Positions 1 to 64,000 of a stretch of 64,000 nucleotides of DNA are shown here, piece by piece (within the stretch, counting starts at the first letter, position 1; each line of letters opens with the position of its first letter). The DNA comes from Capsulimonas corticalis (GTDB taxonomy: Bacteria; Armatimonadota; Armatimonadia; Armatimonadales; Capsulimonadaceae). The position numbers were made by a program, and so were the translations under genes. Under the pieces are notes generated by a model. The model saw only the letters and a list, made by a program, of their open reading frames with translations, had not been told where the DNA came from and did not search any database. The stretch lies in assembly GCF_003574315.2 (NCBI RefSeq), contig NZ_AP025739.1, positions 4,154,001 through 4,218,000 on the forward strand, written 5' to 3'.

Positions 1-253
1 CCCTCTACGGGACAGAACATACCATCTGCCCCGAAGTCTTTATCCGCCTTAATGTCTCTCCCGGCCAGTATCAATCCTGGTCACGCCGCTATACTTTCAC
101 GGACTAATGGTGATTGAAAATATGCGCTAGGATGAACTTCCTTTACGTAGAAATGCCGTCACCCGCATTTGCGTCCCACTGCTTTTGTCCAAGGAGATGA
201 AAGAAGAACCGAGTCGGGAAGGCAACCAGTGTGGAGAGTGGTCCCACGCGGAG

Positions 254-3200
254 CTATAACCACTCTGGCGCCGGGGTTTCGCGCTCCTGTTCGAGCACGA
301 TCGTCGTACCACTGGAGTCCGTGACGAGGTAGACGCGGTCACACGTTTCCAGAATCATTTTGAGACCGTGGCCGAGTGTCCCCTTGGTGCTGTAACCGCG
401 AGCGAAGGCCGCTTTGTGCAAATTCATGGCCGCAATTCCGCTGCCGTAATCCTTCACTCTCACCTGTACTAGGCCGTTTTCGTTGAGTCGGACGGATGCC
501 TCGCCGCCGCCTGCATGGACGATGGCGTTCATTCCCGCTTCACTGGCCGCGGTTACCAGATCGTCCTGCCGATCTTGGGCATATCCCGTATGCTGCGTCG
601 CTTGCCGCACCAGGTGTCGCAGTTCCCGTAAGCCTTCGGTGGGAGTGAGGGAGAGATTTCCGACGACTTGCCCCACCGAAGCAGGTAAGCTCGCTTCGTC
701 GAACGCCAAATTGAGCTTGCCGCCCGTGACGCTCGCAAGAACATCGCGAAGGATCGCTCGTTCTCGCTGGCGCGCATGCGCCGCTTCGACGGCTCCGCGT
801 GTTTGAGAAACGGTGGTCTCTACAAGAGCGATTTCCTGCTCCGTCCAAATGCGCGCCTCGGTCGCCATCGCTACCACCAGGGCTGTCGTTTGGCCGTCGC
901 GCTGGATCGGCGCGCGCACCATCGCTCGAATACCGGCTTTCTTGGCGGCGTCGTTGTTTGGCAGCAAAAATACGTCTTCAATAATATTTGTTTTATCTGA
1001 GAAATACTCCTCGTTTCGATTCGGGGCGTGTTCGGACATGCGATATCTGCCGGCCAGGGATGGGATACCCTCGCGGCGCCATTCGGGGCCGACGACGCTG
1101 TGATCGCTCTGCGGGTCGTAAGTGACGTAATAACAGCGATCCACATCCAGAGCCTGGCCAAGCGCTTCCGTTGTGGTTTCCATGACTTGCTGCGGATCGG
1201 CGGAGCTGCGGACAGTGCGTCCAATGCTGCTGGTCAGCAGGAGACGATGATATTCGGAGGTGATCTGCGCCTGCGCATCATGCAGGCTCGTGTCGTCACT
1301 CACAAACAGCATGAAACCGAGTACGGCGCCCGTGGCGTCCTTCTCAGGGACAAGGGTAGTGCGGACAAACCGGCGCCCCGCGCCGGCGTATTGCATCGTC
1401 ATATCGTAGGTCACGATGTTACCGGAGAGAGCGGACTCTAAATGATGGCTGATCGAGTGGTAAGCCGAATCTCCGATGACTTCCCGGACTTCTTTGCCAT
1501 ACAGGTCAGCCGCGTTGACGCCAAACCACTCGGTGTATGTGCGGTTGTTGAAACGGTAGCGCCGATCCGCGCTGACATACGCAATCAGCAGCGGAGAGTT
1601 GTCCGCAATCAGGCGTAGGCGTTCCGCAGCAATCGCGCGGTCTTCGATGAATATGGATGGAGCCTGCGGGTTGTCAAGGCTGGACAGAATGCTCCTGGGG
1701 AGCTCCGCTTCTTCCTGGTTCACGGCTGCATCGCGACGCACAAGCAGTATCGCCACGTCGTCACGGAAATTGCCGCTTGCAAATAGGCTCACCTCATTGA
1801 CCAATCGTTCGGCTTGCGACTGGACATCCGCCTCCGCAGGCAGCGCATTCAAAAGCCTCATCAATCCATCCAGCCCAAATAGGTTGAGGCGATTTGGCCC
1901 CGCTTCGGAGAGGCCGTCTGTGTACAGAAGCAGTTCATCTCCCGCCAGAAGCGTAACTTTCTGGTCCCGATATGCCGACTGCTCGGCCATTCCTAGTGGC
2001 GGGCAAAGCGTCGCCAGCGTTTCCATCGCTCCGTTCGAGCGTCTCACCAGCGCGGGTTCATGGCCGCAGGAGCAGAACACGATGGCTCCACTCATCGTAT
2101 CGTAAACACCCACCCAGGCGGTGACAAAGCCGACGAGCAGGTCGTGTGCGGCGACGATGGCGTTAAGCGCGGATGCGGCCTGAGCAGGAGCGTAGTACAG
2201 GTACAGAAGAGTACGCAGGGTATTGCGGATAAGCGCGAGCTGCTGCGCCGCCGCCAGTCCCTTTCCAGAGACATCGCCAAGGACAATCGCGTACCGTTTC
2301 TTGTCCAGAGGAAAGACATCCATGAAGTCGCCGCCGACGAGCGCTTCGTCAAGCGCGGGACGTATGAAGCTGCCCAGAGACAGTCCTGGCGCCTGGTTTG
2401 GAACGGTGGGTTGCAGAGCCTCTTGTAACTGCTGAGCGATGGCGCGCTCCTTACGGCTTATGCGGGCAGTCTCCAGCGCTGTGCGCGTCAGCGTCGCCGT
2501 CTGCTCAATCAGCGCGATCTCATGCGCTGTCCACGTGCGCGGTTTATCCATGGACGCCCACAGCGCAGCCACGAGGCGCTCGCCGTCGAAGAACGGCGCC
2601 GCAAGTACGGCGCGATGCTGAAAAGTTTCCATCGCCGCTGCGACCGCCGGCGAGAGCTCTTGCCGCACGTCCGAAACTACGGCGGTTTCTCCGCCGGCGA
2701 ATACCTCTGTCAGCAAATCGGTGAATTCAGAAAGACGGTAATCGCCAAAGAGAGGAGTTAGGTCGCTGCGGTGGTAGTCGTATCCTAAGTGCGCTATGTC
2801 GTCAAGTGTGCTGTAGGTCAGGTAGAAGCAGCGGTCTGCGCCAAGGGCTTCTCCCAGAAGCGCCGCCGCCCGATCCTTGATCGCCGTGGGATTCAGCGTG
2901 CTGCGGATCGCGTCCCCAATCCGGCCCGCGAGCGCTTCCTCTTGAAGACGCTCTTGTTGTTTTACAAGCAGATGCGCCGCGTCCACGGCGGAACGGGTTT
3001 GGGCCGCCACTGCCTCCACAAGGCTCACTTCCTCGTCTGTCCATGCCCGCGACGTGTCGGCCATGGCCACGACCAGGATGGCGACTCGTCGCGCGCCATC
3101 GAAAATATGAATCAAGATGACCGATCGTACTCGAAGCTTGTGCAGTGTCGTGCGCATCGCCTCGCTTAACGTCCCGCCATCTTCTTGTATATCCTTGATG

Positions 3201-4234
3201 ACGACAGTATGTTCGGCTGCGTGAACGTCCTCGGAATTTACCTTCAAGGCCGACATCCGATATCGGCCCTTCAGTGAAGGAAGGTCGGATCGACGAAAAT
3301 CTTGACCGATCCAGCTTGCGTCCGCCTCAGGATCCTTGAATGAAAAGTAGCAACGGTCGGCTTTGAGCGCTTCGCCAAGAGCGGATACCGCCGCGTATTG
3401 TATGGCTTCCGGGTCTGTGGTGGCGCGGATGGATGCGCCAATACGGTTGAGCAGCGCCTCTCGATTCGCCCGCTGATGGGCCTCCGCCAGAATATGCTCA
3501 CGCTCTTTCTCAATTTGATTGCGCTCGGAGATATCTCGGGTGCTGACGAAGAGCTGTGCTTTTCCGTCCCCATCAATACGGCTGATGCTTACTTCCACCG
3601 GGAATATAACGCCATCGGAGCGGCGGTGTATCGTTTCGAAGGGCGGGATTCGCTCTCTTGCAGCTCTTTGAAACAGCGCCTGATACTTTTCCTCAGCTTG
3701 AAGCGGAGCCACGTCAAACACACGCAAGGCGAGGAGCTCCGCTTCGCTGTAGCCGAGAGAGCTGCATGCGGACGCGTTCACGTACTGAAATTGTGCGTGT
3801 TCATTCACCAGGAAAAGCGCGTCACTCGCAGCGTCGCAGAGATGCTGAAACTGATGCATCCGATCCTCGGCCTGCTTCCGAGAAGTAATGTCGTGAAAGT
3901 ACAATGACAGCCCATCGAGCGATGGGTAGGCGCGCACTTCAAGCCATGTGGCGAGCGGCTCGAAAAACTCGTCGAAGACCACAGGCGTTTGGTCGGCCAT
4001 CGCCTTGCGGAACTGTCGATCGAAGCCCGTGCCTATCGCCTCTGGAAACTCGTCCCAGAGGCGTTTGCCTAGCAGCGTTGCTCGGGGGCGCCGAATCAGG
4101 CGCTCCGCCTCCGTGTTCACATACGTGAAGCGCCAGTCTTGATCGACAGCGTAGAAGGCGTCGCTGATACGCTCCAGGATAGGCTCCCGAATGCTATTCT
4201 CCTGTTTGGCCCCCATGTGCTTCGAGACATGCAT
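254..4234 (-). CDS. PAS/GAF sensor with SpoIIE-type PP2C phosphatase and C-terminal HATPase
   Basis: A cytoplasmic signalling protein of about 1326 residues. Order of domains, rough positions: two PAS domains (15-250), two GAF domains (280-410, 435-585), a SpoIIE/RsbU-type PP2C phosphatase (about 600-830, with VGGDFMDVF and LGDVSGKG, the metal-binding Asp motifs), a third PAS (870-980), a third GAF (1000-1150) and a C-terminal RsbW/HATPase_c domain (1225-1326; NAIVHAGGG, DYGSGI, GHGLKMI). A phosphatase and an anti-sigma-type kinase domain in one chain is typical of general-stress partner-switching control. The reading frame is open further upstream, but the ATG at 4234 has AAGGAAG seven bases before it, so I chose it. 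No partner STAS gene lies next to it. Function of the family is certain; the signal sensed is unknown. Confidence 0.9.
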   Translation of the reverse strand: MHVSKHMGAKQENSIREPILERISDAFYAVDQDWRFTYVNTEAERLIRRPRATLLGKRLWDEFPEAIGTGFDRQFRKAMADQTPVVFDEFFEPLATWLEVRAYPSLDGLSLYFHDITSRKQAEDRMHQFQHLCDAASDALFLVNEHAQFQYVNASACSSLGYSEAELLALRVFDVAPLQAEEKYQALFQRAARERIPPFETIHRRSDGVIFPVEVSISRIDGDGKAQLFVSTRDISERNQIEKEREHILAEAHQRANREALLNRIGASIRATTDPEAIQYAAVSALGEALKADRCYFSFKDPEADASWIGQDFRRSDLPSLKGRYRMSALKVNSEDVHAAEHTVVIKDIQEDGGTLSEAMRTTLHKLRVRSVILIHIFDGARRVAILVVAMADTSRAWTDEEVSLVEAVAAQTRSAVDAAHLLVKQQERLQEEALAGRIGDAIRSTLNPTAIKDRAAALLGEALGADRCFYLTYSTLDDIAHLGYDYHRSDLTPLFGDYRLSEFTDLLTEVFAGGETAVVSDVRQELSPAVAAAMETFQHRAVLAAPFFDGERLVAALWASMDKPRTWTAHEIALIEQTATLTRTALETARISRKERAIAQQLQEALQPTVPNQAPGLSLGSFIRPALDEALVGGDFMDVFPLDKKRYAIVLGDVSGKGLAAAQQLALIRNTLRTLLYLYYAPAQAASALNAIVAAHDLLVGFVTAWVGVYDTMSGAIVFCSCGHEPALVRRSNGAMETLATLCPPLGMAEQSAYRDQKVTLLAGDELLLYTDGLSEAGPNRLNLFGLDGLMRLLNALPAEADVQSQAERLVNEVSLFASGNFRDDVAILLVRRDAAVNQEEAELPRSILSSLDNPQAPSIFIEDRAIAAERLRLIADNSPLLIAYVSADRRYRFNNRTYTEWFGVNAADLYGKEVREVIGDSAYHSISHHLESALSGNIVTYDMTMQYAGAGRRFVRTTLVPEKDATGAVLGFMLFVSDDTSLHDAQAQITSEYHRLLLTSSIGRTVRSSADPQQVMETTTEALGQALDVDRCYYVTYDPQSDHSVVGPEWRREGIPSLAGRYRMSEHAPNRNEEYFSDKTNIIEDVFLLPNNDAAKKAGIRAMVRAPIQRDGQTTALVVAMATEARIWTEQEIALVETTVSQTRGAVEAAHARQRERAILRDVLASVTGGKLNLAFDEASLPASVGQVVGNLSLTPTEGLRELRHLVRQATQHTGYAQDRQDDLVTAASEAGMNAIVHAGGGEASVRLNENGLVQVRVKDYGSGIAAMNLHKAAFARGYSTKGTLGHGLKMILETCDRVYLVTDSSGTTIVLEQERETPAPEWL

Positions 4235-4466
4235 AACTTCCTTATACCTTAGTCCCAGGATCGTCTCTAAGAAAAATGCGAGGAAATGTCTTGCCGCAAC
4301 ACAGCGAACGATTGTGCCGTCTTTGTCACTCAGTAGGCTCCTGGACAAATTCGGCTGGCCCTTTTTACCGTGCCAGCTACGCCTCATAGGGCGTCGTGCG
4401 GCGAAAGGCGCATGCGCTGAAGCTGTAAGGCGCCCGTGAGGTTGCAAAAAAACATGTACTATAAGC

Positions 4467-4495
4467 TTGCATTTTTTGAAATCCTGGGGTAATAT
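4467..4495 (+). promoter_or_regulatory. Sigma-70-type promoter for the tRNA gene
   Basis: TTGCAT, 17 bases, then TAATAT, ending 35 bases before the tRNA. Seen directly in the sequence; use in vivo is inferred. Confidence 0.6.
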
Positions 4496-4530
4496 ACTTT
4501 CGTCCCTGAGATAGGGACAGCAAACGTAAC

Positions 4531-4607
4531 GCCTCTATAGCTCAGTTGGTTAGAGCACCTGACTCTTAATCAGGGTGTCCCAGGTTCGAGTCCTGGTGGG
4601 GGCACCA
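4531..4607 (+). tRNA. tRNA-Lys (anticodon CTT)
   Basis: A 77-base cloverleaf with the CCA end encoded. The acceptor pairs GCCTCTA with TGGGGGC (two G-U type pairs), the anticodon stem CCTGA/TCAGG holds loop CTCTTAA, so the anticodon is CTT, and the T arm is CCAGG-TTCGAGT-CCTGG. A tyrosine integrase starts 181 bases downstream in the same direction, so the 3' half of this tRNA is a good candidate attachment site. I saw no second copy of the tRNA 3' end in the window. Confidence 0.95.
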
Positions 4608-4619
4608 TAACAATAAATG

Positions 4620-4660
4620 ACAGCCGTTGATCTGTATTAACAGATTGGCGGCTGTTTTTT
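4620..4660 (+). terminator. Rho-independent terminator after tRNA-Lys
   Basis: ACAGCCG pairs with CGGCTGT, with an inner ATCTG/CAGAT stem, followed by a run of T. Confidence 0.8.
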
Positions 4661-4787
4661 ATTGTCAGTAGATCACGCCGATGGCGTTGTTGACAATAGA
4701 CGCCGTTACTGTTATTTTCATGGTGTCAGGCGGTATCAGCTTTGTCTGAAACCAGCCTGGCCTTCAGGTTAGAAATAACAGGACAGC

Positions 4788-5789
4788 ATGGAAACATTCA
4801 ATCGACAAACGGTCTTCTCGAACGACATCGACTGGCAGGAAGCCGTCAGCGACTTCCTCCTCCAGACCCGCACCTCGCGTGAGGAAAGCACGGAAGTGTT
4901 CTACCGGGAGCGGCTCAAGCTGCTCTGCCGCTGGGCCGAGGGCCGCAAGATCACCCTGGGCGACTTCCGAGCCCGGCACATGCGTGAGTATCTGAACGAA
5001 CGTGGAGAAAAAGTCTCCGACGCCACCCGCCGGCATGACGCCGTCGCCGCCCGCACCTTCTTCAAGTTCTGCAAGCGCGAGGAATACGTCACCGCCGACC
5101 CGCTGACGGGCTACCAGGTTCCCAAGGCCGAGCGGCCTTATGTAAAGTGCCCCTCGGACGACGAGATCCGGGCGCTGCTGACGGCTGTCACGGACCGCTA
5201 CAAGCCCAGCATCAACCCCAAATCCCGCTTCATCCACGCTGGCGCACGCCTCTTCTTCGGGCGCCGCAACTACGCCATCGTCGCCGGTCTCTTGGAGACG
5301 GCCGCCCGTATCGGCGAGATGCTGGCGCTGACCGTGGACGACTACCAGCCCAAAGAGGGTCAGATCGTCATCCGCAAGGCCAAGGGCGACGAGCCACGGA
5401 TCATTCCAATCAGCTCCTACTGGATTCAGACGGTGGACGCCTACCTGCGCGTCCGCCCCAAAGTCGACAGTCCGCTCCTCTTCATCAGCGAGTTCGGCGG
5501 CGAGATCACCGTCAGCGAGTTCGGCAAGGTGTTCCGTGGCTACCTGGATTACGCCAGCCTTTCCGGCTTCAGCCTGCACGGCCTGCGACACTACGCCCTC
5601 ACCCAGCTTGCGAAAACCGACCTCTGGGCCGCGAGCCAGATTGCGGGCCACAAGGACCTGACCGTGACGCGGCGGTACCTGCACGGCGACCCGGTGCATG
5701 TCCGATCGGTCCACGAGGCGGCGGCTCCACTAGGACGGCTTCTCCATACCAGCCGTTCAGCCAATCAGGGACGCAAAAAGATAGTTTGA
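4788..5789 (+). CDS. Tyrosine recombinase/integrase
   Basis: A 333-residue site-specific recombinase of the phage-integrase family. Residues 15-105 form the SAM-like core-binding domain, and the catalytic domain follows. All active-site residues can be placed: Arg174 (ARIGEM), Lys199 (KAKGDE), His264 and Arg267 (HGLRH), His288 (GHKD) and the nucleophile Tyr297 (RRYLH). It lies directly downstream of tRNA-Lys, the usual arrangement for an element that integrates into a tRNA 3' end, and it is followed by genes of a mobilisable element on the opposite strand. I infer that it integrated the element that starts here. The other attachment end was not found. Confidence 0.92.
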   Translation: METFNRQTVFSNDIDWQEAVSDFLLQTRTSREESTEVFYRERLKLLCRWAEGRKITLGDFRARHMREYLNERGEKVSDATRRHDAVAARTFFKFCKREEYVTADPLTGYQVPKAERPYVKCPSDDEIRALLTAVTDRYKPSINPKSRFIHAGARLFFGRRNYAIVAGLLETAARIGEMLALTVDDYQPKEGQIVIRKAKGDEPRIIPISSYWIQTVDAYLRVRPKVDSPLLFISEFGGEITVSEFGKVFRGYLDYASLSGFSLHGLRHYALTQLAKTDLWAASQIAGHKDLTVTRRYLHGDPVHVRSVHEAAAPLGRLLHTSRSANQGRKKIV

Positions 5790-5812
5790 CCCGCCAGCGT
5801 CACGCCTCTTAG

Positions 5813-6340
5813 TCATGCGCCTTTGCGCTGCCCGCCCACAATCCGACAGAGCCACCGAAAGATGGCCAGGCTGACAGACCGCGCCAGCCTGGCCGCGACG
5901 CCCGCGCCCCGCATCAGTAAGGCGCGGACATGTCCGCCCACGGAGCCGGGCAGCAGGTAAGACACCAGGAATAGGGCGACAAACCACGCCGCGATCTGCA
6001 ACAGTACCGCCCGCATGTGGCAAAGCGAGATTCCTAAGAGGTGGAGACTGATCCAGTCGCTGAGATTCCACATACCCTGGAGCAGCGATGGCGCGCTTCC
6101 GAACGCCCAGCGCAGCGCCAGCAGGACGATGAGCAAGGTCAGGGCGCGCGTGCACCAGCCCAGCGGCAGGCAGCGCGTTGCGTCCGTGACGTTGGCCTTC
6201 CCGCACTGGACGCAGTACTCAGCGTCCGGTGGGCTGGGATGGCGGCTCGGACAGAGCCGGGCTCCGAACGTTCTGCCGCAATGCCCACAGTGAACGGCTC
6301 CCTCTGGCGAAACGTACCGGCATGTCAGACAGAGACGCAT
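5813..6340 (-). CDS. Double zinc-ribbon membrane protein
   Basis: A 175-residue protein with two CxxC...CxxC zinc ribbons at the N terminus (CLTC-x11-CGHC and a second set around residues 29-47), then two or three hydrophobic segments (about 60-80 and 95-135), so it is probably an inner-membrane protein with a cytoplasmic zinc-binding head. The start codon overlaps the end of the Replic_Relax gene by 16 bases and has GGGAGAAG before it, so the two are translationally coupled. The family function is not known; the setting suggests a role in the mobile element. Confidence 0.65.
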   Translation of the reverse strand: MRLCLTCRYVSPEGAVHCGHCGRTFGARLCPSRHPSPPDAEYCVQCGKANVTDATRCLPLGWCTRALTLLIVLLALRWAFGSAPSLLQGMWNLSDWISLHLLGISLCHMRAVLLQIAAWFVALFLVSYLLPGSVGGHVRALLMRGAGVAARLARSVSLAIFRWLCRIVGGQRKGA

Positions 6341-7293
6341 GATACTTCTCCCTTTGCAGTATTTTGATTTTCCAGGAGGCTGATCAGGTCAGACCGGAAC
6401 GGAACGCTCCAGATTGCGCCCAGCGGCTGCTGGATCATCAAGTCAAAGGTGGTGAACCAGAAGAGCTGGCAGGCCTCCGATTCTGCCAGCCTGATGAGGT
6501 TGCCGATGCGCCCGGCTCCGGTCGTCACCACCAGCGTGCGAAATCCGTCACTGCCGTATGCCTGCTGAAACAGTCCTCCGCTGAGGTAGTGCGCATGGGC
6601 GCGAATCTTGTTCTGGAACTGGCGGCTGTTCGTATGCCCCAGATCGATTTCAAAGAACAGGTCCATCCGCATCTCCGTTTCTTGCCCACCTAGACGAAGA
6701 TATGCGTCCGGTCGGAAGATGCGCTGTCTCCAGCGCGCGGCATTGTCTTTCCGGCGCACCTCAAACTCCTCGGCGCAGAGCCGCTCCGGCAGCCATCGCT
6801 CCCATGCAAGAAAATCCTGATCTGCGATCGCCGTGCGGAATGCGCCATAGACATCCGCGATCGCCAGGGTATGCTCCATCAGCGACAGCGCCGGCCGGCA
6901 TCGCTGCGCGCGCACATCCGACGCGCTGAGTTCCAGTCCCTGGGATCCGAGCAGTCTGGACACACGCGGGACGCCGGCGATCCCCAGGGAATACAGCGCC
7001 TGCGCCCCGTAAGGCGCGGTCGGCATGTAGTAACGCGAGGCATAGCCCCAGTCGAACAGCTGGCGCAGGCGGCCGTTGCATCGGGGGACGGAGCCGAAGT
7101 GCAGCGACTGGATCTGGCTGCGCGACATCACCCGGCAGAGGAACAGATCCAGGAGCAGGCTGTCGTCGCGCGGTCCGAGCACCAGCCCCCGCTCCGGCTT
7201 GGCGGTAAACCGGCTGCGCGGCGCGCCATATATGTCCGAACTACTTTTTGTCCTGTCCGGGCTTTCCCCGGCGCGGCCGATGGCGTACTTCAT
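6325..7293 (-). CDS. Replication-relaxation (Replic_Relax) family protein
   Basis: About 322 residues. The N-terminal half carries the winged-helix pattern of the Replic_Relax family: LLDLFLCRVMSRSQIQSLHF, then a recognition helix and a basic region. The family is found beside VirD4/TraG-like coupling ATPases in plasmids and integrative elements, and some members act in conjugative DNA processing or replication. A longer frame opens upstream, but the ATG at 7293 follows a near-perfect Shine-Dalgarno AAAGGAGGAGG, so the start is placed there, 53 bases inside the ATPase gene upstream. The overlap points to one operon: ATPase, Replic_Relax, zinc-ribbon protein. Confidence 0.8.
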   Translation of the reverse strand: MKYAIGRAGESPDRTKSSSDIYGAPRSRFTAKPERGLVLGPRDDSLLLDLFLCRVMSRSQIQSLHFGSVPRCNGRLRQLFDWGYASRYYMPTAPYGAQALYSLGIAGVPRVSRLLGSQGLELSASDVRAQRCRPALSLMEHTLAIADVYGAFRTAIADQDFLAWERWLPERLCAEEFEVRRKDNAARWRQRIFRPDAYLRLGGQETEMRMDLFFEIDLGHTNSRQFQNKIRAHAHYLSGGLFQQAYGSDGFRTLVVTTGAGRIGNLIRLAESEACQLFWFTTFDLMIQQPLGAIWSVPFRSDLISLLENQNTAKGEVSCVSV

Positions 7294-8773
7294 AGTCCTC
7301 CTCCTTTGTCTGGTCTTTTGGTTTGAGCGCTTCGGCGCTCTTTTTTGCGTCAGGCGCTGGCTCAGCCGGGCGCTCAAACGTGACGCGCCGCTGCTCCAAC
7401 TCCTTTTCGACTTCCTCCCGCGTTCGCCCATAAGCTTGCCATGACGCCTGACGCAGACCGGCAAGTAGGGCAGGGGAGACAGCCGGATCCTGAGAGAGAG
7501 CGACGCGGATACGCCGGGACCGATCGCCGCGCTGGACGATCAGCGCCTCGCCGGTTCGCTGCTGCGTCAGGAGGCGCTGGAGCGCATCGCGCCGCAAGTC
7601 GAGCGAAACCTCACGCGCCAGCTGAGCCGCGTCGCCGGCTCCCGTCTGGAAGTAGATCTGCGTGTGCGCGTTGTTCAGCAGCACTTCGCGCAGCCGCGTC
7701 GGCATCTGGCTGAGGTTCTGGTGCGAGAGGCAGAGCCCCAGGCCAAAACGGCGCCCCTCGGCAATGAACGTCTCGAACTGCTCCGACGCCATGGTCTCGA
7801 ACTCGTCCACATACAGGTTCACGGGAATACGGTCGCCCTCGGCAAGATCCACGCGCGCCATGATGGCGTTCTGGATGGCGCTGACCAGAAGGCCGCCCAC
7901 GAGGTAGGCTGCCTGGTGCAGCCGGTCCACCGCGAGAGAGACCAGGATCACCTGTCCCGACCGACGGTCCAGCGTCTTCTGGAGCGATACGGTGTGAGCG
8001 CCTCCGAAGAAGCGGCGCAGGCGCGGGATCGCCAGCAGCGGCGTCACCTTGTTGAGGACGGGCATGCTCCAGCCGAGCCTCTGCTCGGCGGATAGCTGGT
8101 CGAAGCGCTGGAAGAACGATTGGACGTACCGATCCTGAACTTTTGCCAGAGTCGCCGCCCGGAACGAGGCGTTGCAGAGCATCATCTCGATTTCCAGAAG
8201 CGTGCCGCCCGTCTCGGCCAGCGCGATCAGACAGTTGCGCAGCGTCTCTTCCAGCTGGACGCCCCAGCTGTCCGACTGCTGACGGAGCACCTCCAGAACA
8301 TGAAAGGCCCGTCCATACGCATCCCCCGGACCCACCAGCGGGTTGAACCCGACGACATCCTCCTCATGCCGCAGGTCGATCAGCAGCAGCCTCTCCCGCC
8401 AGTGCTCCGCGTCGCCCGCTGCGGATAAGCGGGGCAGAATCCGGTCCACCAGGTCGCCGCGCAGGTCCACGACGCAGAACGAGCGCCCGGCGGCGATGTC
8501 CGACTCGATCAGCCGCAGCAGGAGGTTAGACTTGCCCGTGCCGGTTGCGCCCAGAACGTAGACGTGGCGCCGCCTCTGCTCGGGCGAAAGCGTGACGGGC
8601 GCTCCTGCTTGCGGCTCCTCGTCCGAAAACTCATGGCCGAGCACCAAGCCACCCGGCGCTAAGACGGGTATAACCGCGCTTGGCGGTGACGCCGCCCGCG
8701 CTCGCTCCTCCCGCCGCCGCAGGTCTCGGTTTATTGCGGAAGAGAGCAGAGATTGAATCCATTGATTGAGCAT
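7241..8773 (-). CDS. VirD4/TraG-like type IV coupling ATPase
   Basis: A 510-residue FtsK/HerA-superfamily ATPase. Walker A is GATGTGKS (75-82), Walker B is the hydrophobic stretch ending YVDEFETMA, and the conserved Gln/Asn-rich segment LCLSHQNLSQMP follows, as in TraG/TraD-type DNA pumps. The C-terminal tail is charged. No long N-terminal membrane anchor is visible, which is common for the versions paired with Replic_Relax proteins. An AGGAGG site precedes the ATG. It should couple the element's DNA to a conjugation channel, but no channel genes lie in the window, so the element is better called mobilisable than self-transmissible. Confidence 0.85.
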   Translation of the reverse strand: MLNQWIQSLLSSAINRDLRRREERARAASPPSAVIPVLAPGGLVLGHEFSDEEPQAGAPVTLSPEQRRRHVYVLGATGTGKSNLLLRLIESDIAAGRSFCVVDLRGDLVDRILPRLSAAGDAEHWRERLLLIDLRHEEDVVGFNPLVGPGDAYGRAFHVLEVLRQQSDSWGVQLEETLRNCLIALAETGGTLLEIEMMLCNASFRAATLAKVQDRYVQSFFQRFDQLSAEQRLGWSMPVLNKVTPLLAIPRLRRFFGGAHTVSLQKTLDRRSGQVILVSLAVDRLHQAAYLVGGLLVSAIQNAIMARVDLAEGDRIPVNLYVDEFETMASEQFETFIAEGRRFGLGLCLSHQNLSQMPTRLREVLLNNAHTQIYFQTGAGDAAQLAREVSLDLRRDALQRLLTQQRTGEALIVQRGDRSRRIRVALSQDPAVSPALLAGLRQASWQAYGRTREEVEKELEQRRVTFERPAEPAPDAKKSAEALKPKDQTKEEDYEVRHRPRRGKPGQDKK

Positions 8774-8956
8774 AATGATCAGGCCTCCTGAAAACGTCTT
8801 CGCCAGATGTGGAGGGCAAGCTTAACCTATTGCCGGGTTGCTCGAACCGTTGATTGGGCTGCCCTATACCTATCCAATGCCAAGAAGTCCCGATTGTGTG
8901 GACAGCCGACGCGGTAAATTTGCGGTGTGAGCAGAACTCACTGGAGCGAAACGAAG

Positions 8957-8991
8957 AAAGGGCCGTGTCCACACGGTGGACACGGCCCTTT
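8957..8991. terminator. Perfect 16-bp inverted repeat, bidirectional terminator
   Basis: Two perfect 16-base arms (8957-8972 and 8976-8991) separated by a three-base loop, flanked by A and T runs. It follows the small basic-protein gene on the minus strand. The unusually long GC-rich stem should terminate transcription in both directions. Confidence 0.8.
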
Positions 8992-9045
8992 GCTCACCGA
9001 GTTCCCCCGGTTCGGCTCTGCGCTGACCAGGACAAGGCAATCGGC

Positions 9046-9225
9046 TCAGTGGGCGCTGCCGGCATCCGGCTCTGGGTGCAGCAGGCGTTCGAGCATCCGC
9101 CGCGTCTTCGTGGCGCTGATCCTGCGACGGGTCTCCTTGCTGCGCGGACGCCCTTTCGCCCAGCCGCCAAGCTTGCCGCTCTCGCGGGCGGCTTCCCGCT
9201 TGGCGGGCGTGCTGGAGGAACCCAT
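9046..9225 (-). CDS. Small basic protein, paralogue of the 12748-13008 product
   Basis: Translation of the minus strand from the ATG at 9225 gives about 59 residues: MGSSSTPAKREAARESGKLG, a GWAKGRPRSKETRRRISATK segment, then a C-terminal helix. The segment RM-GS-TPAK-AA-GK-GGW-KGRP-S-T-R-ISATKT-ML is shared almost residue for residue with a second gene at 12748-13008, so coding is well supported although the product is short. The reading frame continues upstream of 9225 without an obvious start codon, so the N terminus may be longer or lost. High Lys/Arg content suggests nucleic-acid binding; the function is unknown. Confidence 0.6.
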   Translation of the reverse strand: MGSSSTPAKREAARESGKLGGWAKGRPRSKETRRRISATKTRRMLERLLHPEPDAGSAH

Positions 9226-9269
9226 GCGCAGCGCGGCGTCCGAGGCGAGCTTGTATTTTCGCAGGGGAT

Positions 9270-9510
9270 CGGGCTGGAAGTCTACGCGAGGCGTGGCGCC
9301 AGTATCGCTCCCTGTACCGGCGCACGGCCGAGGAGTGGCGGCACGAGGCGGAGGAGGCCGAGCATCTCGCCAAGGAGCGGTCCTGGAGATACGCGGCGGC
9401 GATGGACTGGGTGCGGCTCATGGCTGCCCGGCGTCGGATCGACCAAAGGGCGTTCGATCCGATCGATGAGGTTGACGGCCTACTGAGGACTGAAGCCGCG
9501 CGCCGCCTGG
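9270..9510 (+). other. Possible coding remnant, helical Glu/Arg-rich stretch
   Basis: On the plus strand the frame reading EEAEHLAKERSWRYAAAMDW has strongly coding-like amino-acid composition but no start codon or Shine-Dalgarno nearby, and its downstream part looks non-coding. It may be the broken middle of a gene. Weak evidence. Confidence 0.2.
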
Positions 9511-9546
9511 CCAGCGCGCCCGCCTCCAAAAGGCTGTGCAACACTT

Positions 9547-9909
9547 TTAGCACTGTTCGGAAGCGTCGTAATCCGTCAGGAGATAGTTGGTCAGAACAGC
9601 GGCAAAGAACGAGAAGAAAAAAAGGCGCGCGTTGCGTTGCTTCAGCGCGCCTGTCACCCATGGCAATACCAATAAAGCCGGAACGAAGGGTGTGTCGATC
9701 CGTCCATGAACACGGAAAGGAACGACGCGCTTGATTACGAAGGGCTGGTCGGTCAAAGCGGTGAGCAGTCCCGCTGCGCCGCCAAAGATATAGCAGAGTG
9801 CTCGCGCCTTATCCTTAAGCTTAAAAAGACTTGGCGCCAGGACCAACGCCGTTACAAAGCCGTAGTCGATGGAGCAGTGAGCTTTAGGCCCAAAGACTTT
9901 AACGCTCAT
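9547..9909 (-). CDS. Small membrane protein in an operon with a DoxX-like gene
   Basis: A 120-residue protein with three or four hydrophobic segments (about 15-33, 38-55, 75-90 and 95-112) and short charged loops, so probably an integral membrane protein. An AAGGAGAA site lies before the ATG at 9909. It starts 25 bases after the end of the DoxX gene on the same strand, so the pair is probably cotranscribed. I do not recognise the family. Confidence 0.6.
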   Translation of the reverse strand: MSVKVFGPKAHCSIDYGFVTALVLAPSLFKLKDKARALCYIFGGAAGLLTALTDQPFVIKRVVPFRVHGRIDTPFVPALLVLPWVTGALKQRNARLFFFSFFAAVLTNYLLTDYDASEQC

Positions 9910-9933
9910 GAATCTCGGTGTTCTCCTTCCGTC

Positions 9934-10338
9934 TCACTTTTCCGTGCTCTTCACTTTTTCCGTGCTCTTCAGCGCCCAGTAGATCAGAACCGGCTGGAAG
10001 AACAGTCGCACGAAACGCTTTGTGTCCGTGTTTAATCCGAATGCGTCTCGCCGGTGGGTGTACTGCGAGATGTTGCCGGGCAGGACGACGGCGAAGAGCG
10101 CCGCCGCCACCTTCCCCAGCGCCCCTTGCAGTTTCTCGTTGGTCAGGACCAGAGCGCCGCCCAGCGCGATCTCGACGACGCCGGAGGCAACCACGGTGTC
10201 GTCCTTGCCGAGCGGAACCCAGTCGGGTACCTGCGCCTGGAACTCCTCGCGCGCGAACGTCAGGTGGCCGAGGCCGGTAAAGATCAGAGAGCCGCCCAGC
10301 AGAACGCGGGCGATCTTTTTGAGAGTTGTTTCGTTCAT
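9934..10338 (-). CDS. DoxX-family membrane protein
   Basis: About 134 residues from the ATG at 10338 (an in-frame ATG at 10377 is also possible; neither has a strong Shine-Dalgarno). Four predicted membrane helices with the DoxX pattern: LLGGSLIFTGLGHL in helix 1, VASGVVEIALGGALVL in helix 2, LGKVAAALFAVVLPGNISQY in helix 3, and FQPVLIYWAL in helix 4. DoxX proteins are small quinone- or redox-linked membrane proteins; the substrate here is unknown. It forms a two-gene operon with the small membrane protein downstream. Confidence 0.75.
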   Translation of the reverse strand: MNETTLKKIARVLLGGSLIFTGLGHLTFAREEFQAQVPDWVPLGKDDTVVASGVVEIALGGALVLTNEKLQGALGKVAAALFAVVLPGNISQYTHRRDAFGLNTDTKRFVRLFFQPVLIYWALKSTEKVKSTEK

Positions 10339-10497
10339 GGCGGATTTCCAGTCTGTGTCAGCAAGCTTATACCCCATTTCAGAGGAACCGATGCACGACT
10401 TGTCCGCACGCTGTCCGCTCAGGCGCAGGCTTCCGCCGACCAGGCCGAGGCTTCCTTGAAGAGCGGCTTCGTCGATCGCTGGGCGCGGTCGTGCTTG

Positions 10498-10529
10498 AAA
10501 AAGGCCGCTCCCGGTTATCGGAAGCGGCC
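10498..10529 (-). terminator. Terminator of the DUF932 gene
   Basis: Read on the minus strand, GGCCGCTTCC pairs with GGGAGCGGCC and is followed by TTTTT. It lies about 30 bases after the stop of the DUF932 gene. Confidence 0.75.
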
Positions 10530-10559
10530 GGAAATAGATCGGCGATTGAAATGCGTCGG

Positions 10560-11717
10560 CTATTGGCGCGCCGCGGCAAGCTCCCGCAGCTGTCCGTCGG
10601 ACATCGAGAAGAATCGTCCGCCGATCGCCTCCAGCTCGGTGGCGCGGTCGTAGCTCGCCGCCTCCTGCGCCGCCGCCGTGACGGCGTTGCTCAGGCCCCA
10701 GAGCGAAAGGTCGGCCCCCTCGATCAGGCGGGCCATCACCCGCTCCTTCTCCGCGAGGCTGAGGCCAAGGCGCTGCGAGGCGCTTTCGACTGCGGTCTCC
10801 ACGTTTCCCTCGATCCGGATGCCCGCCGTCTCCTGCATCCGCGCGACCAGCGAGCGGAAGCGCGTCTCGTCCAGCGCCTCGGCGATGTGGTCCCGGATCC
10901 TGAGCAGCCGGGCCTGCGCGTCCGCGCGCCGCGTGTCGTCCCGGTAAATCCCGCCCTCGTCATCTGCTTGCAGAGCGCGCCCAACATGTCGCTGGCGGGT
11001 CGTCTCCTCCTGGATCCACAAGTTCGTGCATAGAAGCTTGTACACCACCTGGCGAACCGAGAGCGCTCCCTGGCCCGTCTCCGAGTTCGACAGCACGAAC
11101 CCCGCCTGCACTACCTGCGGTTCCCGGAGCATGCCGCTCCCCGTATGCAGGTTCTCCGGCCGCACCACGGCCTCCAGCTTTGGGCTGACGACTTTCAGGT
11201 ACAGGCGTTTCTCCGTCACCTCGCAGGAGGCGACGTGTTCTGGCCCTAGGTCCGCCCGCTCGATCGCAGCCGCCGCCATCCGGAAGACGTCGAAATTGTC
11301 GAGATCAACATTGAAAGCACCTGAGAGAAAGGCTCGTGCAGCCCCATCGAGCGTCCGCACGAGCCGAATCTCATCTCCTTTTCGTTTCATCAGGTGACTG
11401 ATCAGCACGTCGAAGAGCGCGCTGTCCTCGAACATCTCCCAGTCCTGCGCGAGGTGCAGCAGCGACCTCATGTCGCCGTCGGCGCGCAGCCGGTCGTAGA
11501 AGGGCTTAGGGATACCGGCGTACTCAGCGATCTGACCGTGCGCCAGCTCGCTGACCTCATATTGACTCGCCTTCGCATCATTCCCTCCAATCGATAGTCG
11601 CGTGCCACCGTCTGTAGTGAGACGGATCTCGCCCGCCGGCGCGAGTATGTCCCGCTTGGCCTCCGCCTGTCGCCTGAGCTCCTCCGCCAGGTCCGTCAGG
11701 GTGCGTCCTTGTTTCAT
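10560..11717 (-). CDS. DUF932 (phage/plasmid-like) protein
   Basis: A 385-residue protein with the DUF932 pattern: an N-terminal ASQYEVSELAHGQIAEYAGI segment, a central region with L-R-LDG-ARAFLS and the F-VSNSETG-GA-SV core, and a helical C-terminal half. The family is widespread on plasmids, phages and integrative elements and is often near anti-restriction genes; the biochemical role is not established. A GGAGG sits eight bases before the ATG, and a clear terminator follows. It is divergent from the small-gene pair at 11936, leaving a 218-base intergenic region for both promoters. Confidence 0.75.
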   Translation of the reverse strand: MKQGRTLTDLAEELRRQAEAKRDILAPAGEIRLTTDGGTRLSIGGNDAKASQYEVSELAHGQIAEYAGIPKPFYDRLRADGDMRSLLHLAQDWEMFEDSALFDVLISHLMKRKGDEIRLVRTLDGAARAFLSGAFNVDLDNFDVFRMAAAAIERADLGPEHVASCEVTEKRLYLKVVSPKLEAVVRPENLHTGSGMLREPQVVQAGFVLSNSETGQGALSVRQVVYKLLCTNLWIQEETTRQRHVGRALQADDEGGIYRDDTRRADAQARLLRIRDHIAEALDETRFRSLVARMQETAGIRIEGNVETAVESASQRLGLSLAEKERVMARLIEGADLSLWGLSNAVTAAAQEAASYDRATELEAIGGRFFSMSDGQLRELAAARQ

Positions 11718-11935
11718 CTTCTCAATCCTCCGATGCAGTCAAATTGGGGCGGCGTGGACTTGCTCCCCGGTCCGGGCGAGCCGCCTCCCCGAGACACCGT
11801 AACCGATGCCGTGAAAGCCGCGCACACCGGCGTGCGCTGGCGCAACCCTTCTGGCCGGCTTCTCGGGAGCGGCCTAGGCTGGGGGAGCGGCGCAACTGCA
11901 GGCCGCGCAAGACCACAGGTTAGGAGGAGCGTACT

Positions 11936-12163
11936 GTGCGCATCAAGCCATACGGGCGGCACTGGGCCGTCTACGACGCCGGAGGGGACCTCGTCTGCCT
12001 GGCCGTCTACCGGAAGGGAGCGCGCGAGGTCGTACGGCGACTTTCGACGCGCACCGGGAACCCGGCGGCGTCCCGCCGGTGCAAGCGGCGCGGGCCGGCG
12101 AGACGCGCGGAAGCCGTACAGGCTCAGCCTGGGAAAGGAAGGGGAGATGGCGTATCCCACTGA
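11936..12163 (+). CDS. Small conserved mobile-element protein (GTG start)
   Basis: 75 residues starting at a GTG that follows TAGGAGGAGC. The N-terminal part MRIKPYGRHWAVYDAGGDLV and the following VYRKGAREVVRRL have a compact fold-like pattern I have seen as an orphan family on plasmids, with no assigned function. The C-terminal 30 residues are Arg/Ala-rich. The next gene begins inside its last codons, so the two are coupled. Confidence 0.6.
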   Translation: MRIKPYGRHWAVYDAGGDLVCLAVYRKGAREVVRRLSTRTGNPAASRRCKRRGPARRAEAVQAQPGKGRGDGVSH

Positions 12164-12638
12164 GATCACTCTGGAGACGGGAGGCGTCGTCCGGGAGGGC
12201 GGCGCAGACCAGCAGGTGCAGGTGCGGGTCACCTGGGCGCTGGAGCGAGGCGACAGCCTGCCGACACTGGCGGATGAGCTGGCGGCAGACCTGGAGCGGG
12301 CGCACGCCGCCGTATGGCGACGCGTCCAGGGCGGCGAGCCCGAGCCGGTATCCGAGCGGCCGCGACTGGTGAAGACCGACTCGCCGCGAACTGAGAGCGA
12401 AGCCGAGTGCGAGGAGGTAGTCACCTGTCAATTAGACGATGAAGAGGTCAAGGCCGTGAGTCCTCCGGCGACCGCTCCGCAGGTCATCGCGCTGAGGTCG
12501 CATGCCTACCGGGCGGGAAAGAGCCGCGCGGAGCTGGACGCGCTGGCCGCCGACCGGTTCGCCAGGGATTCCGTGGAGCTTCTGACGAAGATTGAGGCGG
12601 CGGCGTTCCTGCTGTCCCTGCAGAGGGACGGGTGGTAA
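12147..12638 (+). CDS. Conserved accessory protein of unknown function
   Basis: 163 residues from the ATG at 12147, which has a strong GGAAGGGGAG site. The N-terminal 60 residues (VQVRVTWALERGDSLPTLAD, then a helix ending in a Trp-Arg-Arg) look globular; the middle is acidic and probably flexible; the C-terminal 50 residues (SHAYRAGKSRAELDALAADR, then KIEAAAFLLSLQRDGW) form helices. The last 20 residues resemble the end of a shorter frame at 15099-15302, and both are followed by similar hairpin terminators, so a duplicated module is likely. No function assigned. Confidence 0.6.
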   Translation: MAYPTEITLETGGVVREGGADQQVQVRVTWALERGDSLPTLADELAADLERAHAAVWRRVQGGEPEPVSERPRLVKTDSPRTESEAECEEVVTCQLDDEEVKAVSPPATAPQVIALRSHAYRAGKSRAELDALAADRFARDSVELLTKIEAAAFLLSLQRDGW

Positions 12639-12678
12639 CCGTCCGCCGCGCCCGTCGTCAGACGGGCATACCATTTCA

Positions 12679-12710
12679 GCCCGCTTTCCGAAAGGAGAGC
12701 GGGCCTTCTT
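12679..12710. terminator. Rho-independent terminator
   Basis: GCCCGCT pairs with AGCGGGC with an inner TTCC-GAAA-GGAG extension, followed by CTTCTT. It ends the plus-strand pair 11936-12638 and may also serve the minus-strand gene at 12748. Confidence 0.75.
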
Positions 12711-12747
12711 GTACATGGCGTCTCAGTATTCTGTGGGAGGCAGTGGA

Positions 12748-13008
12748 TCAGGATCTATCGTCCGGAGGCGGCTTTTCTGATGGCGAGCCGAGGACGCGCC
12801 GCAGCATTTGCAAGGTCTTCGTCGCGCTGATCTTCCGTTTCGTTGCTTCGCTCTTCGGACGGCCCTTCTTCCACCCGCCGCGTTTGCCGTTTTCCTGAGC
12901 CGCCCGTTGCTTCGCTGGAGTACGCGCTGAACCCATCCGCCGGGCCGTATCGGAATCGAGGGTGGGCTTTCGGGGCTGGTCGGCTGTTGGACTGTCGTCG
13001 GTGTGCAT
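12748..13008 (-). CDS. Small basic protein, paralogue of the 9046-9225 product
   Basis: 86 residues from the ATG at 13008. Acidic N-terminal 20 residues are followed by SDTARRMGSARTPAKQRAAQ and GGWKKGRPKSEATKRKISAT, matching the 9046-9225 product over about 50 residues. The alternating basic and helical pattern suggests a DNA- or RNA-binding peptide, but I recognise no named family. The gene's upstream side is cut off by the insertion sequence beginning at 13081, so its native promoter may be displaced. Confidence 0.6.
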   Translation of the reverse strand: MHTDDSPTADQPRKPTLDSDTARRMGSARTPAKQRAAQENGKRGGWKKGRPKSEATKRKISATKTLQMLRRVLGSPSEKPPPDDRS

Positions 13009-13052
13009 AGTCACAGCATCGCCTAAATTCGGCTGCCGGTCAATCAGAATGG

Positions 13053-13080
13053 CGCGTCGATAGTATCGACCGTCGTGGTA
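13053..13080. repeat. Left 28-bp target-site duplication of the IS at 13081
   Basis: Identical over 28 bases to 14409-14436. It contains AGTATCGA. Confidence 0.9.
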
Positions 13081-14408
13081 TGTTCCTGCTCTTTGATTAT
13101 GTCCGGTGTCTGCTCTTTGAAAATGTCCGCCTTGTGCTGCGTATTGCTGTCTACGAACCGGCAAAGAGGTAAGCGCTTTGCTTGGCTGTCAGCCCTTTCT
13201 TAGTGGACGCTTCTGGCTTTCCTGGCGTGTCTGTTGGATACTTCTCGGGCTGATATTCTGGAGAAGCTGCTCTCACAGCAGGCGTCGTGGGACGAGCTGG
13301 CAGAACCGTATACTCCAAGCGTCGTGTCCCGTCATAAAGACAAAGACGATGATCCGAGGTCGTACGCACGCTGATCGACTGTCCCGCCAAACTGCGCATG
13401 CGTGAGCGGGCAGTAATCTGTAAGACTTGCCCGCCAAAGCTAAGCGTGTGGTCTGCCTTGACGATCCGTGTATCTTGAAGACTGAAGTAGTAATCCCAGT
13501 CCGTATCCGCTTCCAGCGTCACCCAGGCGCTGTTAGGATCCATCGCTTCGATCGCAAAACGTTCATTAAACCGAGCGATGAACGTCGGCAGAAACGTATT
13601 GGCCGCTTCCAGGGTATCGACCTGCGCTAAACGCATCTCCTTAACCAATCGGTCTTGCAGCGTCTGCCAGAGCCGCTCGACGCGCCCTTTGGCCTGCGGG
13701 GAATGCGCCGCGATGCTTTCGACGCCCAGGTCGTGGAGCACCTTCTGGACGTGGCTCATGGGCGTAATCCCATCGAGATCATCCTCAATCGTCGCCTTCT
13801 TGGGAGAGCGCAGGATCGTGTGTTTGTCATGGTAATAGCTCATGGGCAAACCATGGAGCATGGCAATCTCCAGGAACATCGTCAGGTACGCCGCACATTC
13901 CGTCGGATGGAAGCGCAGGTGTAGCACCCGGTTGCTGGCGCGTCGGAAGCGGCTTGAGAGCACGGGCGGCCGCCTTGGGCGGTTCTCGCCGCTGTTGGAG
14001 GAGGCGCTGGAGTGTGGATCGACCGATCGCCACGCCATGCTCCTGGGCCAACACATCGCGGAGGTGGCAGACATTGAAGTCCGCCAGCACTCCGCCGGGT
14101 CCAGCCAGCTCCCAAATCTGATCGATCACTTCCGGAGCCAGAGTACGAGCAGGTTTGCGTCCTCGGTTGCCGTGGGCAATGCTGAGCAGCCCGTTGCTCT
14201 CAAAGGCAGACCTCAGGCGACGGATCTGGCGGTCGGTGACACCCAGGAGTTGTGCAGCGCGTATCGCAGTAATCGATCCGCTGATCAGGCGGGTGAGCAC
14301 GTCGGCGCGACGCTGCTCCGGATCAGTCAAACTCAATGTCCCCATTCCTCCAGTATGCGGACATTTTCAAAGAGCAGAGAACACGGACATATTCAAGGAG
14401 CAGTAACA
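13081..14408 (-). mobile_element. IS with very long target duplication (IS1202-like), copy 1, decayed
   Basis: A 1328-base element. Its left end TGTTCCTGCTCTTTGA matches the reverse complement of its right end (TGTTACTGCTCCTTGA) with two mismatches, and it is bounded by a perfect 28-base direct repeat. Long 27-28-base target duplications are known for the IS1202 group of IS families. A related 1441-base copy lies at 44839-46279. Confidence 0.9.
13151..14345 (-). pseudogene. DDE transposase of the IS1202-like element, internally deleted
   Basis: The N-terminal part (start 14345) has a double helix-turn-helix: LLGVTDRQIRRLRSAF then VCHLRDVLAQEHGVAIGRST. The C-terminal part, in another frame, carries YYHDKHTILRSPKKATIEDD and AAHSPQAKGRVERLWQTLQD, the latter holding the third catalytic acidic residue. 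Compared with the copy at 44895-46212, about 100 bases near 13920-13955 are missing. The deletion removes the MVQIDGSPHDW and GAIDDADN segments that supply the first two catalytic Asp residues, and shifts the frame. The product cannot be active. Confidence 0.88.
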
Positions 14409-14436
14409 CGCGTCGATAGTATCGACCGTCGTGGTA
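14409..14436. repeat. Right 28-bp target-site duplication of the IS at 13081
   Basis: Identical to 13053-13080 and followed directly by TTGACA. Confidence 0.9.
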
Positions 14437-14493
14437 TTGACACAATACCCAACGCTGTCTAGAGTGGAGGTACTAACAAGTAATCGCTCCGAT

Positions 14494-14955
14494 ATGAGTA
14501 CTCGCTCCGCAATCGTTCGCGCAACCGGCCCCGGCACATTCGCCGGGCGCTACGTCCACTTCGACGGCTACCCTGCCGGCGTTGGCCAGGCCCTCTGGGA
14601 CCTCTACCACGGCGAGTTCGACGGGGACCTCGACCGCATGCTCGAGGCCATCATCGACAAGCACCCGGCAGGCTGGTCGAGCATCGACGACTACCCCAAA
14701 AGCTGCTACTGCCACGACCGGGGCGAGACGCGCCGGCTCACCGTCACCCAGAGAAACGCCTACCGGCTGTGCTGCGAGTTCGTGTACGCGTTTGAGGCTC
14801 CCGAGCACGGCGCGCCGACCATGCGCATCCTGGCAGCCGACGACGGGCGCGGCAGGCCCCGGTGGGAGGCCCTGGCGGAAGTCGCCCTCGATGGTCGCGA
14901 GCCCGACTGGGCATCCATGCGCGGAACGGCTGCAAGCACCGAGCACGGCGACTGA
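14494..14955 (+). CDS. Conserved hypothetical protein of mobile elements
   Basis: 153 residues starting MSTRSAIVRATGPGTFAGRY, followed by HFDGYPAGVGQALWDLYHGE. This pattern (a small beta-rich domain with a conserved HxDGYP-GVG motif, then a Cys/His-containing CYCHDRGE segment) occurs as an orphan protein on actinobacterial and related plasmids; no function is assigned. The start is chosen by this conserved N terminus; a GGAGG at 14466 is too far away to serve it. TTGACA at 14437 sits exactly at the IS boundary and may drive it. Confidence 0.6.
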   Translation: MSTRSAIVRATGPGTFAGRYVHFDGYPAGVGQALWDLYHGEFDGDLDRMLEAIIDKHPAGWSSIDDYPKSCYCHDRGETRRLTVTQRNAYRLCCEFVYAFEAPEHGAPTMRILAADDGRGRPRWEALAEVALDGREPDWASMRGTAASTEHGD

Positions 14956-15098
14956 TCACGCGGGGCTAACAGCGCTACGACCTCGTACCGCCTCAAGAGT
15001 TGCCGTCCCCCTCTAGCCGGCAAAGTGAGGGGGATCATCGCGGCGAGCCGTAGCATCGTGTCCCCTAGACGTTTCCACGGGCGGCCTCGCCTCTATGG

Positions 15099-15302
15099 AT
15101 GGATTGGCAGTGGCCGGAGCCGGTCGGCTCGGCGCAGCCGGACGATGGAGGCGGCACAGTAAGCCTGGCGCGCCGCAAGCGGATAGCGGGGAAGCAGAGG
15201 CCAACGGCCCGGCATCCGAGCTCGCGCGCGCCGGTGGAGCGCCTAACGAAGGCTGAGGCGGCGGCGCTGCTAGAGGGACGGGTGGGATCGTCCGTCGCCT
15301 GA
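15099..15302 (+). pseudogene. Fragment related to the end of the 12147-12638 gene
   Basis: A 67-residue frame whose last 20 residues (RLTKAEAAALLEGRV and following) resemble the end of the 12147-12638 product, and both are followed by a GCCC...GGGC terminator. The first half is Arg/Pro-rich and unlike a folded protein. It is either a truncated duplicate or a very small gene. Confidence 0.35.
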
Positions 15303-15319
15303 GGGAGCAAACCATTCCA

Positions 15320-15351
15320 GCCCACGCGCCAAAAGGCGCGCGGGCCTTCTT
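15320..15351 (+). terminator. Strong GC-rich terminator
   Basis: GCCCACGCGCC, loop AAAA, GGCGCGCGGGC, then CTTCTTT. Confidence 0.8.
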
Positions 15352-15387
15352 TGGGATTCCAGCGTCGCATCAGTTCACTTGGTCCCA

Positions 15388-15419
15388 GAAAAAGACCCGC
15401 AAGCGGTCGGCCTGCGGGC
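15388..15419 (-). terminator. Terminator of the 15431-15712 gene
   Basis: On the minus strand CCCGCA pairs with TGCGGG and is followed by TCTTTTTC, just after the stop codon at 15431. Confidence 0.75.
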
Positions 15420-15430
15420 TAGGATCGTGC

Positions 15431-15712
15431 TCAATACTCCTCAGGAAGGAGTAACGTGGTCATTGATCGGTCGGCCTCCGTGATGACCCACAGCCTGACG
15501 CCGCTGATCAGGACGTATGCGGAGAGAAGGCGGATACCGGCGCTTACGGCGGCGTCGTTGGCAGCCCGGTCGTCTTCGCAGATGTCGCCCCAGTCGCCCG
15601 ACCGGTGGCGCTCCAGGAACTCCTCAAGCGTCTGCTCCACCCGCTCGACGGCCCGGATCGCCGCCGGCGTGGCTACGACCTGCCCCAGGGGAAACGGCGT
15701 GATACGTTCCAT
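15431..15712 (-). CDS. Small conserved plasmid-type protein (LLPEEY family)
   Basis: 93 residues. Recognisable pattern: an N-terminal F-LG-VVATP-A, then a helix with EEFLERH--GDWGDICEDD, a LLSAY segment and the C-terminal VWITEADRS-TT-LLPEEY type ending (here VRLWVITEADRSMTTLLLPE). Proteins with this ending are frequent on plasmids and in integrative elements, usually near methylases or antirestriction genes; the role is unknown. It has its own terminator and follows the 15729 gene closely, probably in one transcript. Confidence 0.7.
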   Translation of the reverse strand: MERITPFPLGQVVATPAAIRAVERVEQTLEEFLERHRSGDWGDICEDDRAANDAAVSAGIRLLSAYVLISGVRLWVITEADRSMTTLLLPEEY

Positions 15713-15728
15713 GGTGCTGATCCTCCCG

Positions 15729-16052
15729 TTATGCCGTCTCCGGACGAACAGGATCGATCCGTCGGAACCCGGAAGCCTCAGCGTCGTATTGGAGGAACCC
15801 GGCCCGGCCTTCCAGCAGGATCAAGTTCTCCGGAACAGCGATGGTGGCTCGGTGGGCGCGAAGTCCCTGTTCCGACAGGAACCCGGTGACTTCCCGCCAC
15901 AGGCTAAGCCAGGCGGAACGGACGTTGCTCCAATCCGTGGACAGGGGGACACCGTGCAGGAGGACGATCGGGCCGGCGCTGATCCGGCAGTAAAGCACAG
16001 AGCCAGGCTCTGAGTGCTGCATGCAGGCGACGAGCAGGCGGTCCGTCCGCAT
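15729..16052 (-). CDS. Hypothetical protein, N terminus possibly lost to a stop codon
   Basis: 107 residues from the ATG at 16052, with convincing protein-like content (WSNVRSAWLSLWREVTGFLS, then TIAVPENLILLEGRAGFLQY). The same frame stays open upstream to a TAA at 16137-16139 and reads LEDWAQAVDPSRPVLAALLI, which also looks coding. Beyond that stop, still in frame, is an ATGATG at 16191-16196 with an AGAGGAG site before it. I infer that the original gene began at 16196 and was broken by a nonsense mutation, leaving a shorter product. No family recognised. Confidence 0.5.
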   Translation of the reverse strand: MRTDRLLVACMQHSEPGSVLYCRISAGPIVLLHGVPLSTDWSNVRSAWLSLWREVTGFLSEQGLRAHRATIAVPENLILLEGRAGFLQYDAEASGFRRIDPVRPETA

Positions 16053-16388
16053 GCCGCAGGACGTACTTCCCGGCTCGATCAGCAGGGCGGCGAGAACTGG
16101 CCTGGACGGATCGACCGCTTGCGCCCAATCCTCCAGTTAGCAGTAACCGACGAATATGCACTGTTCGCTCGACTGAGTTCGTAACCGAGTCATCATCAAA
16201 CTCCTCTCAAGGTTAGTGAAGGCTCTGGCGACCGACGGAAGCCGATCTCCGTGCCAGCGTAACGCCATGGCAATCGGGGCGCAAGGCGACTTTCCCGCTC
16301 GCAAGGCCCACTCTTGTCCAATCATAAATTTCGGTTAAAGTGGATGAAAGGATGGGTGACAGCCTTTAATTTATATATCTTTACAACG

Positions 16389-16619
16389 ATGCAGCCCCTG
16401 GAGAAGATTACGCCGGCACACATGGTGCACGTAGAGCGCTATCCCTGGTTTGTCGCCGCCGTGCAAGTGGCCAAGGCCGACGGAAGCTACCCCGCTCTCG
16501 AAATATCGCTCGAACGGTTCGATGACGACCCTTTCGGCCTATACGCTTGTCTCTGGTATGCAGGGAGCGAGGGCGTTCGCGTGGTGTTTGTTGCTCTCAA
16601 TGCAGGCAAAGGAGAGTAG
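16389..16619 (+). CDS. Small hypothetical protein
   Basis: About 76 residues beginning MQPLEKITPAHMVHVERYPW. An upstream ATG at 16344 is in frame. The protein is compact with alternating strands (VAAVQVAKADG, LEISLERFDDD, GVRVVFVALNAG), so it is probably real, but neither start has a clear Shine-Dalgarno. Not recognised. Confidence 0.45.
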   Translation: MQPLEKITPAHMVHVERYPWFVAAVQVAKADGSYPALEISLERFDDDPFGLYACLWYAGSEGVRVVFVALNAGKGE

Positions 16620-16789
16620 TGTCGGATGGCTCAGCTCCCTGAGTTTGTTTCCGTAGCGGCCGTACGCCGGTGCGTTGAATCTCGTTGCGGGCGCCGTCGT
16701 TTTCAGCTCTACTGGAGGAAACGATTCGCCGGGCGGAGTCTGGCAGAAGGAAGCCCTGCGAACGACAACGACCGAGCCTGCTGTCCGAG

Positions 16790-16815
16790 GCCGCCGCTAC
16801 GCCGGCGGTCTTTTG
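16790..16815 (+). terminator. Rho-independent terminator in a gene-poor stretch
   Basis: CCGCCG, loop, CGGCGG then TCTTTT. The stretch 16620-16941 holds nothing else that I can support; no convincing gene precedes the hairpin. Confidence 0.55.
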
Positions 16816-16941
16816 TTATGTCAAGAAGCGTCTTTCCCGCGCGCAAGCCTGCTGGAGAAGACACGTGGATCGGCCCACGCTGGCAGGGACGACCGAGAAA
16901 CGTATGCACGAGAACCACTAACCATGAGGAAAGGAGGCAGG

Positions 16942-17415
16942 ATGGAGAGCCCGCACGGGTTTCGAGAGAACGACCAGCAAAGCCAACCAGGCGAGTGGCG
17001 CGTTCACAACCGCATCGCCGCGATCATGGCGCACACGACGCGGTACGCCTTCAAGGGGCAGGTCAGGCTGTCGAGGGACGCCCGCGTCTCCGAGGCGTCG
17101 ATCAGCCGCCTGGTCAACGGGTGCTCGCACCCGTCGTACCGCCTTGTCTACGCGGTGACACGGGCGCTGGAGAAGGCATTGGGACGTCCGTTGTCGCCGA
17201 ACGAGGTCGTCTCCTACAGCGGCTCCTATCCGACGCCGTCCGTGTGCCGCCTGGCCGGCTGCTCGGGCTGCATGCCGGACGCAGCCTACGACGGGGACGA
17301 GCGCCTGCGACCTGAGTTCCGGGGGGTGAGGCCTGGCGACTGGTCTCTCCCCGGCAGTGTCCATTCCGCCAATCCCTTACAAGCATCCGCGATAAATCAC
17401 AAGGAGGAACAATGA
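16942..17415 (+). CDS. XRE-type helix-turn-helix regulator
   Basis: 157 residues from the ATG at 16942, placed by the strong AGGAAAGGAGG site. Residues 25-85 form a Cro/C1-type helix-turn-helix (LSRDARVSEASISRLVNGCS as the recognition region). The C-terminal half holds a Cys-rich LAGCSGCMPDAAYD segment. Its stop overlaps the start of the Mrr-like nuclease gene (ATGA), so it probably controls the operon 16942-18643. Confidence 0.7.
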   Translation: MESPHGFRENDQQSQPGEWRVHNRIAAIMAHTTRYAFKGQVRLSRDARVSEASISRLVNGCSHPSYRLVYAVTRALEKALGRPLSPNEVVSYSGSYPTPSVCRLAGCSGCMPDAAYDGDERLRPEFRGVRPGDWSLPGSVHSANPLQASAINHKEEQ

Positions 17416-18113
17416 CCACTTCTACGCTTGCCTCTTCAGACGCCGGCGGCTCTGACGAGCCGAAGATCCTGCGCCGGCTCCGAGAAAAGCTTCTCGCCCT
17501 GAGCTACCCTGAGTTCCAGAGATGCCTCCAGCATCTGCTGGAGGCAATGGGGTACGCGGACGTTGCCGCGACCGGCCGCATCCGGAGGCGCGGCCGCAAC
17601 CTGGACGGCGGCGTCGACCTGGTGGCTTGGCTGCAGGCGGGCGTGACGCGGTTCCGGATCGTCGCGCAGGCCAAGCAGCTGACAGAGCCTGTGCAGAAGC
17701 GCAGCGTGGACGAGCTGCGCGGGGCGGCGCTGCGGCTGGACGCCCGGCAGGGGCTGATCATGACGACCGCCGGCGTCTCGCCGGTCGCCCGCGCCGCAGC
17801 AGCGTCTGTTCCTACTACGCCGATCCGGCTGATCGACGGCACGGAGCTTGCGGAACTGATGGTCCGGTATAGCGTCGGAGTGATCCGCGACGAACACGGG
17901 ATCGCCTTGGACGAAGACTACTGGCGGAGACTGTCTCCCTTTCCGCAGCCGCCGGCCTCTGATCGCAGTCTGGGCAAAGCCGCGCAGCCTGCTCCCGACA
18001 CTTGGGAAGGCGGCACATCTTTGGATGAGCCAGATGCAGCACCCGCGCTACGCGTACATATAACCGTTGCGCTGGTAAAGACGGATGACCACAAGCGCAG
18101 AAAAGAGCGATGA
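17412..18113 (+). CDS. Mrr-like restriction endonuclease
   Basis: 233 residues. The segment NLDGGVDLVAW followed after about 15 residues by RIVAQAKQL matches the D-x(n)-ExK-like core of the Mrr_cat domain (PD-(D/E)XK fold), in which the second motif is often QxK as here. Preceding helices (YPEFQRCLQHLLEAMGY) are the usual start of the domain, and GLIMTTAGVSPVAR is the conserved later strand and helix. Mrr-type enzymes cut methylated or foreign DNA; no cognate methylase is present, consistent with a type IV-like enzyme. It is coupled by ATGA overlaps to both neighbours. Confidence 0.78.
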   Translation: MTTSTLASSDAGGSDEPKILRRLREKLLALSYPEFQRCLQHLLEAMGYADVAATGRIRRRGRNLDGGVDLVAWLQAGVTRFRIVAQAKQLTEPVQKRSVDELRGAALRLDARQGLIMTTAGVSPVARAAAASVPTTPIRLIDGTELAELMVRYSVGVIRDEHGIALDEDYWRRLSPFPQPPASDRSLGKAAQPAPDTWEGGTSLDEPDAAPALRVHITVALVKTDDHKRRKER

Positions 18114-18643
18114 TGGGGCGCTCGCACGCCCTCGCCGGCGTCGGCTCCCTGTGGCTGCTAGCCGCAGTTCCGAATGGCCTCTCGGGAGATGGCCTGCTCG
18201 ACAATGTCGCTGTACTCGCGGCTGTGGCGGCGCTTGGCGCACTGCTTCCGGACCTGGACGCCTCCCGGTCCAAGCTGTCTTCCTGGGAGGTCGCCGGCGT
18301 GCGCCCGCTGGTCCCGCTGGCGGCGCTCGTGCATAGCGCCTGGGGGCATCGCGGACCGCTGCACTCTCTCTACGGGCTCACCCTGATCGCCTGTGTCGGC
18401 GGCATGCTCGCTCCAGCCTTGGGATGGCGTCCGGCAGCGGCCCTGACGCTTGGATTCGCGAGCCACCTGGCTGCCGACGCGTGCACTCGCACCGGCATAC
18501 CGTTCCTTCCCTGGCGCAAGCGCCGCTACTGGCTTCTGCCGTCGCGACTGCGCCTCTCCACCGGCTCTTCGGCCGAGGACGCGCTTTTGCCGCTGCTGGC
18601 CCTGGCGGCGCTGTCGCTCCTACTCGTCCACGCCAGGGTGTAG
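18110..18643 (+). CDS. YdjM/DUF457-like membrane-bound metal-dependent hydrolase
   Basis: 177 residues with four to five membrane segments. Family hallmarks: SHALAG at the N terminus, ALLPDLDASRSKLS (metal-ligand LLPDxD), WGHRGPLHS (HRG-x-H) and GFASHLAADACTRTGIPFLP (SHLxxD). These are the conserved His/Asp positions of the YdjM (LexA-regulated, DUF457) family. Its start overlaps the nuclease stop, so all three genes 16942-18643 form one transcription unit. The physiological substrate is not known. Confidence 0.82.
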   Translation: MMGRSHALAGVGSLWLLAAVPNGLSGDGLLDNVAVLAAVAALGALLPDLDASRSKLSSWEVAGVRPLVPLAALVHSAWGHRGPLHSLYGLTLIACVGGMLAPALGWRPAAALTLGFASHLAADACTRTGIPFLPWRKRRYWLLPSRLRLSTGSSAEDALLPLLALAALSLLLVHARV

Positions 18644-18677
18644 CCCACACGACCTTCCGAACCATAAACGAACCGCC

Positions 18678-18962
18678 ATGGCCGAACGCCGTTATTCCCA
18701 CCGACTGCCTAGGTCTGTCCGCCACTCTTCCAGCCAGGATCAGCGCCAGTCCGTCCCCCACAACCAGCGGCTTGCCCTCTTCCTCCATCTCGCGCGGATA
18801 TTGCTGCGGCTTGCCCGCCGGATCCCGTGGTCCCGCCTCTGCGGGCAGGACAAACCTTCTGCAATAGAAGCCGCACAGATGCTGGAGGAGGCTCTCATCG
18901 CAATCCCAACGCCGTCCGGCAAAGGACGCGGGCGCCGCTCCACTGGGTTGCCGCCATTATAG
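18678..18962 (+). CDS. Small basic protein of the duplicated block, copy A
   Basis: 94 residues starting MAERRYSHRLPRSVRHSS. It contains LALFLHLARILLRLARRIPW, an amphipathic Leu/Arg helix, then a Cys-containing segment and a helix. A paralogue of about 80 % identity lies at 21900-22148, again directly upstream of a paralogue of the next gene. Conservation across the duplication shows that it is a real gene. Function unknown. Confidence 0.6.
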   Translation: MAERRYSHRLPRSVRHSSSQDQRQSVPHNQRLALFLHLARILLRLARRIPWSRLCGQDKPSAIEAAQMLEEALIAIPTPSGKGRGRRSTGLPPL

Positions 18963-18983
18963 ATATCATCTTAGCATCCGCCT

Positions 18984-19802
18984 ATGGACAGAAGCGAGAC
19001 CAAAGCCCAATCAGCATGGGAGACGGCTCCGTTCGTCATCGAACACTTGAGGCTGGATCGGAAGCCGGACGGCAGTTTCCGGCCAAGCGCCAGCATCTTG
19101 ATGACGCCGGTGTTCCGGACATCTGGGCTGCTGGCCTCGTTGCCAGCGGAAGAGGTGAAGAGCCTAATTCTTCTGTTGAGTTTCGTCACGCCTAACGGTC
19201 GATGCCTTCCCTCTGTTCAGGAAATGGCCGCAGCAATGGGTGTGTCCGAGGGCAAAGTACGCGCTCGTATGGAGCGTTTGGCATGTACGCAGTGGGTAGG
19301 GCATGCACTTGTGCATGAGATCAAGCGTCCAACTGGCATGGACGCATATGCGCCTGCGCCGGAAATTCTCGCTGACGTTTCTTGGGAGCCAGATGACATA
19401 CCCACTCCGCCAGTCGGGCCCAATGGGCATTTAGAGCATGGCGTCCGGGATGCAATAATTGCGCACTCACGCCATCACTATACGAAGCCTCGGGCAGAAG
19501 TGGAGCGTGAAATCGCCGAGTTCTATGGGTGGGCATTGCCTGATGGTTCGCAGGATGCCCAGTCATCATCTCCAAAACAGAGGATTGGCTTGGAAGACCC
19601 GGAACGCGCTCGCATACGCCGGCTTCTGTTTGGCGTCGGTATCGGTGGCGATCAGGCGGAGGCACTTATGGATGAATATCCAACAGAGCGTATATTGAGG
19701 CAGATCGAGTGGTTGCCGCATCGAAACGCGCGCGATCGGGGACGGTTGCTAGTTGCAGCTATCGAAGCGGACTATGAGGCGCCATCATTGCTACGGAAAT
19801 GA
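18984..19802 (+). CDS. Helix-turn-helix protein, putative replication initiator-like, copy A
   Basis: 272 residues. The central part is a winged-helix reader (LPSVQEMAAAMGVSEGKVRA, then the wing EIKRPTGMDAY). The C-terminal part has the pattern GVG...A..LM-EYP-ERI-RQIEWLPHRNAR---LL--AIEADYE-P, seen in plasmid and phage helix-turn-helix proteins tied to replication. No Shine-Dalgarno precedes the ATG, suggesting coupling to the small gene 21 bases upstream. The paralogue at 22204-23013 keeps the same structure. The replication role is inferred, not shown. Confidence 0.6.
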   Translation: MDRSETKAQSAWETAPFVIEHLRLDRKPDGSFRPSASILMTPVFRTSGLLASLPAEEVKSLILLLSFVTPNGRCLPSVQEMAAAMGVSEGKVRARMERLACTQWVGHALVHEIKRPTGMDAYAPAPEILADVSWEPDDIPTPPVGPNGHLEHGVRDAIIAHSRHHYTKPRAEVEREIAEFYGWALPDGSQDAQSSSPKQRIGLEDPERARIRRLLFGVGIGGDQAEALMDEYPTERILRQIEWLPHRNARDRGRLLVAAIEADYEAPSLLRK

Positions 19803-19869
19803 TATCCGCAGCATAGTTCGGACTCGGACTGTCACAGTCGATTGCGTCTATGATATCGGCATCCCTGGT

Positions 19870-20052
19870 GTCATGTCGCCGTTATTAACGGCGCCTTCCC
19901 CCCGTGCGACCTGCGTTGCCTTCGCGCAAGCGGGCTCGCGTTAGGGGTTGGCGCGGGATACTGTATGCCCGTACCCTGGGCATTTTCGATCATGGGGAGC
20001 CACGAGAGGATTGCGTCGGCGAAAAGCTTCCAACTTACTCCAGGAAAGTCCA
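19870..20052 (+). repeat. Conserved non-coding repeat R, copy A
   Basis: About 180 bases, by eye 80-85 % identical in direct orientation to 21677-21860. Common landmarks: TCATGTCGCC-TTATTAACGG, GCGCAA-CGGGCTCGCG, GGGATACTGTAT-CCCGTACC, and CGGCGAAAAGCTTCCAACTT ending at AAAGTCCACC. Copy A contains the palindrome GCCGTTATTAACGGC. It may be a promoter/operator or replication or attachment region; the rest of the stretch 19803-20270 shows no gene. Confidence 0.75.
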
Positions 20053-20270
20053 CCAAATTGTACACGCGCGCAGCACTCCGCAGGGGGGCTTTGTGCAGCA
20101 GAGTAGGGAGTCCAGTCTTCACCGGTAACGGTGTGCGTTGGACTCCTTACTTTTTTGCGCGCAGAGGTGAAAAGGCCTTGCGCGCAACTTCCGGTCGGAT
20201 ATCGGCTGTCACCCAAACGATGAATTTGTGCAGGCTTGTTTTGGAGGCCATTCTTTCTCAAAATATTCTA

Positions 20271-21169
20271 GAGCCTGTTATGGACTTTTTTCGCATTAAT
20301 TAGCATCGTCTGCTTGCTGGCTTGGTACACCCGGCTCATGTGATATTATGTGCACATGACCTCCCGAAAAAGCTATACTTCCGATGTGTCCGACGATGAG
20401 TGGGCATTTGTGGCGCCCTATTTGACGCTGATGAATACTGAAGCCCCGCAACGAGATTACAGTCTGCGCGAAGTCTTTGATGGTTTGCGATGGATCGTAC
20501 GCGCCGGAGCGCAGTGGCGGCTCATGCCCCATGACCTGCCGCCCTGGCATACCGTCTACCAGCAGACGCGACGCTGGATCCACGCCGGCGTCTTCGAACA
20601 TATCGCCCACGACCTGCGCGCCGTGTTGCGACTGGCCGAAGGACGAAACGCTCAGCCCAGCGCCGCGATTTATGACGGACAGACGATTCAATCGACGCCC
20701 GAGAGCGGAGAGCGCGCCGGATACGATGGAGCTAAGAAGCGCAAAGGCAGTAAAATCCACATTGCCGTTGATACGCTGGGGCACCTTTTGGCGTTGCTAG
20801 TGACACCCGCCAATGAACAGGAGCGGGCGCAAGTTTCCGAGTTGACCCAGGCGGTCCAAGAAGCCACGGGCGGCAGCGTGGAGCTTGCTTACGTCGATCA
20901 AGGCTACACGGGTGACGCCGCCGCCGAGGCCGCCCAAGAGCACGGCGTGACGCTCCAGGTGGTCAAGCTTTCGGAAGCCAAGCGCGGTTTCGTGCTGCTG
21001 CCTCGGCGCTGGGTGGTCGAGCGATCCTTTGCCTGGAAGTCGCGTTTCCGGCGGCTGGTGCGAGATTACGAGCGGTTGCCTGAGACGGTCAAAGGATTAC
21101 ATTATTTGTCCTTCGTCATATTAATGCTCGCCAAATATGCAGTGATTATGAAAAGTGCATAACAGCTTC
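20271..21169 (+). mobile_element. IS5-family (IS427-like) insertion sequence, apparently intact
   Basis: An 899-base element with terminal repeats GAGCCTGTTATGGACTTTT and, from the other end, GAAGCTGTTATGCACTTTT. It is flanked by TA on both sides (within CTAG), the usual IS427-group target. It carries one full-length transposase gene. Confidence 0.85.
20356..21162 (+). CDS. IS5-family DDE transposase
   Basis: 268 residues. The DDE triad is visible: Asp in AAIYDGQTIQ, Asp in AYVDQGYTG, and Glu in RRWVVERSFAWKSRFRRL, with the typical Y-(2)-R-(3)-E-type spacing after it. The N-terminal DUF4096-like region (DDEWAFVAPYL, WRLMPHDLPPW) matches the IS427/IS1031-like groups. No frameshift or internal stop, so the element could be mobile. 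Confidence 0.92.
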   Translation: MTSRKSYTSDVSDDEWAFVAPYLTLMNTEAPQRDYSLREVFDGLRWIVRAGAQWRLMPHDLPPWHTVYQQTRRWIHAGVFEHIAHDLRAVLRLAEGRNAQPSAAIYDGQTIQSTPESGERAGYDGAKKRKGSKIHIAVDTLGHLLALLVTPANEQERAQVSELTQAVQEATGGSVELAYVDQGYTGDAAAEAAQEHGVTLQVVKLSEAKRGFVLLPRRWVVERSFAWKSRFRRLVRDYERLPETVKGLHYLSFVILMLAKYAVIMKSA

Positions 21170-21240
21170 TAGCTGTACGTAGCAGCGCTTCTATATCCGC
21201 CAGCGCGATACGTATCAAGCCCAAGCGGGTTCGAAGTCGG

Positions 21241-21678
21241 TCAATGCCGCCGATCCAGCGCAGCCTGGGCTCGCTGAAATGTCTCCTCGCTGATGACCGC
21301 CTCGTGCTGTCCTCGGGCTAAGCCTTCTCCACTTTCCACCAGGCCTGCGTACCAGGGGTTCCTGAAGAGGTAGAGCATTGACGTCGGTCCCAGCGGCCCG
21401 CCCCTCGTGCCGGAGAGCCCCTTCGCCGCCATTATCCTTGCGATCTCACGGACGGAGTGCCGCCCTCCGCCAACAAGCTCGAAGGCCTCTCTGATCAGCG
21501 CGGCCTTGGCGGGGTCCAACACAGGCCTGCCGTTCACGGCGGTATAGCCGTTGGGCATCACCCGGACCGCGCCGCCTTCCGCCTCCTTGCGGCGCATGGC
21601 GTCCTTGGCCTTCTTGGTCCAGCCGCGCTGACGCGCCCGCTTGTACTCGTCCCTGATTTGTTGCTCTGTGGTGTTCAT
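21241..21678 (-). CDS. Recombinase-domain fragment of a large serine recombinase
   Basis: 145 residues from the ATG at 21678. It has the Recombinase domain (PF07508-like): GYTAVNGRPVLDPAKAALIR, then a helix, VREIARIMAAKGLSG and LFRNPWYAGLVESGE, ending at ISEETFQRAQAALDRRH. The N-terminal resolvase catalytic domain with its Ser nucleophile is absent and so is the long zinc-ribbon/coiled-coil end. Its start lies inside the conserved R repeat. It is either a remnant or a stand-alone DNA-binding derivative. Confidence 0.7.
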   Translation of the reverse strand: MNTTEQQIRDEYKRARQRGWTKKAKDAMRRKEAEGGAVRVMPNGYTAVNGRPVLDPAKAALIREAFELVGGGRHSVREIARIMAAKGLSGTRGGPLGPTSMLYLFRNPWYAGLVESGEGLARGQHEAVISEETFQRAQAALDRRH

Positions 21679-21860
21679 GTCGCCATTATTAACGGTAGGG
21701 ATGCTCCGCGCGACCTGCGTTGCTTTCGCGCAACCGGGCTCGCGCCGGGCGGTTGTGGGGGATACTGTATTCCCGTACCTTGAGCATTGTCGATCATGGG
21801 AAGCCACGAGAGGATTGCTTCGGCGAAAAGCTTCCAACTTACTCCAGGAAAGTCCACCCG
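21677..21860 (+). repeat. Conserved non-coding repeat R, copy B
   Basis: Direct-orientation counterpart of 19870-20052. It lies between the recombinase fragment and small gene copy B, and includes the 5' end of the recombinase fragment. Confidence 0.75.
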
Positions 21861-21899
21861 ACCCGCGTCTCAATCCACAGGAACCCATAAAGAACCGCC

Positions 21900-22148
21900 A
21901 TGGCCGAACGCCATTATTCCCAAGGATTGTTGAGGTCCGCCTATCTATCGTCCAATCAGGACCACCGACAGTCCGTTCCGCGCAACCAGCAACTCGCCCT
22001 CTTCCTCCATCTCGCACGGATACTTCTGCGGCTCGCCCGGCGCATTCCGTGGTCCCGCCTTTGCGAACACGACGAAGCGTCTGCAATGGAAGCCACCGAG
22101 ATCCTGAAGGAGGCGCTTAGCGCCGCTCCGGCGCCGCCAGGTAAGTGA
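21900..22148 (+). CDS. Small basic protein of the duplicated block, copy B
   Basis: 82 residues starting MAERHYSQGLLRSAYLSSNQ and sharing the LALFLHLARILLRLARRIPW helix with the 18678 gene. The C terminus is 12 residues shorter. Upstream bases (CCATAAA-GAACCGCC) are also shared with copy A, so the duplication includes the translation start region. Confidence 0.6.
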   Translation: MAERHYSQGLLRSAYLSSNQDHRQSVPRNQQLALFLHLARILLRLARRIPWSRLCEHDEASAMEATEILKEALSAAPAPPGK

Positions 22149-22203
22149 CGCGGCCCTCTCTCCACTGATTGGCGCCATCGTAGATATATCTCAGCATTCG
22201 CCC

Positions 22204-23013
22204 ATGGACAGCAGCGAGACTCAATCTCAATCAGCATGGGAGACGGCACCGTTCGTCGTCGAGCACCTGAGGCTGGACAGGAAGCCGGACGGTAGTTTCC
22301 GACCGGCTGCCAGCATCTTGATGACTCCGGCGCTGCGGACGTCCGGACTGCTGGCTTCGTTGCCAGCGGAAGAGGTGAAGAGCCTGATTTTTCTGCTGAG
22401 CTTCGTCACTCCCAACGGTCGATGCCTTCCTTCAGTCCAGGAAATGGCCTTAGCAATGGGAGTGTCCGAGAACAAAATGCGTGCTCGGATGAACCGCTTG
22501 ACGGATACACAGTGGCTGGGAAAGGCGCTTGTGCATGAGATCAAGCGTCCGACAGGCATGGACGCATACGCCCTATCCCCGGAAATTCTCGCTGAAGCTC
22601 CTTGGCAGCCGGATGACATGCAAAACCTGCAAGTCGAGCCTGATGGGCGTTTAGTGCATAGCGTCCGAGATGCCATAGTTGCGCACTCGCGGGAGCGATA
22701 TACGAAGCCTCGGGCAGACGTGGAGCGGGAGATCGCAGAGTTCTACGGGTGGAGGCGTAGTGAATACGCCGAGAAGGAAGAAACGTCCGAGATAGCGGCG
22801 AAGGCAGATCCCCAAAGGGATGATCTGCGGCGCAGGTTGTTTGCCGTCGGCGTGGGGGGAAGCCAGGCTGAAGAACTGCTTGACGCCTACCCAGCGGATC
22901 AGATCCATCGGCAACTTGACTGGCTGCCATACAGAAACGCCAGGAACCGTTCGGGGCTTCTCTTGGCGGCGATTGAGCAGGACTATGCTGAGCCAAGAGC
23001 CATGAGAACGTAA
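22204..23013 (+). CDS. Helix-turn-helix protein, putative replication initiator-like, copy B
   Basis: 269 residues, highly similar along its whole length to the 18984-19802 product. The winged-helix region (LPSVQEMALAMGVSENKMRA) and the C-terminal AEELLDAYPADQIHRQLDWLP pattern are kept. The variable stretch around residues 180-205 (acidic linker) has drifted most, as expected for a disordered linker. Both copies are full-length and free of stops, so both may be functional. Confidence 0.6.
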   Translation: MDSSETQSQSAWETAPFVVEHLRLDRKPDGSFRPAASILMTPALRTSGLLASLPAEEVKSLIFLLSFVTPNGRCLPSVQEMALAMGVSENKMRARMNRLTDTQWLGKALVHEIKRPTGMDAYALSPEILAEAPWQPDDMQNLQVEPDGRLVHSVRDAIVAHSRERYTKPRADVEREIAEFYGWRRSEYAEKEETSEIAAKADPQRDDLRRRLFAVGVGGSQAEELLDAYPADQIHRQLDWLPYRNARNRSGLLLAAIEQDYAEPRAMRT

Positions 23014-23338
23014 TGCAACAGTAATTGGCTGCATGCCCCTCACACTCCGCTATTGCAAGGTGAAGGGCATGACCGTTCCTAGTGATGTCTCAAAGCACGC
23101 GAGTTGAGTCTTTCGACGCATCGTTTACGCTTGAGGGTGATGCATGTTTGGCGTCAAGTTGCGTGACAGCATGAATGACTGGATCGTTTGTCGTGAAGCT
23201 GAATTTCGATTACGTCCTCGTTGTCTGGAAAAGTGCTGTCCCCCCTTCACTTTGATGGGATCGGTACGAAACCTCCATGCCCGACAAGAAAGTCCCAACA
23301 CAAGTGGGGGTGATCGAGACCGACAAACGTATCACTTG
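23014..23338. other. Intergenic stretch, one hairpin
   Basis: No gene supported. An imperfect hairpin at 23032-23071 (CATGCCC-TCAC against GTGA-GGGCATG) follows the helix-turn-helix gene but has no T run. Confidence 0.5.
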
Positions 23339-25177
23339 TTACACCTGACCACTCAGCATTCGTAACGCCGACAGTGAAGGAGAGAAGAAGTAGCCGCCGC
23401 CCGTCGGAAGCACCCAGTCTTTTTCAGTCGTCAACGCGACGGACTGGGGAGTGCCGTTGGCATCCGGTATGACCGTCTGAAAGTGACGCGTGCGAGTACC
23501 GTCTGCATTGTTCACCTGGCCGATGATGGGGTCCACTCCGGCGCCCGGTTCCTTAAAGTCGGGGTTGTTGGCCCAGCACCGTGTCACGAACTCGAATTGC
23601 CGCTCGATCGACGTCTGGTACGCGAAGAACAGCAGGCCCCGATCGACGTTATCATCAACAGGGGAGGTCGGTGTCGAGGCCGATATGTCGCCGTACGGGA
23701 TGCCTCGGCGCAGCAGCCGGTGCGTCTGCGTGTCAGGCTCGTTCAGCGTCGCGTTCGCCGGACAGCCTGGCGGTGTAGCTCCCGCCACCGCCCCGTATCC
23801 TCCGGTCTGGAGCGGCGTGTCGTCGCGCGGGTAGACCTTTCGGATGTGCGCGCTGAACGGGCACACTTGTCCAGCCGTGTCTCCAGGGGAGGGTGGGGCG
23901 AATTCGTCGGTGCACGAGAAGGGGTCTGACGGAGGGGCTGGAATATTCGCAGTCGCGCCTCCAAACTCAAAGTTGTTGTTGGCGCAGTCGTCGTTTCCGA
24001 GGGTAGAGTTATCCTGGTCCGGCTCTCGCAGAACCGGGGCGCCGCTTGCCCATCGCCCCACCAGACGCGACCCGACCAATGCGGGAGCGCTTCCGGTTGT
24101 AGGGTTGAGCACATTGTTGTTCGTTGCCGTTGTCTTGAGGAAGGCGTGGAAGCCGCCCACATCCTGGCGTAACCGCCTGAATACTAAGAATGATCCGTTT
24201 TTCGCCCATGTCGGGCCCGCTTCCGCGATCGGCCCGGGAATTGGATTGGGTCCATCCCAATCGGCGTTCGGCTGCGAATTCTGCTTCGGATATCCGAATA
24301 CGAACTCGCCGGACCAGAGCAGGTCCTGTCCTGGCTTGCCTTGAGCGGGCGTACCCGGCTGGCCGTTTTGCGATGGCTGATCGCGTTTGGCGGGGTTCTG
24401 CCTCAATGTCAGCACATCTCGCGGATCACTCGACAGCAGGCCGCGTATTCCTGGCTGAGAAATGCCGTCAAGGAAGCCGAAGTGCTCGTGGCCAGAAAGA
24501 TTGCCCGGCAAGTTCGCTCCGTTCTGCTTGAAGGTGATCCGGGCGCCGCTGCCAAGACACTTTCCGTCAGCTACATGTCCAGCGTAGATCGAATCCTCGA
24601 TGCGATTCACCTCAGTCGCTAGGTCCTCGCGTGTGTCGCTCGCTATCTGTACGATGACGAGTGGTTGGGCTCGTTCGCCACCCACGAACCAGCCATCGGG
24701 AGATCCTGGCGCGTCTCCCAACCGGTGCGAACGCTCCGCTAGCCCTTCGACAAAAGCCTGGTCCTTAAAGTCGGTGTCGAGCAGCCCCGGAACCACATCT
24801 TCAAGCGCCGAAAGGGCTTGGAACGTAAACGCGATATTCATCCACGTCGACCGCACGGCAATGCTCTCGTGTCCTCTGCGATGGCGTATGCTTTTGAAGA
24901 GCCGGTTAAACGCGATCACTTCCGCTGTAGTCGCCACGTATGGTAGTTGGGACGCCAGCCACTGCTGGAAATTGGTTGCGTCAGTAATTTCCAGAAATAG
25001 GAATGTCTGGAAATCCTTGTTGAAGCCGCCCAGTATATTTCCCTGAATCTCGTCAACCTCTAGTGGTTGACTGGCAACTTCGTCAGGGAGAATGGCGGTA
25101 TGAGAAGGGATGTTCGGAAGGCCGACGAGCGGCTCAGGCGCTGGCGTCTCGCGAGCAGGGGCGGTCAGGTTTGGCAT
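23339..25177 (-). CDS. DyP-type peroxidase
   Basis: A 612-residue haem peroxidase. Hallmarks: the distal GFLDGISQPG (the GxxDG motif with catalytic Asp), the CPFSAHIRKVYPRDD segment (containing the proximal-side conserved HIRK-PR), LLRRGIPYG, and GLLFFAYQTSIERQFEFV. No Tat or Sec signal peptide is apparent, so it is probably cytoplasmic. The length fits the larger DyP classes rather than the ~310-residue B class. The C terminus (SLSALRMLSGQV) does not match the encapsulin cargo motif and no encapsulin gene is adjacent. AAGGA lies before the ATG. It stands alone and may be ordinary host content between accessory genes. Confidence 0.9.
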   Translation of the reverse strand: MPNLTAPARETPAPEPLVGLPNIPSHTAILPDEVASQPLEVDEIQGNILGGFNKDFQTFLFLEITDATNFQQWLASQLPYVATTAEVIAFNRLFKSIRHRRGHESIAVRSTWMNIAFTFQALSALEDVVPGLLDTDFKDQAFVEGLAERSHRLGDAPGSPDGWFVGGERAQPLVIVQIASDTREDLATEVNRIEDSIYAGHVADGKCLGSGARITFKQNGANLPGNLSGHEHFGFLDGISQPGIRGLLSSDPRDVLTLRQNPAKRDQPSQNGQPGTPAQGKPGQDLLWSGEFVFGYPKQNSQPNADWDGPNPIPGPIAEAGPTWAKNGSFLVFRRLRQDVGGFHAFLKTTATNNNVLNPTTGSAPALVGSRLVGRWASGAPVLREPDQDNSTLGNDDCANNNFEFGGATANIPAPPSDPFSCTDEFAPPSPGDTAGQVCPFSAHIRKVYPRDDTPLQTGGYGAVAGATPPGCPANATLNEPDTQTHRLLRRGIPYGDISASTPTSPVDDNVDRGLLFFAYQTSIERQFEFVTRCWANNPDFKEPGAGVDPIIGQVNNADGTRTRHFQTVIPDANGTPQSVALTTEKDWVLPTGGGYFFSPSLSALRMLSGQV

Positions 25178-25569
25178 ATGGTGTCCTTGGCTGTGGAGTA
25201 ATGGGGCCTAATCCAATATAGAATTGCCGTTGGCAGGAGCCATCCTAGCATTCATTATAATCATCCGCGCCAAGTTTAGTTGCGATTATTGTTAGGTTGA
25301 AAGTTTGTGTTTGGGACGAATGTATGTAAAACTGTCCGGCAATCGATGGTAATTTTGTAGTCGCCATACATACAGGGCCAGTCGGGGATCCGGTTAAGAG
25401 GATAGTTGAGAATTGTATTATAAAATTCGTCGACAATAGCGGGGTATTCTGAAGGAGCGCATACGAAATCTCTTCGGCATTGAGTCGTTTGTGTGAAAGT
25501 TCTATATAGCGGCTCAGCTTAATACTAACTCAGGTATACTGGCGTTATTAAAGCGAACAAGGGTTTGTT
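25178..25569. other. Intergenic stretch between divergent genes
   Basis: 392 bases, more AT-rich than its surroundings, between the peroxidase and the Pycsar effector. It presumably holds both promoters; I see no gene or strong hairpin. Confidence 0.5.
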
Positions 25570-26313
25570 ATGGAACACCTCATGGCGGATAGGTTTAAAG
25601 GCAAAGATGGAGAGCGCCGCTTAGCTGATTCCTTGGCTGAGCAGGTGCTTGTAGGTGGGGACGCAACATTGGCATCCGAATTGGCCAGGTGCGGCGAGCT
25701 TCTCCAATTTCAGGCCGGAGACCAAGTGATTGTGCAAGGCGGTCACGACAACGATATTTACTTTATCGTTCTAGGCGCTGTTGATGTTTTCGTCCATGGG
25801 AGAAAAGTGGCGAGCCGGCGGGCAGGTTCGCACGTGGGCGAGATGGCCTTGGTTCAGCCTGCGCAGTTGCGATCCGCTACTGTGACGGCCAGCGAACAAA
25901 GTGTCCTGCTTCGTGTCTCCGAACCCGACTTTGTCGGTCTGGGCGATACCTTTCCGGTCCTCTGGCGGAGAATCGCCAAAGAACTCGCTCGCCGCCTTGA
26001 GCAACGTAACTCGCTAGTGGCCAATACACGTGACAAGATCCGAATTTTTATCATGTCTTCTGTGGAATCGCTGGATATCGCCCGGGCGATCCAAAACGGT
26101 TTAGAGTACGACCCGTACCTGGTCGTAGTATGGACGGACGGGGTGTTCCGGGCATCATCCTATCCCATTGATGCGCTCGAAGGGGAAGTGGATCAATCTG
26201 ACTTCGCGATCGCGATTGCCCATGCCGACGATGTAACGCACACCAGGGGAAAGACCTGGCCTACCGCTCGGGACAATGTCGTCTTTGAACTGGGACTTTT
26301 TATAGGTCGCTTA

Positions 26314-27528
26314 GTGGTTCATCTCGTAACTGATGGGGTAGGAAATCTCTAGCCATTGCTGGAGGTGCCCCATGTACCTAAAACTGCGTGACCTTACCGC
26401 CGAAGAACGAACGACACTGGATCGGATCGCTCGCTCGCGCACCGAAGCCGTTCGCTTAGTGGAACGCGCCAAAATGATCTTGGCGATAAATGAGGGTCAG
26501 AGTGGTCCCGAAATCGCACGGCAATTCGGCTGTGACGCCGATAAAGTCTATCGCTGGGTCCATCGGTTTTACGATCAAGGACTGGATGGGCTGCAGGACA
26601 AGCGGCGCAGTGGGCGGCCACGCATTTACACGCCTGATCAGTATGCCGAAGTCATTGGAACTGCTCTGACCAGTCCACAAGAGTTACATCTGCCCTTTGC
26701 CAGTTGGACGTTAGACCGCTTGGCGGCCTATCTCAAAGAGCAAAAGAACATTGCGATGGGGCGTAACCGTATCGATCAGATTTTGATTGCCGAAGGACTG
26801 CTTTTGATTGCCGAAGGACTGCGCTGGCAAACTCAGGAAAGCTGGTTTAGTGTCAAGACCGATCCCGATTTTAAGGCAAAAAGGGGGCGCTCGAAGCACT
26901 CTACCAGCAAGTCCCTGAAGATGCCGTTGTCGTCTGTTTAGACGAGATGGGTCCCGAAGCCGCCAAAACTTATCCTGGCAAACAACTGGTTCGAACGCCA
27001 CAGGTCGGCGACGCGGCCATTCGCGCCAAATACGAAGCTGATTATGGCCGTCGCGGGAAGGGCTACTTCTTTGGAGCCTTCATCCCTGCCACAGGCCAGG
27101 CGTTCACCGCACCCTACGAACGGCGTACAGGCGAGAACTGGGTCTGTTTTCTCGAACAGGTTGATCAATGGGAGCCTTGCCAGGGCAAGCGCGTCCTCGC
27201 CATTACGGACAATCTTGGTTCGCATTTGGGCACGGATGCCCAGCTCTTTTCTGCGGAACACGCGCACTGGGAATTTGTTTTCACGCCAAAATACGCGCCG
27301 TACCTGAACCTGATCGAGCCCTGGTGGAAAATCCTACGCTCGCTGGCGCTCAAAGGACGCCGCTTCGAAACCTTTGAGCAAATATGCACAGCGGTCGAAG
27401 CGGCGACCGATTACTGGAACCATCATCGACACCCATTTCAGTGGGGACATCGACGGCGGCATTTACATCACAGGCAGCCAGGCATAGCGCAAACACCGAC
27501 TGCCGTAGCAATTACGAGATGAACCACT
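26314..27528 (+). mobile_element. IS630-family element inserted in the Pycsar effector
   Basis: A 1215-base element with ends GTGGTTCATCTCGTAA and TTACGAGATGAACCACT, bounded by TA (26312-26313 and 27529-27530), the IS630 target. Removing it with one TA restores an uninterrupted effector frame. The terminal repeats are nearly perfect, so the insertion is recent. Confidence 0.92.
26372..27522 (+). CDS. IS630-family transposase, two frames joined by a -1 shift
   Basis: The first frame (26372-26941) carries the helix-turn-helix region (SGPEIARQFGCDADKVYRWV, GRPRIYTPDQ). The second frame (to 27522) carries the DDE domain: VVCLDEMG, LAITDNLGSHLG and YLNLIEPWWKILRS supply Asp, Asp and Glu. The frames meet at a run of five A then five G near 26876-26886; a -1 slip on AAA gives the continuous sequence KKGALEALYQQ-PEDAVVVC. 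Programmed frameshifting occurs in this family, so the enzyme may be made. A 21-base in-frame tandem duplication (LLLIAEGL twice) lies near 26780-26825. Confidence 0.82.
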
Positions 27529-27723
27529 TAGGCAAGAAACGATCGCTGTTAGTAGAGCGAAGAGGGGAAGAAATTAGATTACCGTCTGACCTGACTGGTC
27601 TTACCACTCTTTCGTACAAGTGGTCCGGGGGCAGCAAAGAGCTCGCCGCCGCTATAGCGCCTGTGTGCAACCACATAAGGGAGGCCGTTCGAGAACTCGG
27701 CCCTAACAATTAAGGACACAGAA

Positions 27724-28431
27724 ATGGGACTGCTCTGGGACAAACTTTCCGACGATGTAGCCGGGATCTTTGCAGCTACATGGACAACTACAGATGGACA
27801 AGTAGTTCCCGACCCGAAAGACATTAGGCTTGGGTCCAATGACGCCATTAGGCTGGACGCCACGATACTTTACGCCGACCTTGCCGAATCGACGAACCTC
27901 GTGGATAACTACCAGCCTACGTTCGCGGCGGAAATCTATAAGGCATATCTGCACTGTGCCGCCAACAGTATCCGCCAAATGGGCGGAGAGATCGTCTCAT
28001 ATGACGGCGACCGGATCATGGCCGTGTACATAGGGGACTCAAAGAACTCCAATGCAGCAAAAAGCGCGTTAAGGATCAACGGGGTTGTCTCCGCATTGAT
28101 AAACCCAGCCCTGATCAAGCAATACGGGGAGGGATCTTACCAATTGAGGCAAGCCGTTGGGATCGACACCAGTCCAGTACTTGTCGCACGAACGGGGGTG
28201 CGTGGCGATAATGATCTTGTATGGGTTGGTAGGGCGGCTAATTATGCCGCAAAGCTGTGCTCCTACAGATCTAGCGGCAATGCAAGTATCATAACCTCAG
28301 ACGTTTATTCTCGCCTGAACGATGAGGCTAAGCTGGATGAAAAGACAGGCCGGTCAATGTGGACATTGTTATCGTCCAGCTACAATGGCATCACTCTGTA
28401 CGGCTCGTCATGGTATACACACAACTTCTAG
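27724..28431 (+). CDS. pycC: Pycsar cyclase (class III nucleotidyl cyclase, PycC-like)
   Basis: A 235-residue single-domain class III cyclase. Metal-binding Asp52 (TILYADLAEST) and Asp96 (SYDGDRIMAVY) are present, and the transition-state region reads VGRAANYAAKL, with Asn173 and Lys177 where adenylate cyclases have Asn and Arg. The adenine-selecting Lys of KF-GD is replaced (SYDGD), as expected for an enzyme that does not use ATP. It begins 10 bases after the effector's stop, with AAGGA before the ATG, so effector and cyclase form the two-gene Pycsar operon. Product (cCMP or cUMP) cannot be told from sequence. The cyclase itself is intact although the effector is broken. Confidence 0.85.
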   Translation: MGLLWDKLSDDVAGIFAATWTTTDGQVVPDPKDIRLGSNDAIRLDATILYADLAESTNLVDNYQPTFAAEIYKAYLHCAANSIRQMGGEIVSYDGDRIMAVYIGDSKNSNAAKSALRINGVVSALINPALIKQYGEGSYQLRQAVGIDTSPVLVARTGVRGDNDLVWVGRAANYAAKLCSYRSSGNASIITSDVYSRLNDEAKLDEKTGRSMWTLLSSSYNGITLYGSSWYTHNF

Positions 28432-28574
28432 GTAACTCAGCATTGATATCGCTAACGGCTTGATGCCGTCACAGTGAAGCGACTGCGCCCAAGAGACATT
28501 AGGAGCAGAGGATGGGATTCCTGCGCGGGTCATGAAGATACTGCTCCGCCTAACATCGGCGATGATGGTCAGCG

Positions 28575-29051
28575 CTACCCACCACAGGTGATTGGCGCGG
28601 TGCGGCGCAGCCAGTTCTTAGCCCGGCAACCTACCCAAAGCTCGTTCCAACCGACGATAACGAGCAGGACAAAGTCGGTATCCGTCTTCGAATCGTTCAA
28701 CATACTGGCTATCATTTTGCGGTCTTGCGCCGATGGGTGCGGCTGAGCGACTGCGTGCGTATGCCATTCGCCAAGATAGACGACGTATCCGTCGCTCTCT
28801 CGCCAGGCATCGTCAATGATTGCTTGAGCGGCTATACGTGACCGAACAAAGAACGATGGGCCAGCGTCATCGAGTGGGGACGGAGTGGTCGCTCGTTCTA
28901 CCAGCACTGTTCCGTCCTCGAGCCGGCGTCCAAGAAGGATGCCACCCGCCTCATTGGCTCCCTTCGCTTGAATGTGTGCGGAAAATACTTCTAGGACTGA
29001 CGGGGTCAGTATCAGGCGTCGCCCGCGCCGAAGCTTGTACATGCTATTCAC
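28575..29051 (-). CDS. JAB/JAMM isopeptidase (Cap3-like)
   Basis: 158 residues. The JAMM metalloprotease motif is complete: Glu34 (NEAGGILLG), then His97-Thr-His99 and, exactly ten residues on, Asp110 (GEWHTHAVAQPHPSAQD). Such proteins remove ubiquitin-like conjugates; in CBASS type II the equivalent Cap3 releases CD-NTases from targets. The start is a GTG at 29051 that overlaps the E2-E1 stop (GTGA), or an ATG at 29042. As last gene of the six-gene operon it is translationally coupled to the E2-E1 fusion. It ends facing the Pycsar cyclase, with 143 bases between. Confidence 0.9.
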   Translation of the reverse strand: MNSMYKLRRGRRLILTPSVLEVFSAHIQAKGANEAGGILLGRRLEDGTVLVERATTPSPLDDAGPSFFVRSRIAAQAIIDDAWRESDGYVVYLGEWHTHAVAQPHPSAQDRKMIASMLNDSKTDTDFVLLVIVGWNELWVGCRAKNWLRRTAPITCGG

Positions 29052-30853
29052 AGGCAGACCCCGCAGTCTTGCCTGGCGAATATCGGATATATCTGGGAAG
29101 TGAACGATACCTGATCGTCATACAGCCGGGAGATAGCTACGCCCTGATTCCTGGCTGCGTCCAGGTCGCCGAACCAGGTAAAACGTACGTTCTTCCTAGA
29201 CCCCACCATCCCCCGTAGGAACCTTGTCAGCGTGGATACGAAGTCCTGGACATCGGTTCCGCCGTAGGGCATATATGTCGACTGGCAACCAGCCTCCCGA
29301 AGTGAAAACTGTGACGGATTCTCAATAATGCGGGGCACATATTCTAGGTCTGACCCCAACAGACACTCTAGGCACCCTTCCGTCGGATGCCCGAGGTAGA
29401 CTGCGTGGGCGCCAACGAGGTGCGGTTCGACCCATACGAAGCACACTGCGCCTTCGCCCAGGCTGCCTGTTTGGTAAAGGTGGTTGAGCCTCCGCTCTAC
29501 GGCAAGTTCTCCTAGAGCGAATACAGAGAGTGATGCGTCACCTAGTAACTTTGGCGATCGACGAAGCACGTTCAAGACGTTTTCGTTGATGGCGACGCAT
29601 TCGAGCTGAGGGAAGTGCTTGAGCAGTTGTCGCCGTATGGCTACAGCCTTGGCCTGATTTATGTCGGACATGCCGCAATAATGTCGTTGGACGTTTTCAG
29701 GGCGGAGCACTTGGGGATCGATAAGCCGTAGCTTGCTCGCGAGTCCAGATCGGACGAGGCTCTCAGCCACAAAGCTTCCGACTGAGCCACAGCCGACGAC
29801 GTTGACGAACCCGGCCGCCCGTTCTCTCTCCTGACCTTGCGTTCGGGCGATCAGGCGTGGGCTCGTAACCTCGGTTACTGTTGCGCGGACCAGTCGCGCA
29901 TGCCCGTTCAGGGTGTTGAGCTCAAGATGGGGAGGGCACTTTCCCATGCGGAATCCGCTGATCCCGTCCGTTGGCCTGATGTCACTGCCGCAACCCGAGA
30001 GGTATTTTGGCTGCGGATGTGCCCACGCGCCAAGCGCTCTGCCGGTCAGTGATGGAATGGAGAACAGTATCCACGTCGGCGGCTCGTTGTTCACAAGGTA
30101 GTGAGTAATGTGACGTAGCGCGTCGGGGTCGAGCGCTTTCAGACGCTCGAACATCTCCCTGTTGGTTGAGGGGTAGGGTGCTCTCCCAAGATTGCCAATC
30201 GGTACGTATAGGCCGCTCGAGCGTCGCAATTTTGACCGGCATTGCACTGCCTTGATCCATAGCTCGGCAGCGATAGCTTTGTCTGCGAACAGAATGGCTG
30301 TCTGGTTCCATGCTGGAAAGAACTCAAACACGGCGACGCGTTTCACGCGATCACCGGGCCGTACGAGAGCTAAGGCTTCCTGGGGAGCCTCGATCCCCCA
30401 GTAAGCCTTAAACTCGTCCGCGAAGTCGTCGACTGCCGGCTCGCCGATGCTTGCGTCCGCCAAGATCGCTCTTGCGCGCTCGACTACCGCAAGGACCACG
30501 TCGCCCGGGACTTCGGCGTTAGGTGTCGCAGCAGTGCTGTCAAAAGTACAGAGCAATCTGCTGTTGTCAAGGTGCAACATACCCTCGTGGCGCTTCGCGC
30601 ACGCGATGGTTAGATACACCGACGGCAGCTCGTCAGGAAACGTTACCGACAGCGCCAGGAGCATCTCTGGCAGTCCGTCGGAGGCGGTCTGGACATACCA
30701 GACCGCTCTCCAGCGTTCCGCATGTTGCGGGAAGTCCGCCGCGCTCGGATCGCACGCCGTTAAGACGTATGAGGACTCGAGGCGCTCCTGCGCCCGTTTG
30801 CAGGCCACACGGTATTCCCGTTCCAGCATGGTGTTAGGCTGAGCGTCCATCAT
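29048..30853 (-). CDS. E2-E1 fusion (Cap2-like ubiquitin-type transferase)
   Basis: 601 residues. Residues 1-130 form a UBC/E2-like fold (LLALSVTFPDELPSVYLTIA) with a candidate catalytic Cys102 (LLCTFDS). A linker region follows (140-340). The ThiF/E1 adenylation domain begins with VNVVGCGSVGSFVAESLV (354-360 is the nucleotide loop), continues with IDPQVLRPENVQRHY, and has a candidate E1 Cys523 (EAGCQSTYMPYGG). Two zinc knuckles CLEC (494-497) and CGVC (597-600) match E1-like proteins. This order and length equal CBASS Cap2, which conjugates the C terminus of a CD-NTase to proteins. Here no CD-NTase exists; the gene overlaps the tandem cyclase by 20 bases. A later start at 30829 is possible. 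Confidence 0.9.
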   Translation of the reverse strand: MMDAQPNTMLEREYRVACKRAQERLESSYVLTACDPSAADFPQHAERWRAVWYVQTASDGLPEMLLALSVTFPDELPSVYLTIACAKRHEGMLHLDNSRLLCTFDSTAATPNAEVPGDVVLAVVERARAILADASIGEPAVDDFADEFKAYWGIEAPQEALALVRPGDRVKRVAVFEFFPAWNQTAILFADKAIAAELWIKAVQCRSKLRRSSGLYVPIGNLGRAPYPSTNREMFERLKALDPDALRHITHYLVNNEPPTWILFSIPSLTGRALGAWAHPQPKYLSGCGSDIRPTDGISGFRMGKCPPHLELNTLNGHARLVRATVTEVTSPRLIARTQGQERERAAGFVNVVGCGSVGSFVAESLVRSGLASKLRLIDPQVLRPENVQRHYCGMSDINQAKAVAIRRQLLKHFPQLECVAINENVLNVLRRSPKLLGDASLSVFALGELAVERRLNHLYQTGSLGEGAVCFVWVEPHLVGAHAVYLGHPTEGCLECLLGSDLEYVPRIIENPSQFSLREAGCQSTYMPYGGTDVQDFVSTLTRFLRGMVGSRKNVRFTWFGDLDAARNQGVAISRLYDDQVSFTSQIYPIFARQDCGVCL

Positions 30854-32330
30854 GCCTCAATATGTACGGGGCAGGCGACTGGACGGCGGCAGCCTGCTTG
30901 GTCGTTTCACCGTCTGGATCCTCTGAGGTGAGGTCAGCCGCTACGTAGTATCGCCGGTCCGAGTCGTAGGAGAACTGCTTCTTGAGCCGGTCCGGCAGGG
31001 CGTCGTATACCCGTTTCGAGACTCCGGTTTCCTTCCCCTCGCACTTCTCCTCCATGGAAGCTGCGGAGTCGACGGGCTCCCCGAGACAAATCCGGTCGCG
31101 GTGGCCGCGGGTGCCGAGCTTTGTGATCAGTGTCGTCCCCTGGTCGACGCCAGCAGCCAGGTTCAGTTTCTTCTTAACGTTTGGCAAGCAGTCCTTGAGA
31201 GATCGCTCCATGGATGCCTGTAGCCCTGCAGCCGTGTCCGTCGCCTCGGTTGCGACCCCGGTTTCGTCATCCTTGGGCAAGTGAATGATGCCCTGCACGC
31301 GGTCCCCTTGGAACTGGATTCGGATCCCGTTGAAGTCTCTCCGGACGACTGCCGCCATTTCCTTGCGTATGACGTGGAACTCGCGTAGACGTTCCTTTTT
31401 GGCTTCGTCGGTGGTCGCCGCGTCGATGTACGCCGTGAATCCGGTGACGTCGCCGTAGACCGAAGCCGCCATGACGCGTTTGTTCTTGCGTATGCTCAAG
31501 TCGTCCACGTCGATCAACTGGTTTGCGGAACTATACTCCACTACGGTAAGGGGGAAGCTTTCCTTGTCGGCCTCGACTCGCTTCTTGCTTGCTTCCCGGT
31601 CCCAGCCGATCCCGTGCGACTTTGTCAGCGCGTCGAGCTTCGCCTGTGAGATGTGCTGCACCTGATAAATGTCATCCTTGTCTGTGACCTCATCGCAGAT
31701 CCCCTGGATATCATCCGGCAATTCGTCGTATACTCGCTTCGTTAGCCGGAGCTGACCGTGTGAATTGATGATCTTCGCCGCGTGATTGGCCGGCGCGCCG
31801 AGAAACAGCAGCTCCCGGTCCTTCGCTTCTCCGTTACGGGTCCCGATCGCATTACCGATGTCCGCACCGCCGGCGATGCGGAAGTTGTCATAGTCAGGGA
31901 ACGCCGGGTTGAAGACCGACGAGACGAAGTCCTTCACAACAAGCTCCAGAAGAATGGCGTGCGCGGAGATCTTCTCGGCGTTGTCGATGGGACGGTATAT
32001 GAGCGCGTGCGCCTTCGGGCCCTGAAAATGCACCCGTACCGCATTGAATATTGCCTCGTCCTGGATGATGCGGCCGACTTCCCGCTGGTAGATGTGCACC
32101 GCTCGGATAAAGCCCTTGTACCGGTCGCTATCGTCGATCTCTTCCGAAGCCAGCTTGGCGAAGTTGGAAACGTGGAGGTATACGTGCGACCCGTAGATCT
32201 CACGGCAGCAGGTCTCGGTAAGGAGATCGTCCAGCTTTGCCTCGCGGACGAGTTTCTTGACCTCGATGTCCCCCATGGAGTCGAGGTGTTGTTGGATGCG
32301 CTTCTTGCTAGTTTCGTAGTCCCAGGCCAT
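30834..32330 (-). CDS. Tandem class III cyclase with one complementary active site
   Basis: 498 residues with two class III cyclase-like domains (about 45-205 and 285-445), each preceded by a repeated W-D-x-E-x-S-K-K-R helix (positions 3-11 and 243-251). Domain 2 keeps both metal-binding Asp residues (D294 in VYGDVTGFT, D343 in FQGDRVQG) but its Asn/Arg positions read D421 and S425. Domain 1 has lost the Asps (H53, P105) yet keeps Asn182 and Lys186 (LGAPANHAAKI). Together they could form one composite site like C1/C2 of mammalian adenylate cyclase. The adenine-specifying Lys is absent. The C-terminal 30 residues look disordered and end in Gly-Arg-Ser-Ala. GAGGAGG precedes the ATG. Confidence 0.82.
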   Translation of the reverse strand: MAWDYETSKKRIQQHLDSMGDIEVKKLVREAKLDDLLTETCCREIYGSHVYLHVSNFAKLASEEIDDSDRYKGFIRAVHIYQREVGRIIQDEAIFNAVRVHFQGPKAHALIYRPIDNAEKISAHAILLELVVKDFVSSVFNPAFPDYDNFRIAGGADIGNAIGTRNGEAKDRELLFLGAPANHAAKIINSHGQLRLTKRVYDELPDDIQGICDEVTDKDDIYQVQHISQAKLDALTKSHGIGWDREASKKRVEADKESFPLTVVEYSSANQLIDVDDLSIRKNKRVMAASVYGDVTGFTAYIDAATTDEAKKERLREFHVIRKEMAAVVRRDFNGIRIQFQGDRVQGIIHLPKDDETGVATEATDTAAGLQASMERSLKDCLPNVKKKLNLAAGVDQGTTLITKLGTRGHRDRICLGEPVDSAASMEEKCEGKETGVSKRVYDALPDRLKKQFSYDSDRRYYVAADLTSEDPDGETTKQAAAVQSPAPYILRHDGRSA

Positions 32331-32341
32331 GTTGCCCCTCC

Positions 32342-33436
32342 TCAGTTGGTCTTTGCCGCAGTCCAGGTGTATAGAGTCTGCTGCGGCGCCCCGGCGATTT
32401 CAACACTTTGGTGTCGCTCGAGATCTGATTGCTCGCTACCGGTCAGCCGCCCGTAGAACTCTTCGCCGACGGTGATCGTAGCGCCAAGCTTCTTACACTG
32501 GGTTTCAAAACGGGAGGCTAGATTGACTGGCGCTCCGAGGACCGTAAACTGCCTCTTGCCATCTCCGCCGACGTTGCCGATAAAGACGCGGCCCGCATTT
32601 AGTCCGACGCCGATCGAAATCGGCTTCCCGCCAAAACTCAGCGCCTGGGCTGCAGCCACCATAGACTTAGCGCAGTTCAAGGCAAGAGATGCGGGCTCCC
32701 CGTCAGCGGGCGCATAGCCCCAAATCGCCATAACGGCGTCGCCGACAAACTTGTCGACCATTCCCTCGTGGTCGTGGATTATCCCGACCATCGTATCGAG
32801 ATAGCGGCTAAGCTGAGAAGCAACATCCGCTGGATCCAATTCCCCGGAGAGATCGGTGAACGACCGTATGTCAGAGAAGAGAACTATCGCGTCGATGTAT
32901 CGCGGCTCTCCATATCTCAGCCCGGTCGCCATTAACCTGTTGAGGACCGGCTGCGAAACGTGCGAGCGGAACTCGGCGAAAAGCAGGTCTTCCTTCTTGT
33001 AGCGGTAAGCACGTTCCGCCGTCGCCTCCGCCAGCTTTCTTGAAACCTCCTGCAAGAGGCCCCGCAGGAACGAGGGATCCTGCAGGAAGGTGCTTGCCAG
33101 CGCTCGCGGGATCTGGAAAAGCTGCACGGCCCCTTGGGCCGTGCCCGTCGCGGAGCGCGGACAGTCATCGATTATCGCCTGTTCCCCAACCACTTCGAAC
33201 GCTTGTCGAGTCGCCATGTGAGAACCGTCCCGAGTGATTCGGACTTGGCCATGCAAAATTATATAGAGAAAACGAGCTTCCTCTCCCTCATGGAATATGA
33301 TTTCGCCGTCTCGATACTCGCACAGGAAATCGGGCGTAATCGCATCCTTGAGATTGTTGGGCAGGCTGGAAAGCACTGGCACTATACCGATAGACTCGGT
33401 CCAGCGTTTCGGATCATCTGTTTCTTTGATGGCCAT
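32342..33436 (-). CDS. cNMP-binding domain plus adenylate cyclase
   Basis: About 364 residues from the ATG at 33436 (GAGGAG before it). Residues 20-135 are a CRP-like cyclic-nucleotide-binding domain with the cassette GEQAIIDDCPRSAT. Residues 180-350 are a class III cyclase with every canonical residue: Asp189 (FSDIRSFTDL), Lys229 and Asp233 (KFVGD), Thr298 (QFTVLGAPVNL), Asn305 and Arg309 (VNLASRFE). The Lys/Thr pair predicts ATP as substrate. A cyclase with its own cNMP sensor suggests feedback or amplification by the product of the neighbouring tandem cyclase. Twelve bases separate it from the tandem-cyclase gene. Confidence 0.88.
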   Translation of the reverse strand: MAIKETDDPKRWTESIGIVPVLSSLPNNLKDAITPDFLCEYRDGEIIFHEGEEARFLYIILHGQVRITRDGSHMATRQAFEVVGEQAIIDDCPRSATGTAQGAVQLFQIPRALASTFLQDPSFLRGLLQEVSRKLAEATAERAYRYKKEDLLFAEFRSHVSQPVLNRLMATGLRYGEPRYIDAIVLFSDIRSFTDLSGELDPADVASQLSRYLDTMVGIIHDHEGMVDKFVGDAVMAIWGYAPADGEPASLALNCAKSMVAAAQALSFGGKPISIGVGLNAGRVFIGNVGGDGKRQFTVLGAPVNLASRFETQCKKLGATITVGEEFYGRLTGSEQSDLERHQSVEIAGAPQQTLYTWTAAKTN

Positions 33437-33506
33437 GTAAGGGCTCCTCAGTGTGGCATCGCGCTCACCGCGTTCACACAAGGCTGTGAACGCGTGCGCT
33501 AAAAAA

Positions 33507-34064
33507 TTAGATAATCGCAGAGAATACGTACTGACGCCCGCCTGCTTCGACTGGGATATTGCTTACCCGCGCCATGATACCCATGTCCGTCAGTCGGGAG
33601 AGACGGTTGCTGCTTGCTGTTATGCTGAGATTTCCGTCGATTGAAAGGTCGCGCGCAGTAAGCTTGCCTTTCGTCCGCGCCAGATTGAACGTATCTAACG
33701 TCTCCTCGTTAACCCTCCCCAGCAACTCAACGTCCCCGTTTGTCCTCTGATGAACCGCGACGAGCTGCCGTAGGGTCAGGGCAGCCTGAATATTCTCTCT
33801 TACAAGGTCGGAGAGGTGATAAAGCACCACGAACTTACCGACGAGGTCACCGCCTGCTATACGTTTAACGAGCTTGGCGACGAATTCGTCACTGAAGGAA
33901 TAGTCGACAAACCGTACGCCTTCAAAATCAAGCGGAAGTACGGAGTTGGCCGGCAACTCCTCAATATGCTCAGTAACGATTTCCCTTATCGCCTTGCCGG
34001 GACTTCTACCGTGCAATATCTCGTCAGGAAACGGAATGGCGTACGGTGGCAACCGCAGTATCAT
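33507..34064 (-). CDS. DUF4325-like STAS protein
   Basis: 185 residues. The N-terminal half has the STAS-like pattern VLPLDFEGVRFVDYSFSDEF followed by a helix, VAKLVKRI, as in DUF4325 proteins, which often pair with a GHKL ATPase. The C-terminal half looks like a winged helix (LTARDLSIDGNLSITASSNR, then a wing) that may bind nucleic acid or a partner. GGAGG lies five bases before the ATG. It sits between the STAS-HATPase gene and the cyclases, about 70-85 bases from each, so it belongs to the same operon and is the probable target of that kinase-like protein. Confidence 0.75.
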   Translation of the reverse strand: MILRLPPYAIPFPDEILHGRSPGKAIREIVTEHIEELPANSVLPLDFEGVRFVDYSFSDEFVAKLVKRIAGGDLVGKFVVLYHLSDLVRENIQAALTLRQLVAVHQRTNGDVELLGRVNEETLDTFNLARTKGKLTARDLSIDGNLSITASSNRLSRLTDMGIMARVSNIPVEAGGRQYVFSAII

Positions 34065-34148
34065 AGCGCCTCCACAGCGCTCTGTGAGCGCGATGAATCA
34101 AGTATACCCGTATATTCAGTGGTTCGTCGCGGTTCGGCAATAGCATCG

Positions 34149-35042
34149 TTAACCGTCCCCGGCCGGCAGTATGATATGGAGGTGTGTTCCCGGGAAATAT
34201 GACACGGATCGTGCTGCTGGCGATGCGCTGACAGCGATGCTTGCCTCGCCGGAGCGGATGTGCAGCACGCCCGAATGCTCCCGCACGATCTGCTTGATAC
34301 GATACAGGCCGAGCCCCCGGTCATGATCCCGAAATCGAGACCGCCTCTTGCGTAGGGCCATGACTATCGCTTCCGCGTCGCCCGCCCGGGCAAGTTCCGG
34401 GTATTGCTCTACGAGCGTTGAGCGTATTCCGTCTCCGCAATCCGATACGGAAATTCGCACCTCACGTGTCCCGGATCTCACGTAGGTTTGGACTGCCGCC
34501 ACCCCGGTCCCTGAGCTGTGATCGACGACGTTCCGGCAGGCCTCGGTGAGTGCCGTAGCCAGATCCGATATAACACGCGTTGAGTAGCCGAGTTGCGATT
34601 CCAGGATTTGCTGCATCCTGTCTAGGATTGTTGATATGATTACCGAAATCTCGTCGTCCGCTTGGATGCGAGTCAGTTCTAGGAGGGCGGGGGAATTGCG
34701 GCTGTGAGACCACTCCGTGAATGAGCGGGACGAGCAGGCGACCCCTTCTTCGACCATCCTCCTGAAAAATCCCATTCTATCCATGTAGGACAGGACGTCG
34801 GCGCTACGGGGCATCAAGAGCGTGACGTCTTGCCGCCGGGCTCGCAATGCGTGTACCGCAGCCCACAAGCACGTCATTCCGCCCGGATCTACGAACTGAA
34901 CATTGCGCAGATCAATGGTCAGAGCCGATGGCATGCTCGCCCCTGGCCCTAAAAGATTACCGGGGACCGATGCAAAGACGCGGTCCATATCGGAGCCTGA
35001 AAGAGACGGCTTGCCGAAGTGTATGGTTTGGCCAATAGTCAC
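34149..35042 (-). CDS. STAS plus GHKL ATPase protein (anti-sigma-kinase-like)
   Basis: 297 residues from a GTG at 35042 with GGAG before it. Residues 30-115 are STAS-like (ALTIDLRNVQFVDPGGMTCL). Residues 150-290 are a histidine-kinase-like ATPase with the N box (ATALTEACRNVVDHSSG), the G1 box (SDCGDGI) and the G2 region (DRGLGLYRIKQIV). This is the RsbW/RsbT-like fold that phosphorylates STAS partners or binds other proteins. It is the first gene of the six-gene operon running to 28575, so it may sense the trigger or keep the system silent. Divergent from the phosphoesterase gene. Confidence 0.82.
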   Translation of the reverse strand: MTIGQTIHFGKPSLSGSDMDRVFASVPGNLLGPGASMPSALTIDLRNVQFVDPGGMTCLWAAVHALRARRQDVTLLMPRSADVLSYMDRMGFFRRMVEEGVACSSRSFTEWSHSRNSPALLELTRIQADDEISVIISTILDRMQQILESQLGYSTRVISDLATALTEACRNVVDHSSGTGVAAVQTYVRSGTREVRISVSDCGDGIRSTLVEQYPELARAGDAEAIVMALRKRRSRFRDHDRGLGLYRIKQIVREHSGVLHIRSGEASIAVSASPAARSVSYFPGTHLHIILPAGDG

Positions 35043-35099
35043 GGTAGCTCCGCGTAAAGGGATAAGGCATGGTACCTTATATTGGGTATAGGATTAACT

Positions 35100-35759
35100 A
35101 TGAAGCTTCTCGCGTTGGCTGACATTCATAGCGACTTCGAACGTTTTTCCGTCAATGACCTTCCAGCGGCGGATGTTATGCTGTTCGCGGGCGACCTAAC
35201 AGACAATGGTATCCGCGACCCTGTTGCGCTATCGCTGGCAACTACGTGGTTGGATGCTGCCGCTGCGCGATACGGGCTCGTAATCGCTATACCTGGCAAC
35301 CACGATGTAGGCCTTAGTGGAAGCTGTCTGCCGGCGGTGAATGGAGTGCGTTGGGTTCAAGGCATCACAACTTCGTTTAGCGATTGTTCCGCCTCGCAGA
35401 TTTACAAGCTCCACGGAGTAAACCTTTCGCCTAGCTATGCGATGCCCGAGCTTGAGGCGCGATGGGATTTCATGACATCCGATGAATTGACGGAGACGGT
35501 TGCATATGGTTTTGAGCCAGTCGACATTGTCCTATCGCATGCTCCGCCATATGGCGTCCTTGATGGATATTCTCCTGAGGACGGTGGCGAAGTCCTGCAT
35601 ATTGGCAGCCGCGCTCTGCTATCGTATATACATCGATGCGCTCCCGCACTGGTGATCTGCGGACATGTCCACGGCGCCCATGGTATCGCCGAGGCGAGCG
35701 CCAACACTCTCGTATACAACGTGGCTGAAACGCCCACATTGATCGAAATTCCAAGTTGA
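35100..35759 (+). CDS. Calcineurin-like metallophosphoesterase
   Basis: 219 residues from the ATG at 35100. The five family blocks are visible: LADIHSDFE (DxH), FAGDLTDNG (GDxxD), IPGNHDVG (GNHD), VLSHAPPYG and VICGHVHGAHG (GHxH). It should hydrolyse phosphoesters, possibly cyclic nucleotides. It is divergent from the six-gene operon with only 57 bases between, so the two share a control region. I infer that it could degrade the operon's signal, for example as an off-switch, but nothing in the sequence fixes its substrate. Confidence 0.82.
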   Translation: MKLLALADIHSDFERFSVNDLPAADVMLFAGDLTDNGIRDPVALSLATTWLDAAAARYGLVIAIPGNHDVGLSGSCLPAVNGVRWVQGITTSFSDCSASQIYKLHGVNLSPSYAMPELEARWDFMTSDELTETVAYGFEPVDIVLSHAPPYGVLDGYSPEDGGEVLHIGSRALLSYIHRCAPALVICGHVHGAHGIAEASANTLVYNVAETPTLIEIPS

Positions 35760-35898
35760 CGCTCATGTTGGTGACGACAGATATAGCGAATTGTGGAGGA
35801 GCAGACGTACTGAGTGAGACTAAAACATTAAGGTGGTCCCATTTGTCAAGACAGTCAAACGGCCTCTTTTAAGGTGGAGTGTCTCCTTTTTGTGATAG

Positions 35899-36702
35899 TC
35901 ATTTTCGTAGCAATCGGTGCGGTTCGGCATGCACAATCGCAGGCGTCAAATAACCCAGCGACTGATGGGGACGAACCTCGTTGTAAAACTTCAGATAGGA
36001 CGCAAGCCCTTGACGCGCCTGGCGAGGCGTTTCGTAATCGGCCAGATAAACTTCTTCCTGTTTGACGCTGCCCCACAGACGCTCTGTGAAAATGTTGTCC
36101 ACATAACGTCCACGTCCGTCCATGGAAACGCGCGCTCCCGCCGTCAAAAATTGGCTCGTGAACTTCTCGCTCGTAAAATGGCTGCCCTGATCCGAATTAA
36201 CGATCTCAGGCACGGCGCTCTTTAAGGATGCGGCGGCGCAGCTCAGAACGAATGGTATTTCCAGCGTGTCGGAGAGCTCCCAGGCAACGACCAATCGGGA
36301 AAACCAATCGAGGAACGCTACCAGATAAAGGAAGCCGCCGCGCAGCCGAATATAGGTGATGTCCACGCCTCAGACCTGGTTGGGTCGATCAATGCAAAGA
36401 CCGCGTAGTAGATACGGATAAATCTTATGATCAGAACCACTGGGCTTCGACAGGCCTGGCGCGGAATAGAGAGTAAACAGGCCCATTTCCGCACGGTAGC
36501 GACGGATCGTATGCCGCCCGACGATGATGCCTTCCTGAGCCAAGAGCGTCACCAGTTTGCGCGTTCCAAGACTGGGGCGATGAGTGTACCATTCGTCCAG
36601 GCGATGCTTGATCGCGATCTCTGCCTTCCGTGCGGGACGCGGTTCATAGTACAATGTGCTGCGCGCCACGGACAGCAAATCTGCCTGCCAGAGCAGCGGC
36701 AT
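35899..36702 (-). pseudogene. IS3-family orfB transposase with nonsense mutation
   Basis: The frame starting near 36702 encodes the HTH_21 region (RRYRAEMGLFTLYSAPGLSK) and stops at a TGA (36367-36369) in the motif NQV-stop-GVDITYIR, where the family has Trp (TGG). The rest is the rve integrase domain: DITYIR and LDWFSR (first Asp region), VNSDQGSHF (second Asp) and the Glu in the downstream WGSVKQEEVY stretch. Without the stop it would be full length, so this is a single-base lesion. Normal expression would need a -1 shift on the A9 run at 36766-36774 at the end of orfA. Confidence 0.88.
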
Positions 36703-36742
36703 CGACGGGCGGTCCTCACGCTCGACCAGCGCTAAGCGTTCG

Positions 36743-37045
36743 TTAAGCGTCAGGTTCGAGACCAGATTTTTTTTTCAGCCAGTTGACCTGCGTTGTGAGG
36801 CGACCGATCTCTTGATAAAGCTGTTCGGCTTTCTGCTCCTGGGCCTCCTGCGCTTTGGCCTGCGAGTTCTTTCGCTCGAAGACTAAAGCCAAATCTGTAA
36901 CGGCTTCCTGCTTCCATTTGGTCAACAGGTTCGGATGAATTTGGTGTTCCGAAGCGAGCTGAGCAACGGTCTTTGTCTCTTTGAGCGCCTCCAAAACGAC
37001 CTGAGCTTTGAAGGCGGCGGAGTACTGTTTTCGGGTGTTGGGCAT
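36743..37045 (-). CDS. IS3-family orfA (helix-turn-helix) protein
   Basis: 100 residues. HTH_Tnp_1 pattern: KQYSAAFKAQVVLEALKETK, VAQLASEHQIHPNLLTKWK, then a coiled coil (QEAQEQKAEQLYQEIGRLTT) that normally multimerises with the OrfAB transposase. A run of nine A in its last codons is the expected frameshift site into orfB. Confidence 0.9.
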   Translation of the reverse strand: MPNTRKQYSAAFKAQVVLEALKETKTVAQLASEHQIHPNLLTKWKQEAVTDLALVFERKNSQAKAQEAQEQKAEQLYQEIGRLTTQVNWLKKKSGLEPDA

Positions 37046-37103
37046 GGTGGTGAATCCACCTTAATTGTGCCCGATTTACTGTCCGAATTTATGGGACCAT
37101 TAT

Positions 37104-37508
37104 AAGCAAACAATTCACGAGTTTGCCGCACCATCCTTGGAAGCCTGTCGCGGTTGTGAAGGACGCGTGTTATGCGAGCCATTCTGGGATGCACTGGACA
37201 CAAATCGGGAGGCAACCGAGACAGAGTGTCTGGAAGCAGAGGTACTTTCCTGCCATGTCTTGACCAAGGCACGTGAGCCAAGTTTCACTCTCCATCTACG
37301 AGTCCTGCGCGGCGGTAGTTCAGGAACGGATGTGAACACAGATGCAATTCCTTCCGCACTGAGCACTGCGGACGGAGATACTCTTCCGCAGACAGGCGAT
37401 GTAGTGCGCATCCTTGATGCAAAAGTATCCTCTGGGGCTAACTCGTTCGTCAGGCCGTCCCTCACAAGTCGCATTACGACGATCTGGCGTTTGAACTCCA
37501 CAGGATAG
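37104..37508 (+). pseudogene. C-terminal remnant of a Cas4/RecB-like nuclease
   Basis: Directly right of the IS3 end the plus-strand frame reads FAAPSLEACRGCEGRVLCEP and continues FWDAL, with CxxCx5C spacing as in the Fe-S-binding end of PD-(D/E)XK nucleases (Cas4/RecB type). A beta-rich stretch follows (CHVLTKAREPSFTLHLRVLR, GDVVRILDAKV). The N-terminal catalytic part is missing on the other side of the IS. The last 25 residues run into a transposase fragment on the other strand, so the 3' end is also disrupted. The assignment rests on the Cys motif and is moderate. Confidence 0.5.
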
Positions 37509-37515
37509 GCCTTAA
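37430..37515 (-). pseudogene. Fragment of another IS3-type orfA
   Basis: The minus strand reads KAYPVEFKRQIVVMRLVRDG then LTNELAPED, the typical N-terminal YP-EFKR-IV-L-R-G of IS3-family orfA proteins. Only about 28 codons remain. Confidence 0.6.
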
Positions 37516-38062
37516 CTGAGCAAAATACGCCGTCGCTACAGATTAGCTTGCACATCATGTATTATGGGCTAGCGACTTAGGATCAAAATTTGCCTTCAGC
37601 AAGGCATTTGTCGAGATAGACGGAACCTTCCTCAATGTCAATAATCTCCAAAGATCCCAACTCCAATGGGATAGGAAGCGTGTACCGATCCGACGTCACA
37701 AACCTCCAACTTCTCACCGCAGGAATGATAAATTTGGATCATCGGCGACGCCAAGGATCCGTACATATGGAATACTGTGAAACGGCGTGATGTCTAAATT
37801 TGCCATTGTAGACTCTTCTCATGATCGCGAATTAGATAGGATCGTCTTCTCATATTAACAAATCAATTTTGCCCTGTTCGTAAGCGCCTCTGCATGAGAT
37901 AGAGAGCATATATCTTTTGTCCCGTCCTAGAAAACCGGGGCAGTTGCATATTGTAAAGTTGCCTAGAGACGCCTCTAAGACGGTTCTGGAGGCCGAAATT
38001 TGAAGAGTATTAATAGAATCGACGGCATTTGCGTTAGTGCAACCCAATAATTCAATGCCTTC
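37516..38062. other. Gene-free stretch of lower GC
   Basis: No gene, RNA or convincing hairpin seen. GC content falls steadily towards the AT-rich gene at 38063. Confidence 0.5.
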
Positions 38063-38932
38063 TCACAAGTCTCCTTCCTTGTTGAAAATATTTTCTGATA
38101 TTGATGGGTTGTTTATGGCTTCTAATAACCTTAAACGAGAATCTGAGAATAACATCATAAATCCGTCAGATGCTTCACCTACAATTATATTTTGATGAGT
38201 TCCAAAATCAATATTTATTGCACCTAGGAATTTTTTTCTTACCATTACGCCAGAAGATTGTAAACGCTCGTATCCTATAAAGTGAACTGCGTCTTCGAAA
38301 GGATTCCCCTGCACATTGAGAAAATGTAGGCTGAGACAAAGCTTTTTACCGCCTTTTGATATAACCTGTGTTTGTGGCCTATCAATTGCATCAGGATTAG
38401 TGACAATAACATAGATATTAATAATAAGATTTACCTGAGCTGTACCCAGGTAGTCTTCCTTATAATGCCTTATAAGAAGATTCCAGAGCTGCCCACCTGC
38501 ATTACCAACATTACCAGTATCAAACAAAATAATAGACTCTTCATCAGGCAATGTATCGATCCAATCGATAAATCTTGCCTTCGGATCAAAAGGCAAACCT
38601 CGCCAGTTCAAGCCAGCAAATAAATGGAATTTTTCATCGCGCACAGTTTGACCAGACTCCGACAGCACTTTGACCATGTAGTCAAGTGGGAAAACCCCTC
38701 CTAGAGCAAATGTTACTACCCTATCATAAGACATAGCGGAGAATAATATTTGGTTTATGGTATCTTTTAGATTACGGATAACTTGAATATGTAAAGGCGG
38801 TTGAAGCTTCTCATTAATGAATATATTTTCCCGTATAAAGGTGAATATTTCTCTATCCCATTCAGGATCTGCATCAGCCCCGAAATGTATAGTGTATGGG
38901 AGCGGCATCATGCCTGTAGCTCTATCTGACAT
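38063..38932 (-). CDS. AT-rich orphan gene, possible phosphoribosyltransferase-like fold
   Basis: 289 residues, in markedly AT-rich DNA (about 40 % GC by eye, against nearly 60 % around it), so probably acquired from another source. Two segments recall type I phosphoribosyltransferases: SYDRVVTFALGGVFPLDYMV (nucleotide-fold strand with GG) and EESIILFDTGNVGNAGGQLW (like the PRPP loop, with an acidic residue and Gly-rich turn). Residues 85-135 link them. The C-terminal 90 residues are beta-rich with no recognised motif. AAGGAAA precedes the ATG. It stands alone among island debris; a defence role is possible but unsupported. Confidence 0.55.
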   Translation of the reverse strand: MSDRATGMMPLPYTIHFGADADPEWDREIFTFIRENIFINEKLQPPLHIQVIRNLKDTINQILFSAMSYDRVVTFALGGVFPLDYMVKVLSESGQTVRDEKFHLFAGLNWRGLPFDPKARFIDWIDTLPDEESIILFDTGNVGNAGGQLWNLLIRHYKEDYLGTAQVNLIINIYVIVTNPDAIDRPQTQVISKGGKKLCLSLHFLNVQGNPFEDAVHFIGYERLQSSGVMVRKKFLGAINIDFGTHQNIIVGEASDGFMMLFSDSRLRLLEAINNPSISENIFNKEGDL

Positions 38933-39305
38933 ATAATTAAGTTTCCTTATCGAAGTCTAGAGCAACTAGCTCGCTGCGACATATTGTGCTGGCGTGCCAC
39001 AGCAGCAAAAGCGCACAGTCGCGAGTAAGGATGAGATTGACAGACTACTCCTCATCTGATTCTGCACCGCGCATTAATGTTCCTTCAAGGAACCAATAAT
39101 AGGGGATTATTGGAGGGGTAGCGGAGATTTGTCACGTCGGTATTGTCTTAAGCGGATGGTATAAGAATGAAATCTGAACTGGCGATTGCCCGATAAGTTT
39201 CCTTATCGGGCATTTTTAGGTTGTCCCCTGTAACCAGCTTGCATCGAATTTCAAGTAACGTAGCCACCACAGCCTGACAGGATTTTACTGTTTGTGATCC
39301 TGCGA
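38933..39305 (+). terminator. Intergenic stretch with a strong terminator at 39187-39217
   Basis: GCCCGATAAG, loop TTTC, CTTATCGGGC, then ATTTTT. The gene it serves is not evident; a decayed plus-strand gene may have preceded it. The rest of the stretch holds nothing I can support. Confidence 0.7.
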
Positions 39306-39701
39306 CTATACTGTATCTTGCGCCAAGCGAATGAACTCCTGAACGATGCCGGCAGCCTCACGGGCTTCCCTTGCCCGTTCGCTTCCTTCGAATCCAGACT
39401 CCGTGATCCAACCGACGGAGCCAGTATGCTCGTGCGTCTTGAAGGATTCAGCTAAGAATTCGAGAGATTGTTGTCCGAAGTCGGTCTGGTGAAGTCCGGC
39501 ATCTCGGAGCGCGAGGATCGTTAGGTGAACCTTCTGCAACGCAGGGGCGCCAGGAGCCGTGAAGTATGCCTCGGCGAACGCATGCTCGACAATCTGCATG
39601 AACTCCGCAGGCGTATGATATTTCCCAAGCTTTGTGACTAGCAGTCTACGGGATCCTATATTCCGATTGCGGCCTTTTCGGCATCGCAGACGGTTACACA
39701 A
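39306..39701 (-). CDS. Hypothetical protein
   Basis: Up to 131 residues. The part from about residue 25 (KYHTPAEFMQIVEHAFAEAY, LHLTILALRDAG-like helix, WITESGFEGSERAREAREAA) is helical and coding-like; the first 24 residues are Arg-rich and doubtful, so translation may begin at the ATG at 39599. No family recognised. Confidence 0.4.
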   Translation of the reverse strand: MCNRLRCRKGRNRNIGSRRLLVTKLGKYHTPAEFMQIVEHAFAEAYFTAPGAPALQKVHLTILALRDAGLHQTDFGQQSLEFLAESFKTHEHTGSVGWITESGFEGSERAREAREAAGIVQEFIRLAQDTV

Positions 39702-40061
39702 TTTTCTCGACCTTGAAACTCAAGATCGCCGGCACATCCAAGCTGCAGCAGACAGCTGCAAATATCGGGCCTTACTGCCCCTTGAGAGGCAGCCATATCA
39801 GGTCAATTCTGCCTCTACTACGGGAAGAGCTATCGGAGGGTTGCGACGTGAACTAATGGGTATCAGACAGAAGACGGAATTGTATGTTTGAGTAGATTGT
39901 GATACCGGTGCCCTCTGTGCCCATGGTGATCTTGGATCGAAGGACTTGACGTCGCTCCCATCAGATAGAATGAGAGCGTGAAGAATGTTTATAGTCCCGC
40001 CAGCCAACACGCCCTCAGGATATCATCAAATCCACGACCGCCCTGCCTACCGTTCCGAGCG
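39702..40061. other. Gene-free stretch
   Basis: No convincing coding frame or RNA structure seen. Confidence 0.4.
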
Positions 40062-40994
40062 CTACCGGCTCATTCCGGGCCCTGCCTTTGGGTGCTGTTG
40101 CGCATGTTTGGTGACTCGGTCCACAATATGCTCCAGAGTCTTGCGAACTATCTCCTGGCTGAAGGCATTGATCACGAGTGCGATCGCAGTGGCGGCCATT
40201 CCGCGTTCTGCCGCGTCGCCCAGCGGAAGAAGTCGGGCGAGGAAGTCCAGGGCCACGCGGTAGACCTCCAGTGCGAGCGTGATAATCCCTGCGTACACGA
40301 ATGTGGTCCTGATGACCACATGCACGTCGAACAGGTGGTGAGCGAATACAGCGGAGCCCACTGCCATCAGGAACAAGATCGTGGATATCGGGCCGACATG
40401 GATGAAGCTGAAGTCGTCGAACCAGAAGGGCAGGACGGCGTTCGTAACGACCGCTATCGCGGCGGTCGCGAGGATGCCGAGCCCGACCACCCGCAGCTGC
40501 CCCAGCGTCTGCCCGGACGTTCTCCTTGGCGGGCGGTACGCTGTTGACACTGCCGCTGCCAGAAATGCTAGGACATGGAGAAGATAGAACGGGAAGAGAG
40601 GTCCATAGGTAGTTACATGCTGACCGGAGCTTACGGCCTCGGCACGGTCAATCGCCGGGAGGAGCAGCGTCGCCAGGCAGAGCAGCAACGTCTCTGTCCA
40701 TATCCAGGACGTCCAGTTTCTGGAGTGGCCTGCGAGCTCCCGGACGAAAAGATAGGCGGCGGGCGCGACAAGCGCTACCGCCGCGAAATTCGCGCGTCCG
40801 ACCCACAGCAGCGGGCCGGGGCTGAGCACGAGCCGGAACGCAAAGAGCGTCGCGACCCAGCCGAGGAGCGAGACGGCGACCAGGAAGAAATAACGGTTAA
40901 GACGCTCATGCGGCCCTTTGAAGAAGACGAACGCGCCAAGGCCCGCGAGTGACAATATGCAGAGTATATAAAGCGCGGCGGTGAGCGGAGCCAT
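40062..40994 (-). CDS. 7TM membrane protein (histidine-kinase N-terminal 7TM type)
   Basis: 310 residues with about seven to eight hydrophobic helices (first: LYILCILSLAGLGAFVFF; later LLLCLATLLLP, FYLLHVLAFLAAAV, GLGILATAAIAVVTNAVLPF, ILFLMAVGSAVFAHHLFDV). The VVIRTTFVYAGIITLALEVY end resembles the sensor half of 7TM-type histidine kinases and receptor proteins, but there is no kinase domain. It lies downstream of a LuxI/FeeM-like synthase gene on the same strand, which suggests that it may detect or export the synthase product. Adjacent hairpin at 41014-41043 separates them. Confidence 0.65.
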   Translation of the reverse strand: MAPLTAALYILCILSLAGLGAFVFFKGPHERLNRYFFLVAVSLLGWVATLFAFRLVLSPGPLLWVGRANFAAVALVAPAAYLFVRELAGHSRNWTSWIWTETLLLCLATLLLPAIDRAEAVSSGQHVTTYGPLFPFYLLHVLAFLAAAVSTAYRPPRRTSGQTLGQLRVVGLGILATAAIAVVTNAVLPFWFDDFSFIHVGPISTILFLMAVGSAVFAHHLFDVHVVIRTTFVYAGIITLALEVYRVALDFLARLLPLGDAAERGMAATAIALVINAFSQEIVRKTLEHIVDRVTKHAQQHPKAGPGMSR

Positions 40995-41013
40995 TGGCGG
41001 ATGGTTAGGGGAT

Positions 41014-41043
41014 TGCCCCCTTCGGCGTCAGCCGAAGGGGGCA
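41014..41043. terminator. Perfect 13-bp hairpin between synthase and 7TM genes
   Basis: TGCCCCCTTCGGC, loop GTCA, GCCGAAGGGGGCA. Without a T run on the minus strand; it may attenuate rather than end transcription, or terminate on the plus strand where TTTTT follows at 41051. Confidence 0.6.
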
Positions 41044-41070
41044 ACATCGGTTTTTACCATCATCGCAGGC

Positions 41071-41700
41071 CTACGCCGCCTTCGTCAACAGCGGTTCGTC
41101 CAAGATAGGTCCCGCCTGGTCTACCACCGCCTTGTACGCTGCGGATCGTTCAGCCTTCGACGTGAGTGCTGCGGCGACTTCGTCGGTACCCATCCGGCAC
41201 AGAAAACACGGCTCGTCCCAGTGCATCCTCAGGTCGCCAACGATCTCAAGCGGCCAGCCGATTCTCCGGTACAGCCGCAGTGTCTTCGGTGTCGCCTCAA
41301 TCCAGATTTCAGAGACGCCACGAGCGACACAATATTTCCACATCTCTACGCAAATATTCCAGAACAGGCCGTGGCGCGCCCGGTATTCGGGCCGGAGCGC
41401 CAGGATGACCACGTGGGCGACGTCCGAGCGCCCCGAGAGATCGATCTCCGGCCAGACCCGCTGCGAGGGAAGCGCATTCGACCCATCGCCTAAAACCATC
41501 TGCAGGCCGCCGGCGAGCTCATGGTCCGACCGGCCGGCGAAGTAGACAGAGCGGTGGCGGTCGATGCGGAGGTTGTCGCCCGGCTCCCAGCCCTCTTCTG
41601 CCGCCAAGCGCTCGAACAGCCTGACGATCTCATCGACATCCTGGGGAGCCGAAAGGGTTGCGACGGACGTCTGTGCGTATGTGCGTGATTGGCGTTTCAT
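41071..41700 (-). CDS. GNAT-fold N-acyl amino acid/homoserine lactone synthase-like protein
   Basis: 209 residues from the ATG at 41700 (GGGAG before it). The core pattern LALRPEYRARHGLFWNICVE, then KYCVARGVSEIWIEATPKTL and LYRRIGWPLEIVGDLR-HW-EPCFLCRM, matches the FeeM-like (LuxI-related) group of acyltransferases that make N-acyl amino acids or acyl-homoserine-lactone-type signals using acyl carrier protein. No acyl-carrier gene is nearby. It is divergent from an XRE regulator 110 bases away and upstream of a 7TM protein. The product cannot be predicted. Confidence 0.75.
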   Translation of the reverse strand: MKRQSRTYAQTSVATLSAPQDVDEIVRLFERLAAEEGWEPGDNLRIDRHRSVYFAGRSDHELAGGLQMVLGDGSNALPSQRVWPEIDLSGRSDVAHVVILALRPEYRARHGLFWNICVEMWKYCVARGVSEIWIEATPKTLRLYRRIGWPLEIVGDLRMHWDEPCFLCRMGTDEVAAALTSKAERSAAYKAVVDQAGPILDEPLLTKAA

Positions 41701-41810
41701 TACCGTCTCCCGAACGAAGATATTCCAGTCTACCACATATATCCTTAAGTAGGGATATAATCACCGCAATACTTTGCGATAATGGGGCACCCTTACGTTG
41801 GAAGTGGACA

Positions 41811-42083
41811 ATGCCCCGTGGTGGACCGCGATTGCGCACCCAGGATGGAAAACTGAATCAAGTCGGCCTGCGGATTCACGAGCGGCGAACCGTACTTGCA
41901 ATGACGCAGGACGAGTTTTGCGCGCGGATCGCGTCCGCCACTGAGGCGCAATGGGTCCCGGCTTGGCAGGACATTTCCAGGATAGAGAACGGCAGCCGCT
42001 TAGTGTCCGATCTTGAAATTTTGGCGTTGGCTAAAGCGTTGGAATGCCGGCCTGGTTGGCTGCTGACGGGCGATGCCGCATAA
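41811..42083 (+). CDS. XRE-family helix-turn-helix regulator
   Basis: 90 residues. A Cro/C1-type domain covers the protein: LRIHERRTVLAMTQDEFCAR, then WQDISRIENGSRLVSDLEIL and ALAKALECRPGWLLTGDA. No effector domain. Divergent from the FeeM-like synthase and convergent with the replication-protein gene; it could regulate either. Confidence 0.8.
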   Translation: MPRGGPRLRTQDGKLNQVGLRIHERRTVLAMTQDEFCARIASATEAQWVPAWQDISRIENGSRLVSDLEILALAKALECRPGWLLTGDAA

Positions 42084-42110
42084 CCTTGCGCCATTTTTAT
42101 TACAAGATTT

Positions 42111-42605
42111 TTAAGTTTTATTATCTTCCTTCCCAGCCCGCTGGGATGAAATGGCGCAGTCGCTGCGCCCAAACACCACACTGCGTTTCGACTTTTCCAC
42201 CCGGTTATCCACAGGCTTATTCGTCTCGGCAATGTGTCGGGGCACTCGGAACGTAAGAGCTCGGTGGTCTCTTCGCCGCGCCTCCGGCGTTGGAAGGATG
42301 ACCCCGTCCCTGTTCAGCGTCTCAAGCATTCCGCTCCTGACGAGCCCGTCGATGGCCCGGCTGATCGTCGTGGACGACCGGATGCCGGTGCGTCGCTTCA
42401 ACTCCTGGTGGCTGAGGCACGCGTGAACTCGCCGTCGCCCTGGTAGGCCGGACGTCCAGCCGAGTGTCGCCCGCACGACGGTCAGGGCTACCAGGCACTC
42501 GGCGCGCGTCGCGTCGATCAGCCCGTCGTATAGAGCGATGGGCATCGGGAAAGTTTGCATTCGCCTCAGGTCGTAGCTCGGGGTTTCGGAACGGGGAAAT
42601 CGCAT
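42111..42605 (-). CDS. Phage/plasmid replication protein (O-like winged helix)
   Basis: 164 residues. The central region IDATRAECLVALTVVRATLG, then LSHQELKRRTGIRSSTTISR and AIDGLVRSGMLE is the winged-helix pattern of lambda O-like and plasmid replication proteins that bind origin repeats. The C-terminal tail is basic and flexible. Short for a complete initiator, but the DNA-binding domain is whole. It belongs with the serine recombinase downstream to a second integrated element. Confidence 0.65.
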   Translation of the reverse strand: MRFPRSETPSYDLRRMQTFPMPIALYDGLIDATRAECLVALTVVRATLGWTSGLPGRRRVHACLSHQELKRRTGIRSSTTISRAIDGLVRSGMLETLNRDGVILPTPEARRRDHRALTFRVPRHIAETNKPVDNRVEKSKRSVVFGRSDCAISSQRAGKEDNKT

Positions 42606-42801
42606 GGCATGTGCGGTTACTGGTAAGTCGTTTCAGATTAGGCCTGCATATTTATCCTGGCGAGCTGCATTTCGAGTGCGCAAGATCGTCCGACATTTTA
42701 ATCCTCGATTCGACTCTCCGCCGCCATCATGCTAGATTCTGATTCCGCTGCGGCTTGCGCTGTTGCAACTAGGCGTGCCACGCCTTGCAGCCAAGCCTAC
42801 G

Positions 42802-42830
42802 ATATGCTCGGACATGTAATCCGAGCATAT
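42802..42830. promoter_or_regulatory. Perfect 11-bp inverted repeat over a start codon
   Basis: ATATGCTCGGA, seven-base spacer, TCCGAGCATAT. The second arm ends in the first two bases of the ATG at 42829. It could be an operator or a recombinase site, or an RNA hairpin that hides the start; the gene has no Shine-Dalgarno. Confidence 0.65.
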
Positions 42831-43053
42831 GAACCTCCCCATTCCAACCCCAGTGGAAATCAGCGACTTCAAGGCGATATATCTTCACTCGTTCGGCGTC
42901 GAGCTCAGCGACGCCGACGCGCGGGAGGCCGCCACGCGGACACTTCAACTCTTTTACCTCGGCACGTATGGCCTACTTCATCTACAATCGGAAAAGCCAG
43001 GAGGACGACGCCCGCCAGGTCCAGTCGATAGGCGACCAACGCAAGCTCAATGA
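42829..43053 (+). CDS. Small protein paired with the serine recombinase
   Basis: 74 residues; the first 55 (MNLPIPTPVEISDFKAIYLH, SFGVELSDADAREAATRTLQ, LFYLGTYG) match a small helical protein commonly found immediately upstream of large serine recombinases. Its 3' end overlaps the recombinase start by 86 bases in another frame, so coding is supported by context and pattern. Its role, perhaps in regulating recombinase expression or directionality, is unknown. Confidence 0.65.
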   Translation: MNLPIPTPVEISDFKAIYLHSFGVELSDADAREAATRTLQLFYLGTYGLLHLQSEKPGGRRPPGPVDRRPTQAQ

Positions 43054-44599
43054 GGAACTGGTCGAGCGCCTAGGCTTGGACGTGGTGGAATGCCTGGACG
43101 AGGCGATGTCAGCGAAGCGGCCCGGCCGCCCCGTCTTCAGCGAGATGCTGGAACGGATAGAGCGCGGCGAGGCGTCCGGCATCATCGCCTGGCACCCGGA
43201 TCGGCTCGCTCGCAACGCGGTGGACGCAGGCCGAATCATCGACCTGCTGGACACCGGCAGACTTACCGACCTCAAGTTTCACTCGTACACCTTCGAGAAC
43301 ACGCCGGAGGGCAAGTGGATGCTCCAGATCGTCCTCAGCCAGTCGAAGTACTTCGTGGACAAGCTCTCCAAGGACGTGGGGCGGGGAATGCGCAGCAAGC
43401 TGGAGAAGGGGCACTTCCCACACAGGGCGGGGCCTGGATACCTCAATGACAGGAACGATCGAACAATCGCGGTGGACCCGGAGCGCTTCCCGATGCTGCG
43501 GCGCGCGATCGAGACACTTCTGACGGGAGCGTACTCGGTTCCCCAGGTGCACTCCATTCTGAACAACGACTGGGGCTACAGGACCAGGAGGACGCGAAAG
43601 ACAGGGGGCGGGCCGTTGCCGCTTTCTAAGTTCTACACCTTTCTCTCGAACCGGTTCATCACCGGACAGATGGTTGTCAAAGGCGAGGTGTGGGAGGGGA
43701 AGCACCAACCGATGGTGACGGTGCAGGAGTTCGAACAGCTTCAGAGGATAATCAAAGGGGCAAGCATCCAGCCCCAGCGCTACGAGTTCGACTTCACCGG
43801 CGTCATCCGTTGCGGCATATGCGGCTGCCAGGTCACCGCCGACCAGCGCGTCAAGCACTACCCATCGACCGGCAACACCCGCAGGTACGTGTACTACCAC
43901 TGCACGAACAGCAAGGGCGGCTGCCGGAAGGTCAGCATTACTGAGCCCGAGATCGAACGGCAGATCGGCGACCTACTCGGCCGGGTCGAACTCAGCGAGG
44001 AGTTCAGGCAGTGGTGCCTGCGTCCAGCGAAGACATGGTTCGACCAGGAGAACGGGCGTGACTGTGCGTCACTCGATTCCCTACAGAAAGAACTTATGCT
44101 CGCCGAGCGGCGGAAGAGCGGGCTGATGTCGGATCGTCTGTTCAACCCGGATATCTACACCGCAGAAGAGTTCAAGTCGCAGAAGGAGATGCTGGACGGC
44201 GAGATCAACCAGCTGAAGTCCAGCATACGGCAGGCGGAGCAGAAGCTGGAAGAAGATCGAAAGACTATTGAGAACATCCTCGACTTCGCAGTCAACGCGC
44301 CGCGATGCTTTGCAACTGGAGATACGAAGACGCGCAAGCAGATCGCGATGCAGATGGGGGCAAAGTACCTTCTCACTCTGGGAAAGCTCGAAATAGTACC
44401 CCATCCTCTGCTCGTCCCCATCTTAACCTTCAAACCTCTCGAAAATGGCTCTGATAAATATAAAAGTGATGGTTTGAGGGACGTTGATCCCTCTTGGAGC
44501 ACCATTCGAGATGCTATTCTCACTCTGGTGAGGAATGGGGAGTACTCATTTCCCAGGTTAAGTCCCGCATCGTGTGGGAGTGGTTTGACGGAGCCATAG
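42968..44599 (+). CDS. Large serine recombinase/integrase
   Basis: 543 residues. The N-terminal resolvase domain holds the nucleophile Ser10 (YNRKSQEDD) and conserved Arg residues (AWHPDRLARNAVDAGRII). The Recombinase domain spans about 165-270 (GPGYLNDRNDRTIAVDPERF). A zinc ribbon follows (RCGICGCQVTA ... HCTNSKGGC), then the coiled coil (LDGEINQLKSSIRQAEQKLE) that controls directionality. All parts of a phage-type integrase are present with no lesion. It probably mobilised the element containing 41811-44599; attachment sites were not found. Confidence 0.92.
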   Translation: MAYFIYNRKSQEDDARQVQSIGDQRKLNEELVERLGLDVVECLDEAMSAKRPGRPVFSEMLERIERGEASGIIAWHPDRLARNAVDAGRIIDLLDTGRLTDLKFHSYTFENTPEGKWMLQIVLSQSKYFVDKLSKDVGRGMRSKLEKGHFPHRAGPGYLNDRNDRTIAVDPERFPMLRRAIETLLTGAYSVPQVHSILNNDWGYRTRRTRKTGGGPLPLSKFYTFLSNRFITGQMVVKGEVWEGKHQPMVTVQEFEQLQRIIKGASIQPQRYEFDFTGVIRCGICGCQVTADQRVKHYPSTGNTRRYVYYHCTNSKGGCRKVSITEPEIERQIGDLLGRVELSEEFRQWCLRPAKTWFDQENGRDCASLDSLQKELMLAERRKSGLMSDRLFNPDIYTAEEFKSQKEMLDGEINQLKSSIRQAEQKLEEDRKTIENILDFAVNAPRCFATGDTKTRKQIAMQMGAKYLLTLGKLEIVPHPLLVPILTFKPLENGSDKYKSDGLRDVDPSWSTIRDAILTLVRNGEYSFPRLSPASCGSGLTEP

Positions 44600-44811
44600 T
44601 TAGTTGATGCTCATATCCTCGGTTTGTGGATACTTAGATAAGCTGCAACGGCAGGCATAAGCGTAAAGTTCTAGAATAAAGCTGTCGCCAGCTCTATCTG
44701 CTGGTGGTCCCTTCGTGGCGTGAGAGGCGGTTGGAGCTATCGGCGGGTAACCAAAAGGTGTTATGTTTCGCCGCTGGAGCGAAGCGCCGCCACTCGCGCC
44801 CTCGATAACGA

Positions 44812-44838
44812 CATAACAGTATCGAGTGAAGAGCGTTG
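44812..44838. repeat. Left 27-bp target-site duplication of the IS at 44839
   Basis: Identical over 27 bases to 46280-46306; contains AGTATCGA. Confidence 0.9.
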
Positions 44839-46279
44839 TGTTCCTGCTCTGCGATTATGTCCGCTAAGTGTTCTGCGACTTTGTCCACTTTGTGCTAGGG
44901 AGCCGCCGCATGAAGCCATGCCCTTCTTCTGGCGGCGGCGGTTGGATCGCAGGGCTGAGATTTCGGAGTTTCAGACAGAGATTTCGGAGTTTCAGGTGAG
45001 GATTGTTCGGGCTTTGCCTTCGCAGGCGCGACGGACGCAAGGCGATATTCGAGCCGCTTCTTCCCATCGTAGAGGTGAAGCTGGCCTTCGGGATTTACTC
45101 GAACGCTTACTTTTTGACCCGCCAGCGAGCGGCTGCGTGAGGCGGCGGTAATTTGGTAGACTTTGCCCTCAAAACTCACCGTGTGGTCCGCTTTGACAGT
45201 GCGAGTTTCCTGCATGCTGAAATAGTAGTCCAGATCAAAACTCGGCTCTAACGCAATGAAAGCCGAGTGGGGATCGGCCGCTTCGATGCCGAACTGAGCA
45301 TTGTGTTTCGCGATGAACGCAGGCAAAAATGCATTCGCCTCCTCCATGGTCGAGATGCCGGCCAAACGCATTTCTTTCCAAACGCATTTCTTTGACGAGC
45401 CGATCTTGGAACGTACTCCAAAGCCGCTCGATCCGCCCTTTGGCTTGTGGAGAGTGGGCGGCGATGCTCTCAATGCCCAGATCATGGAGCACCTTCTGGA
45501 CGTGGCTCATGGGGATTTGCCCAGCCAGTTCGTCCTCGATTGTGGCCTTCTTGGGCGATCTCAAGATCGTGTGCTTGTCATGGTAGTAGCTTGCGGGCAA
45601 GCCATACGCGATAGCGATTTCGCGGAACAGAAACAAATAGCCAGCGGCATCTTCGTTCGGGCGAAAATGGGCATGCAGGACATGGTTGTCGGCGTCATCG
45701 ATTGCGCCCATCAAACACAGGCGATGCCCACGTCCTTCGAGCCAATCGTGCGGGGAACCGTCGATCTGCACCATCATGCCCGAAGCGGCTTTGCGCAAAC
45801 GTCGGCGACGCACAACGCCGCGCGCAGGCTTTGCTTCTTTAGCCTGTGGGAGGGCTTTGGGATGAAGAAGCTTGTGCAAGGTGGAGCGGCCGATCTGGAT
45901 GCCATCGTTGACGGCCAGCAAGTCACGCGTGTGGCAAACATTGAACCCATGGTAGGGTCCGCCGGTGCTGGTGAGAGCAAGGATCCGTGTCCGTATGTCT
46001 GGGTCGAGGATATTGTGTGGTTTTCGGCGGCGTTTGCCGTGTGGGATCGCATTTACTCCGTCCGCCAGGAAGCGTTTGAGCTTACGCCGTACTTGGCGCG
46101 ACGAGAGCCCAAGAAGTTCTGTGGTTCGCTCCACGGTGATCTGGTGAGCTGCCAGCCGAGTAAGCAGATCGATGGTTCTTTGTTCCGAGGCAGTCAACGT
46201 CAATATCTCCATTCCTTAAGGTTCGACGAGGACACAATCGCAGAACACTTAAGGAGGACATATTCGCGGAACAGTAACA
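44839..46279 (-). mobile_element. IS with very long target duplication (IS1202-like), copy 2, frameshifted
   Basis: A 1441-base element starting TGTTCCTGCTCTGCGA and ending, inverted, TGTTACTGTTCCGCGA. It is bounded by a perfect 27-base direct repeat. Homologous to 13081-14408. Confidence 0.9.
44895..46212 (-). pseudogene. DDE transposase of the IS1202-like element, broken by a 16-bp duplication
   Basis: From the start at 46212: double helix-turn-helix (LLGLSSRQVRRKLKRFL; VCHTRDLLAVNDGIQIGRST), then MVQIDGSPHDWLEGRGH and GAIDDADNHV (first and second Asp), and AAHSPQAKGRIERLWSTFQD (Glu). At 45362-45393 the same 16 bases occur twice in tandem, shifting the frame by one; the second frame continues STMEEANAFLPAFIAKHNAQ to a stop at 44895. 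Removing one copy would give about 435 residues. It is intact apart from this duplication. Confidence 0.9.
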
Positions 46280-46306
46280 CATAACAGTATCGAGTGAAGA
46301 GCGTTG
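46280..46306. repeat. Right 27-bp target-site duplication of the IS at 44839
   Basis: Identical to 44812-44838; followed directly by TTGAC, as in the first IS. Confidence 0.9.
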
Positions 46307-46367
46307 TTGACTCTGCCGCCCGTCCCTGCTAGATTCGCCGTGGTCTTCCAATTTCTAACGTCAATCC

Positions 46368-46793
46368 ATGTTTCAGCCATCATCCATTGATGAACCCTTT
46401 GTTCTTGCAGTCTCTGTAACCGAGGTGAAGCGCTCTCAGGACCGGAGCGAGGAGCTCTTCGGCGTCAAGCCGGAGCTGCGCCTCATCCGTGAGATGTACG
46501 ATTGCGCGAAAGGCATAGCGGGCCTGAAACGCCTCAGTGGGATAACGCACAATATTGATGAGGTGCTTGCTGGCGCAACTGACAAAGATCCCTATATCCG
46601 GATAGAAGCACCTGGCGGTCAAATCACAATTGCGACGCGGTTCATCCCCGGTCCTCGACCTCACTACGATCTGCAAATATCGGGTTTAGCCTCGCTACGG
46701 ATGTTCGTGACCTCAGAACAGTTCGAGCTAGGGTTGCAGGCAGTGTTTGACCAGATTGTCGTCCTGTTGGAGATGCAAGATATGCGGCAGTAG
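46368..46793 (+). CDS. Hypothetical protein
   Basis: 141 residues with balanced composition (VLAVSVTEVKRSQDRSEELF, AKGIAGLKRLSGITHNIDEV, GGQITIATRFIPGPRPHYDL) and an all alpha/beta look. No Shine-Dalgarno before the ATG. It lies just right of the IS target duplication, so its promoter may have been altered by the insertion. Not recognised. Confidence 0.55.
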   Translation: MFQPSSIDEPFVLAVSVTEVKRSQDRSEELFGVKPELRLIREMYDCAKGIAGLKRLSGITHNIDEVLAGATDKDPYIRIEAPGGQITIATRFIPGPRPHYDLQISGLASLRMFVTSEQFELGLQAVFDQIVVLLEMQDMRQ

Positions 46794-47140
46794 GGACAGG
46801 ACATGAAAGCTCTGAAAGTCCAAGTTATGTCGCTTCGGTAGCAATGCCTATTCGTCATTGTTTCATTTGGGATTCGCGACGGTGCGAGATACGAACGAAG
46901 CTGTACATATATGAGATGTTGTTCCCTGAGCTTGGGTTTCTTGCTGAGGAGGAAGGCTTGGCCACTTCCGTTGAGGCTTCGTTCTCAAAGAAGTGTAAAA
47001 TAGACCCCCAAGGATAGTTCTGAGCCTCCATCTGAACGGGGTGGCGGCAAATGGATAAAGTCTAGATAATCGATGAGACACGCATCTACTCGCAAAGGTT
47101 ACAGTCAATTTCAAACGCCGTTCTGCAAATAGCCGTCTCA

Positions 47141-47169
47141 TTGACACTCTGTTTCCGTCATGGTATCGT
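47141..47169 (+). promoter_or_regulatory. Promoter of the toxin-antitoxin pair
   Basis: TTGACA, 17 bases, TATCGT, about 53 bases before the antitoxin start. The stretch 46794-47140 holds no other feature I can support. Confidence 0.6.
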
Positions 47170-47221
47170 ATCAGTAACTGCGTGCAGATACATGCAGGAA
47201 CGCAAATCCAAAAGGAGAACC

Positions 47222-47503
47222 ATGGGAATGTCACTTCTCATCAACGCCCCCGCCGTCGAGCAGCGCCTAGCGCAGGAAGCTCAGCGCCACGGCGTCCCGG
47301 CCGAGGATTACGCCGTACATATCCTATCGACGCATCTGGAGCCGCTGAACGGCGCTGTCGCTCTACTTCAGCCGTACCATGCGACAGCGACGGCGGAGGA
47401 ATGGACTCAGAAGTTTGATGAGTGGGTCGAGGGCCATCCGCAGCACGAAGCGTTGCCCGAGGGCGCTTTTGACCGCGCGTCCTTCTACGAAGGGCGGTCA
47501 TAA
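47222..47503 (+). CDS. Antitoxin of a VapBC-like pair
   Basis: 93 residues starting after AAAAGGAGAACC. The N-terminal part (LINAPAVEQRLAQEAQRHGV, PAEDYAVHIL) is the amphipathic ribbon/helix seen in many PIN-toxin antitoxins, and the C-terminal part (EEWTQKFDEWVEGHPQHEAL, FDRASFYEGR) ends with the F-R-S-Y-R-type toxin-wrapping motif. Its stop shares one base with the toxin start, as usual for such operons. Confidence 0.7.
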   Translation: MGMSLLINAPAVEQRLAQEAQRHGVPAEDYAVHILSTHLEPLNGAVALLQPYHATATAEEWTQKFDEWVEGHPQHEALPEGAFDRASFYEGRS

Positions 47504-47949
47504 TGCCTTACTGTTTGGACACGAATGTCCTCCTGCGGTGGACCGAGCCGGGTACGCCGATGTGCGAGCAGGCGCGCGTTGCCGTGAAGGCGCTAAGAGC
47601 CCAGGGCGAGGCAGTCTCGATCCTGCCTCAGAACATCGTCGAGTTCTGGGCGGCCGCGACGCGCCCTCCCTCCGCCAACGGCCTGGGGCTGACGCCCGCG
47701 CAGGCCGACGCTGAGATCGGCAAGCTCGAAGCGCTCTTTCCGCTGCTTGCCGACACCCCGATGATTCACCCGGAATGGCGCAGACTCGTGGTTTCCTGCG
47801 GCGTCAGCGGCATCCAGGCGCACGACGCCCGGATCGCGGCCGCGCTCCGAACCCACGGCGTGACGCATCTGCTAACATTCAACGTCCGCGACTTCAAGCG
47901 CTACGGCGTCAGCGCCGTTCTTCCCCTGGACGTTCCGATCGCTCCCTGA
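47503..47949 (+). CDS. vapC: VapC-like PIN-domain toxin ribonuclease
   Basis: 148 residues. PIN-domain acidic residues are in place: LDTNVLLRW (first Asp), the Glu in NIVEFWAAATRP, the Asp in GIQAHDARIAAALRTHG, and the last region LLTFNVRDFKRYGV (N-x-x-D-F). The toxin should be a Mg-dependent ribonuclease held by the preceding antitoxin. It may stabilise the island. A terminator follows at 47972-47996. Confidence 0.85.
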   Translation: MPYCLDTNVLLRWTEPGTPMCEQARVAVKALRAQGEAVSILPQNIVEFWAAATRPPSANGLGLTPAQADAEIGKLEALFPLLADTPMIHPEWRRLVVSCGVSGIQAHDARIAAALRTHGVTHLLTFNVRDFKRYGVSAVLPLDVPIAP

Positions 47950-47971
47950 TCGGCCGATCCTCCATCCAGAA

Positions 47972-47996
47972 GCCGTCTCCCAGTGAGGCGGTCTTT
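47972..47996 (+). terminator. Terminator after vapC
   Basis: GCCGTCTC, loop CCAGT, GAGGCGGT, then CTTTT, with two G-U pairs. Confidence 0.65.
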
Positions 47997-48084
47997 TGTA
48001 GAGCACGTTCATTCGCCTCCTCACGCCGCCGACGCCATCAATTCCGCCGATACGTGAGAGCCCGAAAATATATTGCTCGTAGGG

Positions 48085-48115
48085 TTGACAATTCCATTTT
48101 CCTCCTGGGTATAAT
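48085..48115 (+). promoter_or_regulatory. Promoter-like site upstream of the vWA/kinase/CRISPR cluster
   Basis: TTGACA, 19 bases, TATAAT; perfect boxes but long spacing. It lies 259 bases before the first gene, with no other gene in between, so a long leader is implied if used. Confidence 0.5.
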
Positions 48116-48373
48116 CCTGTCGTTGCCGCCTATGGTGGCGACACGCCCGGCTCTCATGCCGAGCATCCAGGCGGAAGCACCGTGCTTCGCCTGACCCGGT
48201 GGGCCTCACAGGCCTGCCTCCTGAAAATGGCGTCCGATGGACGCCCTCTCAATTCGATGACTTCCCATGGGAAGCCGTCGTCAACGAACAATCGCAGATG
48301 GACTCCAAGTATCTCTTTCCCAGGGATAGTTGCGTCTGCCGTTCGCAGAGATCACATCAGGAGGAACCGGACC

Positions 48374-49807
48374 ATGACCACGCACATCAATTCTGAAATT
48401 ATTGACCGACTGTACCGTCTTGCGTCGCGGCTTCGCAGAGAGTGGGCGAACGTGCCGCTGCGAGAGGACTTCGACACGTCGATGGTCCTGGCTGTGGTGC
48501 GAACTATCGATCTCCGTGGGAGTTGCCGGAAGGATGGAACGCGGCGCACGCTGGCGGAACAGGGGGAGTTTGCCGAAGCTCTGCTGAGGCGTTACTGGCT
48601 CAAGAGCGCGCAGCGAGACCATGCTCGTTACAGGGGAAAGTGTGCCCTTGGCTTCAGCGATGTCTCGGTCGAGGAAATCGCCGAACTTCCGGGGTGTTCC
48701 TCGCTCTACGACGCCCTCCGGCATGACATCTCCGGCGGCGAATCGGGAAGGGAGGTCGCCCGGTTCCTGGAGGGATGTGACTGGAGACGGGAACAGGTCT
48801 GGGCCATGGTTTGGTGGCTTACCGGCAGGCAATGGGACGACATCGCTTGGCTGCTTGAAGACCGGTTCGAGCTCACGCTTCCCACGGAGACGGTTCGGCA
48901 GTGGCAGAAGAAATTTTCCCGAGCCCTTCCCAGCGTCCGCGCCCATCTGAGCGGTGCACCGCAGGACGGCCCGGCGGAACAATCTTCTCAATGCGCGCCG
49001 CAGTCAAATCGAATTTCGGCGCATCAAAATAATTTATCGCAATCTTCCACGGATCTCGTCGCTGCCGGCATTGGAAAGATGAAAGACCAGAAGAGCTGGT
49101 ATATCGCTCGGAAGTCCAATTCATATCTTCAACAGGGGAATAAAATGAAAAATATTACTATTGTTATCGCTATTAGGGCAATACAATTACTCTCTGTGAG
49201 TGCTCTCGTGTCATCCATACTCGTCGGCTGTTCGCAGGAACGTCGAGGAGGAGCTTCTGACGGCCTAACAGTCGTCGCGGGGCTGGACGCTTCGATCTCA
49301 TGGCGCGACCGGCTTGGCCAGGGCGTTATGTGTGTCGCCGCTCAGGCGCAGACCATGGACGGGGCGCGGGACCACATGATCCTTTATAGGATGGAGAGGA
49401 CCGCTGAGGAGTTCACTGGCGAAGATGCCCTGGGTGACCCCGACGCCCTCGAAGACGAAGTCATCAGCCAGCTGCGGGATCGCCCACAGGTCAACGGGAC
49501 GTTTCCGGCGGCATACCTTCGCCAGGCGGCGGACGCTGCGTCCAAATCCCAGGGGCCGGTTGTCGTAGAGCTCTTCAGCGATGCGGATAACGACGATGGC
49601 TCCCCTCAGACGCGAGCGGAACTGCGCCGGATAGGAGCGAGGCTCGCGGCGAACCGCCGCGTCAAAGCCGTCTGGTTCCTTGGGATCACGCGTCATAACA
49701 CGGCCTACTGGCGAAGCGTGCTCTCCCCGCTTGGGGAACGTCTGCACTTCTGCGCGGCGGACGAAATGACGCCGGACAACGCAGTCAAGGCCGTGTCGTC
49801 ACGGTAG
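48374..49807 (+). CDS. Helix-turn-helix protein joined in frame to a vWA-like lipoprotein
   Basis: The frame from the ATG at 48374 (AGGAGG before it) is open for 477 codons. Residues 1-200 look like a sigma-factor-type helical DNA-binding protein (FAEALLRRYWLKSAQRDHAR; WDDIAWLLEDRFELTLPTET, VRQWQKKF). After a Ser/Gln-rich linker an in-frame ATG at 49145 with AGGGGAA before it begins a classic lipoprotein signal ending LVSSILVGC. The following domain is vWA-like with the MIDAS motif GLDASIS and VVVELFSDADNDD. So either one membrane-anchored protein or two genes with no stop between them; the internal start makes two products likely. Neighbours include a kinase and an FHA protein. Confidence 0.6.
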   Translation: MTTHINSEIIDRLYRLASRLRREWANVPLREDFDTSMVLAVVRTIDLRGSCRKDGTRRTLAEQGEFAEALLRRYWLKSAQRDHARYRGKCALGFSDVSVEEIAELPGCSSLYDALRHDISGGESGREVARFLEGCDWRREQVWAMVWWLTGRQWDDIAWLLEDRFELTLPTETVRQWQKKFSRALPSVRAHLSGAPQDGPAEQSSQCAPQSNRISAHQNNLSQSSTDLVAAGIGKMKDQKSWYIARKSNSYLQQGNKMKNITIVIAIRAIQLLSVSALVSSILVGCSQERRGGASDGLTVVAGLDASISWRDRLGQGVMCVAAQAQTMDGARDHMILYRMERTAEEFTGEDALGDPDALEDEVISQLRDRPQVNGTFPAAYLRQAADAASKSQGPVVVELFSDADNDDGSPQTRAELRRIGARLAANRRVKAVWFLGITRHNTAYWRSVLSPLGERLHFCAADEMTPDNAVKAVSSR

Positions 49808-49874
49808 AGCGATATTTCTGCCGACCGCCTCAAAACACCGCACTTTCGGAATTGACCATACGGAGGACATTACG

Positions 49875-51509
49875 ATGACGACACCAGCGAACGCTAACGG
49901 ACACGACCGCATTGCCGATAGCAACAAGGAGATCATGACCATGAACAGCGCTTTCAGCCCTCAGAACGGATCGGCCAGCCTGACAGGCGGTGGATCTGCA
50001 GACTACATCAACAGCGCGCCCACGGCCAGCACCGCCGCAACTGCGCTCCCAGTCCCCGCAAGGGCTCCGCACCCACGGATGGATTGGATCCCAAGACTGC
50101 GTGATCGATGGGGAAACCGCCTGGCATGGGGATACGCTTATTCGCTGCCGGTCATGGGCGAGGCCAAGATCGCCGATACGGCACGCGAGGCGGCGCTGCT
50201 ACGCATCGAGCAGGAGCACCCGCTCCTCGCGGGCGACATCCGCGACTGCCACGACCGCGAACTCATGCCAGCCAGGAAAGAGCATGAGAAGGCCATCGCT
50301 TACGAGCACAGTGAGCTTGCGCGGCGCAACGCCGAGGCGCGCACGGTTAACGATATGCTGGTAGTGGAGCGAGCGGACTGGGAGGCCCGGCGTGACGCCG
50401 CCACCGAACCGCATGTCGCAGATGTCAGGAACATTGAGGATCATCTTCTGCCGACCGCACATGAGACGACGGGGCGCATCGTCGCCGCTGCGGGTGGCTT
50501 CTATGATCCGGAAAACCCGTCGGACGCCTGCGTACTCCGGCATGAGCGCCGCCCGCTGGAGACGATTGCGGCTGAGCTGAAGCTGCCGTGGGCTCCGGGA
50601 GACTCCGAGGAAACGCGCGCTTCCGTCTGGACCTGGGTCTGTATCTGCGCAACGGGCGTCCTATTGGGGATTGGCCTTGGCCTCGCCGTTCATATGCTCG
50701 CCCCCTATACCCTCCTCACTAAGTGGCCGGTCACGCTTGGCTGCGCGGCGGTGGGTATTCCGCTCGCTTACGCCATGAAGCAGGCGATCTGCGGCGCCTG
50801 GAGGCATGCCGGCCAGAACTACTATTCGCGGCAGCCAGGAACCAAATGGGGATTGTTCCTCGCCGGGGCATTCCTGCGAACGGCGCTCATCATCACGGCG
50901 GAAGTGTGCATGGAGCGCCAGGGCCTGCTGGGAGTAATGAATCGGAACGCATCGGCAGCGGCCCTGTCCTCTGGAACTGCCGGAATCTCGGTCATGGATC
51001 AGCTTGTGTCGTGGATCATCCCGCTGGTCATCTCCACGCCGCTGCTCTTCTGGGCCAAGGATCAGGGTTACCTCAAAGGGCGCCGCCATGAAGTCGACTG
51101 CCGGCTGCGTGAGCGGCAGGAGGAGGTATGGCGCGAGGAGGATGCCGAGCGCCGGTCTGATCCCCGCGTTATCGCCGCTCTGGAAGCAATCTCGCACGTC
51201 CGTATGCTGATTGGACGGCGCGCCGCCCTGCAGGGACGAATCGCAGAGATCACGGCGCCATTTGAGAACCGGATCGCTGAGATCCTGGCGCGCCGCCTGG
51301 CGACGTCGGAGGAACTGTCTCTGGATGCGAAGCACCGGATCCAGGAGATCGGAGACAACGTGTTAGGCGCGCAGGAAAAGTTCAATAACCTCTGGGAGCA
51401 GGCGCGCTGGGAAGTGGAGCCGTCAGGCTCCTGCTGGGCCCGTTTCTGGCGTGACGTGTTCGGTCCGCGCCGCGCAGGGCGAAAAAGCCGCGAGCGTCTC
51501 TTGAAGTAG
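49875..51509 (+). CDS. Coiled-coil membrane protein of the kinase cluster
   Basis: 544 residues, GGAGG before the ATG. A Ser/Thr/Ala-rich N terminus (1-75) is followed by a helical region (95-215, rich in Glu/Arg), then two to four hydrophobic segments (WVCICATGVLLGIGLGLAVH; LGCAAVGIPLAYAM; LFLAGAFLRTALIITAEV; LVSWIIPLVISTPLLFWA) and a long C-terminal coiled coil (RERQEEVWREEDAERRSDPR onward). It appears to be an inner-membrane scaffold. I do not recognise the family; position between the vWA and kinase genes, all in one direction, suggests one complex. Confidence 0.6.
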   Translation: MTTPANANGHDRIADSNKEIMTMNSAFSPQNGSASLTGGGSADYINSAPTASTAATALPVPARAPHPRMDWIPRLRDRWGNRLAWGYAYSLPVMGEAKIADTAREAALLRIEQEHPLLAGDIRDCHDRELMPARKEHEKAIAYEHSELARRNAEARTVNDMLVVERADWEARRDAATEPHVADVRNIEDHLLPTAHETTGRIVAAAGGFYDPENPSDACVLRHERRPLETIAAELKLPWAPGDSEETRASVWTWVCICATGVLLGIGLGLAVHMLAPYTLLTKWPVTLGCAAVGIPLAYAMKQAICGAWRHAGQNYYSRQPGTKWGLFLAGAFLRTALIITAEVCMERQGLLGVMNRNASAAALSSGTAGISVMDQLVSWIIPLVISTPLLFWAKDQGYLKGRRHEVDCRLRERQEEVWREEDAERRSDPRVIAALEAISHVRMLIGRRAALQGRIAEITAPFENRIAEILARRLATSEELSLDAKHRIQEIGDNVLGAQEKFNNLWEQARWEVEPSGSCWARFWRDVFGPRRAGRKSRERLLK

Positions 51510-51700
51510 TATGCATGTGCTCTTCAGAAACCGCTCATAGGGCTGTCAGGTGAGGCGGCAGGGCTGAGCCCATACGGCCGTTCGCAGTTCGGGTTCATTT
51601 CCTGGCGGCTCCACCAGTTTCTGGCATTTGTGGAACGGGCATTTGTGGAAACGGCATGTCATTTCGAGAAGATGGAAAGCATGTATTAGGAGATGGAAAC

Positions 51701-52918
51701 ATGTATTTAAAGGGAGACGCTTACCAGCAGGTGGCGACCGCGTGGTATGGCGCTAGTCAATACACAACTCAGCCACCCTCCGAAGCAGCATGTCCTCCAT
51801 TCCGGACGGTCGGTGGGGACGTCGGTTTAGAGGCCGGCGCGGTGCTTGCCGGCCGGTACCGCCTCGAACAGCCGCTGGGCTCCGGAGCATTCGCAACCGT
51901 ACGCGCCGCCTGGGATCTGGCTCTCTTTCGCCATGTTGCGGTGAAGATCTACTCCAGCGTGGACGCAGGTCCGATATCGGTGGACGAGGCCAGGCTTCAA
52001 GCGACATGCCAGCATCCCAACTTGATGCCTCTTTACGACGCCGGCAGCGACTCGCTCCTCGGCGCGTCCTTCCTGGTAATGCCGCTCTATCCCGGCGCTG
52101 ACCTCGCAGCGACGCTGAATCAGCTTGGCCCGCTGCCATTCCGAGCCGCCGTTCTCTGCGCGGATCAGATATGCAGTGCACTTGACTTTCTTTGGCGGAT
52201 GCGCCAGACGCCCCATGGAGACGTCAAGCCGTCGAACATCTGGCTGACGCAAAGCGGCGCGGCGCTGCTGATGGATTTCAACCTGCCTGGTTTGATGGCG
52301 CGCAGTGGTTTGTCCTGCGCCGGAACACCGGGTTTTACGGCGCCTGAAGTCTTTTGGGGGCGACGCGATCAACGCTCGGACATATTCTCACTCGGTTGCG
52401 TGCTCTACCAGTGCCTCTCCGGGCAGGCGCCGTTTTCAGACGACAGCGTGGCGGCATCAGGCCAATTTGTTCCTTTGCGACGGCTGCGGCCGGAGATATG
52501 GCCGGACCTTGAGAACGTTGTCCAAACAGCGCTGCAGACCGATCCCGACAAACGATACCAATCGGCCAGAGAGATGCAGTCCGCCCTCCGGCGGCGCAAG
52601 AGTGTTGATGGCATTTCGTGGCTAACGGCGGTTTGGCACGGCGTATTCACCTGCTCAGGGATGCTGCTGCGCATCGCCGCCTGGGTTTATCGGATGGCCT
52701 GGAAGCATCTTGGCCAGTTTGTGCGCCATGCGTGCAAAAAGCCGGGTCAGGCGCTGGTCGAAGCGGTTCTCCTGCTGATTGCCACCCAAGCGGCGCGGGG
52801 ATGGCTGGAAGGGCATCGACAGCAGATCATCTCTCTGCTCATCGGCGCATCGTGCCTCGCGATGATCGGAACAACCGTGGCCGCGAAACTGCGGAATGGC
52901 GCGCGATCTGGGAGGTGA
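51701..52918 (+). CDS. Serine/threonine protein kinase with C-terminal membrane segments
   Basis: About 405 residues from the ATG at 51701 (TAGGAGA nine bases upstream; an in-frame ATG at 51656 lacks a site). Kinase motifs: GSGAFATV (P loop), HVAVKIY (catalytic Lys), HGDVKPSN (catalytic loop, HGD instead of HRD), MDFNLPG (DFN instead of DFG), GFTAPEVFWG (APE) and SDIFSLGCVLYQ. Asp and Lys are kept, so activity is plausible with altered Mg loop. The C-terminal 120 residues contain two hydrophobic helices (ALVEAVLLLIATQAARGW; IISLLIGASCLAMIGTTVAA). It ends six bases before the FHA-RT gene. Confidence 0.88.
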   Translation: MYLKGDAYQQVATAWYGASQYTTQPPSEAACPPFRTVGGDVGLEAGAVLAGRYRLEQPLGSGAFATVRAAWDLALFRHVAVKIYSSVDAGPISVDEARLQATCQHPNLMPLYDAGSDSLLGASFLVMPLYPGADLAATLNQLGPLPFRAAVLCADQICSALDFLWRMRQTPHGDVKPSNIWLTQSGAALLMDFNLPGLMARSGLSCAGTPGFTAPEVFWGRRDQRSDIFSLGCVLYQCLSGQAPFSDDSVAASGQFVPLRRLRPEIWPDLENVVQTALQTDPDKRYQSAREMQSALRRRKSVDGISWLTAVWHGVFTCSGMLLRIAAWVYRMAWKHLGQFVRHACKKPGQALVEAVLLLIATQAARGWLEGHRQQIISLLIGASCLAMIGTTVAAKLRNGARSGR

Positions 52919-52923
52919 CGGCG

Positions 52924-55569
52924 ATGACCTACGATTTTCAAGATATGCGGCCGACCGCGCTGGCGCGAACCAGTCCTGTTGAAAGCGTCACCTTAGAAAT
53001 CGTGAACGGTCCAGAGGCGGGACGCATTATCGCTGTCAGCACTCTGCCCTGCCGCTTGGGGCGCGCTGGACGGTCCGAAATCGTCCTGGCGGATCCAGAC
53101 AATCCGCCCGGACTTTCGCGCGAACACGCTACGCTGGAGGTGTCAGGCGGCGCGCTAGTGTTGCGGGACAACAGCGTCAATGGCACTCGCGTTGGCGATC
53201 GGTGGCTGAGCCGGGGCGAGGCGGTGGAATGGATGGGAGGCGAGCTCCTGCAGCTCGGCCCATCGCTCCAGATCCGCCGGACAAGCGGAGACGCCCTGCA
53301 AGTCAAGTCTGATGCCGCTGGGACCGGCGCCCGCACAGAAGCGTCGCCGACAAGGCCCGGAGCGATGCGCGCGTTCCTGACGAGCCCCGACACACTGACG
53401 GCCGCATGGCGGCGCGTGGAATTGAATCGCGGGGCTGCGGGACCGGACAATGTCACTGTGGCGGAGTTCAGTCAGGACGCCTCTGGGAGGCTGGCCGCGC
53501 TGCGCGGCCAGCTGACTCGGGGCCGGTATACGCCGCTGCCGCCACGGATCTTCGCCGCACCCAAGCGCAGTGGCGGCGTTCGCAGGATCGCGATCCTGAG
53601 CGTCTCCGATAGGGTTGTGCAGCAGGCGATACACATGGCGCTCCAGCCGCTGCTGGAGCCGATATTTCCTCCGTGCAGCTATGCCTATCGCCCTGGCGTA
53701 TGCGCCCATCACGCACTGAGGCGCATTGACGGACATTTGCGCCAGGGGCTGCACTGGGTCGCGGAGACGGACATCGCCGCCTTCTTTGACACCATTGTCC
53801 ACGCAATCCTTCTGGAAAAGCTGTCCAATCACGCTCCCGACCCCTTCCTGCTCTCGCTAATCTCGAACTGCCTCGCCGTAGGGGCCTCCACCCCTGGCCT
53901 CGGGCTTGCGCAGGGGGCGGCAATGTCGCCGCTCCTGAGCAACCTGTACCTGTCCGAGTTTGACGCCCACATGCTGGAGGGCGGCTGGAATCCGGTGCGC
54001 TACGGCGATGACCTTCTCTTTGTCGGAGAGTCGCGGACGCGAGCGCAGGCGGCGCTGGCAGAGGCCGAAGGATATCTTCGCTCCCGTCTTCAGCTGTCGC
54101 TGCAGCCGGAGAAGACCGGTGTCGCTCCGCTGGCCAGAGGCTTCACGTTTCTAGGATATCGCTTCACGGAAGAAGGACGCCGTCCTTCTCCGCATTCCAT
54201 TGGCCGCCTGCGGGAACGGCTGGAGGATGTCTCTCCTGAGCAGGCGACTGCCGTGAAGCGGGGATGGGCAAATTATTTTGGCGAGGTTCCCTCGGAGCAA
54301 AAAATCTCCGCTCCGCTCCGTTTGGACGCCGAGTGGATGTCGCGATTCCTCCTCCTGTTTGGGGGACGCGAAGATGCTCACGCACGACAGGGCGGCGGCC
54401 GTTTTGTTCCCTGTGCGGGTCCGCTGTCTCCTGTGGATGTCCAGGAACATTTAGCGGGTTCAGAGACACTGGCGGCTTACTTGCTGAAGCGGGACGGGAT
54501 GGTGCGCACCGTTGTGATGGACATCGACGCCGTGCGCGGGGATGGCGCTGAATCGCAGATGGAGCCTGTCATCGCGTTCGCGGATGATCTCCGGCAGATC
54601 TGTCGTCTGTTCGGCGTTCCATGCGCTCTGGAAGACAGTGGCCGGCGCGGCCGGCATCTCTGGCTCTTCTTTTCCGAACCGGTCCCGCCGGAACGCGCAC
54701 GCCGGCTTGCGCGGCTTTTGGCCGTCCGCGCCGGATTTCCGAAGCCCCGCGTCAGGCTGGAAATCCTACCGCGGCATACGGCTTGGCCGGGTCCAGAACT
54801 GGGCGACGCCGTGAAACTGCCATTCGGCGTTCATCCTGTCACGGGGCGGCGCTGCCACCTTTTGGATAGTGATGGGGAAGCTATCATCGATCCCATGGAT
54901 GCTCTGAACGGGATCGGCTTGATTGAGGCTTCCGGGATAGAGGGGCTGATTGCTTCACTGGGGAAGACCACCCAACGGACCCATTCAGGCGAGTCTGCCT
55001 TGAAACAGGAGGGGAGACCTGCGCGCAGCGCGCCGGAATCCGAGGAAGGGAGCCCCGTGGAGCGTCTCATGGCTGGTTGCGGAGTCGTCCGCGCACTGGC
55101 TGACCGCGCCCGAACGACGGGGCATCTGCGTCATACCCACAACCTGATCCTGCTTTACACAGCGGGGCGGCTCGGCGCTCCCGGGGCGGCGTTCGTGCAC
55201 CAGACCGTCGGGCAGTGTCGTAACTATGAGGCGCGGATTTGCCAGGGGTACCTGGATCGGCTGGACACCCAGCACGCACCGCTCTCCTGCCATCGCATTC
55301 GTGAGTGGCTTGAAGAAGAAGGGGAGATGGACCTCTGTACCTGCCCCAAGAGCCGCAAAGCGCCTCTGGACTGCGTAGCCGAGGCGCCGACCGCAAAGCC
55401 GCTTGGCGGGACTGCCCGGACAAAGAAGCCGCGCCCTTCCGCGCCTGTATTGCCTTCAGAGGCTGATCCGGAATTGCGAGACGCTTGGAGCGATGTCGAA
55501 TCGGACCTGTTCTCGCAGCGTCTGGAAGTTTTGGGTGAGGATGTGGAGGAGATTAGGGAAGAGCAATGA
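52924..55569 (+). CDS. FHA-reverse transcriptase-primase/polymerase fusion, CRISPR-associated
   Basis: 881 residues, GGAGG eight bases before the ATG. Residues 20-118: FHA phosphothreonine-binding domain (CRLGRAGRSEIVLA, GLSREHATLE, DNSVNGTRVG). Residues 150-415: group II intron/CRISPR-type reverse transcriptase (TDIAAFFDTI with Asp283; QGAAMSPLLSNLYLSEFD; active site YGDD 360-363; FTFLGYRF). Residues 505-650: archaeo-eukaryotic primase-like domain (MDIDAV 532-537; SGRRGRHLWLFF; KLPFGVHPVTGRRCHLLD), as in CRISPR-associated Prim-Pol. Residues 719-807 carry conserved-looking Cys (719, 765, 773, 789, 805, 807), perhaps a metal or Fe-S domain. Its stop overlaps cas1 by ATGA. It should make DNA from RNA for spacer acquisition; FHA implies control by the adjacent kinase. 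Confidence 0.88.
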   Translation: MTYDFQDMRPTALARTSPVESVTLEIVNGPEAGRIIAVSTLPCRLGRAGRSEIVLADPDNPPGLSREHATLEVSGGALVLRDNSVNGTRVGDRWLSRGEAVEWMGGELLQLGPSLQIRRTSGDALQVKSDAAGTGARTEASPTRPGAMRAFLTSPDTLTAAWRRVELNRGAAGPDNVTVAEFSQDASGRLAALRGQLTRGRYTPLPPRIFAAPKRSGGVRRIAILSVSDRVVQQAIHMALQPLLEPIFPPCSYAYRPGVCAHHALRRIDGHLRQGLHWVAETDIAAFFDTIVHAILLEKLSNHAPDPFLLSLISNCLAVGASTPGLGLAQGAAMSPLLSNLYLSEFDAHMLEGGWNPVRYGDDLLFVGESRTRAQAALAEAEGYLRSRLQLSLQPEKTGVAPLARGFTFLGYRFTEEGRRPSPHSIGRLRERLEDVSPEQATAVKRGWANYFGEVPSEQKISAPLRLDAEWMSRFLLLFGGREDAHARQGGGRFVPCAGPLSPVDVQEHLAGSETLAAYLLKRDGMVRTVVMDIDAVRGDGAESQMEPVIAFADDLRQICRLFGVPCALEDSGRRGRHLWLFFSEPVPPERARRLARLLAVRAGFPKPRVRLEILPRHTAWPGPELGDAVKLPFGVHPVTGRRCHLLDSDGEAIIDPMDALNGIGLIEASGIEGLIASLGKTTQRTHSGESALKQEGRPARSAPESEEGSPVERLMAGCGVVRALADRARTTGHLRHTHNLILLYTAGRLGAPGAAFVHQTVGQCRNYEARICQGYLDRLDTQHAPLSCHRIREWLEEEGEMDLCTCPKSRKAPLDCVAEAPTAKPLGGTARTKKPRPSAPVLPSEADPELRDAWSDVESDLFSQRLEVLGEDVEEIREEQ

Positions 55570-56555
55570 TCACGCTTTACGTTCGAGAGCAAGGGGCGGG
55601 CATACGGCGAAGCGGGCAGAGGCTGATCGTTTACAAGGGACAGCAGGCGCTCCAGACCACCCGGCTGCGTGATTTGGAGCGCCTGGTCCTCTTCGGCAAT
55701 GTTGATCTGACTGCGTCCGCGTGTGCATCGCTGCTGGAAATGGGCGTCGAGACGGTCCTGCTGTCTTACGGCGGCAAGTTTCGCGGGCGTCTCACTCCTC
55801 CCGACGCCAAGAACGTATTTCTGCGGCAGACGCAGTTTCGCCGTTACGAAGACATGGAGTTCCGGCTGCGCATCGCCCGCGCGATCGTCGCGGGCAAGGT
55901 GCGGAACGCACGGTCTGTTCTCCAGCAGTATGTATGGAATCATCCCGCCCCATCCTTGACAGCTGCAATAGATCGGCTCCAGGCGACAAGAGAAAGGATA
56001 GGGAGACACGCGAGCCTGGACGCGCTGCTCGGAGCGGAGGGAGAAGCAGCGAGCGTATACTTCGCCGCCTTTGGAACGATGCTGCGCACCGGCTTTGCCT
56101 TCACCACACGGACGCGCCGCCCGCCGCGCGACCCGGTCAACGCGGTGCTGAGCTTCGCGTACACGCTCCTGAGCACGGAGATGGCGGGCGCTCTGGCGTC
56201 GCAGGGCCTCGATCCGCACGTCGGGATCCTGCACGATCTCGATTATGGCCGCCCGTCTTTGGCGCTCGATCTCCTGGAGGAATTCCGCCAGCCTGTCGCG
56301 GACCGGCTGGCGCTAAGCCTGTTCAACCGGGGAGTGCTGGCCAACGGCCATTTCGACGACCGAGGAGAAGCCGGCGTGCTGCTGAATGATGCGGGACGCT
56401 CTCGCTTTCTTGAATTTTACCACCGGACTTTAGAAACCGAGTTTCAGTTTAGCGGAGGCAAGACCTGCTATCGTGAGATTTTCCGTTTTCAGGCTCGACG
56501 AATGCGAATTGCTCTTGAGAACGAGACTGATTATATCACTTATGCTGCACGTTAA
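55566..56555 (+). CDS. cas1: CRISPR integrase Cas1
   Basis: 329 residues. N-terminal beta domain (MITLYVREQGAGIRRSGQRL; RLVLFGNVDLTASA) and C-terminal helical domain with the catalytic Glu in LLGAEGEAASVYF, His in GILHDLDYGRPSLALDLLEE and the following acidic residues (LLEEFRQPVADR). It is a stand-alone Cas1, translationally coupled (ATGA) to the FHA-RT-primase gene rather than fused to the RT as in many RT-Cas1 systems. Cas2 follows 14 bases later. Confidence 0.95.
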   Translation: MITLYVREQGAGIRRSGQRLIVYKGQQALQTTRLRDLERLVLFGNVDLTASACASLLEMGVETVLLSYGGKFRGRLTPPDAKNVFLRQTQFRRYEDMEFRLRIARAIVAGKVRNARSVLQQYVWNHPAPSLTAAIDRLQATRERIGRHASLDALLGAEGEAASVYFAAFGTMLRTGFAFTTRTRRPPRDPVNAVLSFAYTLLSTEMAGALASQGLDPHVGILHDLDYGRPSLALDLLEEFRQPVADRLALSLFNRGVLANGHFDDRGEAGVLLNDAGRSRFLEFYHRTLETEFQFSGGKTCYREIFRFQARRMRIALENETDYITYAAR

Positions 56556-56569
56556 AAGAGGATGTCGTC

Positions 56570-56860
56570 ATGTCCACTAGTGTTCGAAGCCGTTATCTAA
56601 TCGCTTATGATATTACGGATGACGCAAAGCGCACAAAACTTTCAAAGATGTTGCAGGATTACGGCGATCGAGTGCAGAAAAGCGTGTTCGAAGCGGACCT
56701 TACTTCCCAGGATATTCAGGCAGTAATGCGAAAGGCGGCCGTTTATGTCGGCAAGGAAGATAGCCTACGAATCTACCCGATGTGCGCGAACTGCAGAAAG
56801 GGCGTCCATTCATTAGGACAGCCCCTATCCAGTCCAACGGCGACTTTCTGTATTGTCTGA
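56570..56860 (+). CDS. cas2: CRISPR adaptation protein Cas2
   Basis: 96 residues with the ferredoxin-like Cas2 pattern: RYLIAYDITDDAKRTKLSKM (active-region Asp), YGDRVQKSVFEADLTSQDIQ, and EDSLRIYPMCANC. AGAGGA precedes the ATG. It forms the Cas1-Cas2 complex; the array leader begins just after its stop. Confidence 0.93.
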   Translation: MSTSVRSRYLIAYDITDDAKRTKLSKMLQDYGDRVQKSVFEADLTSQDIQAVMRKAAVYVGKEDSLRIYPMCANCRKGVHSLGQPLSSPTATFCIV

Positions 56861-57046
56861 GAGGCCGTGAATTAGGAACGTATTACTGGCGCCCTAACCT
56901 CAAAAAATCCAAATAAGCTGTTTGGCTAGGGCAGCACCCTTGAGAGTAATAACGGGATGAAAATTATGAAAAAACGGCGAATCAACCTTTCGGCTTCTTT
57001 TGATGAATCGGTTAGGGCAATTCAGAAGGAAAAATGAGAAGCAGGG
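56861..57046 (+). promoter_or_regulatory. CRISPR leader
   Basis: 186 bases, AT-rich, between cas2 and the first complete repeat. The opposite end of the array has a truncated repeat, and the repeats end in ATTGAAAC, so the leader is on this side. Confidence 0.75.
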
Positions 57047-57587
57047 GACAGAATGATAGAGGATGCCGTTCTGGCATTGAAACGATCTCATATCGGATTT
57101 CTTCCAGTTTTTCCTTGTCTTGACAGAATGATAGAGGATGCCGTTCTGGCATTGAAACGTTCAGGCGATTCTTGATGATACCGAGAGTGACCGTGACAGA
57201 ATGATAGAGGATGCCGTTCTGGCATTGAAACGCTTGCTCAAGGAATGCTCCTTATACGCAGACGCCGGGACAGAATGATAGAGGATGCCGTTCTGGCATT
57301 GAAACGTCTCAAGAGGCTTTTGTTGATCAATCAACCCATAATCGACAGAATGATAGAGGATGCCGTTCTGGCATTGAAACGGCGTAGTGAGACGATCCGG
57401 CCATGTAGTCAACGGCTCGACAGAATGATAGAGGATGCCGTTCTGGCATTGAAACTCGGAGAAAACGGTCATCAGTCAGCTTGTAATGCCTAGGACAGAA
57501 TGATAGAAGATGCCGTTCCGGCATTGAAACGGGCTGAAAGTCGGTCCAATACGATAGTGCGACGCCCAGGACAGAATGATAGAGGAT
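57047..57587 (+). CRISPR. CRISPR array, seven 37-bp repeats plus a truncated eighth
   Basis: Repeats start at 57047, 57122, 57195, 57269, 57344, 57419 and 57494 and are 37 bases long. They begin GACAGAATGATAGAGG, contain a small stem ATGCC-GTTCT-GGCAT and end ATTGAAAC, the type III-style 5' handle of crRNAs. The first six are identical; the seventh has two changes; the eighth (57570-57587) keeps only 18 bases. Spacers are 36-39 bases. Degeneration at the far end places the leader upstream. No cas6 is in the window. Confidence 0.97.
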
Positions 57588-57797
57588 TGATCGTTACTAC
57601 TCTGTGCATCAGCAGTAACGATTTCCTCGAAAATAATCGCTTAGATTTGTATCGACTGTCCCATCTCTGTGAATCAACAAAGTTGAAGCGGCCATTTTGA
57701 ATTAATCCTAAGTTGACCTGTGTCTGTATGGACACTTCAGTGTGATTATCATTAGTCTAAGTCTCCAGTTTGTGGTTAGTGCAATGAAGGGTTAAAT
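57588..57797 (+). other. Intergenic stretch after the array
   Basis: AT-rich, no gene; a TTGACC at 57713 may be the -35 box for the CARF-protein operon. Confidence 0.4.
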
Positions 57798-58928
57798 ATG
57801 CGAACTTTTCAAACAATTATTATTTTAGTAGGTGAGAATCCTTTGCCCGCATATTATGGCGTGTTAAATTTCGCCACATCTGACGCTCACGTATTGCTCT
57901 TGCACTCCGAGAAGACCTTCTCTTTTGCGGATCATATTAAATCGATTATTCATCGGGATAATGATGAACTCAGACTGCAACGTAAACCGGAACTGCTTTC
58001 TCCACTCAAGAATCCATTTGATCCTCAAGAACTCTCTCAAGTAATGTCGGGACTACGTAATACTTATCCTGATGCAGCTCTTAACTACACGGGCGGCACT
58101 AAGGTCATGTCTGCGGTCGCATACCATTTTTGGCAAGACAGGCTAGATATGGCCTTCTATTTGGAAGAGGGTGCGGGAGTGTTCCACTTTGCGGACGGCA
58201 GAAAAGAGCAACTTGTCGGATTTTCATTGGGTATTCGTGATCTTTGTGATTTGCATGGAGTGGAAATGGCGGGTGGTGTGTCTAAAATCCCATTGTCCTG
58301 GGATGATATTTTAGCCATTTGGAAAACATATGACGGCGAGAGACCGTTACCATCCGATAAGATAAATTACGGCTGGTTAAAAGAAAATAAGCAGGAATGG
58401 GAAAAATTCTTGTGTGTATTAACTGAACCGAATCAGCGTATTTGGCGGGAGCATCCATTTCCGCAAAGCTCTCACCAATATTATAAACGAAATGGGTTTA
58501 AAGACTTACATGAATTAGCGGCAACGAAATGGTTAGAACGACTTGCTTTATATTGCGCGTCTCGCGCCAAGCCGGCGGCTGACGCAGTACCATCGCAGCA
58601 CTTTAGAATTAACGACACCCAGTTTGAAAGCGATGGAATGTTGGTTCACGACAATCGTCTCTACTATTTTTCAGCAGGCACCACGAAAATTGATGAATAT
58701 TGCAAAGAAAAAATGTTTGAGGCGGCTTATAGGTCATCTCAGATCGGTGGCGGTCTCGCGCGGAGCGCTGTTGTCTGTCTCGCTGATCGAGATCGTTACA
58801 ATAACGACATAATTGAAACCTGTCGTCTCACTCTCAACGATCCGAAACACACTATTTTTGGAAAGCCTCAAATTGAAGCTTGGATGGGCGGTAATTTACA
58901 AACTCTAGCGGAGTTTCTGGAGCGCTAA
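57798..58928 (+). CDS. Card1/Can2-like CARF protein with degenerate nuclease motif
   Basis: 376 residues. The N-terminal CARF domain (1-155) has the ring-nucleotide-binding LNYTGGTKVMSAVAYHFWQD at 96-115. The C-terminal domain (240-376) matches DUF1887/Card1-type PD-(D/E)XK nucleases: the acidic FESDGMLV (Glu277, Asp279), then DNRLYYFSAGT where the family has an ExK motif (I-E-C-K), then SSQIGGGLARSAVVCL. Here Glu and Lys of the ExK are Ser292 and Gly294. So cyclic oligoadenylate binding seems kept while cleavage is probably lost or changed. First gene of the operon encoding the effector complex; AAGGG before the ATG. Confidence 0.8.
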   Translation: MRTFQTIIILVGENPLPAYYGVLNFATSDAHVLLLHSEKTFSFADHIKSIIHRDNDELRLQRKPELLSPLKNPFDPQELSQVMSGLRNTYPDAALNYTGGTKVMSAVAYHFWQDRLDMAFYLEEGAGVFHFADGRKEQLVGFSLGIRDLCDLHGVEMAGGVSKIPLSWDDILAIWKTYDGERPLPSDKINYGWLKENKQEWEKFLCVLTEPNQRIWREHPFPQSSHQYYKRNGFKDLHELAATKWLERLALYCASRAKPAADAVPSQHFRINDTQFESDGMLVHDNRLYYFSAGTTKIDEYCKEKMFEAAYRSSQIGGGLARSAVVCLADRDRYNNDIIETCRLTLNDPKHTIFGKPQIEAWMGGNLQTLAEFLER

Positions 58929-58934
58929 CGAAAC

Positions 58935-60434
58935 ATGTCACATAAGCGCTATCTGGGCTTGATCGATCTGGCTGGTATTCAGAGTTTCATCTTTCGGCAG
59001 CCTGATCTTAAGACAATTGCTCGTTCGTCGGAATATATTGAATCGCTTACATCTCCAGAAGGAATATTGCGTGATACTCAGTCTGACGTCACCTGCATGT
59101 TCGCTGCGGGCGGCAATGCTGCATATTTGGCGGAACACCCAGATTTACTAAAGAAGGCATTCCAGCGTATTAGCCGAAACCTGCTGATCTATGGGCAGGG
59201 AATCGAAGCTGTAGCGGTAATCTGCCCTTATGAAGCAGGGGCGCTTGGAAATATCTACTCCAGCGCGTGGCGAGACCTGGATCGTCACAAGCTGGCGGCG
59301 CCCCGCAGCACTGGCCTCATTGCCTTCCCAGGACTTGCACGCTCGTCAAAACCACAGGAAGTGGGAAAGGCTCTGACGATGGACTACGGTATGCGTCATC
59401 CTAGCCAGTTTTCTCATATAGTCTGCCGATCTGAGATGGAAGATTCGGACCTTATGGCTGTGGTCAGTGTTGATGGACTTGGCATGGGACGACGTCTGAT
59501 CCGATGGAGTGATCGCGTTAAAGACGAACCGGATGATGTCTTTTGTGAAATGCTCGCTCGCTGGTCTCAGAATATCAAAGATCGATGGAAGACAGCCTGG
59601 GAGGGCTCCGTTAAGCGTCTTGCTGACGAGTTTGGTCCAGAGATGCGCCTCGATCATGAGTTTCATGAAGGGCGTCCTCTCTATCCTATTCGTGATCGCG
59701 ATGGTATTCCATTCTTTCCCTGTCGGCGTCTCTATCAGGGAGGGGACGATATGAGTTTTTTATGCGATGCGCGTCTTGCCCTTTCCATAACCAGTGACCT
59801 TGTGACAAGGCTGGAGCATCCAGACGAATCGGTCTGCCCTGAGTTTCGTCGGATGACAGTCAGTGTCGGAATTCTCTTCGCCGATTCGCATTTTCCGATC
59901 GCGAGAGGGTTAGCGCTTTCAAATAAAGTGCGAAGTGCTGCGAAAAAACGATCCCTGGAGGCGCAAAGCCGATCAGGAGATCAAGAGGCGTCTTCTGCAC
60001 TGGATTGGTGGATCAACCGTCAGGGCAGTCTCAACCGTCAGGGAGAAGCAGATTTCAATTCTACTCTGCGCCCTCTCATCTTTAACGGCGTTCCCTCTGC
60101 TGGAGAGCGGACATGGCGGGATTTTGATGAGGTGATACTGCCGGGGCTGTGGCGTCTCTTCAAAAGCAGGCGCAACAAGCTCAAAGACCTGATGGCGGCG
60201 GCTGAAGAAGATGATCGCGGCGCTGCTGTTGCGCGATTTCTGGCGCTGCGTCCGATCAAGATGGATGGACGGCGCATTGAGCGCCCGTTTGGATTTTTGG
60301 ATGCTCCTTTCAGTCCGGAAACCGGATTTTCACCAGGGCGCCGTACTCCGCTTCTAGACGCTGCAGAGCTGTTTGATTTGCACTATCCTTTCCACATTTC
60401 GCAAGGGACGATGCCGTCGAGCGAGGAGAATTAG
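58935..60434 (+). CDS. cas10: Compact Cas10-like cyclic oligoadenylate synthase, no HD domain
   Basis: 499 residues. The first palm begins at residue 6 (YLGLIDLAGIQSFIFRQPDL; FAAGGNAAYLA) and the second at about 170 (LMAVVSVDGLGMGRR), reaching the polymerase motif GGDD at 269-272 (RRLYQGGDDMSFLC). No N-terminal HD nuclease precedes the palm, so DNA cleavage by Cas10 is not expected, but cOA synthesis is. A helical C-terminal part follows (350-499). It starts six bases after the CARF gene and has no Shine-Dalgarno, suggesting coupled translation. The small size is like some type III-D and other HD-less Cas10s. Confidence 0.85.
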   Translation: MSHKRYLGLIDLAGIQSFIFRQPDLKTIARSSEYIESLTSPEGILRDTQSDVTCMFAAGGNAAYLAEHPDLLKKAFQRISRNLLIYGQGIEAVAVICPYEAGALGNIYSSAWRDLDRHKLAAPRSTGLIAFPGLARSSKPQEVGKALTMDYGMRHPSQFSHIVCRSEMEDSDLMAVVSVDGLGMGRRLIRWSDRVKDEPDDVFCEMLARWSQNIKDRWKTAWEGSVKRLADEFGPEMRLDHEFHEGRPLYPIRDRDGIPFFPCRRLYQGGDDMSFLCDARLALSITSDLVTRLEHPDESVCPEFRRMTVSVGILFADSHFPIARGLALSNKVRSAAKKRSLEAQSRSGDQEASSALDWWINRQGSLNRQGEADFNSTLRPLIFNGVPSAGERTWRDFDEVILPGLWRLFKSRRNKLKDLMAAAEEDDRGAAVARFLALRPIKMDGRRIERPFGFLDAPFSPETGFSPGRRTPLLDAAELFDLHYPFHISQGTMPSSEEN

Positions 60435-60437
60435 TCA

Positions 60438-62705
60438 ATGCGCGGGTATTTGGTCGTCGAATTGCTGAGTGATGCATGTTTCTCAATGCCTGCGGCGTTT
60501 GATACAGCCGTCGATACGGATGTTGTCCTCGACCATTTCGGTCTGCCGATGATCTCTGGAAAGACTCTGCGCGGCTTGCTGCACGATACATTGCTCAGCC
60601 TTCCAGATGAATGGGACCAGAATGCAGATGGGATGGCCTTGTTTGGAAAAGAGCGAGATCATTCGACGGCAGGAATATTGCGTATCGGAGATGCTCTTCT
60701 TGACAGCGGCGTGCGTCAATGGGCGCGCTGGGCGCATCGCCGCAAAAATCCAGCGCCAGTGAAGCGCGCTTATCTGAGAGACGCGTTCCTTACCCGTCGT
60801 AAGGTGACTGCAATCGATCGGCAAAGCGATGCTCCTAAATCAGAAACGCTGCGTGTAATGCGCGTTGTTCCAAAAGGTCTAACGCTGCGTGCGCCAATCA
60901 CAGTGGCTGGAACTCTCACAGAATCACAAATCCGCCTGCTCGATTTGCTGACTGGCTGTACTCGGCATGCGGGACTTGCGCGTAATCGGGGACTGGGACA
61001 TGTGCGCCTCTCTGTCATGTGGGATGAAATGTCTGATGCAGAGGTCGCCCAGCCGATGCCACATTCGGCCATGAACTCCAGGGAATTCATATTTCTTGCA
61101 CTCGTGGTGCATTTAACCGCGCCCTGTCTTATTTCGGGAGATGACGCCGACCCCAATTCGCGCTCAAGTCGGCCCTTTATCACGGGGGCTGCTTTAAGAG
61201 GGGCCGTGGCCTCCGCCATCGAACACACCAATGCAAATAGAGGCTTGATGCAGGATCTGATCGTTTCTGGGGACATTCGCTTTCTGAACGCCTATCCCGC
61301 GGTGGATGGTCTGCGGGCTCTTCCCACTCCAATCACCTGGCGGCGATACAAGGATCCGCGCTGGAACGATGCGGATCGGGAAGCAGATGGTCATGATGCT
61401 GTTCTGATGCTCGCTGGAATGGATGATCCTGATGAGGGGACGCGGCAGTTGCAGCCGATGGATCATCATTTTTTTGCCTCTATTTCCGGTCGTCAGCGTC
61501 CTGCCGCCGCCCAAATGCGGCAAACAATTCACCAGCAGCGAAACCGCGCCAGAGGTGCCTCGGTAAAAGGGGAGACCAATATTTTTGCTTACGAGGCGCT
61601 GGAAGAGGGGCAATCATTTATTGGGGCGCTGGCGGCGCCGGCAGACCGTCCTGATCTTGTGTCAAGCCTTCAGACGCTTCTTTCCCAGCCATTGTGGCTG
61701 GGTCGTTCCGGGCGGGCCAGTTATGGCGGCGCTCCAATCTTCAAGATTGGAGCGCCAGGCGAAGCGGAGCCAGGAACGAACCATAAAAGGATTCAGACCG
61801 GAGATTTCTTTGCCGTCAGGCTCACATCCGATGCTATACTGCGTGACGCGGTTACTGGGCAGCATGACCCATGGAGTTTGCGTGCGGCAATTGAGAAACG
61901 GTTTGGGGAGCGCGCGATCGTGACCCAAGTATTTATTCGCTCCACGGTATGCACTGGATACCATCGCCTTTGGCGCTCATCGCTCCCCGCCGTGCGGGCA
62001 GCGGCGGCTGGCTCTGTTGTTTTGATGGAGGCATGCGAAAATTTGAGCACGTGGGATTTGTCCACTTTAACAGCAAACCCCATTGGCGAACGCGTCGCGG
62101 ATGGCTATGGTTGCTTTACGGTTGCGAGTGACTCTCTGAATGGTCTTTCCATTGAGCGCTCACGAGCGGAGATCTCGGAGACGGGAGCGCCGTCAGAGCC
62201 TGAGTCGGAAGCCATGCTTGATGCCCAGAGACGACTGAGTGATAAGCGTCTGCGTGTCTTTCTGGCCTACGAAGCAATTCAAACCGCAGCCAACGCGCGA
62301 GGACTTCAGGGATCGAGTGTGATCCAGCGTGTCCGTGGCCCTTTGCGTGCGCCTGCCACATGGCGCAGGACTTATGCGGATTGGACATCAGGCCCAGCCG
62401 AGCATCAGTTGAAGCCAATGGCGCGTGAAGGGTTGATGTCAATCAGCATGGAGATTCGTTTTCTCCATCATGGCAAGCTTTATCGTGAGCGTCTGCGCCT
62501 CTGGGATGTCCTGCGCCGCGCGGTAGATACGGAATGGACGCCGACGTATGAGTTCGATGAGGCCGAGCGTCAAGCTTGCCAGATCACCTCGGATAACGTG
62601 TCAAAGCAAATCTGGACCGAGGCGCGCGCCGCGCTGGCGCCATATTATCTGGACGTCCTCTTCCGGTCCCTTGCCCGCCGCGCCCAGTCCGAGGGAGAAA
62701 AGTAG
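60438..62705 (+). CDS. csx10: Csx10-like fused RAMP protein (Cas5-type)
   Basis: 755 residues, GAGGAG before the ATG. First RAMP fold at about 1-200 (HFGLPMISGKTLRGLLHDTL; glycine loop HAGLARNRGLGHVRLS). Second RAMP from 215 (FIFLALVVHLTAPCLISGDD; FITGAALRGAVASAIE), with LWLGRSGRASYGGAPIF, and a C-terminal part with NPIGERVADGYGCFTVAS, the ending typical of Csx10. Csx10 occupies the 5'-handle end of type III-D complexes. Stop and next start are three bases apart. It overlaps no other gene and has no lesion. Confidence 0.8.
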   Translation: MRGYLVVELLSDACFSMPAAFDTAVDTDVVLDHFGLPMISGKTLRGLLHDTLLSLPDEWDQNADGMALFGKERDHSTAGILRIGDALLDSGVRQWARWAHRRKNPAPVKRAYLRDAFLTRRKVTAIDRQSDAPKSETLRVMRVVPKGLTLRAPITVAGTLTESQIRLLDLLTGCTRHAGLARNRGLGHVRLSVMWDEMSDAEVAQPMPHSAMNSREFIFLALVVHLTAPCLISGDDADPNSRSSRPFITGAALRGAVASAIEHTNANRGLMQDLIVSGDIRFLNAYPAVDGLRALPTPITWRRYKDPRWNDADREADGHDAVLMLAGMDDPDEGTRQLQPMDHHFFASISGRQRPAAAQMRQTIHQQRNRARGASVKGETNIFAYEALEEGQSFIGALAAPADRPDLVSSLQTLLSQPLWLGRSGRASYGGAPIFKIGAPGEAEPGTNHKRIQTGDFFAVRLTSDAILRDAVTGQHDPWSLRAAIEKRFGERAIVTQVFIRSTVCTGYHRLWRSSLPAVRAAAAGSVVLMEACENLSTWDLSTLTANPIGERVADGYGCFTVASDSLNGLSIERSRAEISETGAPSEPESEAMLDAQRRLSDKRLRVFLAYEAIQTAANARGLQGSSVIQRVRGPLRAPATWRRTYADWTSGPAEHQLKPMAREGLMSISMEIRFLHHGKLYRERLRLWDVLRRAVDTEWTPTYEFDEAERQACQITSDNVSKQIWTEARAALAPYYLDVLFRSLARRAQSEGEK

Positions 62706-62708
62706 TCC

Positions 62709-64000
62709 ATGGAGAATAGGAGAGCGCTTAGCGCACGCTGGACAATTACAGCGGATCTTGTGCTGATTTCCGCCGCCCAAATTGGCAGCCAGGAATCTGA
62801 CTACTGTGATTCAACATTTGCGCGTACTTCCGATGGAACGCCCTTTTTAGCGGGAGCAACGCTCGCGGGGGCACTGCGCAGCGCGCTGTGCGATACACTT
62901 TCGGGTTATCGCCAATCGGAGCCGGTAGCGGTGGGTGAGCTTTTCGGCGCGCTTGACCACCATGAGAGTGCTCTGATCCTATTCGACAGCTTTGGATGCA
63001 CGGCTGACGATCCCATTAGCGCCGGGATTGGCTGCATCGCTGAAGCATCGATCCGTGACGGAGTTCGGTTGGATTTGGAAACAGCGACGGCCCTCGATGG
63101 TTTTAAGTACGACCGCGAAATCCTTCTGCCTGGCTGTGTTTTTCCGCTGCGTTTTGATCTTCTTATTGATGCCGCGTCCGATGAAGGCCATCTGCTTTCG
63201 TATTTCATTGCTGTACTGAACAGTCTCGCAAATGGTGAGGTCCATCTCGGCGCACGAAAATCGAGAGGTTTGGGAAAGGTCGCCTGTTTATCATTTCGAG
63301 CGATACGCTACGATCTTGCTCAAATTTCGGGCTGGCGTGAGTATGCGCAAAGCGCATCCCATCTGGCGCCGCTCACTCCTCAAGTTGAGGCGTTCAGCAC
63401 TCCGGTTCAGGCAATCTCCAAAGCATATCAAGCGCTTCCACTTACTGAAATTAATGATAATCGGAGTCGCCTTATGGTGACTCTCAGTGTTGCATTAGCC
63501 AGTCCATTGATTATCAGGAGCCCAGGCATTCATGCCGCGGATCCAGATAACGTCCAGCTGACGGAGCATGGGAAGGCTTTGCTGAGCGGCGCATCGGTGG
63601 CTGGCGCTCTTCGAGCACAGGCCATACGGATCACACAGACACTCAATTTCGGAGCGTCATTAGTTGACGATCTTTTCGGGACATCGCCAGAAAATATGGT
63701 TCGCGATGATATCGGCGCAATGCCCATGGGCAGCCGAATTCGTGTGTCTGAGGCGTATCTTGAGGGAGCAAAGACATACGAGCACACGCGTGATCGTATT
63801 GATCGGTTTACGGGCGGTTCCGTTGATGGCGCTCTCTTTACCGAGAGCCCGGTTGTGGGCGGTTTGGCAACACTCAATATCGAGGTGCGCAACCCAAAGC
63901 GTGCGGATATGGCGCTGATGACTCATTTGTGCCGCGATCTGGTCGAGGGATTGATAACCATTGGTGGGGAAGCTGCGGCGGGGCGCGGCTGCCTGACTGG
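62709..64000 (+). CDS. Double Cas7-like RAMP protein, cut by the window end
   Basis: Open from the ATG at 62709 to the last base, at least 430 residues. Two RAMP/Csm3-like folds in tandem: first with PFLAGATLAGALRSAL and the glycine loop LGARKSRGLGKV (about 35-190), second with ALLSGASVAGALRAQA, then the Csm3-type TRDRIDRFTGGSVDGALFTE and IGGEAAAGRGCLTG at the window end. Fused Cas7 units are typical of type III-D and III-E backbones. Target-cleaving Asp candidates lie in both halves. The 3' end is not visible. Confidence 0.85.
   Translation, partial: MENRRALSARWTITADLVLISAAQIGSQESDYCDSTFARTSDGTPFLAGATLAGALRSALCDTLSGYRQSEPVAVGELFGALDHHESALILFDSFGCTADDPISAGIGCIAEASIRDGVRLDLETATALDGFKYDREILLPGCVFPLRFDLLIDAASDEGHLLSYFIAVLNSLANGEVHLGARKSRGLGKVACLSFRAIRYDLAQISGWREYAQSASHLAPLTPQVEAFSTPVQAISKAYQALPLTEINDNRSRLMVTLSVALASPLIIRSPGIHAADPDNVQLTEHGKALLSGASVAGALRAQAIRITQTLNFGASLVDDLFGTSPENMVRDDIGAMPMGSRIRVSEAYLEGAKTYEHTRDRIDRFTGGSVDGALFTESPVVGGLATLNIEVRNPKRADMALMTHLCRDLVEGLITIGGEAAAGRGCLT

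What the first reader, a model, noticed from the sequence alone, without database searches (positions are those of the whole stretch)
28575..35042. Six-gene operon joining class III cyclases to E2-E1 and JAB ubiquitin-like machinery
In one direction, with overlaps or short gaps: STAS-HATPase, DUF4325-like STAS protein, cNMP-binding adenylate cyclase, tandem cyclase, E2-E1 fusion, JAB peptidase. E2-E1 (Cap2) and JAB (Cap3) are established partners of CD-NTases in CBASS type II. Here the CD-NTase position is taken by a class III cyclase, and no CD-NTase or classical effector is present. I infer a defence or stress system in which a cyclase is conjugated through its C terminus, with partner-switching proteins as sensor or lock. 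I know of no described system with this gene set.
Basis: partly seen in the sequence, partly recalled or inferred. Interest (0 to 1): 0.93.

Follow-up and report, generated by a model that had tools for sequence, protein, structure and literature searches.

The report
Pycsar cyclase with CBASS conjugation machinery
A bacterial anti-virus alarm enzyme (a Pycsar cyclase) sits in one operon with ubiquitin-like tagging enzymes known from a different alarm system (CBASS), and across bacteria both kinds of alarm enzyme carry the same matching tail, so they are probably controlled by being covalently attached to other proteins through that tail.

Summary
The genes are as described. The tandem cyclase is a clade A-type Pycsar cyclase (PycC), not an unknown type. 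All 84 relatives with downstream sequence carry an E2 gene (62) or an E2-E1 gene (22) directly after it. The E2-E1 is Cap2-like (best fold match E. cloacae Cap2) and the JAB is Cap3-like with intact JAMM residues. PycC next to E2-E1 end in Ala (22 of 23 with the window); E2-only ones mostly do not. The tail follows the E2-E1 clade, not the cyclase fold: one Cap2 clade has GF[AGS] tails on 20/20 PycC and 13/13 CD-NTases, another GGxR-type tails on 2/2 and 8/8. The same tail (KPGGFA) is experimentally conjugated in Bacillus cereus CBASS. Cap2 and its tail therefore moved between CD-NTases and PycC about three times, including into the window. The two STAS genes are CapK-CapS, a DNA-damage transcription controller described in 2026, not part of the conserved core. 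A standard Pycsar pair lies convergent downstream; its PycTIR is split by an IS630-type insertion. The cNMP-binding cyclase replaces PycTIR in related loci and may be effector or amplifier. New variant of a known kind; conjugation is inferred, not shown.

The parts
34149..35042 (-). CapK-like STAS-GHKL kinase (no N-terminal HTH recognised)
   Evidence: HATPase_c_2 8.8e-9, STAS_2; GHKL N-box ALTEACRN present; paired with CapS also in other bacteria; CapK-CapS described in PMC13373217
33507..34064 (-). CapS: STAS-winged-helix repressor; predicted phospho-Ser56
   Evidence: phmmer match over residues 31-184 to PDB 9z72/9z73 and 9z71 (E 1e-4), which by chain content fit the CapS structures of PMC13373217; Ser56 aligns with their phosphorylated Ser
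34073..34086 (.). candidate CapS operator 1, CACA-N6-TGTG, in the capK-capS gap
   Evidence: one of only two exact matches in 64 kb, 0.65 expected; pattern chosen after looking
33475..33488 (.). candidate CapS operator 2, CACA-N6-TGTG inside a longer palindrome, in the gap before the cyclase operon
   Evidence: matches the two-site layout of PMC13373217
32342..33436 (-). cNMP-binding domain + class III adenylate cyclase; candidate receptor/effector or amplifier
   Evidence: cNMP_binding 1.3e-16, Guanylate_cyc 2e-19; PDB matches to CyaB/CyaC and to the PycTIR cNMP domain; immediately upstream of PycC in 6 other loci that all lack PycTIR
30834..32330 (-). clade A-type PycC, tandem class III cyclase; C-terminal tail 470-498 disordered, ends HDGRSA
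   Evidence: PADLOC PycC 2.7e-115; PDB 6yii (PaPycC) 1e-39; model pLDDT 84.9 with tail below 50; Foldseek 6yii E 7.4e-38, TM 0.80
29048..30853 (-). Cap2-like E2-E1 fusion (E2 Cys102, E1 Cys523)
   Evidence: PDLC00850 3.5e-132; Prok-E2_B and ThiF; C102 invariant in two alignments; top Foldseek hit 7to3 Cap2-CdnD02, E 8e-21
28575..29051 (-). Cap3-like JAB/JAMM isopeptidase
   Evidence: Prok-JAB 7.9e-14; PDLC00896 5.5e-41; E34, H97, H99, S107, D110 invariant
27724..28431 (+). second PycC, clade B type, convergent with the operon
   Evidence: PDB 7r65 (BcPycC) E 5.4e-57; PADLOC PycC 1.8e-91
25570..26313 (+). PycTIR effector, N-terminal part (cNMP-binding + start of TIR), cut by the insertion
   Evidence: CAP12-PCTIR_TIR 2.9e-24; PADLOC Effector TIR 3.4e-104 and PycTIR 1.2e-95
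26314..27527 (+). IS630-type element inside PycTIR: 16-bp perfect terminal inverted repeats, TTA on both sides
   Evidence: family judged by gene layout, not by HMM
27528..27713 (+). PycTIR, C-terminal remainder
   Evidence: ends ...IAPVCNHIREAVRELGPNN, like the C terminus of a relative (L027 ...VAPACTEIRKAIQKVGPK)

Best explanation
The operon is a Pycsar-type anti-phage system with type II CBASS add-ons. CapK-CapS keep it repressed until DNA damage or single-stranded DNA appears (inferred from the described family). The clade A-type PycC is then loaded by its C-terminal Ala through E1 adenylation and the E1 and E2 cysteines of the Cap2-like protein, and conjugated to a cellular or phage lysine; this primes or localises it. 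The Cap3-like JAB reverses the bond. Activated PycC makes a cyclic mononucleotide, probably cUMP as reported for clade A-D PycC. A cNMP-binding effector reads it: PycTIR in most relatives; here either the IS-broken PycTIR or the cNMP-binding adenylate cyclase encoded first in the operon. Shown by sequence: gene content, active-site residues, family membership, tail-to-E2-E1 matching, recurrence. Inferred: conjugation itself, its effect on activity, the nucleotide made, CapKS control here, and the effector role of the cNMP-cyclase.
For: PycC identity. Recurrence: 84 of 84 clade A loci with downstream sequence have E2 (62, HMM-checked) or E2-E1 (22) directly after PycC. C-terminal residue: Ala in 21 of 22 distinct E2-E1 PycC against 5 of 56 E2-only, Fisher 2e-13; on the tree the switch occurs at least 3 times and Ala follows in 2.9 of 3 independent pairs on average, never the other way. 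The tail tracks the E2-E1 clade across two unrelated cyclase folds: Spearman -0.80 over PycC x CD-NTase pairs, 0 of 5000 permutations, still -0.73 to -0.77 after thinning; motif counts 20/20, 13/13, 2/2, 8/8, and 0/62 in E2-only PycC. CD-NTase identity by Pfam for ten. Type II CBASS biochemistry: Cap2 forms a thioester with the C-terminal Gly/Ala (PMC10097602); the KPGGFA peptide was found conjugated to PspA (PMC11153139). Tail disordered in the model. Cap2 fold.
Against: No experiment. The window's own tail (ILRHDGRSA) carries neither of the two strong motifs; its E2-E1 clade has varied tails (SGKFA, SGSFA, GTSQGA), so for the window the match is only the small terminal residue. The E2-E1 model is middling (pLDDT 72.6, TM 0.47 to Cap2). 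The tree-corrected association of Ala rests on 3 independent pairs (sign test p 0.25). The loci were found by patterns from one alignment, so the sample leans to that family. PycTIR is broken here, so the system may be decaying.
Confidence: 0.8

Rival explanations
1. The cyclase is not the conjugated species; the E2-E1 and JAB act on another protein (a Ubl elsewhere in the genome or an unrelated substrate), and the cyclase is only regulated indirectly, as in Bil or Bub systems.
For: E2, E1 and JAB sets in Bil/Bub use a separate Ubl (own knowledge); 9eae/9eav (BubCD) appear among the structural matches of the E2-E1.
Against: No room for a Ubl gene in the operon (gaps of 11 bp or overlaps). The cyclase C terminus co-varies with the E2-E1 clade in PycC and CD-NTase operons alike. 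The best structural match is Cap2 bound to a CD-NTase.
Confidence: 0.07
2. The operon is a stress-signalling rather than defence module: CapKS-controlled cyclases that alter cyclic nucleotide levels, with E2-E1/JAB tuning cyclase amount or location.
For: The first cyclase resembles ordinary adenylate cyclases and the known killing effector PycTIR is broken.
Against: The family is PycC; 61 of 69 relatives without the cNMP-cyclase have PycTIR within 4.5 kb; the setting holds a type III-D CRISPR locus, transposases and recombinases.
Confidence: 0.1
3. The locus is a decaying remnant: the IS630-type insertion inactivated the effector and the rest is no longer functional.
For: PycTIR is interrupted; several IS elements flank.
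Against: All six operon genes are intact with conserved catalytic residues; the cNMP-cyclase may replace PycTIR.
Confidence: 0.2

Closest known systems
[quoted passage not shown] PaPycC (PDB 6YII)
   Same: Tandem class III cyclase of the same family and fold; PycTIR-type effectors beside most relatives; a clade B-type PycC beside it here
   Different: The described Pycsar unit is PycC plus a cyclic-pyrimidine receptor (PMC11224242); here E2-E1 and JAB follow PycC, a cNMP-binding cyclase precedes it, and CapKS sit upstream. No held paper describes E2, E2-E1 or JAB as Pycsar partners; Tal et al. 2021 and Burroughs and Aravind 2020 were not readable here
Type II CBASS (CD-NTase + Cap2 + Cap3)
   Same: Cap2-like E2-E1 and Cap3-like JAB in the same order after the cyclase; same small C-terminal residue; matching tail motifs in related loci
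   Different: The cyclase is a class III (Pycsar) enzyme, not a CD-NTase; no CBASS effector
Type II-short CBASS (CD-NTase + E2 only)
   Same: Most clade A PycC (62 of 84) have an E2-only gene in this position
   Different: PycC instead of CD-NTase; tails (RP[HYF]-type) differ from E2-E1 tails
CapK-CapS controller (Chambers et al. 2026, PMC13373217)
   Same: STAS-GHKL kinase followed by STAS-wHTH repressor upstream of an immune operon; one palindrome in each gap
   Different: No N-terminal HTH recognised in the kinase; the paper's main text lists CBASS, Bub, Bil and others after CapKS, not Pycsar
Bil / Bub / 6A-MBL ubiquitin-like systems
   Same: E2, E1 and JAB enzymes
   Different: They have a separate ubiquitin-like or other partner gene; here the cyclase is the likely substrate

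Membership tests
Pycsar | PycC-family class III cyclase | tested here: met
   PADLOC PycC 2.7e-115; 6yii 1e-39 and TM 0.80
Pycsar | cyclic-pyrimidine receptor/effector (cNMP-binding + TIR, or TM) encoded alongside | tested here: inconclusive
   PycTIR present but split by an IS; cNMP-binding cyclase in the operon as possible substitute
Pycsar | makes cUMP or cCMP and protects against phage | not testable with these tools
   needs biochemistry
Type II CBASS | CD-NTase cyclase | tested here: not met
   cyclase is class III; no SMODS/DncV-like match
Type II CBASS | Cap2 E2-E1 with E1 and E2 cysteines, and Cap3 JAMM peptidase | tested here: met
Type II CBASS | cyclase C terminus is Gly/Ala on a flexible tail | tested here: met
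   Ala498; tail pLDDT 23-32
CapK-CapS | STAS-GHKL kinase followed by STAS-wHTH with the phospho-Ser, upstream of an immune operon | tested here: met
CapK-CapS | N-terminal HTH on CapK | tested here: not met
   no HTH match in the 297-aa protein; an upstream start cannot be ruled out
Bil/Bub | separate ubiquitin-like gene in the operon | tested here: not met
   no room in the operon

The most novel reading that the evidence does not exclude
Cap2/Cap3 form a portable conjugation module for signal synthases: E2-E1 and a matching C-terminal tail were handed about three times between CD-NTases and Pycsar cyclases, so covalent tethering of the alarm enzyme is a general activation step of nucleotide-signalling immunity. 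In the window's subtype the signal is read by a cNMP-gated adenylate cyclase, a two-step cyclic-nucleotide relay of which I know no description.
Probability: 0.35. Interest if true: 0.9.

Novelty: new variant of a known kind. Interest (0 to 1): 0.8.

Why it matters
It joins two immune systems treated as separate. If PycC is conjugated like CD-NTases, tethering the cyclase is a shared control step for chemically different alarms, and the C-terminal tail is a readable code that predicts which Cap2 acts on which cyclase. The well-studied B. cepacia LK29 BcPycC gene lies about 2 kb from such an operon, so a tested model locus already exists. The cNMP-binding cyclase that replaces PycTIR would be a new kind of Pycsar output.

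Tried and rejected
Separate ubiquitin-like gene: no room in the operon. STAS pair as sensor of the cyclase: rejected in favour of CapK-CapS after the PDB matches and the paper. E2-E1 relatives in viral contigs: none; tandem PycC in viral contigs: one. E2 of L027 in plasmids: none. Literature: Tal 2021, Burroughs and Aravind 2020 and a 2024 review are not held, so an earlier mention of E2 next to PycC cannot be excluded; the Pfam families E2-ntca and E2-Crich already cover the E2-only genes. Substrate prediction for the tandem cyclase from active-site residues was not pursued.

Full report
What is there. The six genes exist at the stated coordinates, on the minus strand, with gaps of 84, 70 and 11 bp and overlaps of 20 and 4 bp. 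Domain searches confirm each. The genome is a single 7.6-Mb contig; the same-genus genome held (69% complete) has no relative of the tandem cyclase.

The cyclases. The tandem cyclase is a Pycsar cyclase: PADLOC PycC 2.7e-115, PDB 6yii 1e-39, Foldseek to 6yii with TM 0.80. 6YII is PaPycC, the clade A example; clade A PycC have two cyclase domains, and clades A-D make cUMP (PMC11224242). In the alignment the first domain of the window protein lacks the metal aspartates while the second keeps them, and the Asn/Lys stretch (ANHAAK) is in the first domain; this suggests one active site built from two halves (inference). The upstream cyclase is a cNMP-binding domain fused to a class III cyclase with adenylate-cyclase-like residues.

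Recurrence. The genome scan gave 80 loci, and plasmid hits were added. Of 86 loci with a tandem PycC, two end too early to tell; in the other 84 the next gene is an E2-only gene (62; every one supported by an E2 HMM; representatives by Pfam E2-ntca/E2-Crich and PADLOC E2) or an E2-E1 (22), usually followed by JAB. The closest relative, L027 (61% identity, Acidobacteria), has E2-only and PycTIR; L030 has cNMP-cyclase, PycC and E2. On the PycC tree the window sits inside an otherwise E2-only group of five, so its line probably switched from E2-only to E2-E1.

The C terminus. PycC next to E2-E1 end in Ala in 22 of 23 (21 of 22 distinct); E2-only PycC in 5 of 56 distinct (Fisher 2e-13). On the tree the gene switch happens at least three times and Ala goes the same way in nearly all independent pairs, but three pairs cannot reach significance alone.

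The tail is shared with CBASS. Next to the same E2-E1 clades, other genomes have CD-NTases (Pfam-confirmed for ten; others by record annotation). Clade I: PycC FPNRPTGPAKPGGFA (L033), CD-NTase FPNRPLIPKKPGGFA (Gloeocapsa, L157) and GPTKPGGFA (Deinococcus, L156). Clade II: PycC HSSGGTRHA (L021), CD-NTase NSAGGGRHA (S. meliloti, L145). Motif counts: GF[AGS] in 20/20 PycC and 13/13 CD-NTases of clade I and none elsewhere; [GE]GxR[HYN][AG] in 2/2 and 8/8 of clade II and none elsewhere; 0/62 for both in E2-only PycC. The motifs were written after seeing the tails. Over PycC x CD-NTase pairs, tail similarity follows E2-E1 distance (Spearman -0.80, 0/5000 permutations; -0.73 to -0.77 after thinning). 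The cyclase type changes three times on the E2-E1 tree, the window being placed with CBASS Cap2 of L118/L119 (support 83, long branch). KPGGFA is the very tail found conjugated to PspA in B. cereus CBASS (PMC11153139), and Gly/Ala conservation was reported only for CD-NTases with Cap2 and Cap3 (PMC10097602). Two unrelated folds carrying one tail per Cap2 clade is hard to explain unless the tail is what Cap2 handles.

Enzymes. E2 Cys102 is invariant and the stretch round Cys523 is conserved in most Cap2 of the window's side of the tree, not in the clade I rows; JAMM residues are invariant. The best fold match of the E2-E1 model is Cap2-CdnD02, though the model is only fair. The PycC tail (470-498) is disordered in a good model.

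Controller. The 185-aa protein matches PDB 9z71-9z73, which fit the CapS structures of PMC13373217; the phospho-Ser is kept (Ser56). The 297-aa protein is the CapK-like partner. CapK-CapS repress an adjacent immune operon until CapK senses ssDNA, and CapS binds a palindrome in each gap. In the window CACA-N6-TGTG occurs twice in 64 kb, once in each gap (pattern chosen afterwards). The pair sits upstream of other operons elsewhere: a ThiF operon (L161), a plasmid region with E2/ThiF genes further on (L160), an operon with a JAB-bearing 752-aa protein (L159), and others (L172-L174). None of the other clade A PycC loci examined has it.

Effector. A PycTIR-PycC pair lies convergent (25570-28431); its PycC matches BcPycC at 5e-57. 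PycTIR is cut by a 1214-bp IS630-type element with 16-bp inverted repeats and TTA on both sides. In related loci the cNMP-cyclase and PycTIR exclude each other (0/6 against 61/69, p 1.5e-5; the loci are related, so the p-value is optimistic). The cNMP-cyclase may thus be the receptor, as effector or amplifier; this is inference.

Verdict. A Pycsar cyclase with Cap2/Cap3-like conjugation under probable CapKS control. Comparative support for tail-directed conjugation of PycC is strong for the class, weaker for the window's own tail, and there is no experiment. Novelty is bounded by papers that could not be read here.

Noticed in passing
window 51656-62705: Type III-D CRISPR-Cas region: kinase-like gene (PD-T4-6 match), RT-PrimPol fusion of 983 aa, Cas1, CRISPR array with 75-bp period at 57043-57587, Card1-like CARF protein, Cas10, Cas7-Cas5 fusion.
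   Followed up: partly
L064 6986-14370 (Burkholderia cepacia LK29): The BcPycC gene (identical to PDB 7R65 over residues 2-229) and a PycTIR lie convergent with a clade A PycC + E2-E1 + JAB + second PycTIR operon.
   Followed up: partly
L153, L154, L143 CD-NTases: CD-NTase tails extend past the motif (GFGGK, GFGGAE, GGRYAGSALP), which would need trimming, perhaps by Cap3, before conjugation.
   Followed up: no
E2-only PycC loci, e.g. L025, L050, L054: Tails of E2-only PycC carry an RP[HYF]-type motif near the end (49 of 62), absent from nearly all E2-E1 PycC (1 of 23); its role is unknown.
   Followed up: no
window 35082-35759 (+): Calcineurin-like phosphoesterase divergent from CapK; PADLOC candidate PDC-S10. 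Could degrade cyclic nucleotides.
   Followed up: no
window 38063-38932 (-): 289-aa protein without a family match, in an AT-rich patch (GC 0.45).
   Followed up: no

What the first reader, a model, noticed from the sequence alone, without database searches (positions are those of the whole stretch)
30834..32330. Tandem cyclase with complementary loss of catalytic residues
Domain 2 keeps both metal Asps (294, 343) but lacks the Asn/Arg pair; domain 1 lacks the Asps (His53, Pro105) but keeps Asn182 and Lys186. Mammalian adenylate cyclase C1/C2 has the same division of labour. The adenine-selecting Lys is missing in both, so the product may be a non-adenine cyclic nucleotide, as in PycC.
Basis: partly seen in the sequence, partly recalled or inferred. 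Interest (0 to 1): 0.75.

Follow-up and report, generated by a model that had tools for sequence, protein, structure and literature searches.

The report
Pyrimidine cyclase with ubiquitin-like conjugation module
The gene is a two-domain bacterial anti-virus alarm enzyme of a known kind (a Pycsar pyrimidine cyclase), and its surprise lies in its neighbours: a second, cyclic-nucleotide-gated cyclase where the killer protein normally sits, and a ubiquitin-like tagging machine that probably attaches the alarm enzyme to other proteins by its tail.

Summary
ORF 30834-32330 (minus strand, 498 aa) has two class III cyclase domains. Domain 2 keeps both metal Asps (D294, D343), domain 1 keeps Asn182/Lys186, and neither has the adenine Lys. 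The split is not new. The protein is a clade A PycC; the solved PaPycC (6YII) has the same head-to-tail fold (Z 42.5, 451 residues), and 95 of 95 relatives show the essential split. Clades A-D make cUMP (literature), so "non-adenine product" is very likely right.

New here is the operon: CapK/CapS-like regulators, a CNBD-adenylate cyclase fusion, the tandem PycC, a Cap2-like E2-E1 and a Cap3-like JAB, as in type II CBASS with PycC in place of the CD-NTase. Tandem PycCs beside an E2-E1 end in Ala or Ser in 35/35 loci (13/55 in Ala, Gly or Ser beside E2 only), resembling the Gly/Ala tail that Cap2 conjugates. The CNBD-cyclase, with all six adenylate cyclase residues, replaces the usual CNBD-TIR or membrane effector in 11 loci, arising repeatedly. 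I infer that cUMP made by a conjugated PycC gates a second cyclase. The CNBD lacks the known cUMP-reading Asn, so its ligand is open. New variant of a known kind.

The parts
30834..32330 (-). Tandem pyrimidine cyclase (clade A PycC), 498 aa, with a disordered C-terminal tail ending in Ala
   Evidence: PDLC00765 2.7e-115; 6yii 1e-39
31656..32213 (-). Cyclase domain 1 (about residues 40-225): supplies Asn182 (31785-31787) and Lys186 (31773-31775); metal-Asp sites are His53 and Pro105
30936..31493 (-). Cyclase domain 2 (about residues 280-465): supplies metal Asps D294 (31449-31451) and D343 (31302-31304); Asn/Arg pair absent
30837..30920 (-). C-terminal tail, residues 471-498, pLDDT under 50, ending ...HDGRSA: proposed conjugation tail
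29048..30853 (-). Cap2-like E2-E1 fusion, 601 aa; E2 motif H94...C102, E1 GxGxxG from 354, candidate E1 Cys 523; gene overlaps the cyclase gene by 20 bp
   Evidence: ThiF, Prok-E2_B; PDLC00850 3.5e-132; Cap2 7TO3/7TSQ
28575..29051 (-). Cap3-like JAB isopeptidase, 158 aa, with JAMM motif (E34, HTHAVAQPHPSAQD from 97); 4-bp overlap with the E2-E1 gene
32342..33481 (-). CNBD-adenylate cyclase fusion, up to 379 aa (TTG start; perhaps ATG at residue 16), 11 bp upstream of the tandem cyclase
   Evidence: cNMP_binding 1.3e-16, Guanylate_cyc 2e-19; PDLC00734
33507..34064 (-). STAS-like (DUF4325) plus winged-helix protein, CapS-like regulator
   Evidence: weak: DUF4325 0.009, HTH 0.1; architecture as CapS in PMC13373217
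34149..35042 (-). STAS plus GHKL ATPase protein, CapK-like regulatory kinase
   Evidence: HATPase_c_2 8.8e-9, STAS_2 2.9e-4; architecture as CapK in PMC13373217, but no N-terminal HTH was seen

Best explanation
The protein is a clade A Pycsar pyrimidine cyclase. Its two cyclase domains fold onto each other head-to-tail and build one working active site: metal Asps from domain 2, transition-state Asn and Lys from domain 1. It most likely turns UTP into cUMP when a phage infects. It sits in a six-gene defence operon. The Cap2-like E2-E1 adenylates the cyclase's flexible C-terminal Ala and conjugates the cyclase to a target, which primes it, and the Cap3-like JAB removes it, as Cap2/Cap3 do with CD-NTases in type II CBASS. 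The messenger is read by the CNBD of the neighbouring CNBD-adenylate cyclase, which takes the place of the usual CNBD-TIR effector; its activation makes cAMP from ATP, as a relay or as an ATP drain. CapK/CapS-like proteins control expression. Shown here: the fold and the residue split, conservation of the gene order, the tail signature, effector-slot replacement, and intact adenylate cyclase residues. Inferred: the product cUMP, conjugation itself, gating of the second cyclase, and antiphage function.
For: Tandem PycC models 2.7e-115; 6YII by sequence 1e-39 and fold Z 42.5; residue split in 95/95. Clades A-D make cUMP (PMC11224242), and active-site columns do not differ between tandem PycCs next to CNBD-cyclase and close relatives next to CNBD-TIR. 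E2-E1-associated tandem PycCs end in Ala (31) or Ser (4), 35/35, against 13/55 Ala/Gly/Ser when only an E2 is present (Fisher 1.8e-14); Cap2 substrates end in Gly/Ala (PMC10097602). The tail is disordered in the model. The closest plasmid E2-E1 relatives sit beside DncV-like CD-NTases. CNBD-cyclase lies directly upstream of the tandem PycC in 11 loci spread over Pseudomonadota, Gemmatimonadota, Eremiobacterota and the window's genome, where another Pycsar effector is near in 2/11 against 79/84 elsewhere (Fisher 8e-8; 6-7 of 8 independent contrasts agree, none opposes). Several such operons hold only CNBD-cyclase, PycC and E2. CNBD-cyclase keeps D204, D248, K244, T313, N320 and R324 in every row.
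Against: The CNBD of the CNBD-cyclases has Lys and Thr/Ser (9/9 rows) where PycTIR has the cUMP-reading Arg138 and Asn143, so it may bind another nucleotide. The tail signature rests on only three or four independent gains of E2-E1; the phylogeny-aware contrast has too few pairs to reach significance, and one E2-only relative (L019) also ends in Ala. Four E2-E1-associated tails end in Ser, which Cap2 did not accept on the CD-NTase tested. CapKS identity is weak by sequence. No activity has been measured on this operon or any close relative.
Confidence: 0.6

Rival explanations
1. The CNBD-adenylate cyclase is not the effector but a regulator or amplifier: its CNBD binds cAMP (Ser/Thr at the CRP Ser128 position), giving positive feedback, and the killing protein lies elsewhere in the genome.
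For: Thr/Ser in place of Asn143 in 9/9 rows; canonical adenylate cyclase residues; cUMP signature missing; one relative operon (L008) also carries a DUF2235 protein after the E2.
Against: It occupies the slot of CNBD-TIR, rarely co-occurs with another known effector (2/11), and several operons have no other gene to serve as effector.
Confidence: 0.25
2. The tandem cyclase makes a purine cyclic nucleotide (cAMP or cGMP), so the CNBD-cyclase and the tandem cyclase share a messenger.
For: Base-contact columns in the window's subclade differ from the main clade A (Gln341/Arg344 instead of Ile/Cys); CNBD-cyclase lacks the uracil-reading Asn.
Against: No adenine Lys in either domain. The same subclade includes members paired with a CNBD-TIR, and L017's keeps the Arg-Asn uracil signature. 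Clades A-D are reported to make cUMP.
Confidence: 0.1
3. The E2-E1 and JAB genes act on something other than the cyclase, so the juxtaposition is operon shuffling without a conjugated cyclase.
For: Conjugation of a class III cyclase was not described in any paper I could read; the window's E2-E1 looks newly acquired, as its sister L016 has an E2-only gene.
Against: Tight coupling (20-bp and 4-bp overlaps), an E2 or E2-E1 next to virtually every tandem PycC, and the Ala/Ser tail in all E2-E1 loci but few others.
Confidence: 0.12
4. The tandem cyclase is catalytically dead and only scaffolds or senses.
For: Domain 1 lost both Asps and domain 2 lost Asn/Arg, so a symmetric two-site enzyme is impossible.
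Against: Complementary retention of one complete composite site in 95/95 is not expected of a dead enzyme.
Confidence: 0.03

Closest known systems
Clade A PycC, e.g. PaPycC of Pseudomonas aeruginosa (PDB 6YII)
   Same: Two consecutive cyclase domains, same residue split, same head-to-tail single-chain fold over 451 residues
   Different: 26% identity; this branch has Gln/Arg instead of Ile/Cys around the second metal Asp; tail ends in Ala; partnered with a Cap2-like E2-E1 and a CNBD-cyclase
Pycsar (PycC plus CNBD-TIR or transmembrane effector)
   Same: Pyrimidine-type cyclase in a defence operon with a CNBD protein next to it; relatives L016, L017 and L020 have CNBD-TIR
   Different: The CNBD carries an adenylate cyclase instead of a TIR
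Type II CBASS (Cap2/Cap3)
   Same: Signal enzyme, then E2-E1, then JAB in one operon; signal enzyme with a flexible tail ending in Ala; nearest plasmid E2-E1 relatives are CBASS Cap2
   Different: The signal enzyme is a class III cyclase, not a CD-NTase
Mammalian adenylate cyclase C1/C2 and soluble AC
   Same: One composite active site from two non-equivalent domains; Z 27-31
   Different: Domain roles reversed in order; no adenine Lys; bacterial defence context
CapK/CapS (PMC13373217)
   Same: STAS-GHKL gene followed by STAS-wHTH gene directly upstream of a defence operon
   Different: No HTH seen at the N-terminus of the CapK-like protein; the section read does not list Pycsar among the CapKS-associated operons

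Membership tests
PycC clade A | Two consecutive class III cyclase domains in one chain | tested here: met
PycC clade A | Full-length homology to PycC models and to PaPycC | tested here: met
   PDLC00765 2.7e-115; 6YII 1e-39 over residues 2-496
PycC clade A | One complete composite catalytic site (two Asps from one domain, Asn and Lys from the other) | tested here: met
PycC clade A | UTP to cUMP activity | not testable with these tools
   Needs purified enzyme; clades A-D are reported to make cUMP (PMC11224242)
Pycsar | Cyclase encoded next to a cyclic-nucleotide-binding effector (CNBD-TIR) or a transmembrane effector | tested here: inconclusive
   The adjacent CNBD protein carries a cyclase, not a TIR or TM segment; sister loci carry CNBD-TIR
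Pycsar | Protection against phage | not testable with these tools
   Needs plaque assays
Type II CBASS | CD-NTase signal enzyme | tested here: not met
   None of the six operon genes matches a CD-NTase; the slot holds the tandem PycC
Type II CBASS | Cap2-like E2-E1 and Cap3-like JAB with catalytic residues | tested here: met
   E2 H94/C102, E1 GxGxxG, JAMM motif
Type II CBASS | Signal enzyme ends in Gly or Ala | tested here: met
   Ala498; 31/35 Ala and 4/35 Ser among E2-E1-linked tandem PycCs
Class III adenylate cyclase (the neighbouring CNBD fusion) | Two metal Asps, adenine Lys and Thr/Asp, Asn, Arg | tested here: met
   D204, D248, K244, T313, N320, R324 invariant in 9 rows
PycTIR-type cUMP receptor (CNBD of the fusion) | Arg138 and Asn143 that read uracil | tested here: not met
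   Lys149 and Thr154 at these positions; 9/9 CNBD-cyclases have Lys and Thr/Ser
CapK/CapS | HTH-STAS-GHKL kinase gene followed by STAS-wHTH gene, upstream of a defence operon | tested here: inconclusive
   STAS-GHKL then STAS-wHTH in the right order, but weak scores and no HTH found on the first

The most novel reading that the evidence does not exclude
A two-messenger, ubiquitin-like-conjugated Pycsar: a class III pyrimidine cyclase is covalently attached to targets through its C-terminal Ala by a Cap2-like enzyme, and its product switches on a second, ATP-using cyclase that acts as the effector (cNMP relay or ATP drain).
Probability: 0.4. Interest if true: 0.82.

Novelty: new variant of a known kind. 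Interest (0 to 1): 0.6.

Why it matters
If right, Cap2/Cap3-type tagging is not tied to cGAS-like enzymes but can serve signal enzymes of another fold: it was taken up about three or four times by class III pyrimidine cyclases, each time with a small-residue tail. It would also add an adenylate cyclase to the known outputs of bacterial nucleotide-signalling defence, with one cyclic nucleotide calling up another. Both claims are testable with simple deletions in a laboratory E. coli host.

Tried and rejected
A single-protein scan of genome contigs found no relatives; an alignment-based scan found 144 and kept 80. No relatives in the phage collection. Within the window's own phylum only 1 of 291 genomes (its own) has a tandem PycC by the PADLOC model, so vertical inheritance within the phylum was rejected as the main route. 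The idea that the residue split is new was rejected. The phylogeny-aware test of the tail signature was inconclusive for lack of independent pairs. MAFFT placed His94 of the E2-E1 under the E2 Cys column; the H(x7)C motif shows that Cys102 is the counterpart. Two rows labelled E2-only (L064, L096) are cut contigs and were dropped from the tree statistics. The CNBD-cyclase model has a weak overall pTM (0.53), so its domain arrangement was not interpreted. The original Pycsar paper (Tal et al. 2021) is not in the library, so whether it already mentions E1/E2/JAB genes or CNBD-cyclases next to clade A PycC could not be checked; PADLOC has E1-E2 models that match the Pycsar-linked proteins at 1e-180 and better and labels the CNBD-cyclase family PycC, so these proteins were at least in a defence database.

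Full report
Observation. The ORF at 30834-32330 lies on the minus strand and encodes 498 residues. In 95 tandem proteins the two domain-2 Asps and the domain-1 Asn are invariant, the Lys is present in 94, the second domain-1 Asp is never present and the adenine Lys is absent throughout. The first domain-1 Asp persists in 79, so the loss of both Asps seen here is a feature of this protein and a minority of others.

Identity. The best PADLOC models are three tandem PycC models (2.7e-115 and weaker), and the only full-length match in the PDB is 6YII (1e-39), which a 2024 paper names PaPycC, clade A. The same paper states that clade A has two consecutive cyclase domains and that clades A-D convert UTP to cUMP (PMC11224242). 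The AlphaFold model (pLDDT 88, pTM 0.87) superposes on 6YII with Z 42.5 over 451 residues and on mammalian C1/C2 pairs with Z 27-31 over about 365 residues, so the two domains pair head-to-tail within the chain.

Surroundings. Six genes run in one direction from 35042 down to 28575: STAS-GHKL (CapK-like), STAS-wHTH (CapS-like), CNBD-adenylate cyclase, tandem PycC, E2-E1 (Cap2-like) and JAB (Cap3-like). The gaps between the last four are +11, -20 and -4 bp. CapK and CapS are a DNA-damage-responsive pair found upstream of CBASS, Bil, Bub and other operons (PMC13373217). The E2-E1 matches Cap2 structures, and on plasmids its best relatives sit beside DncV-like CD-NTases, i.e. in type II CBASS. 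The JAB matches a solved bacterial peptidase (9ILD, 1e-15) and keeps its JAMM motif.

Is the association general? A scan of one genome per species gave 80 tandem-PycC loci, to which plasmid loci were added. An E2-only protein or an E2-E1 fusion follows practically every tandem PycC: 35 have E2-E1 (29 of them with JAB), 55 have E2 only, and the three called 'none' are near-identical Methylobacterium loci where the E2 is annotated but my ORF filter missed it. Where an E2-E1 is present the cyclase ends in Ala (31) or Ser (4); where only an E2 is present the last residue is of any kind (13/55 Ala, Gly or Ser; Fisher 1.8e-14). In type II CBASS a terminal Gly or Ala is conserved only in CD-NTases from operons with Cap2 and Cap3, and Cap2 forms a thioester with that residue (PMC10097602). 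The tree has the window's nearest relative (L016, Acidobacteria, 61% identity) with an E2-only gene and a Lys end, and needs four changes of the E2-E1 label. Fisher's test ignores this kinship; with three supported independent pairs the sign test cannot decide. With Ser counted with Ala and Gly, every pair that differs goes in the expected direction.

The CNBD-cyclase. In 11 loci (the window; Eremiobacterota, Gemmatimonadota and several Pseudomonadota, including Agrobacterium, Azospirillum, Bradyrhizobium and Methylobacterium) a CNBD-cyclase lies directly upstream of the tandem PycC. It keeps all six adenylate cyclase residues. Another known Pycsar effector is within 3.2 kb in 2 of these 11 loci against 79 of 84 others (Fisher 8e-8). 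The two exceptions are the window itself, whose neighbouring CNBD-TIR is on the other strand and split by an IS element, and L074, whose CNBD-TIR lies next to a second tandem PycC operon. The label changes eight times on the tree; in 6-7 of 8 independent contrasts presence of CNBD-cyclase goes with absence of the other effectors, never the reverse (median p 0.016). Several operons consist only of CNBD-cyclase, tandem PycC and E2. A Rhizobium plasmid has a CNBD-cyclase of the same family next to a different single-domain class III cyclase. The economical reading is that the CNBD-cyclase is the receptor and output of this Pycsar variant.

What does not fit. PycTIR reads cUMP with Arg138 and Asn143 (PMC11224242). 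The CNBD-cyclases have Lys and Thr/Ser there, while the active sites of their tandem PycCs are the same as in sister lineages with CNBD-TIR. Either the pocket reads cUMP in another way, or the CNBD binds cAMP and the coupling is different. This is why the relay is given only moderate confidence.

Verdict. The operon is a new variant: a clade A Pycsar cyclase with a type II CBASS-like conjugation module and a cyclase in the effector slot. Whether the original Pycsar paper already noted the E1/E2/JAB neighbours could not be checked; searches of the open library found no description.

Noticed in passing
25570-28431 (+): A second, canonical Pycsar pair (CNBD-TIR and single-domain PycC, PADLOC 3e-104 and 2e-91) is broken: an IS630-type element (26372-27522) splits the TIR gene, and the remaining C-terminal piece lies after the element.
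   Followed up: partly
35082-35759 (+): A calcineurin-like phosphoesterase starts about 40 bp from the CapK-like gene in the opposite direction and matches a PADLOC candidate defence family (PDC-S10, 8.5e-27).
   Followed up: no
L061 and L074 (Bradyrhizobium): Two tandem-PycC operons lie side by side: one with E2-E1 and JAB (with a CNBD-TIR in L074), the other with CNBD-cyclase and E2 only.
   Followed up: partly
L100 4114-6011 (Rhizobium leguminosarum plasmid pRLN3): A CNBD-cyclase of the same family (PDLC00734 3.8e-117) overlaps a single-domain class III cyclase that only weakly matches PycC models; possibly a two-gene relative of the relay.
   Followed up: partly
L045 7411-8665 (Rhizomicrobium MAG): CapH/CapP regulators (PADLOC 5.9e-13 and 5.5e-53) precede CNBD-cyclase, tandem PycC, E2-E1 and JAB, i.e. 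another DNA-damage control on the same kind of operon.
   Followed up: partly
L009 7533-9227 and its GFA/GFS-tail relatives: The E2-E1 of the main group seems to lack the Cys-containing AC(G/Q)...PYG motif seen in the window and Agrobacterium versions, so E1-to-E2 transfer may differ between the groups.
   Followed up: no
L016-L020: In the window's subclade the E2-only members share a tail motif (TPSRS or similar near the end) that the window's cyclase has lost; its tail is shorter.
   Followed up: no
23339-25177 (-): A 612-aa protein with a DyP_N domain near the start and a Dyp_perox_C match near the end, separated by a long unassigned stretch.
   Followed up: no
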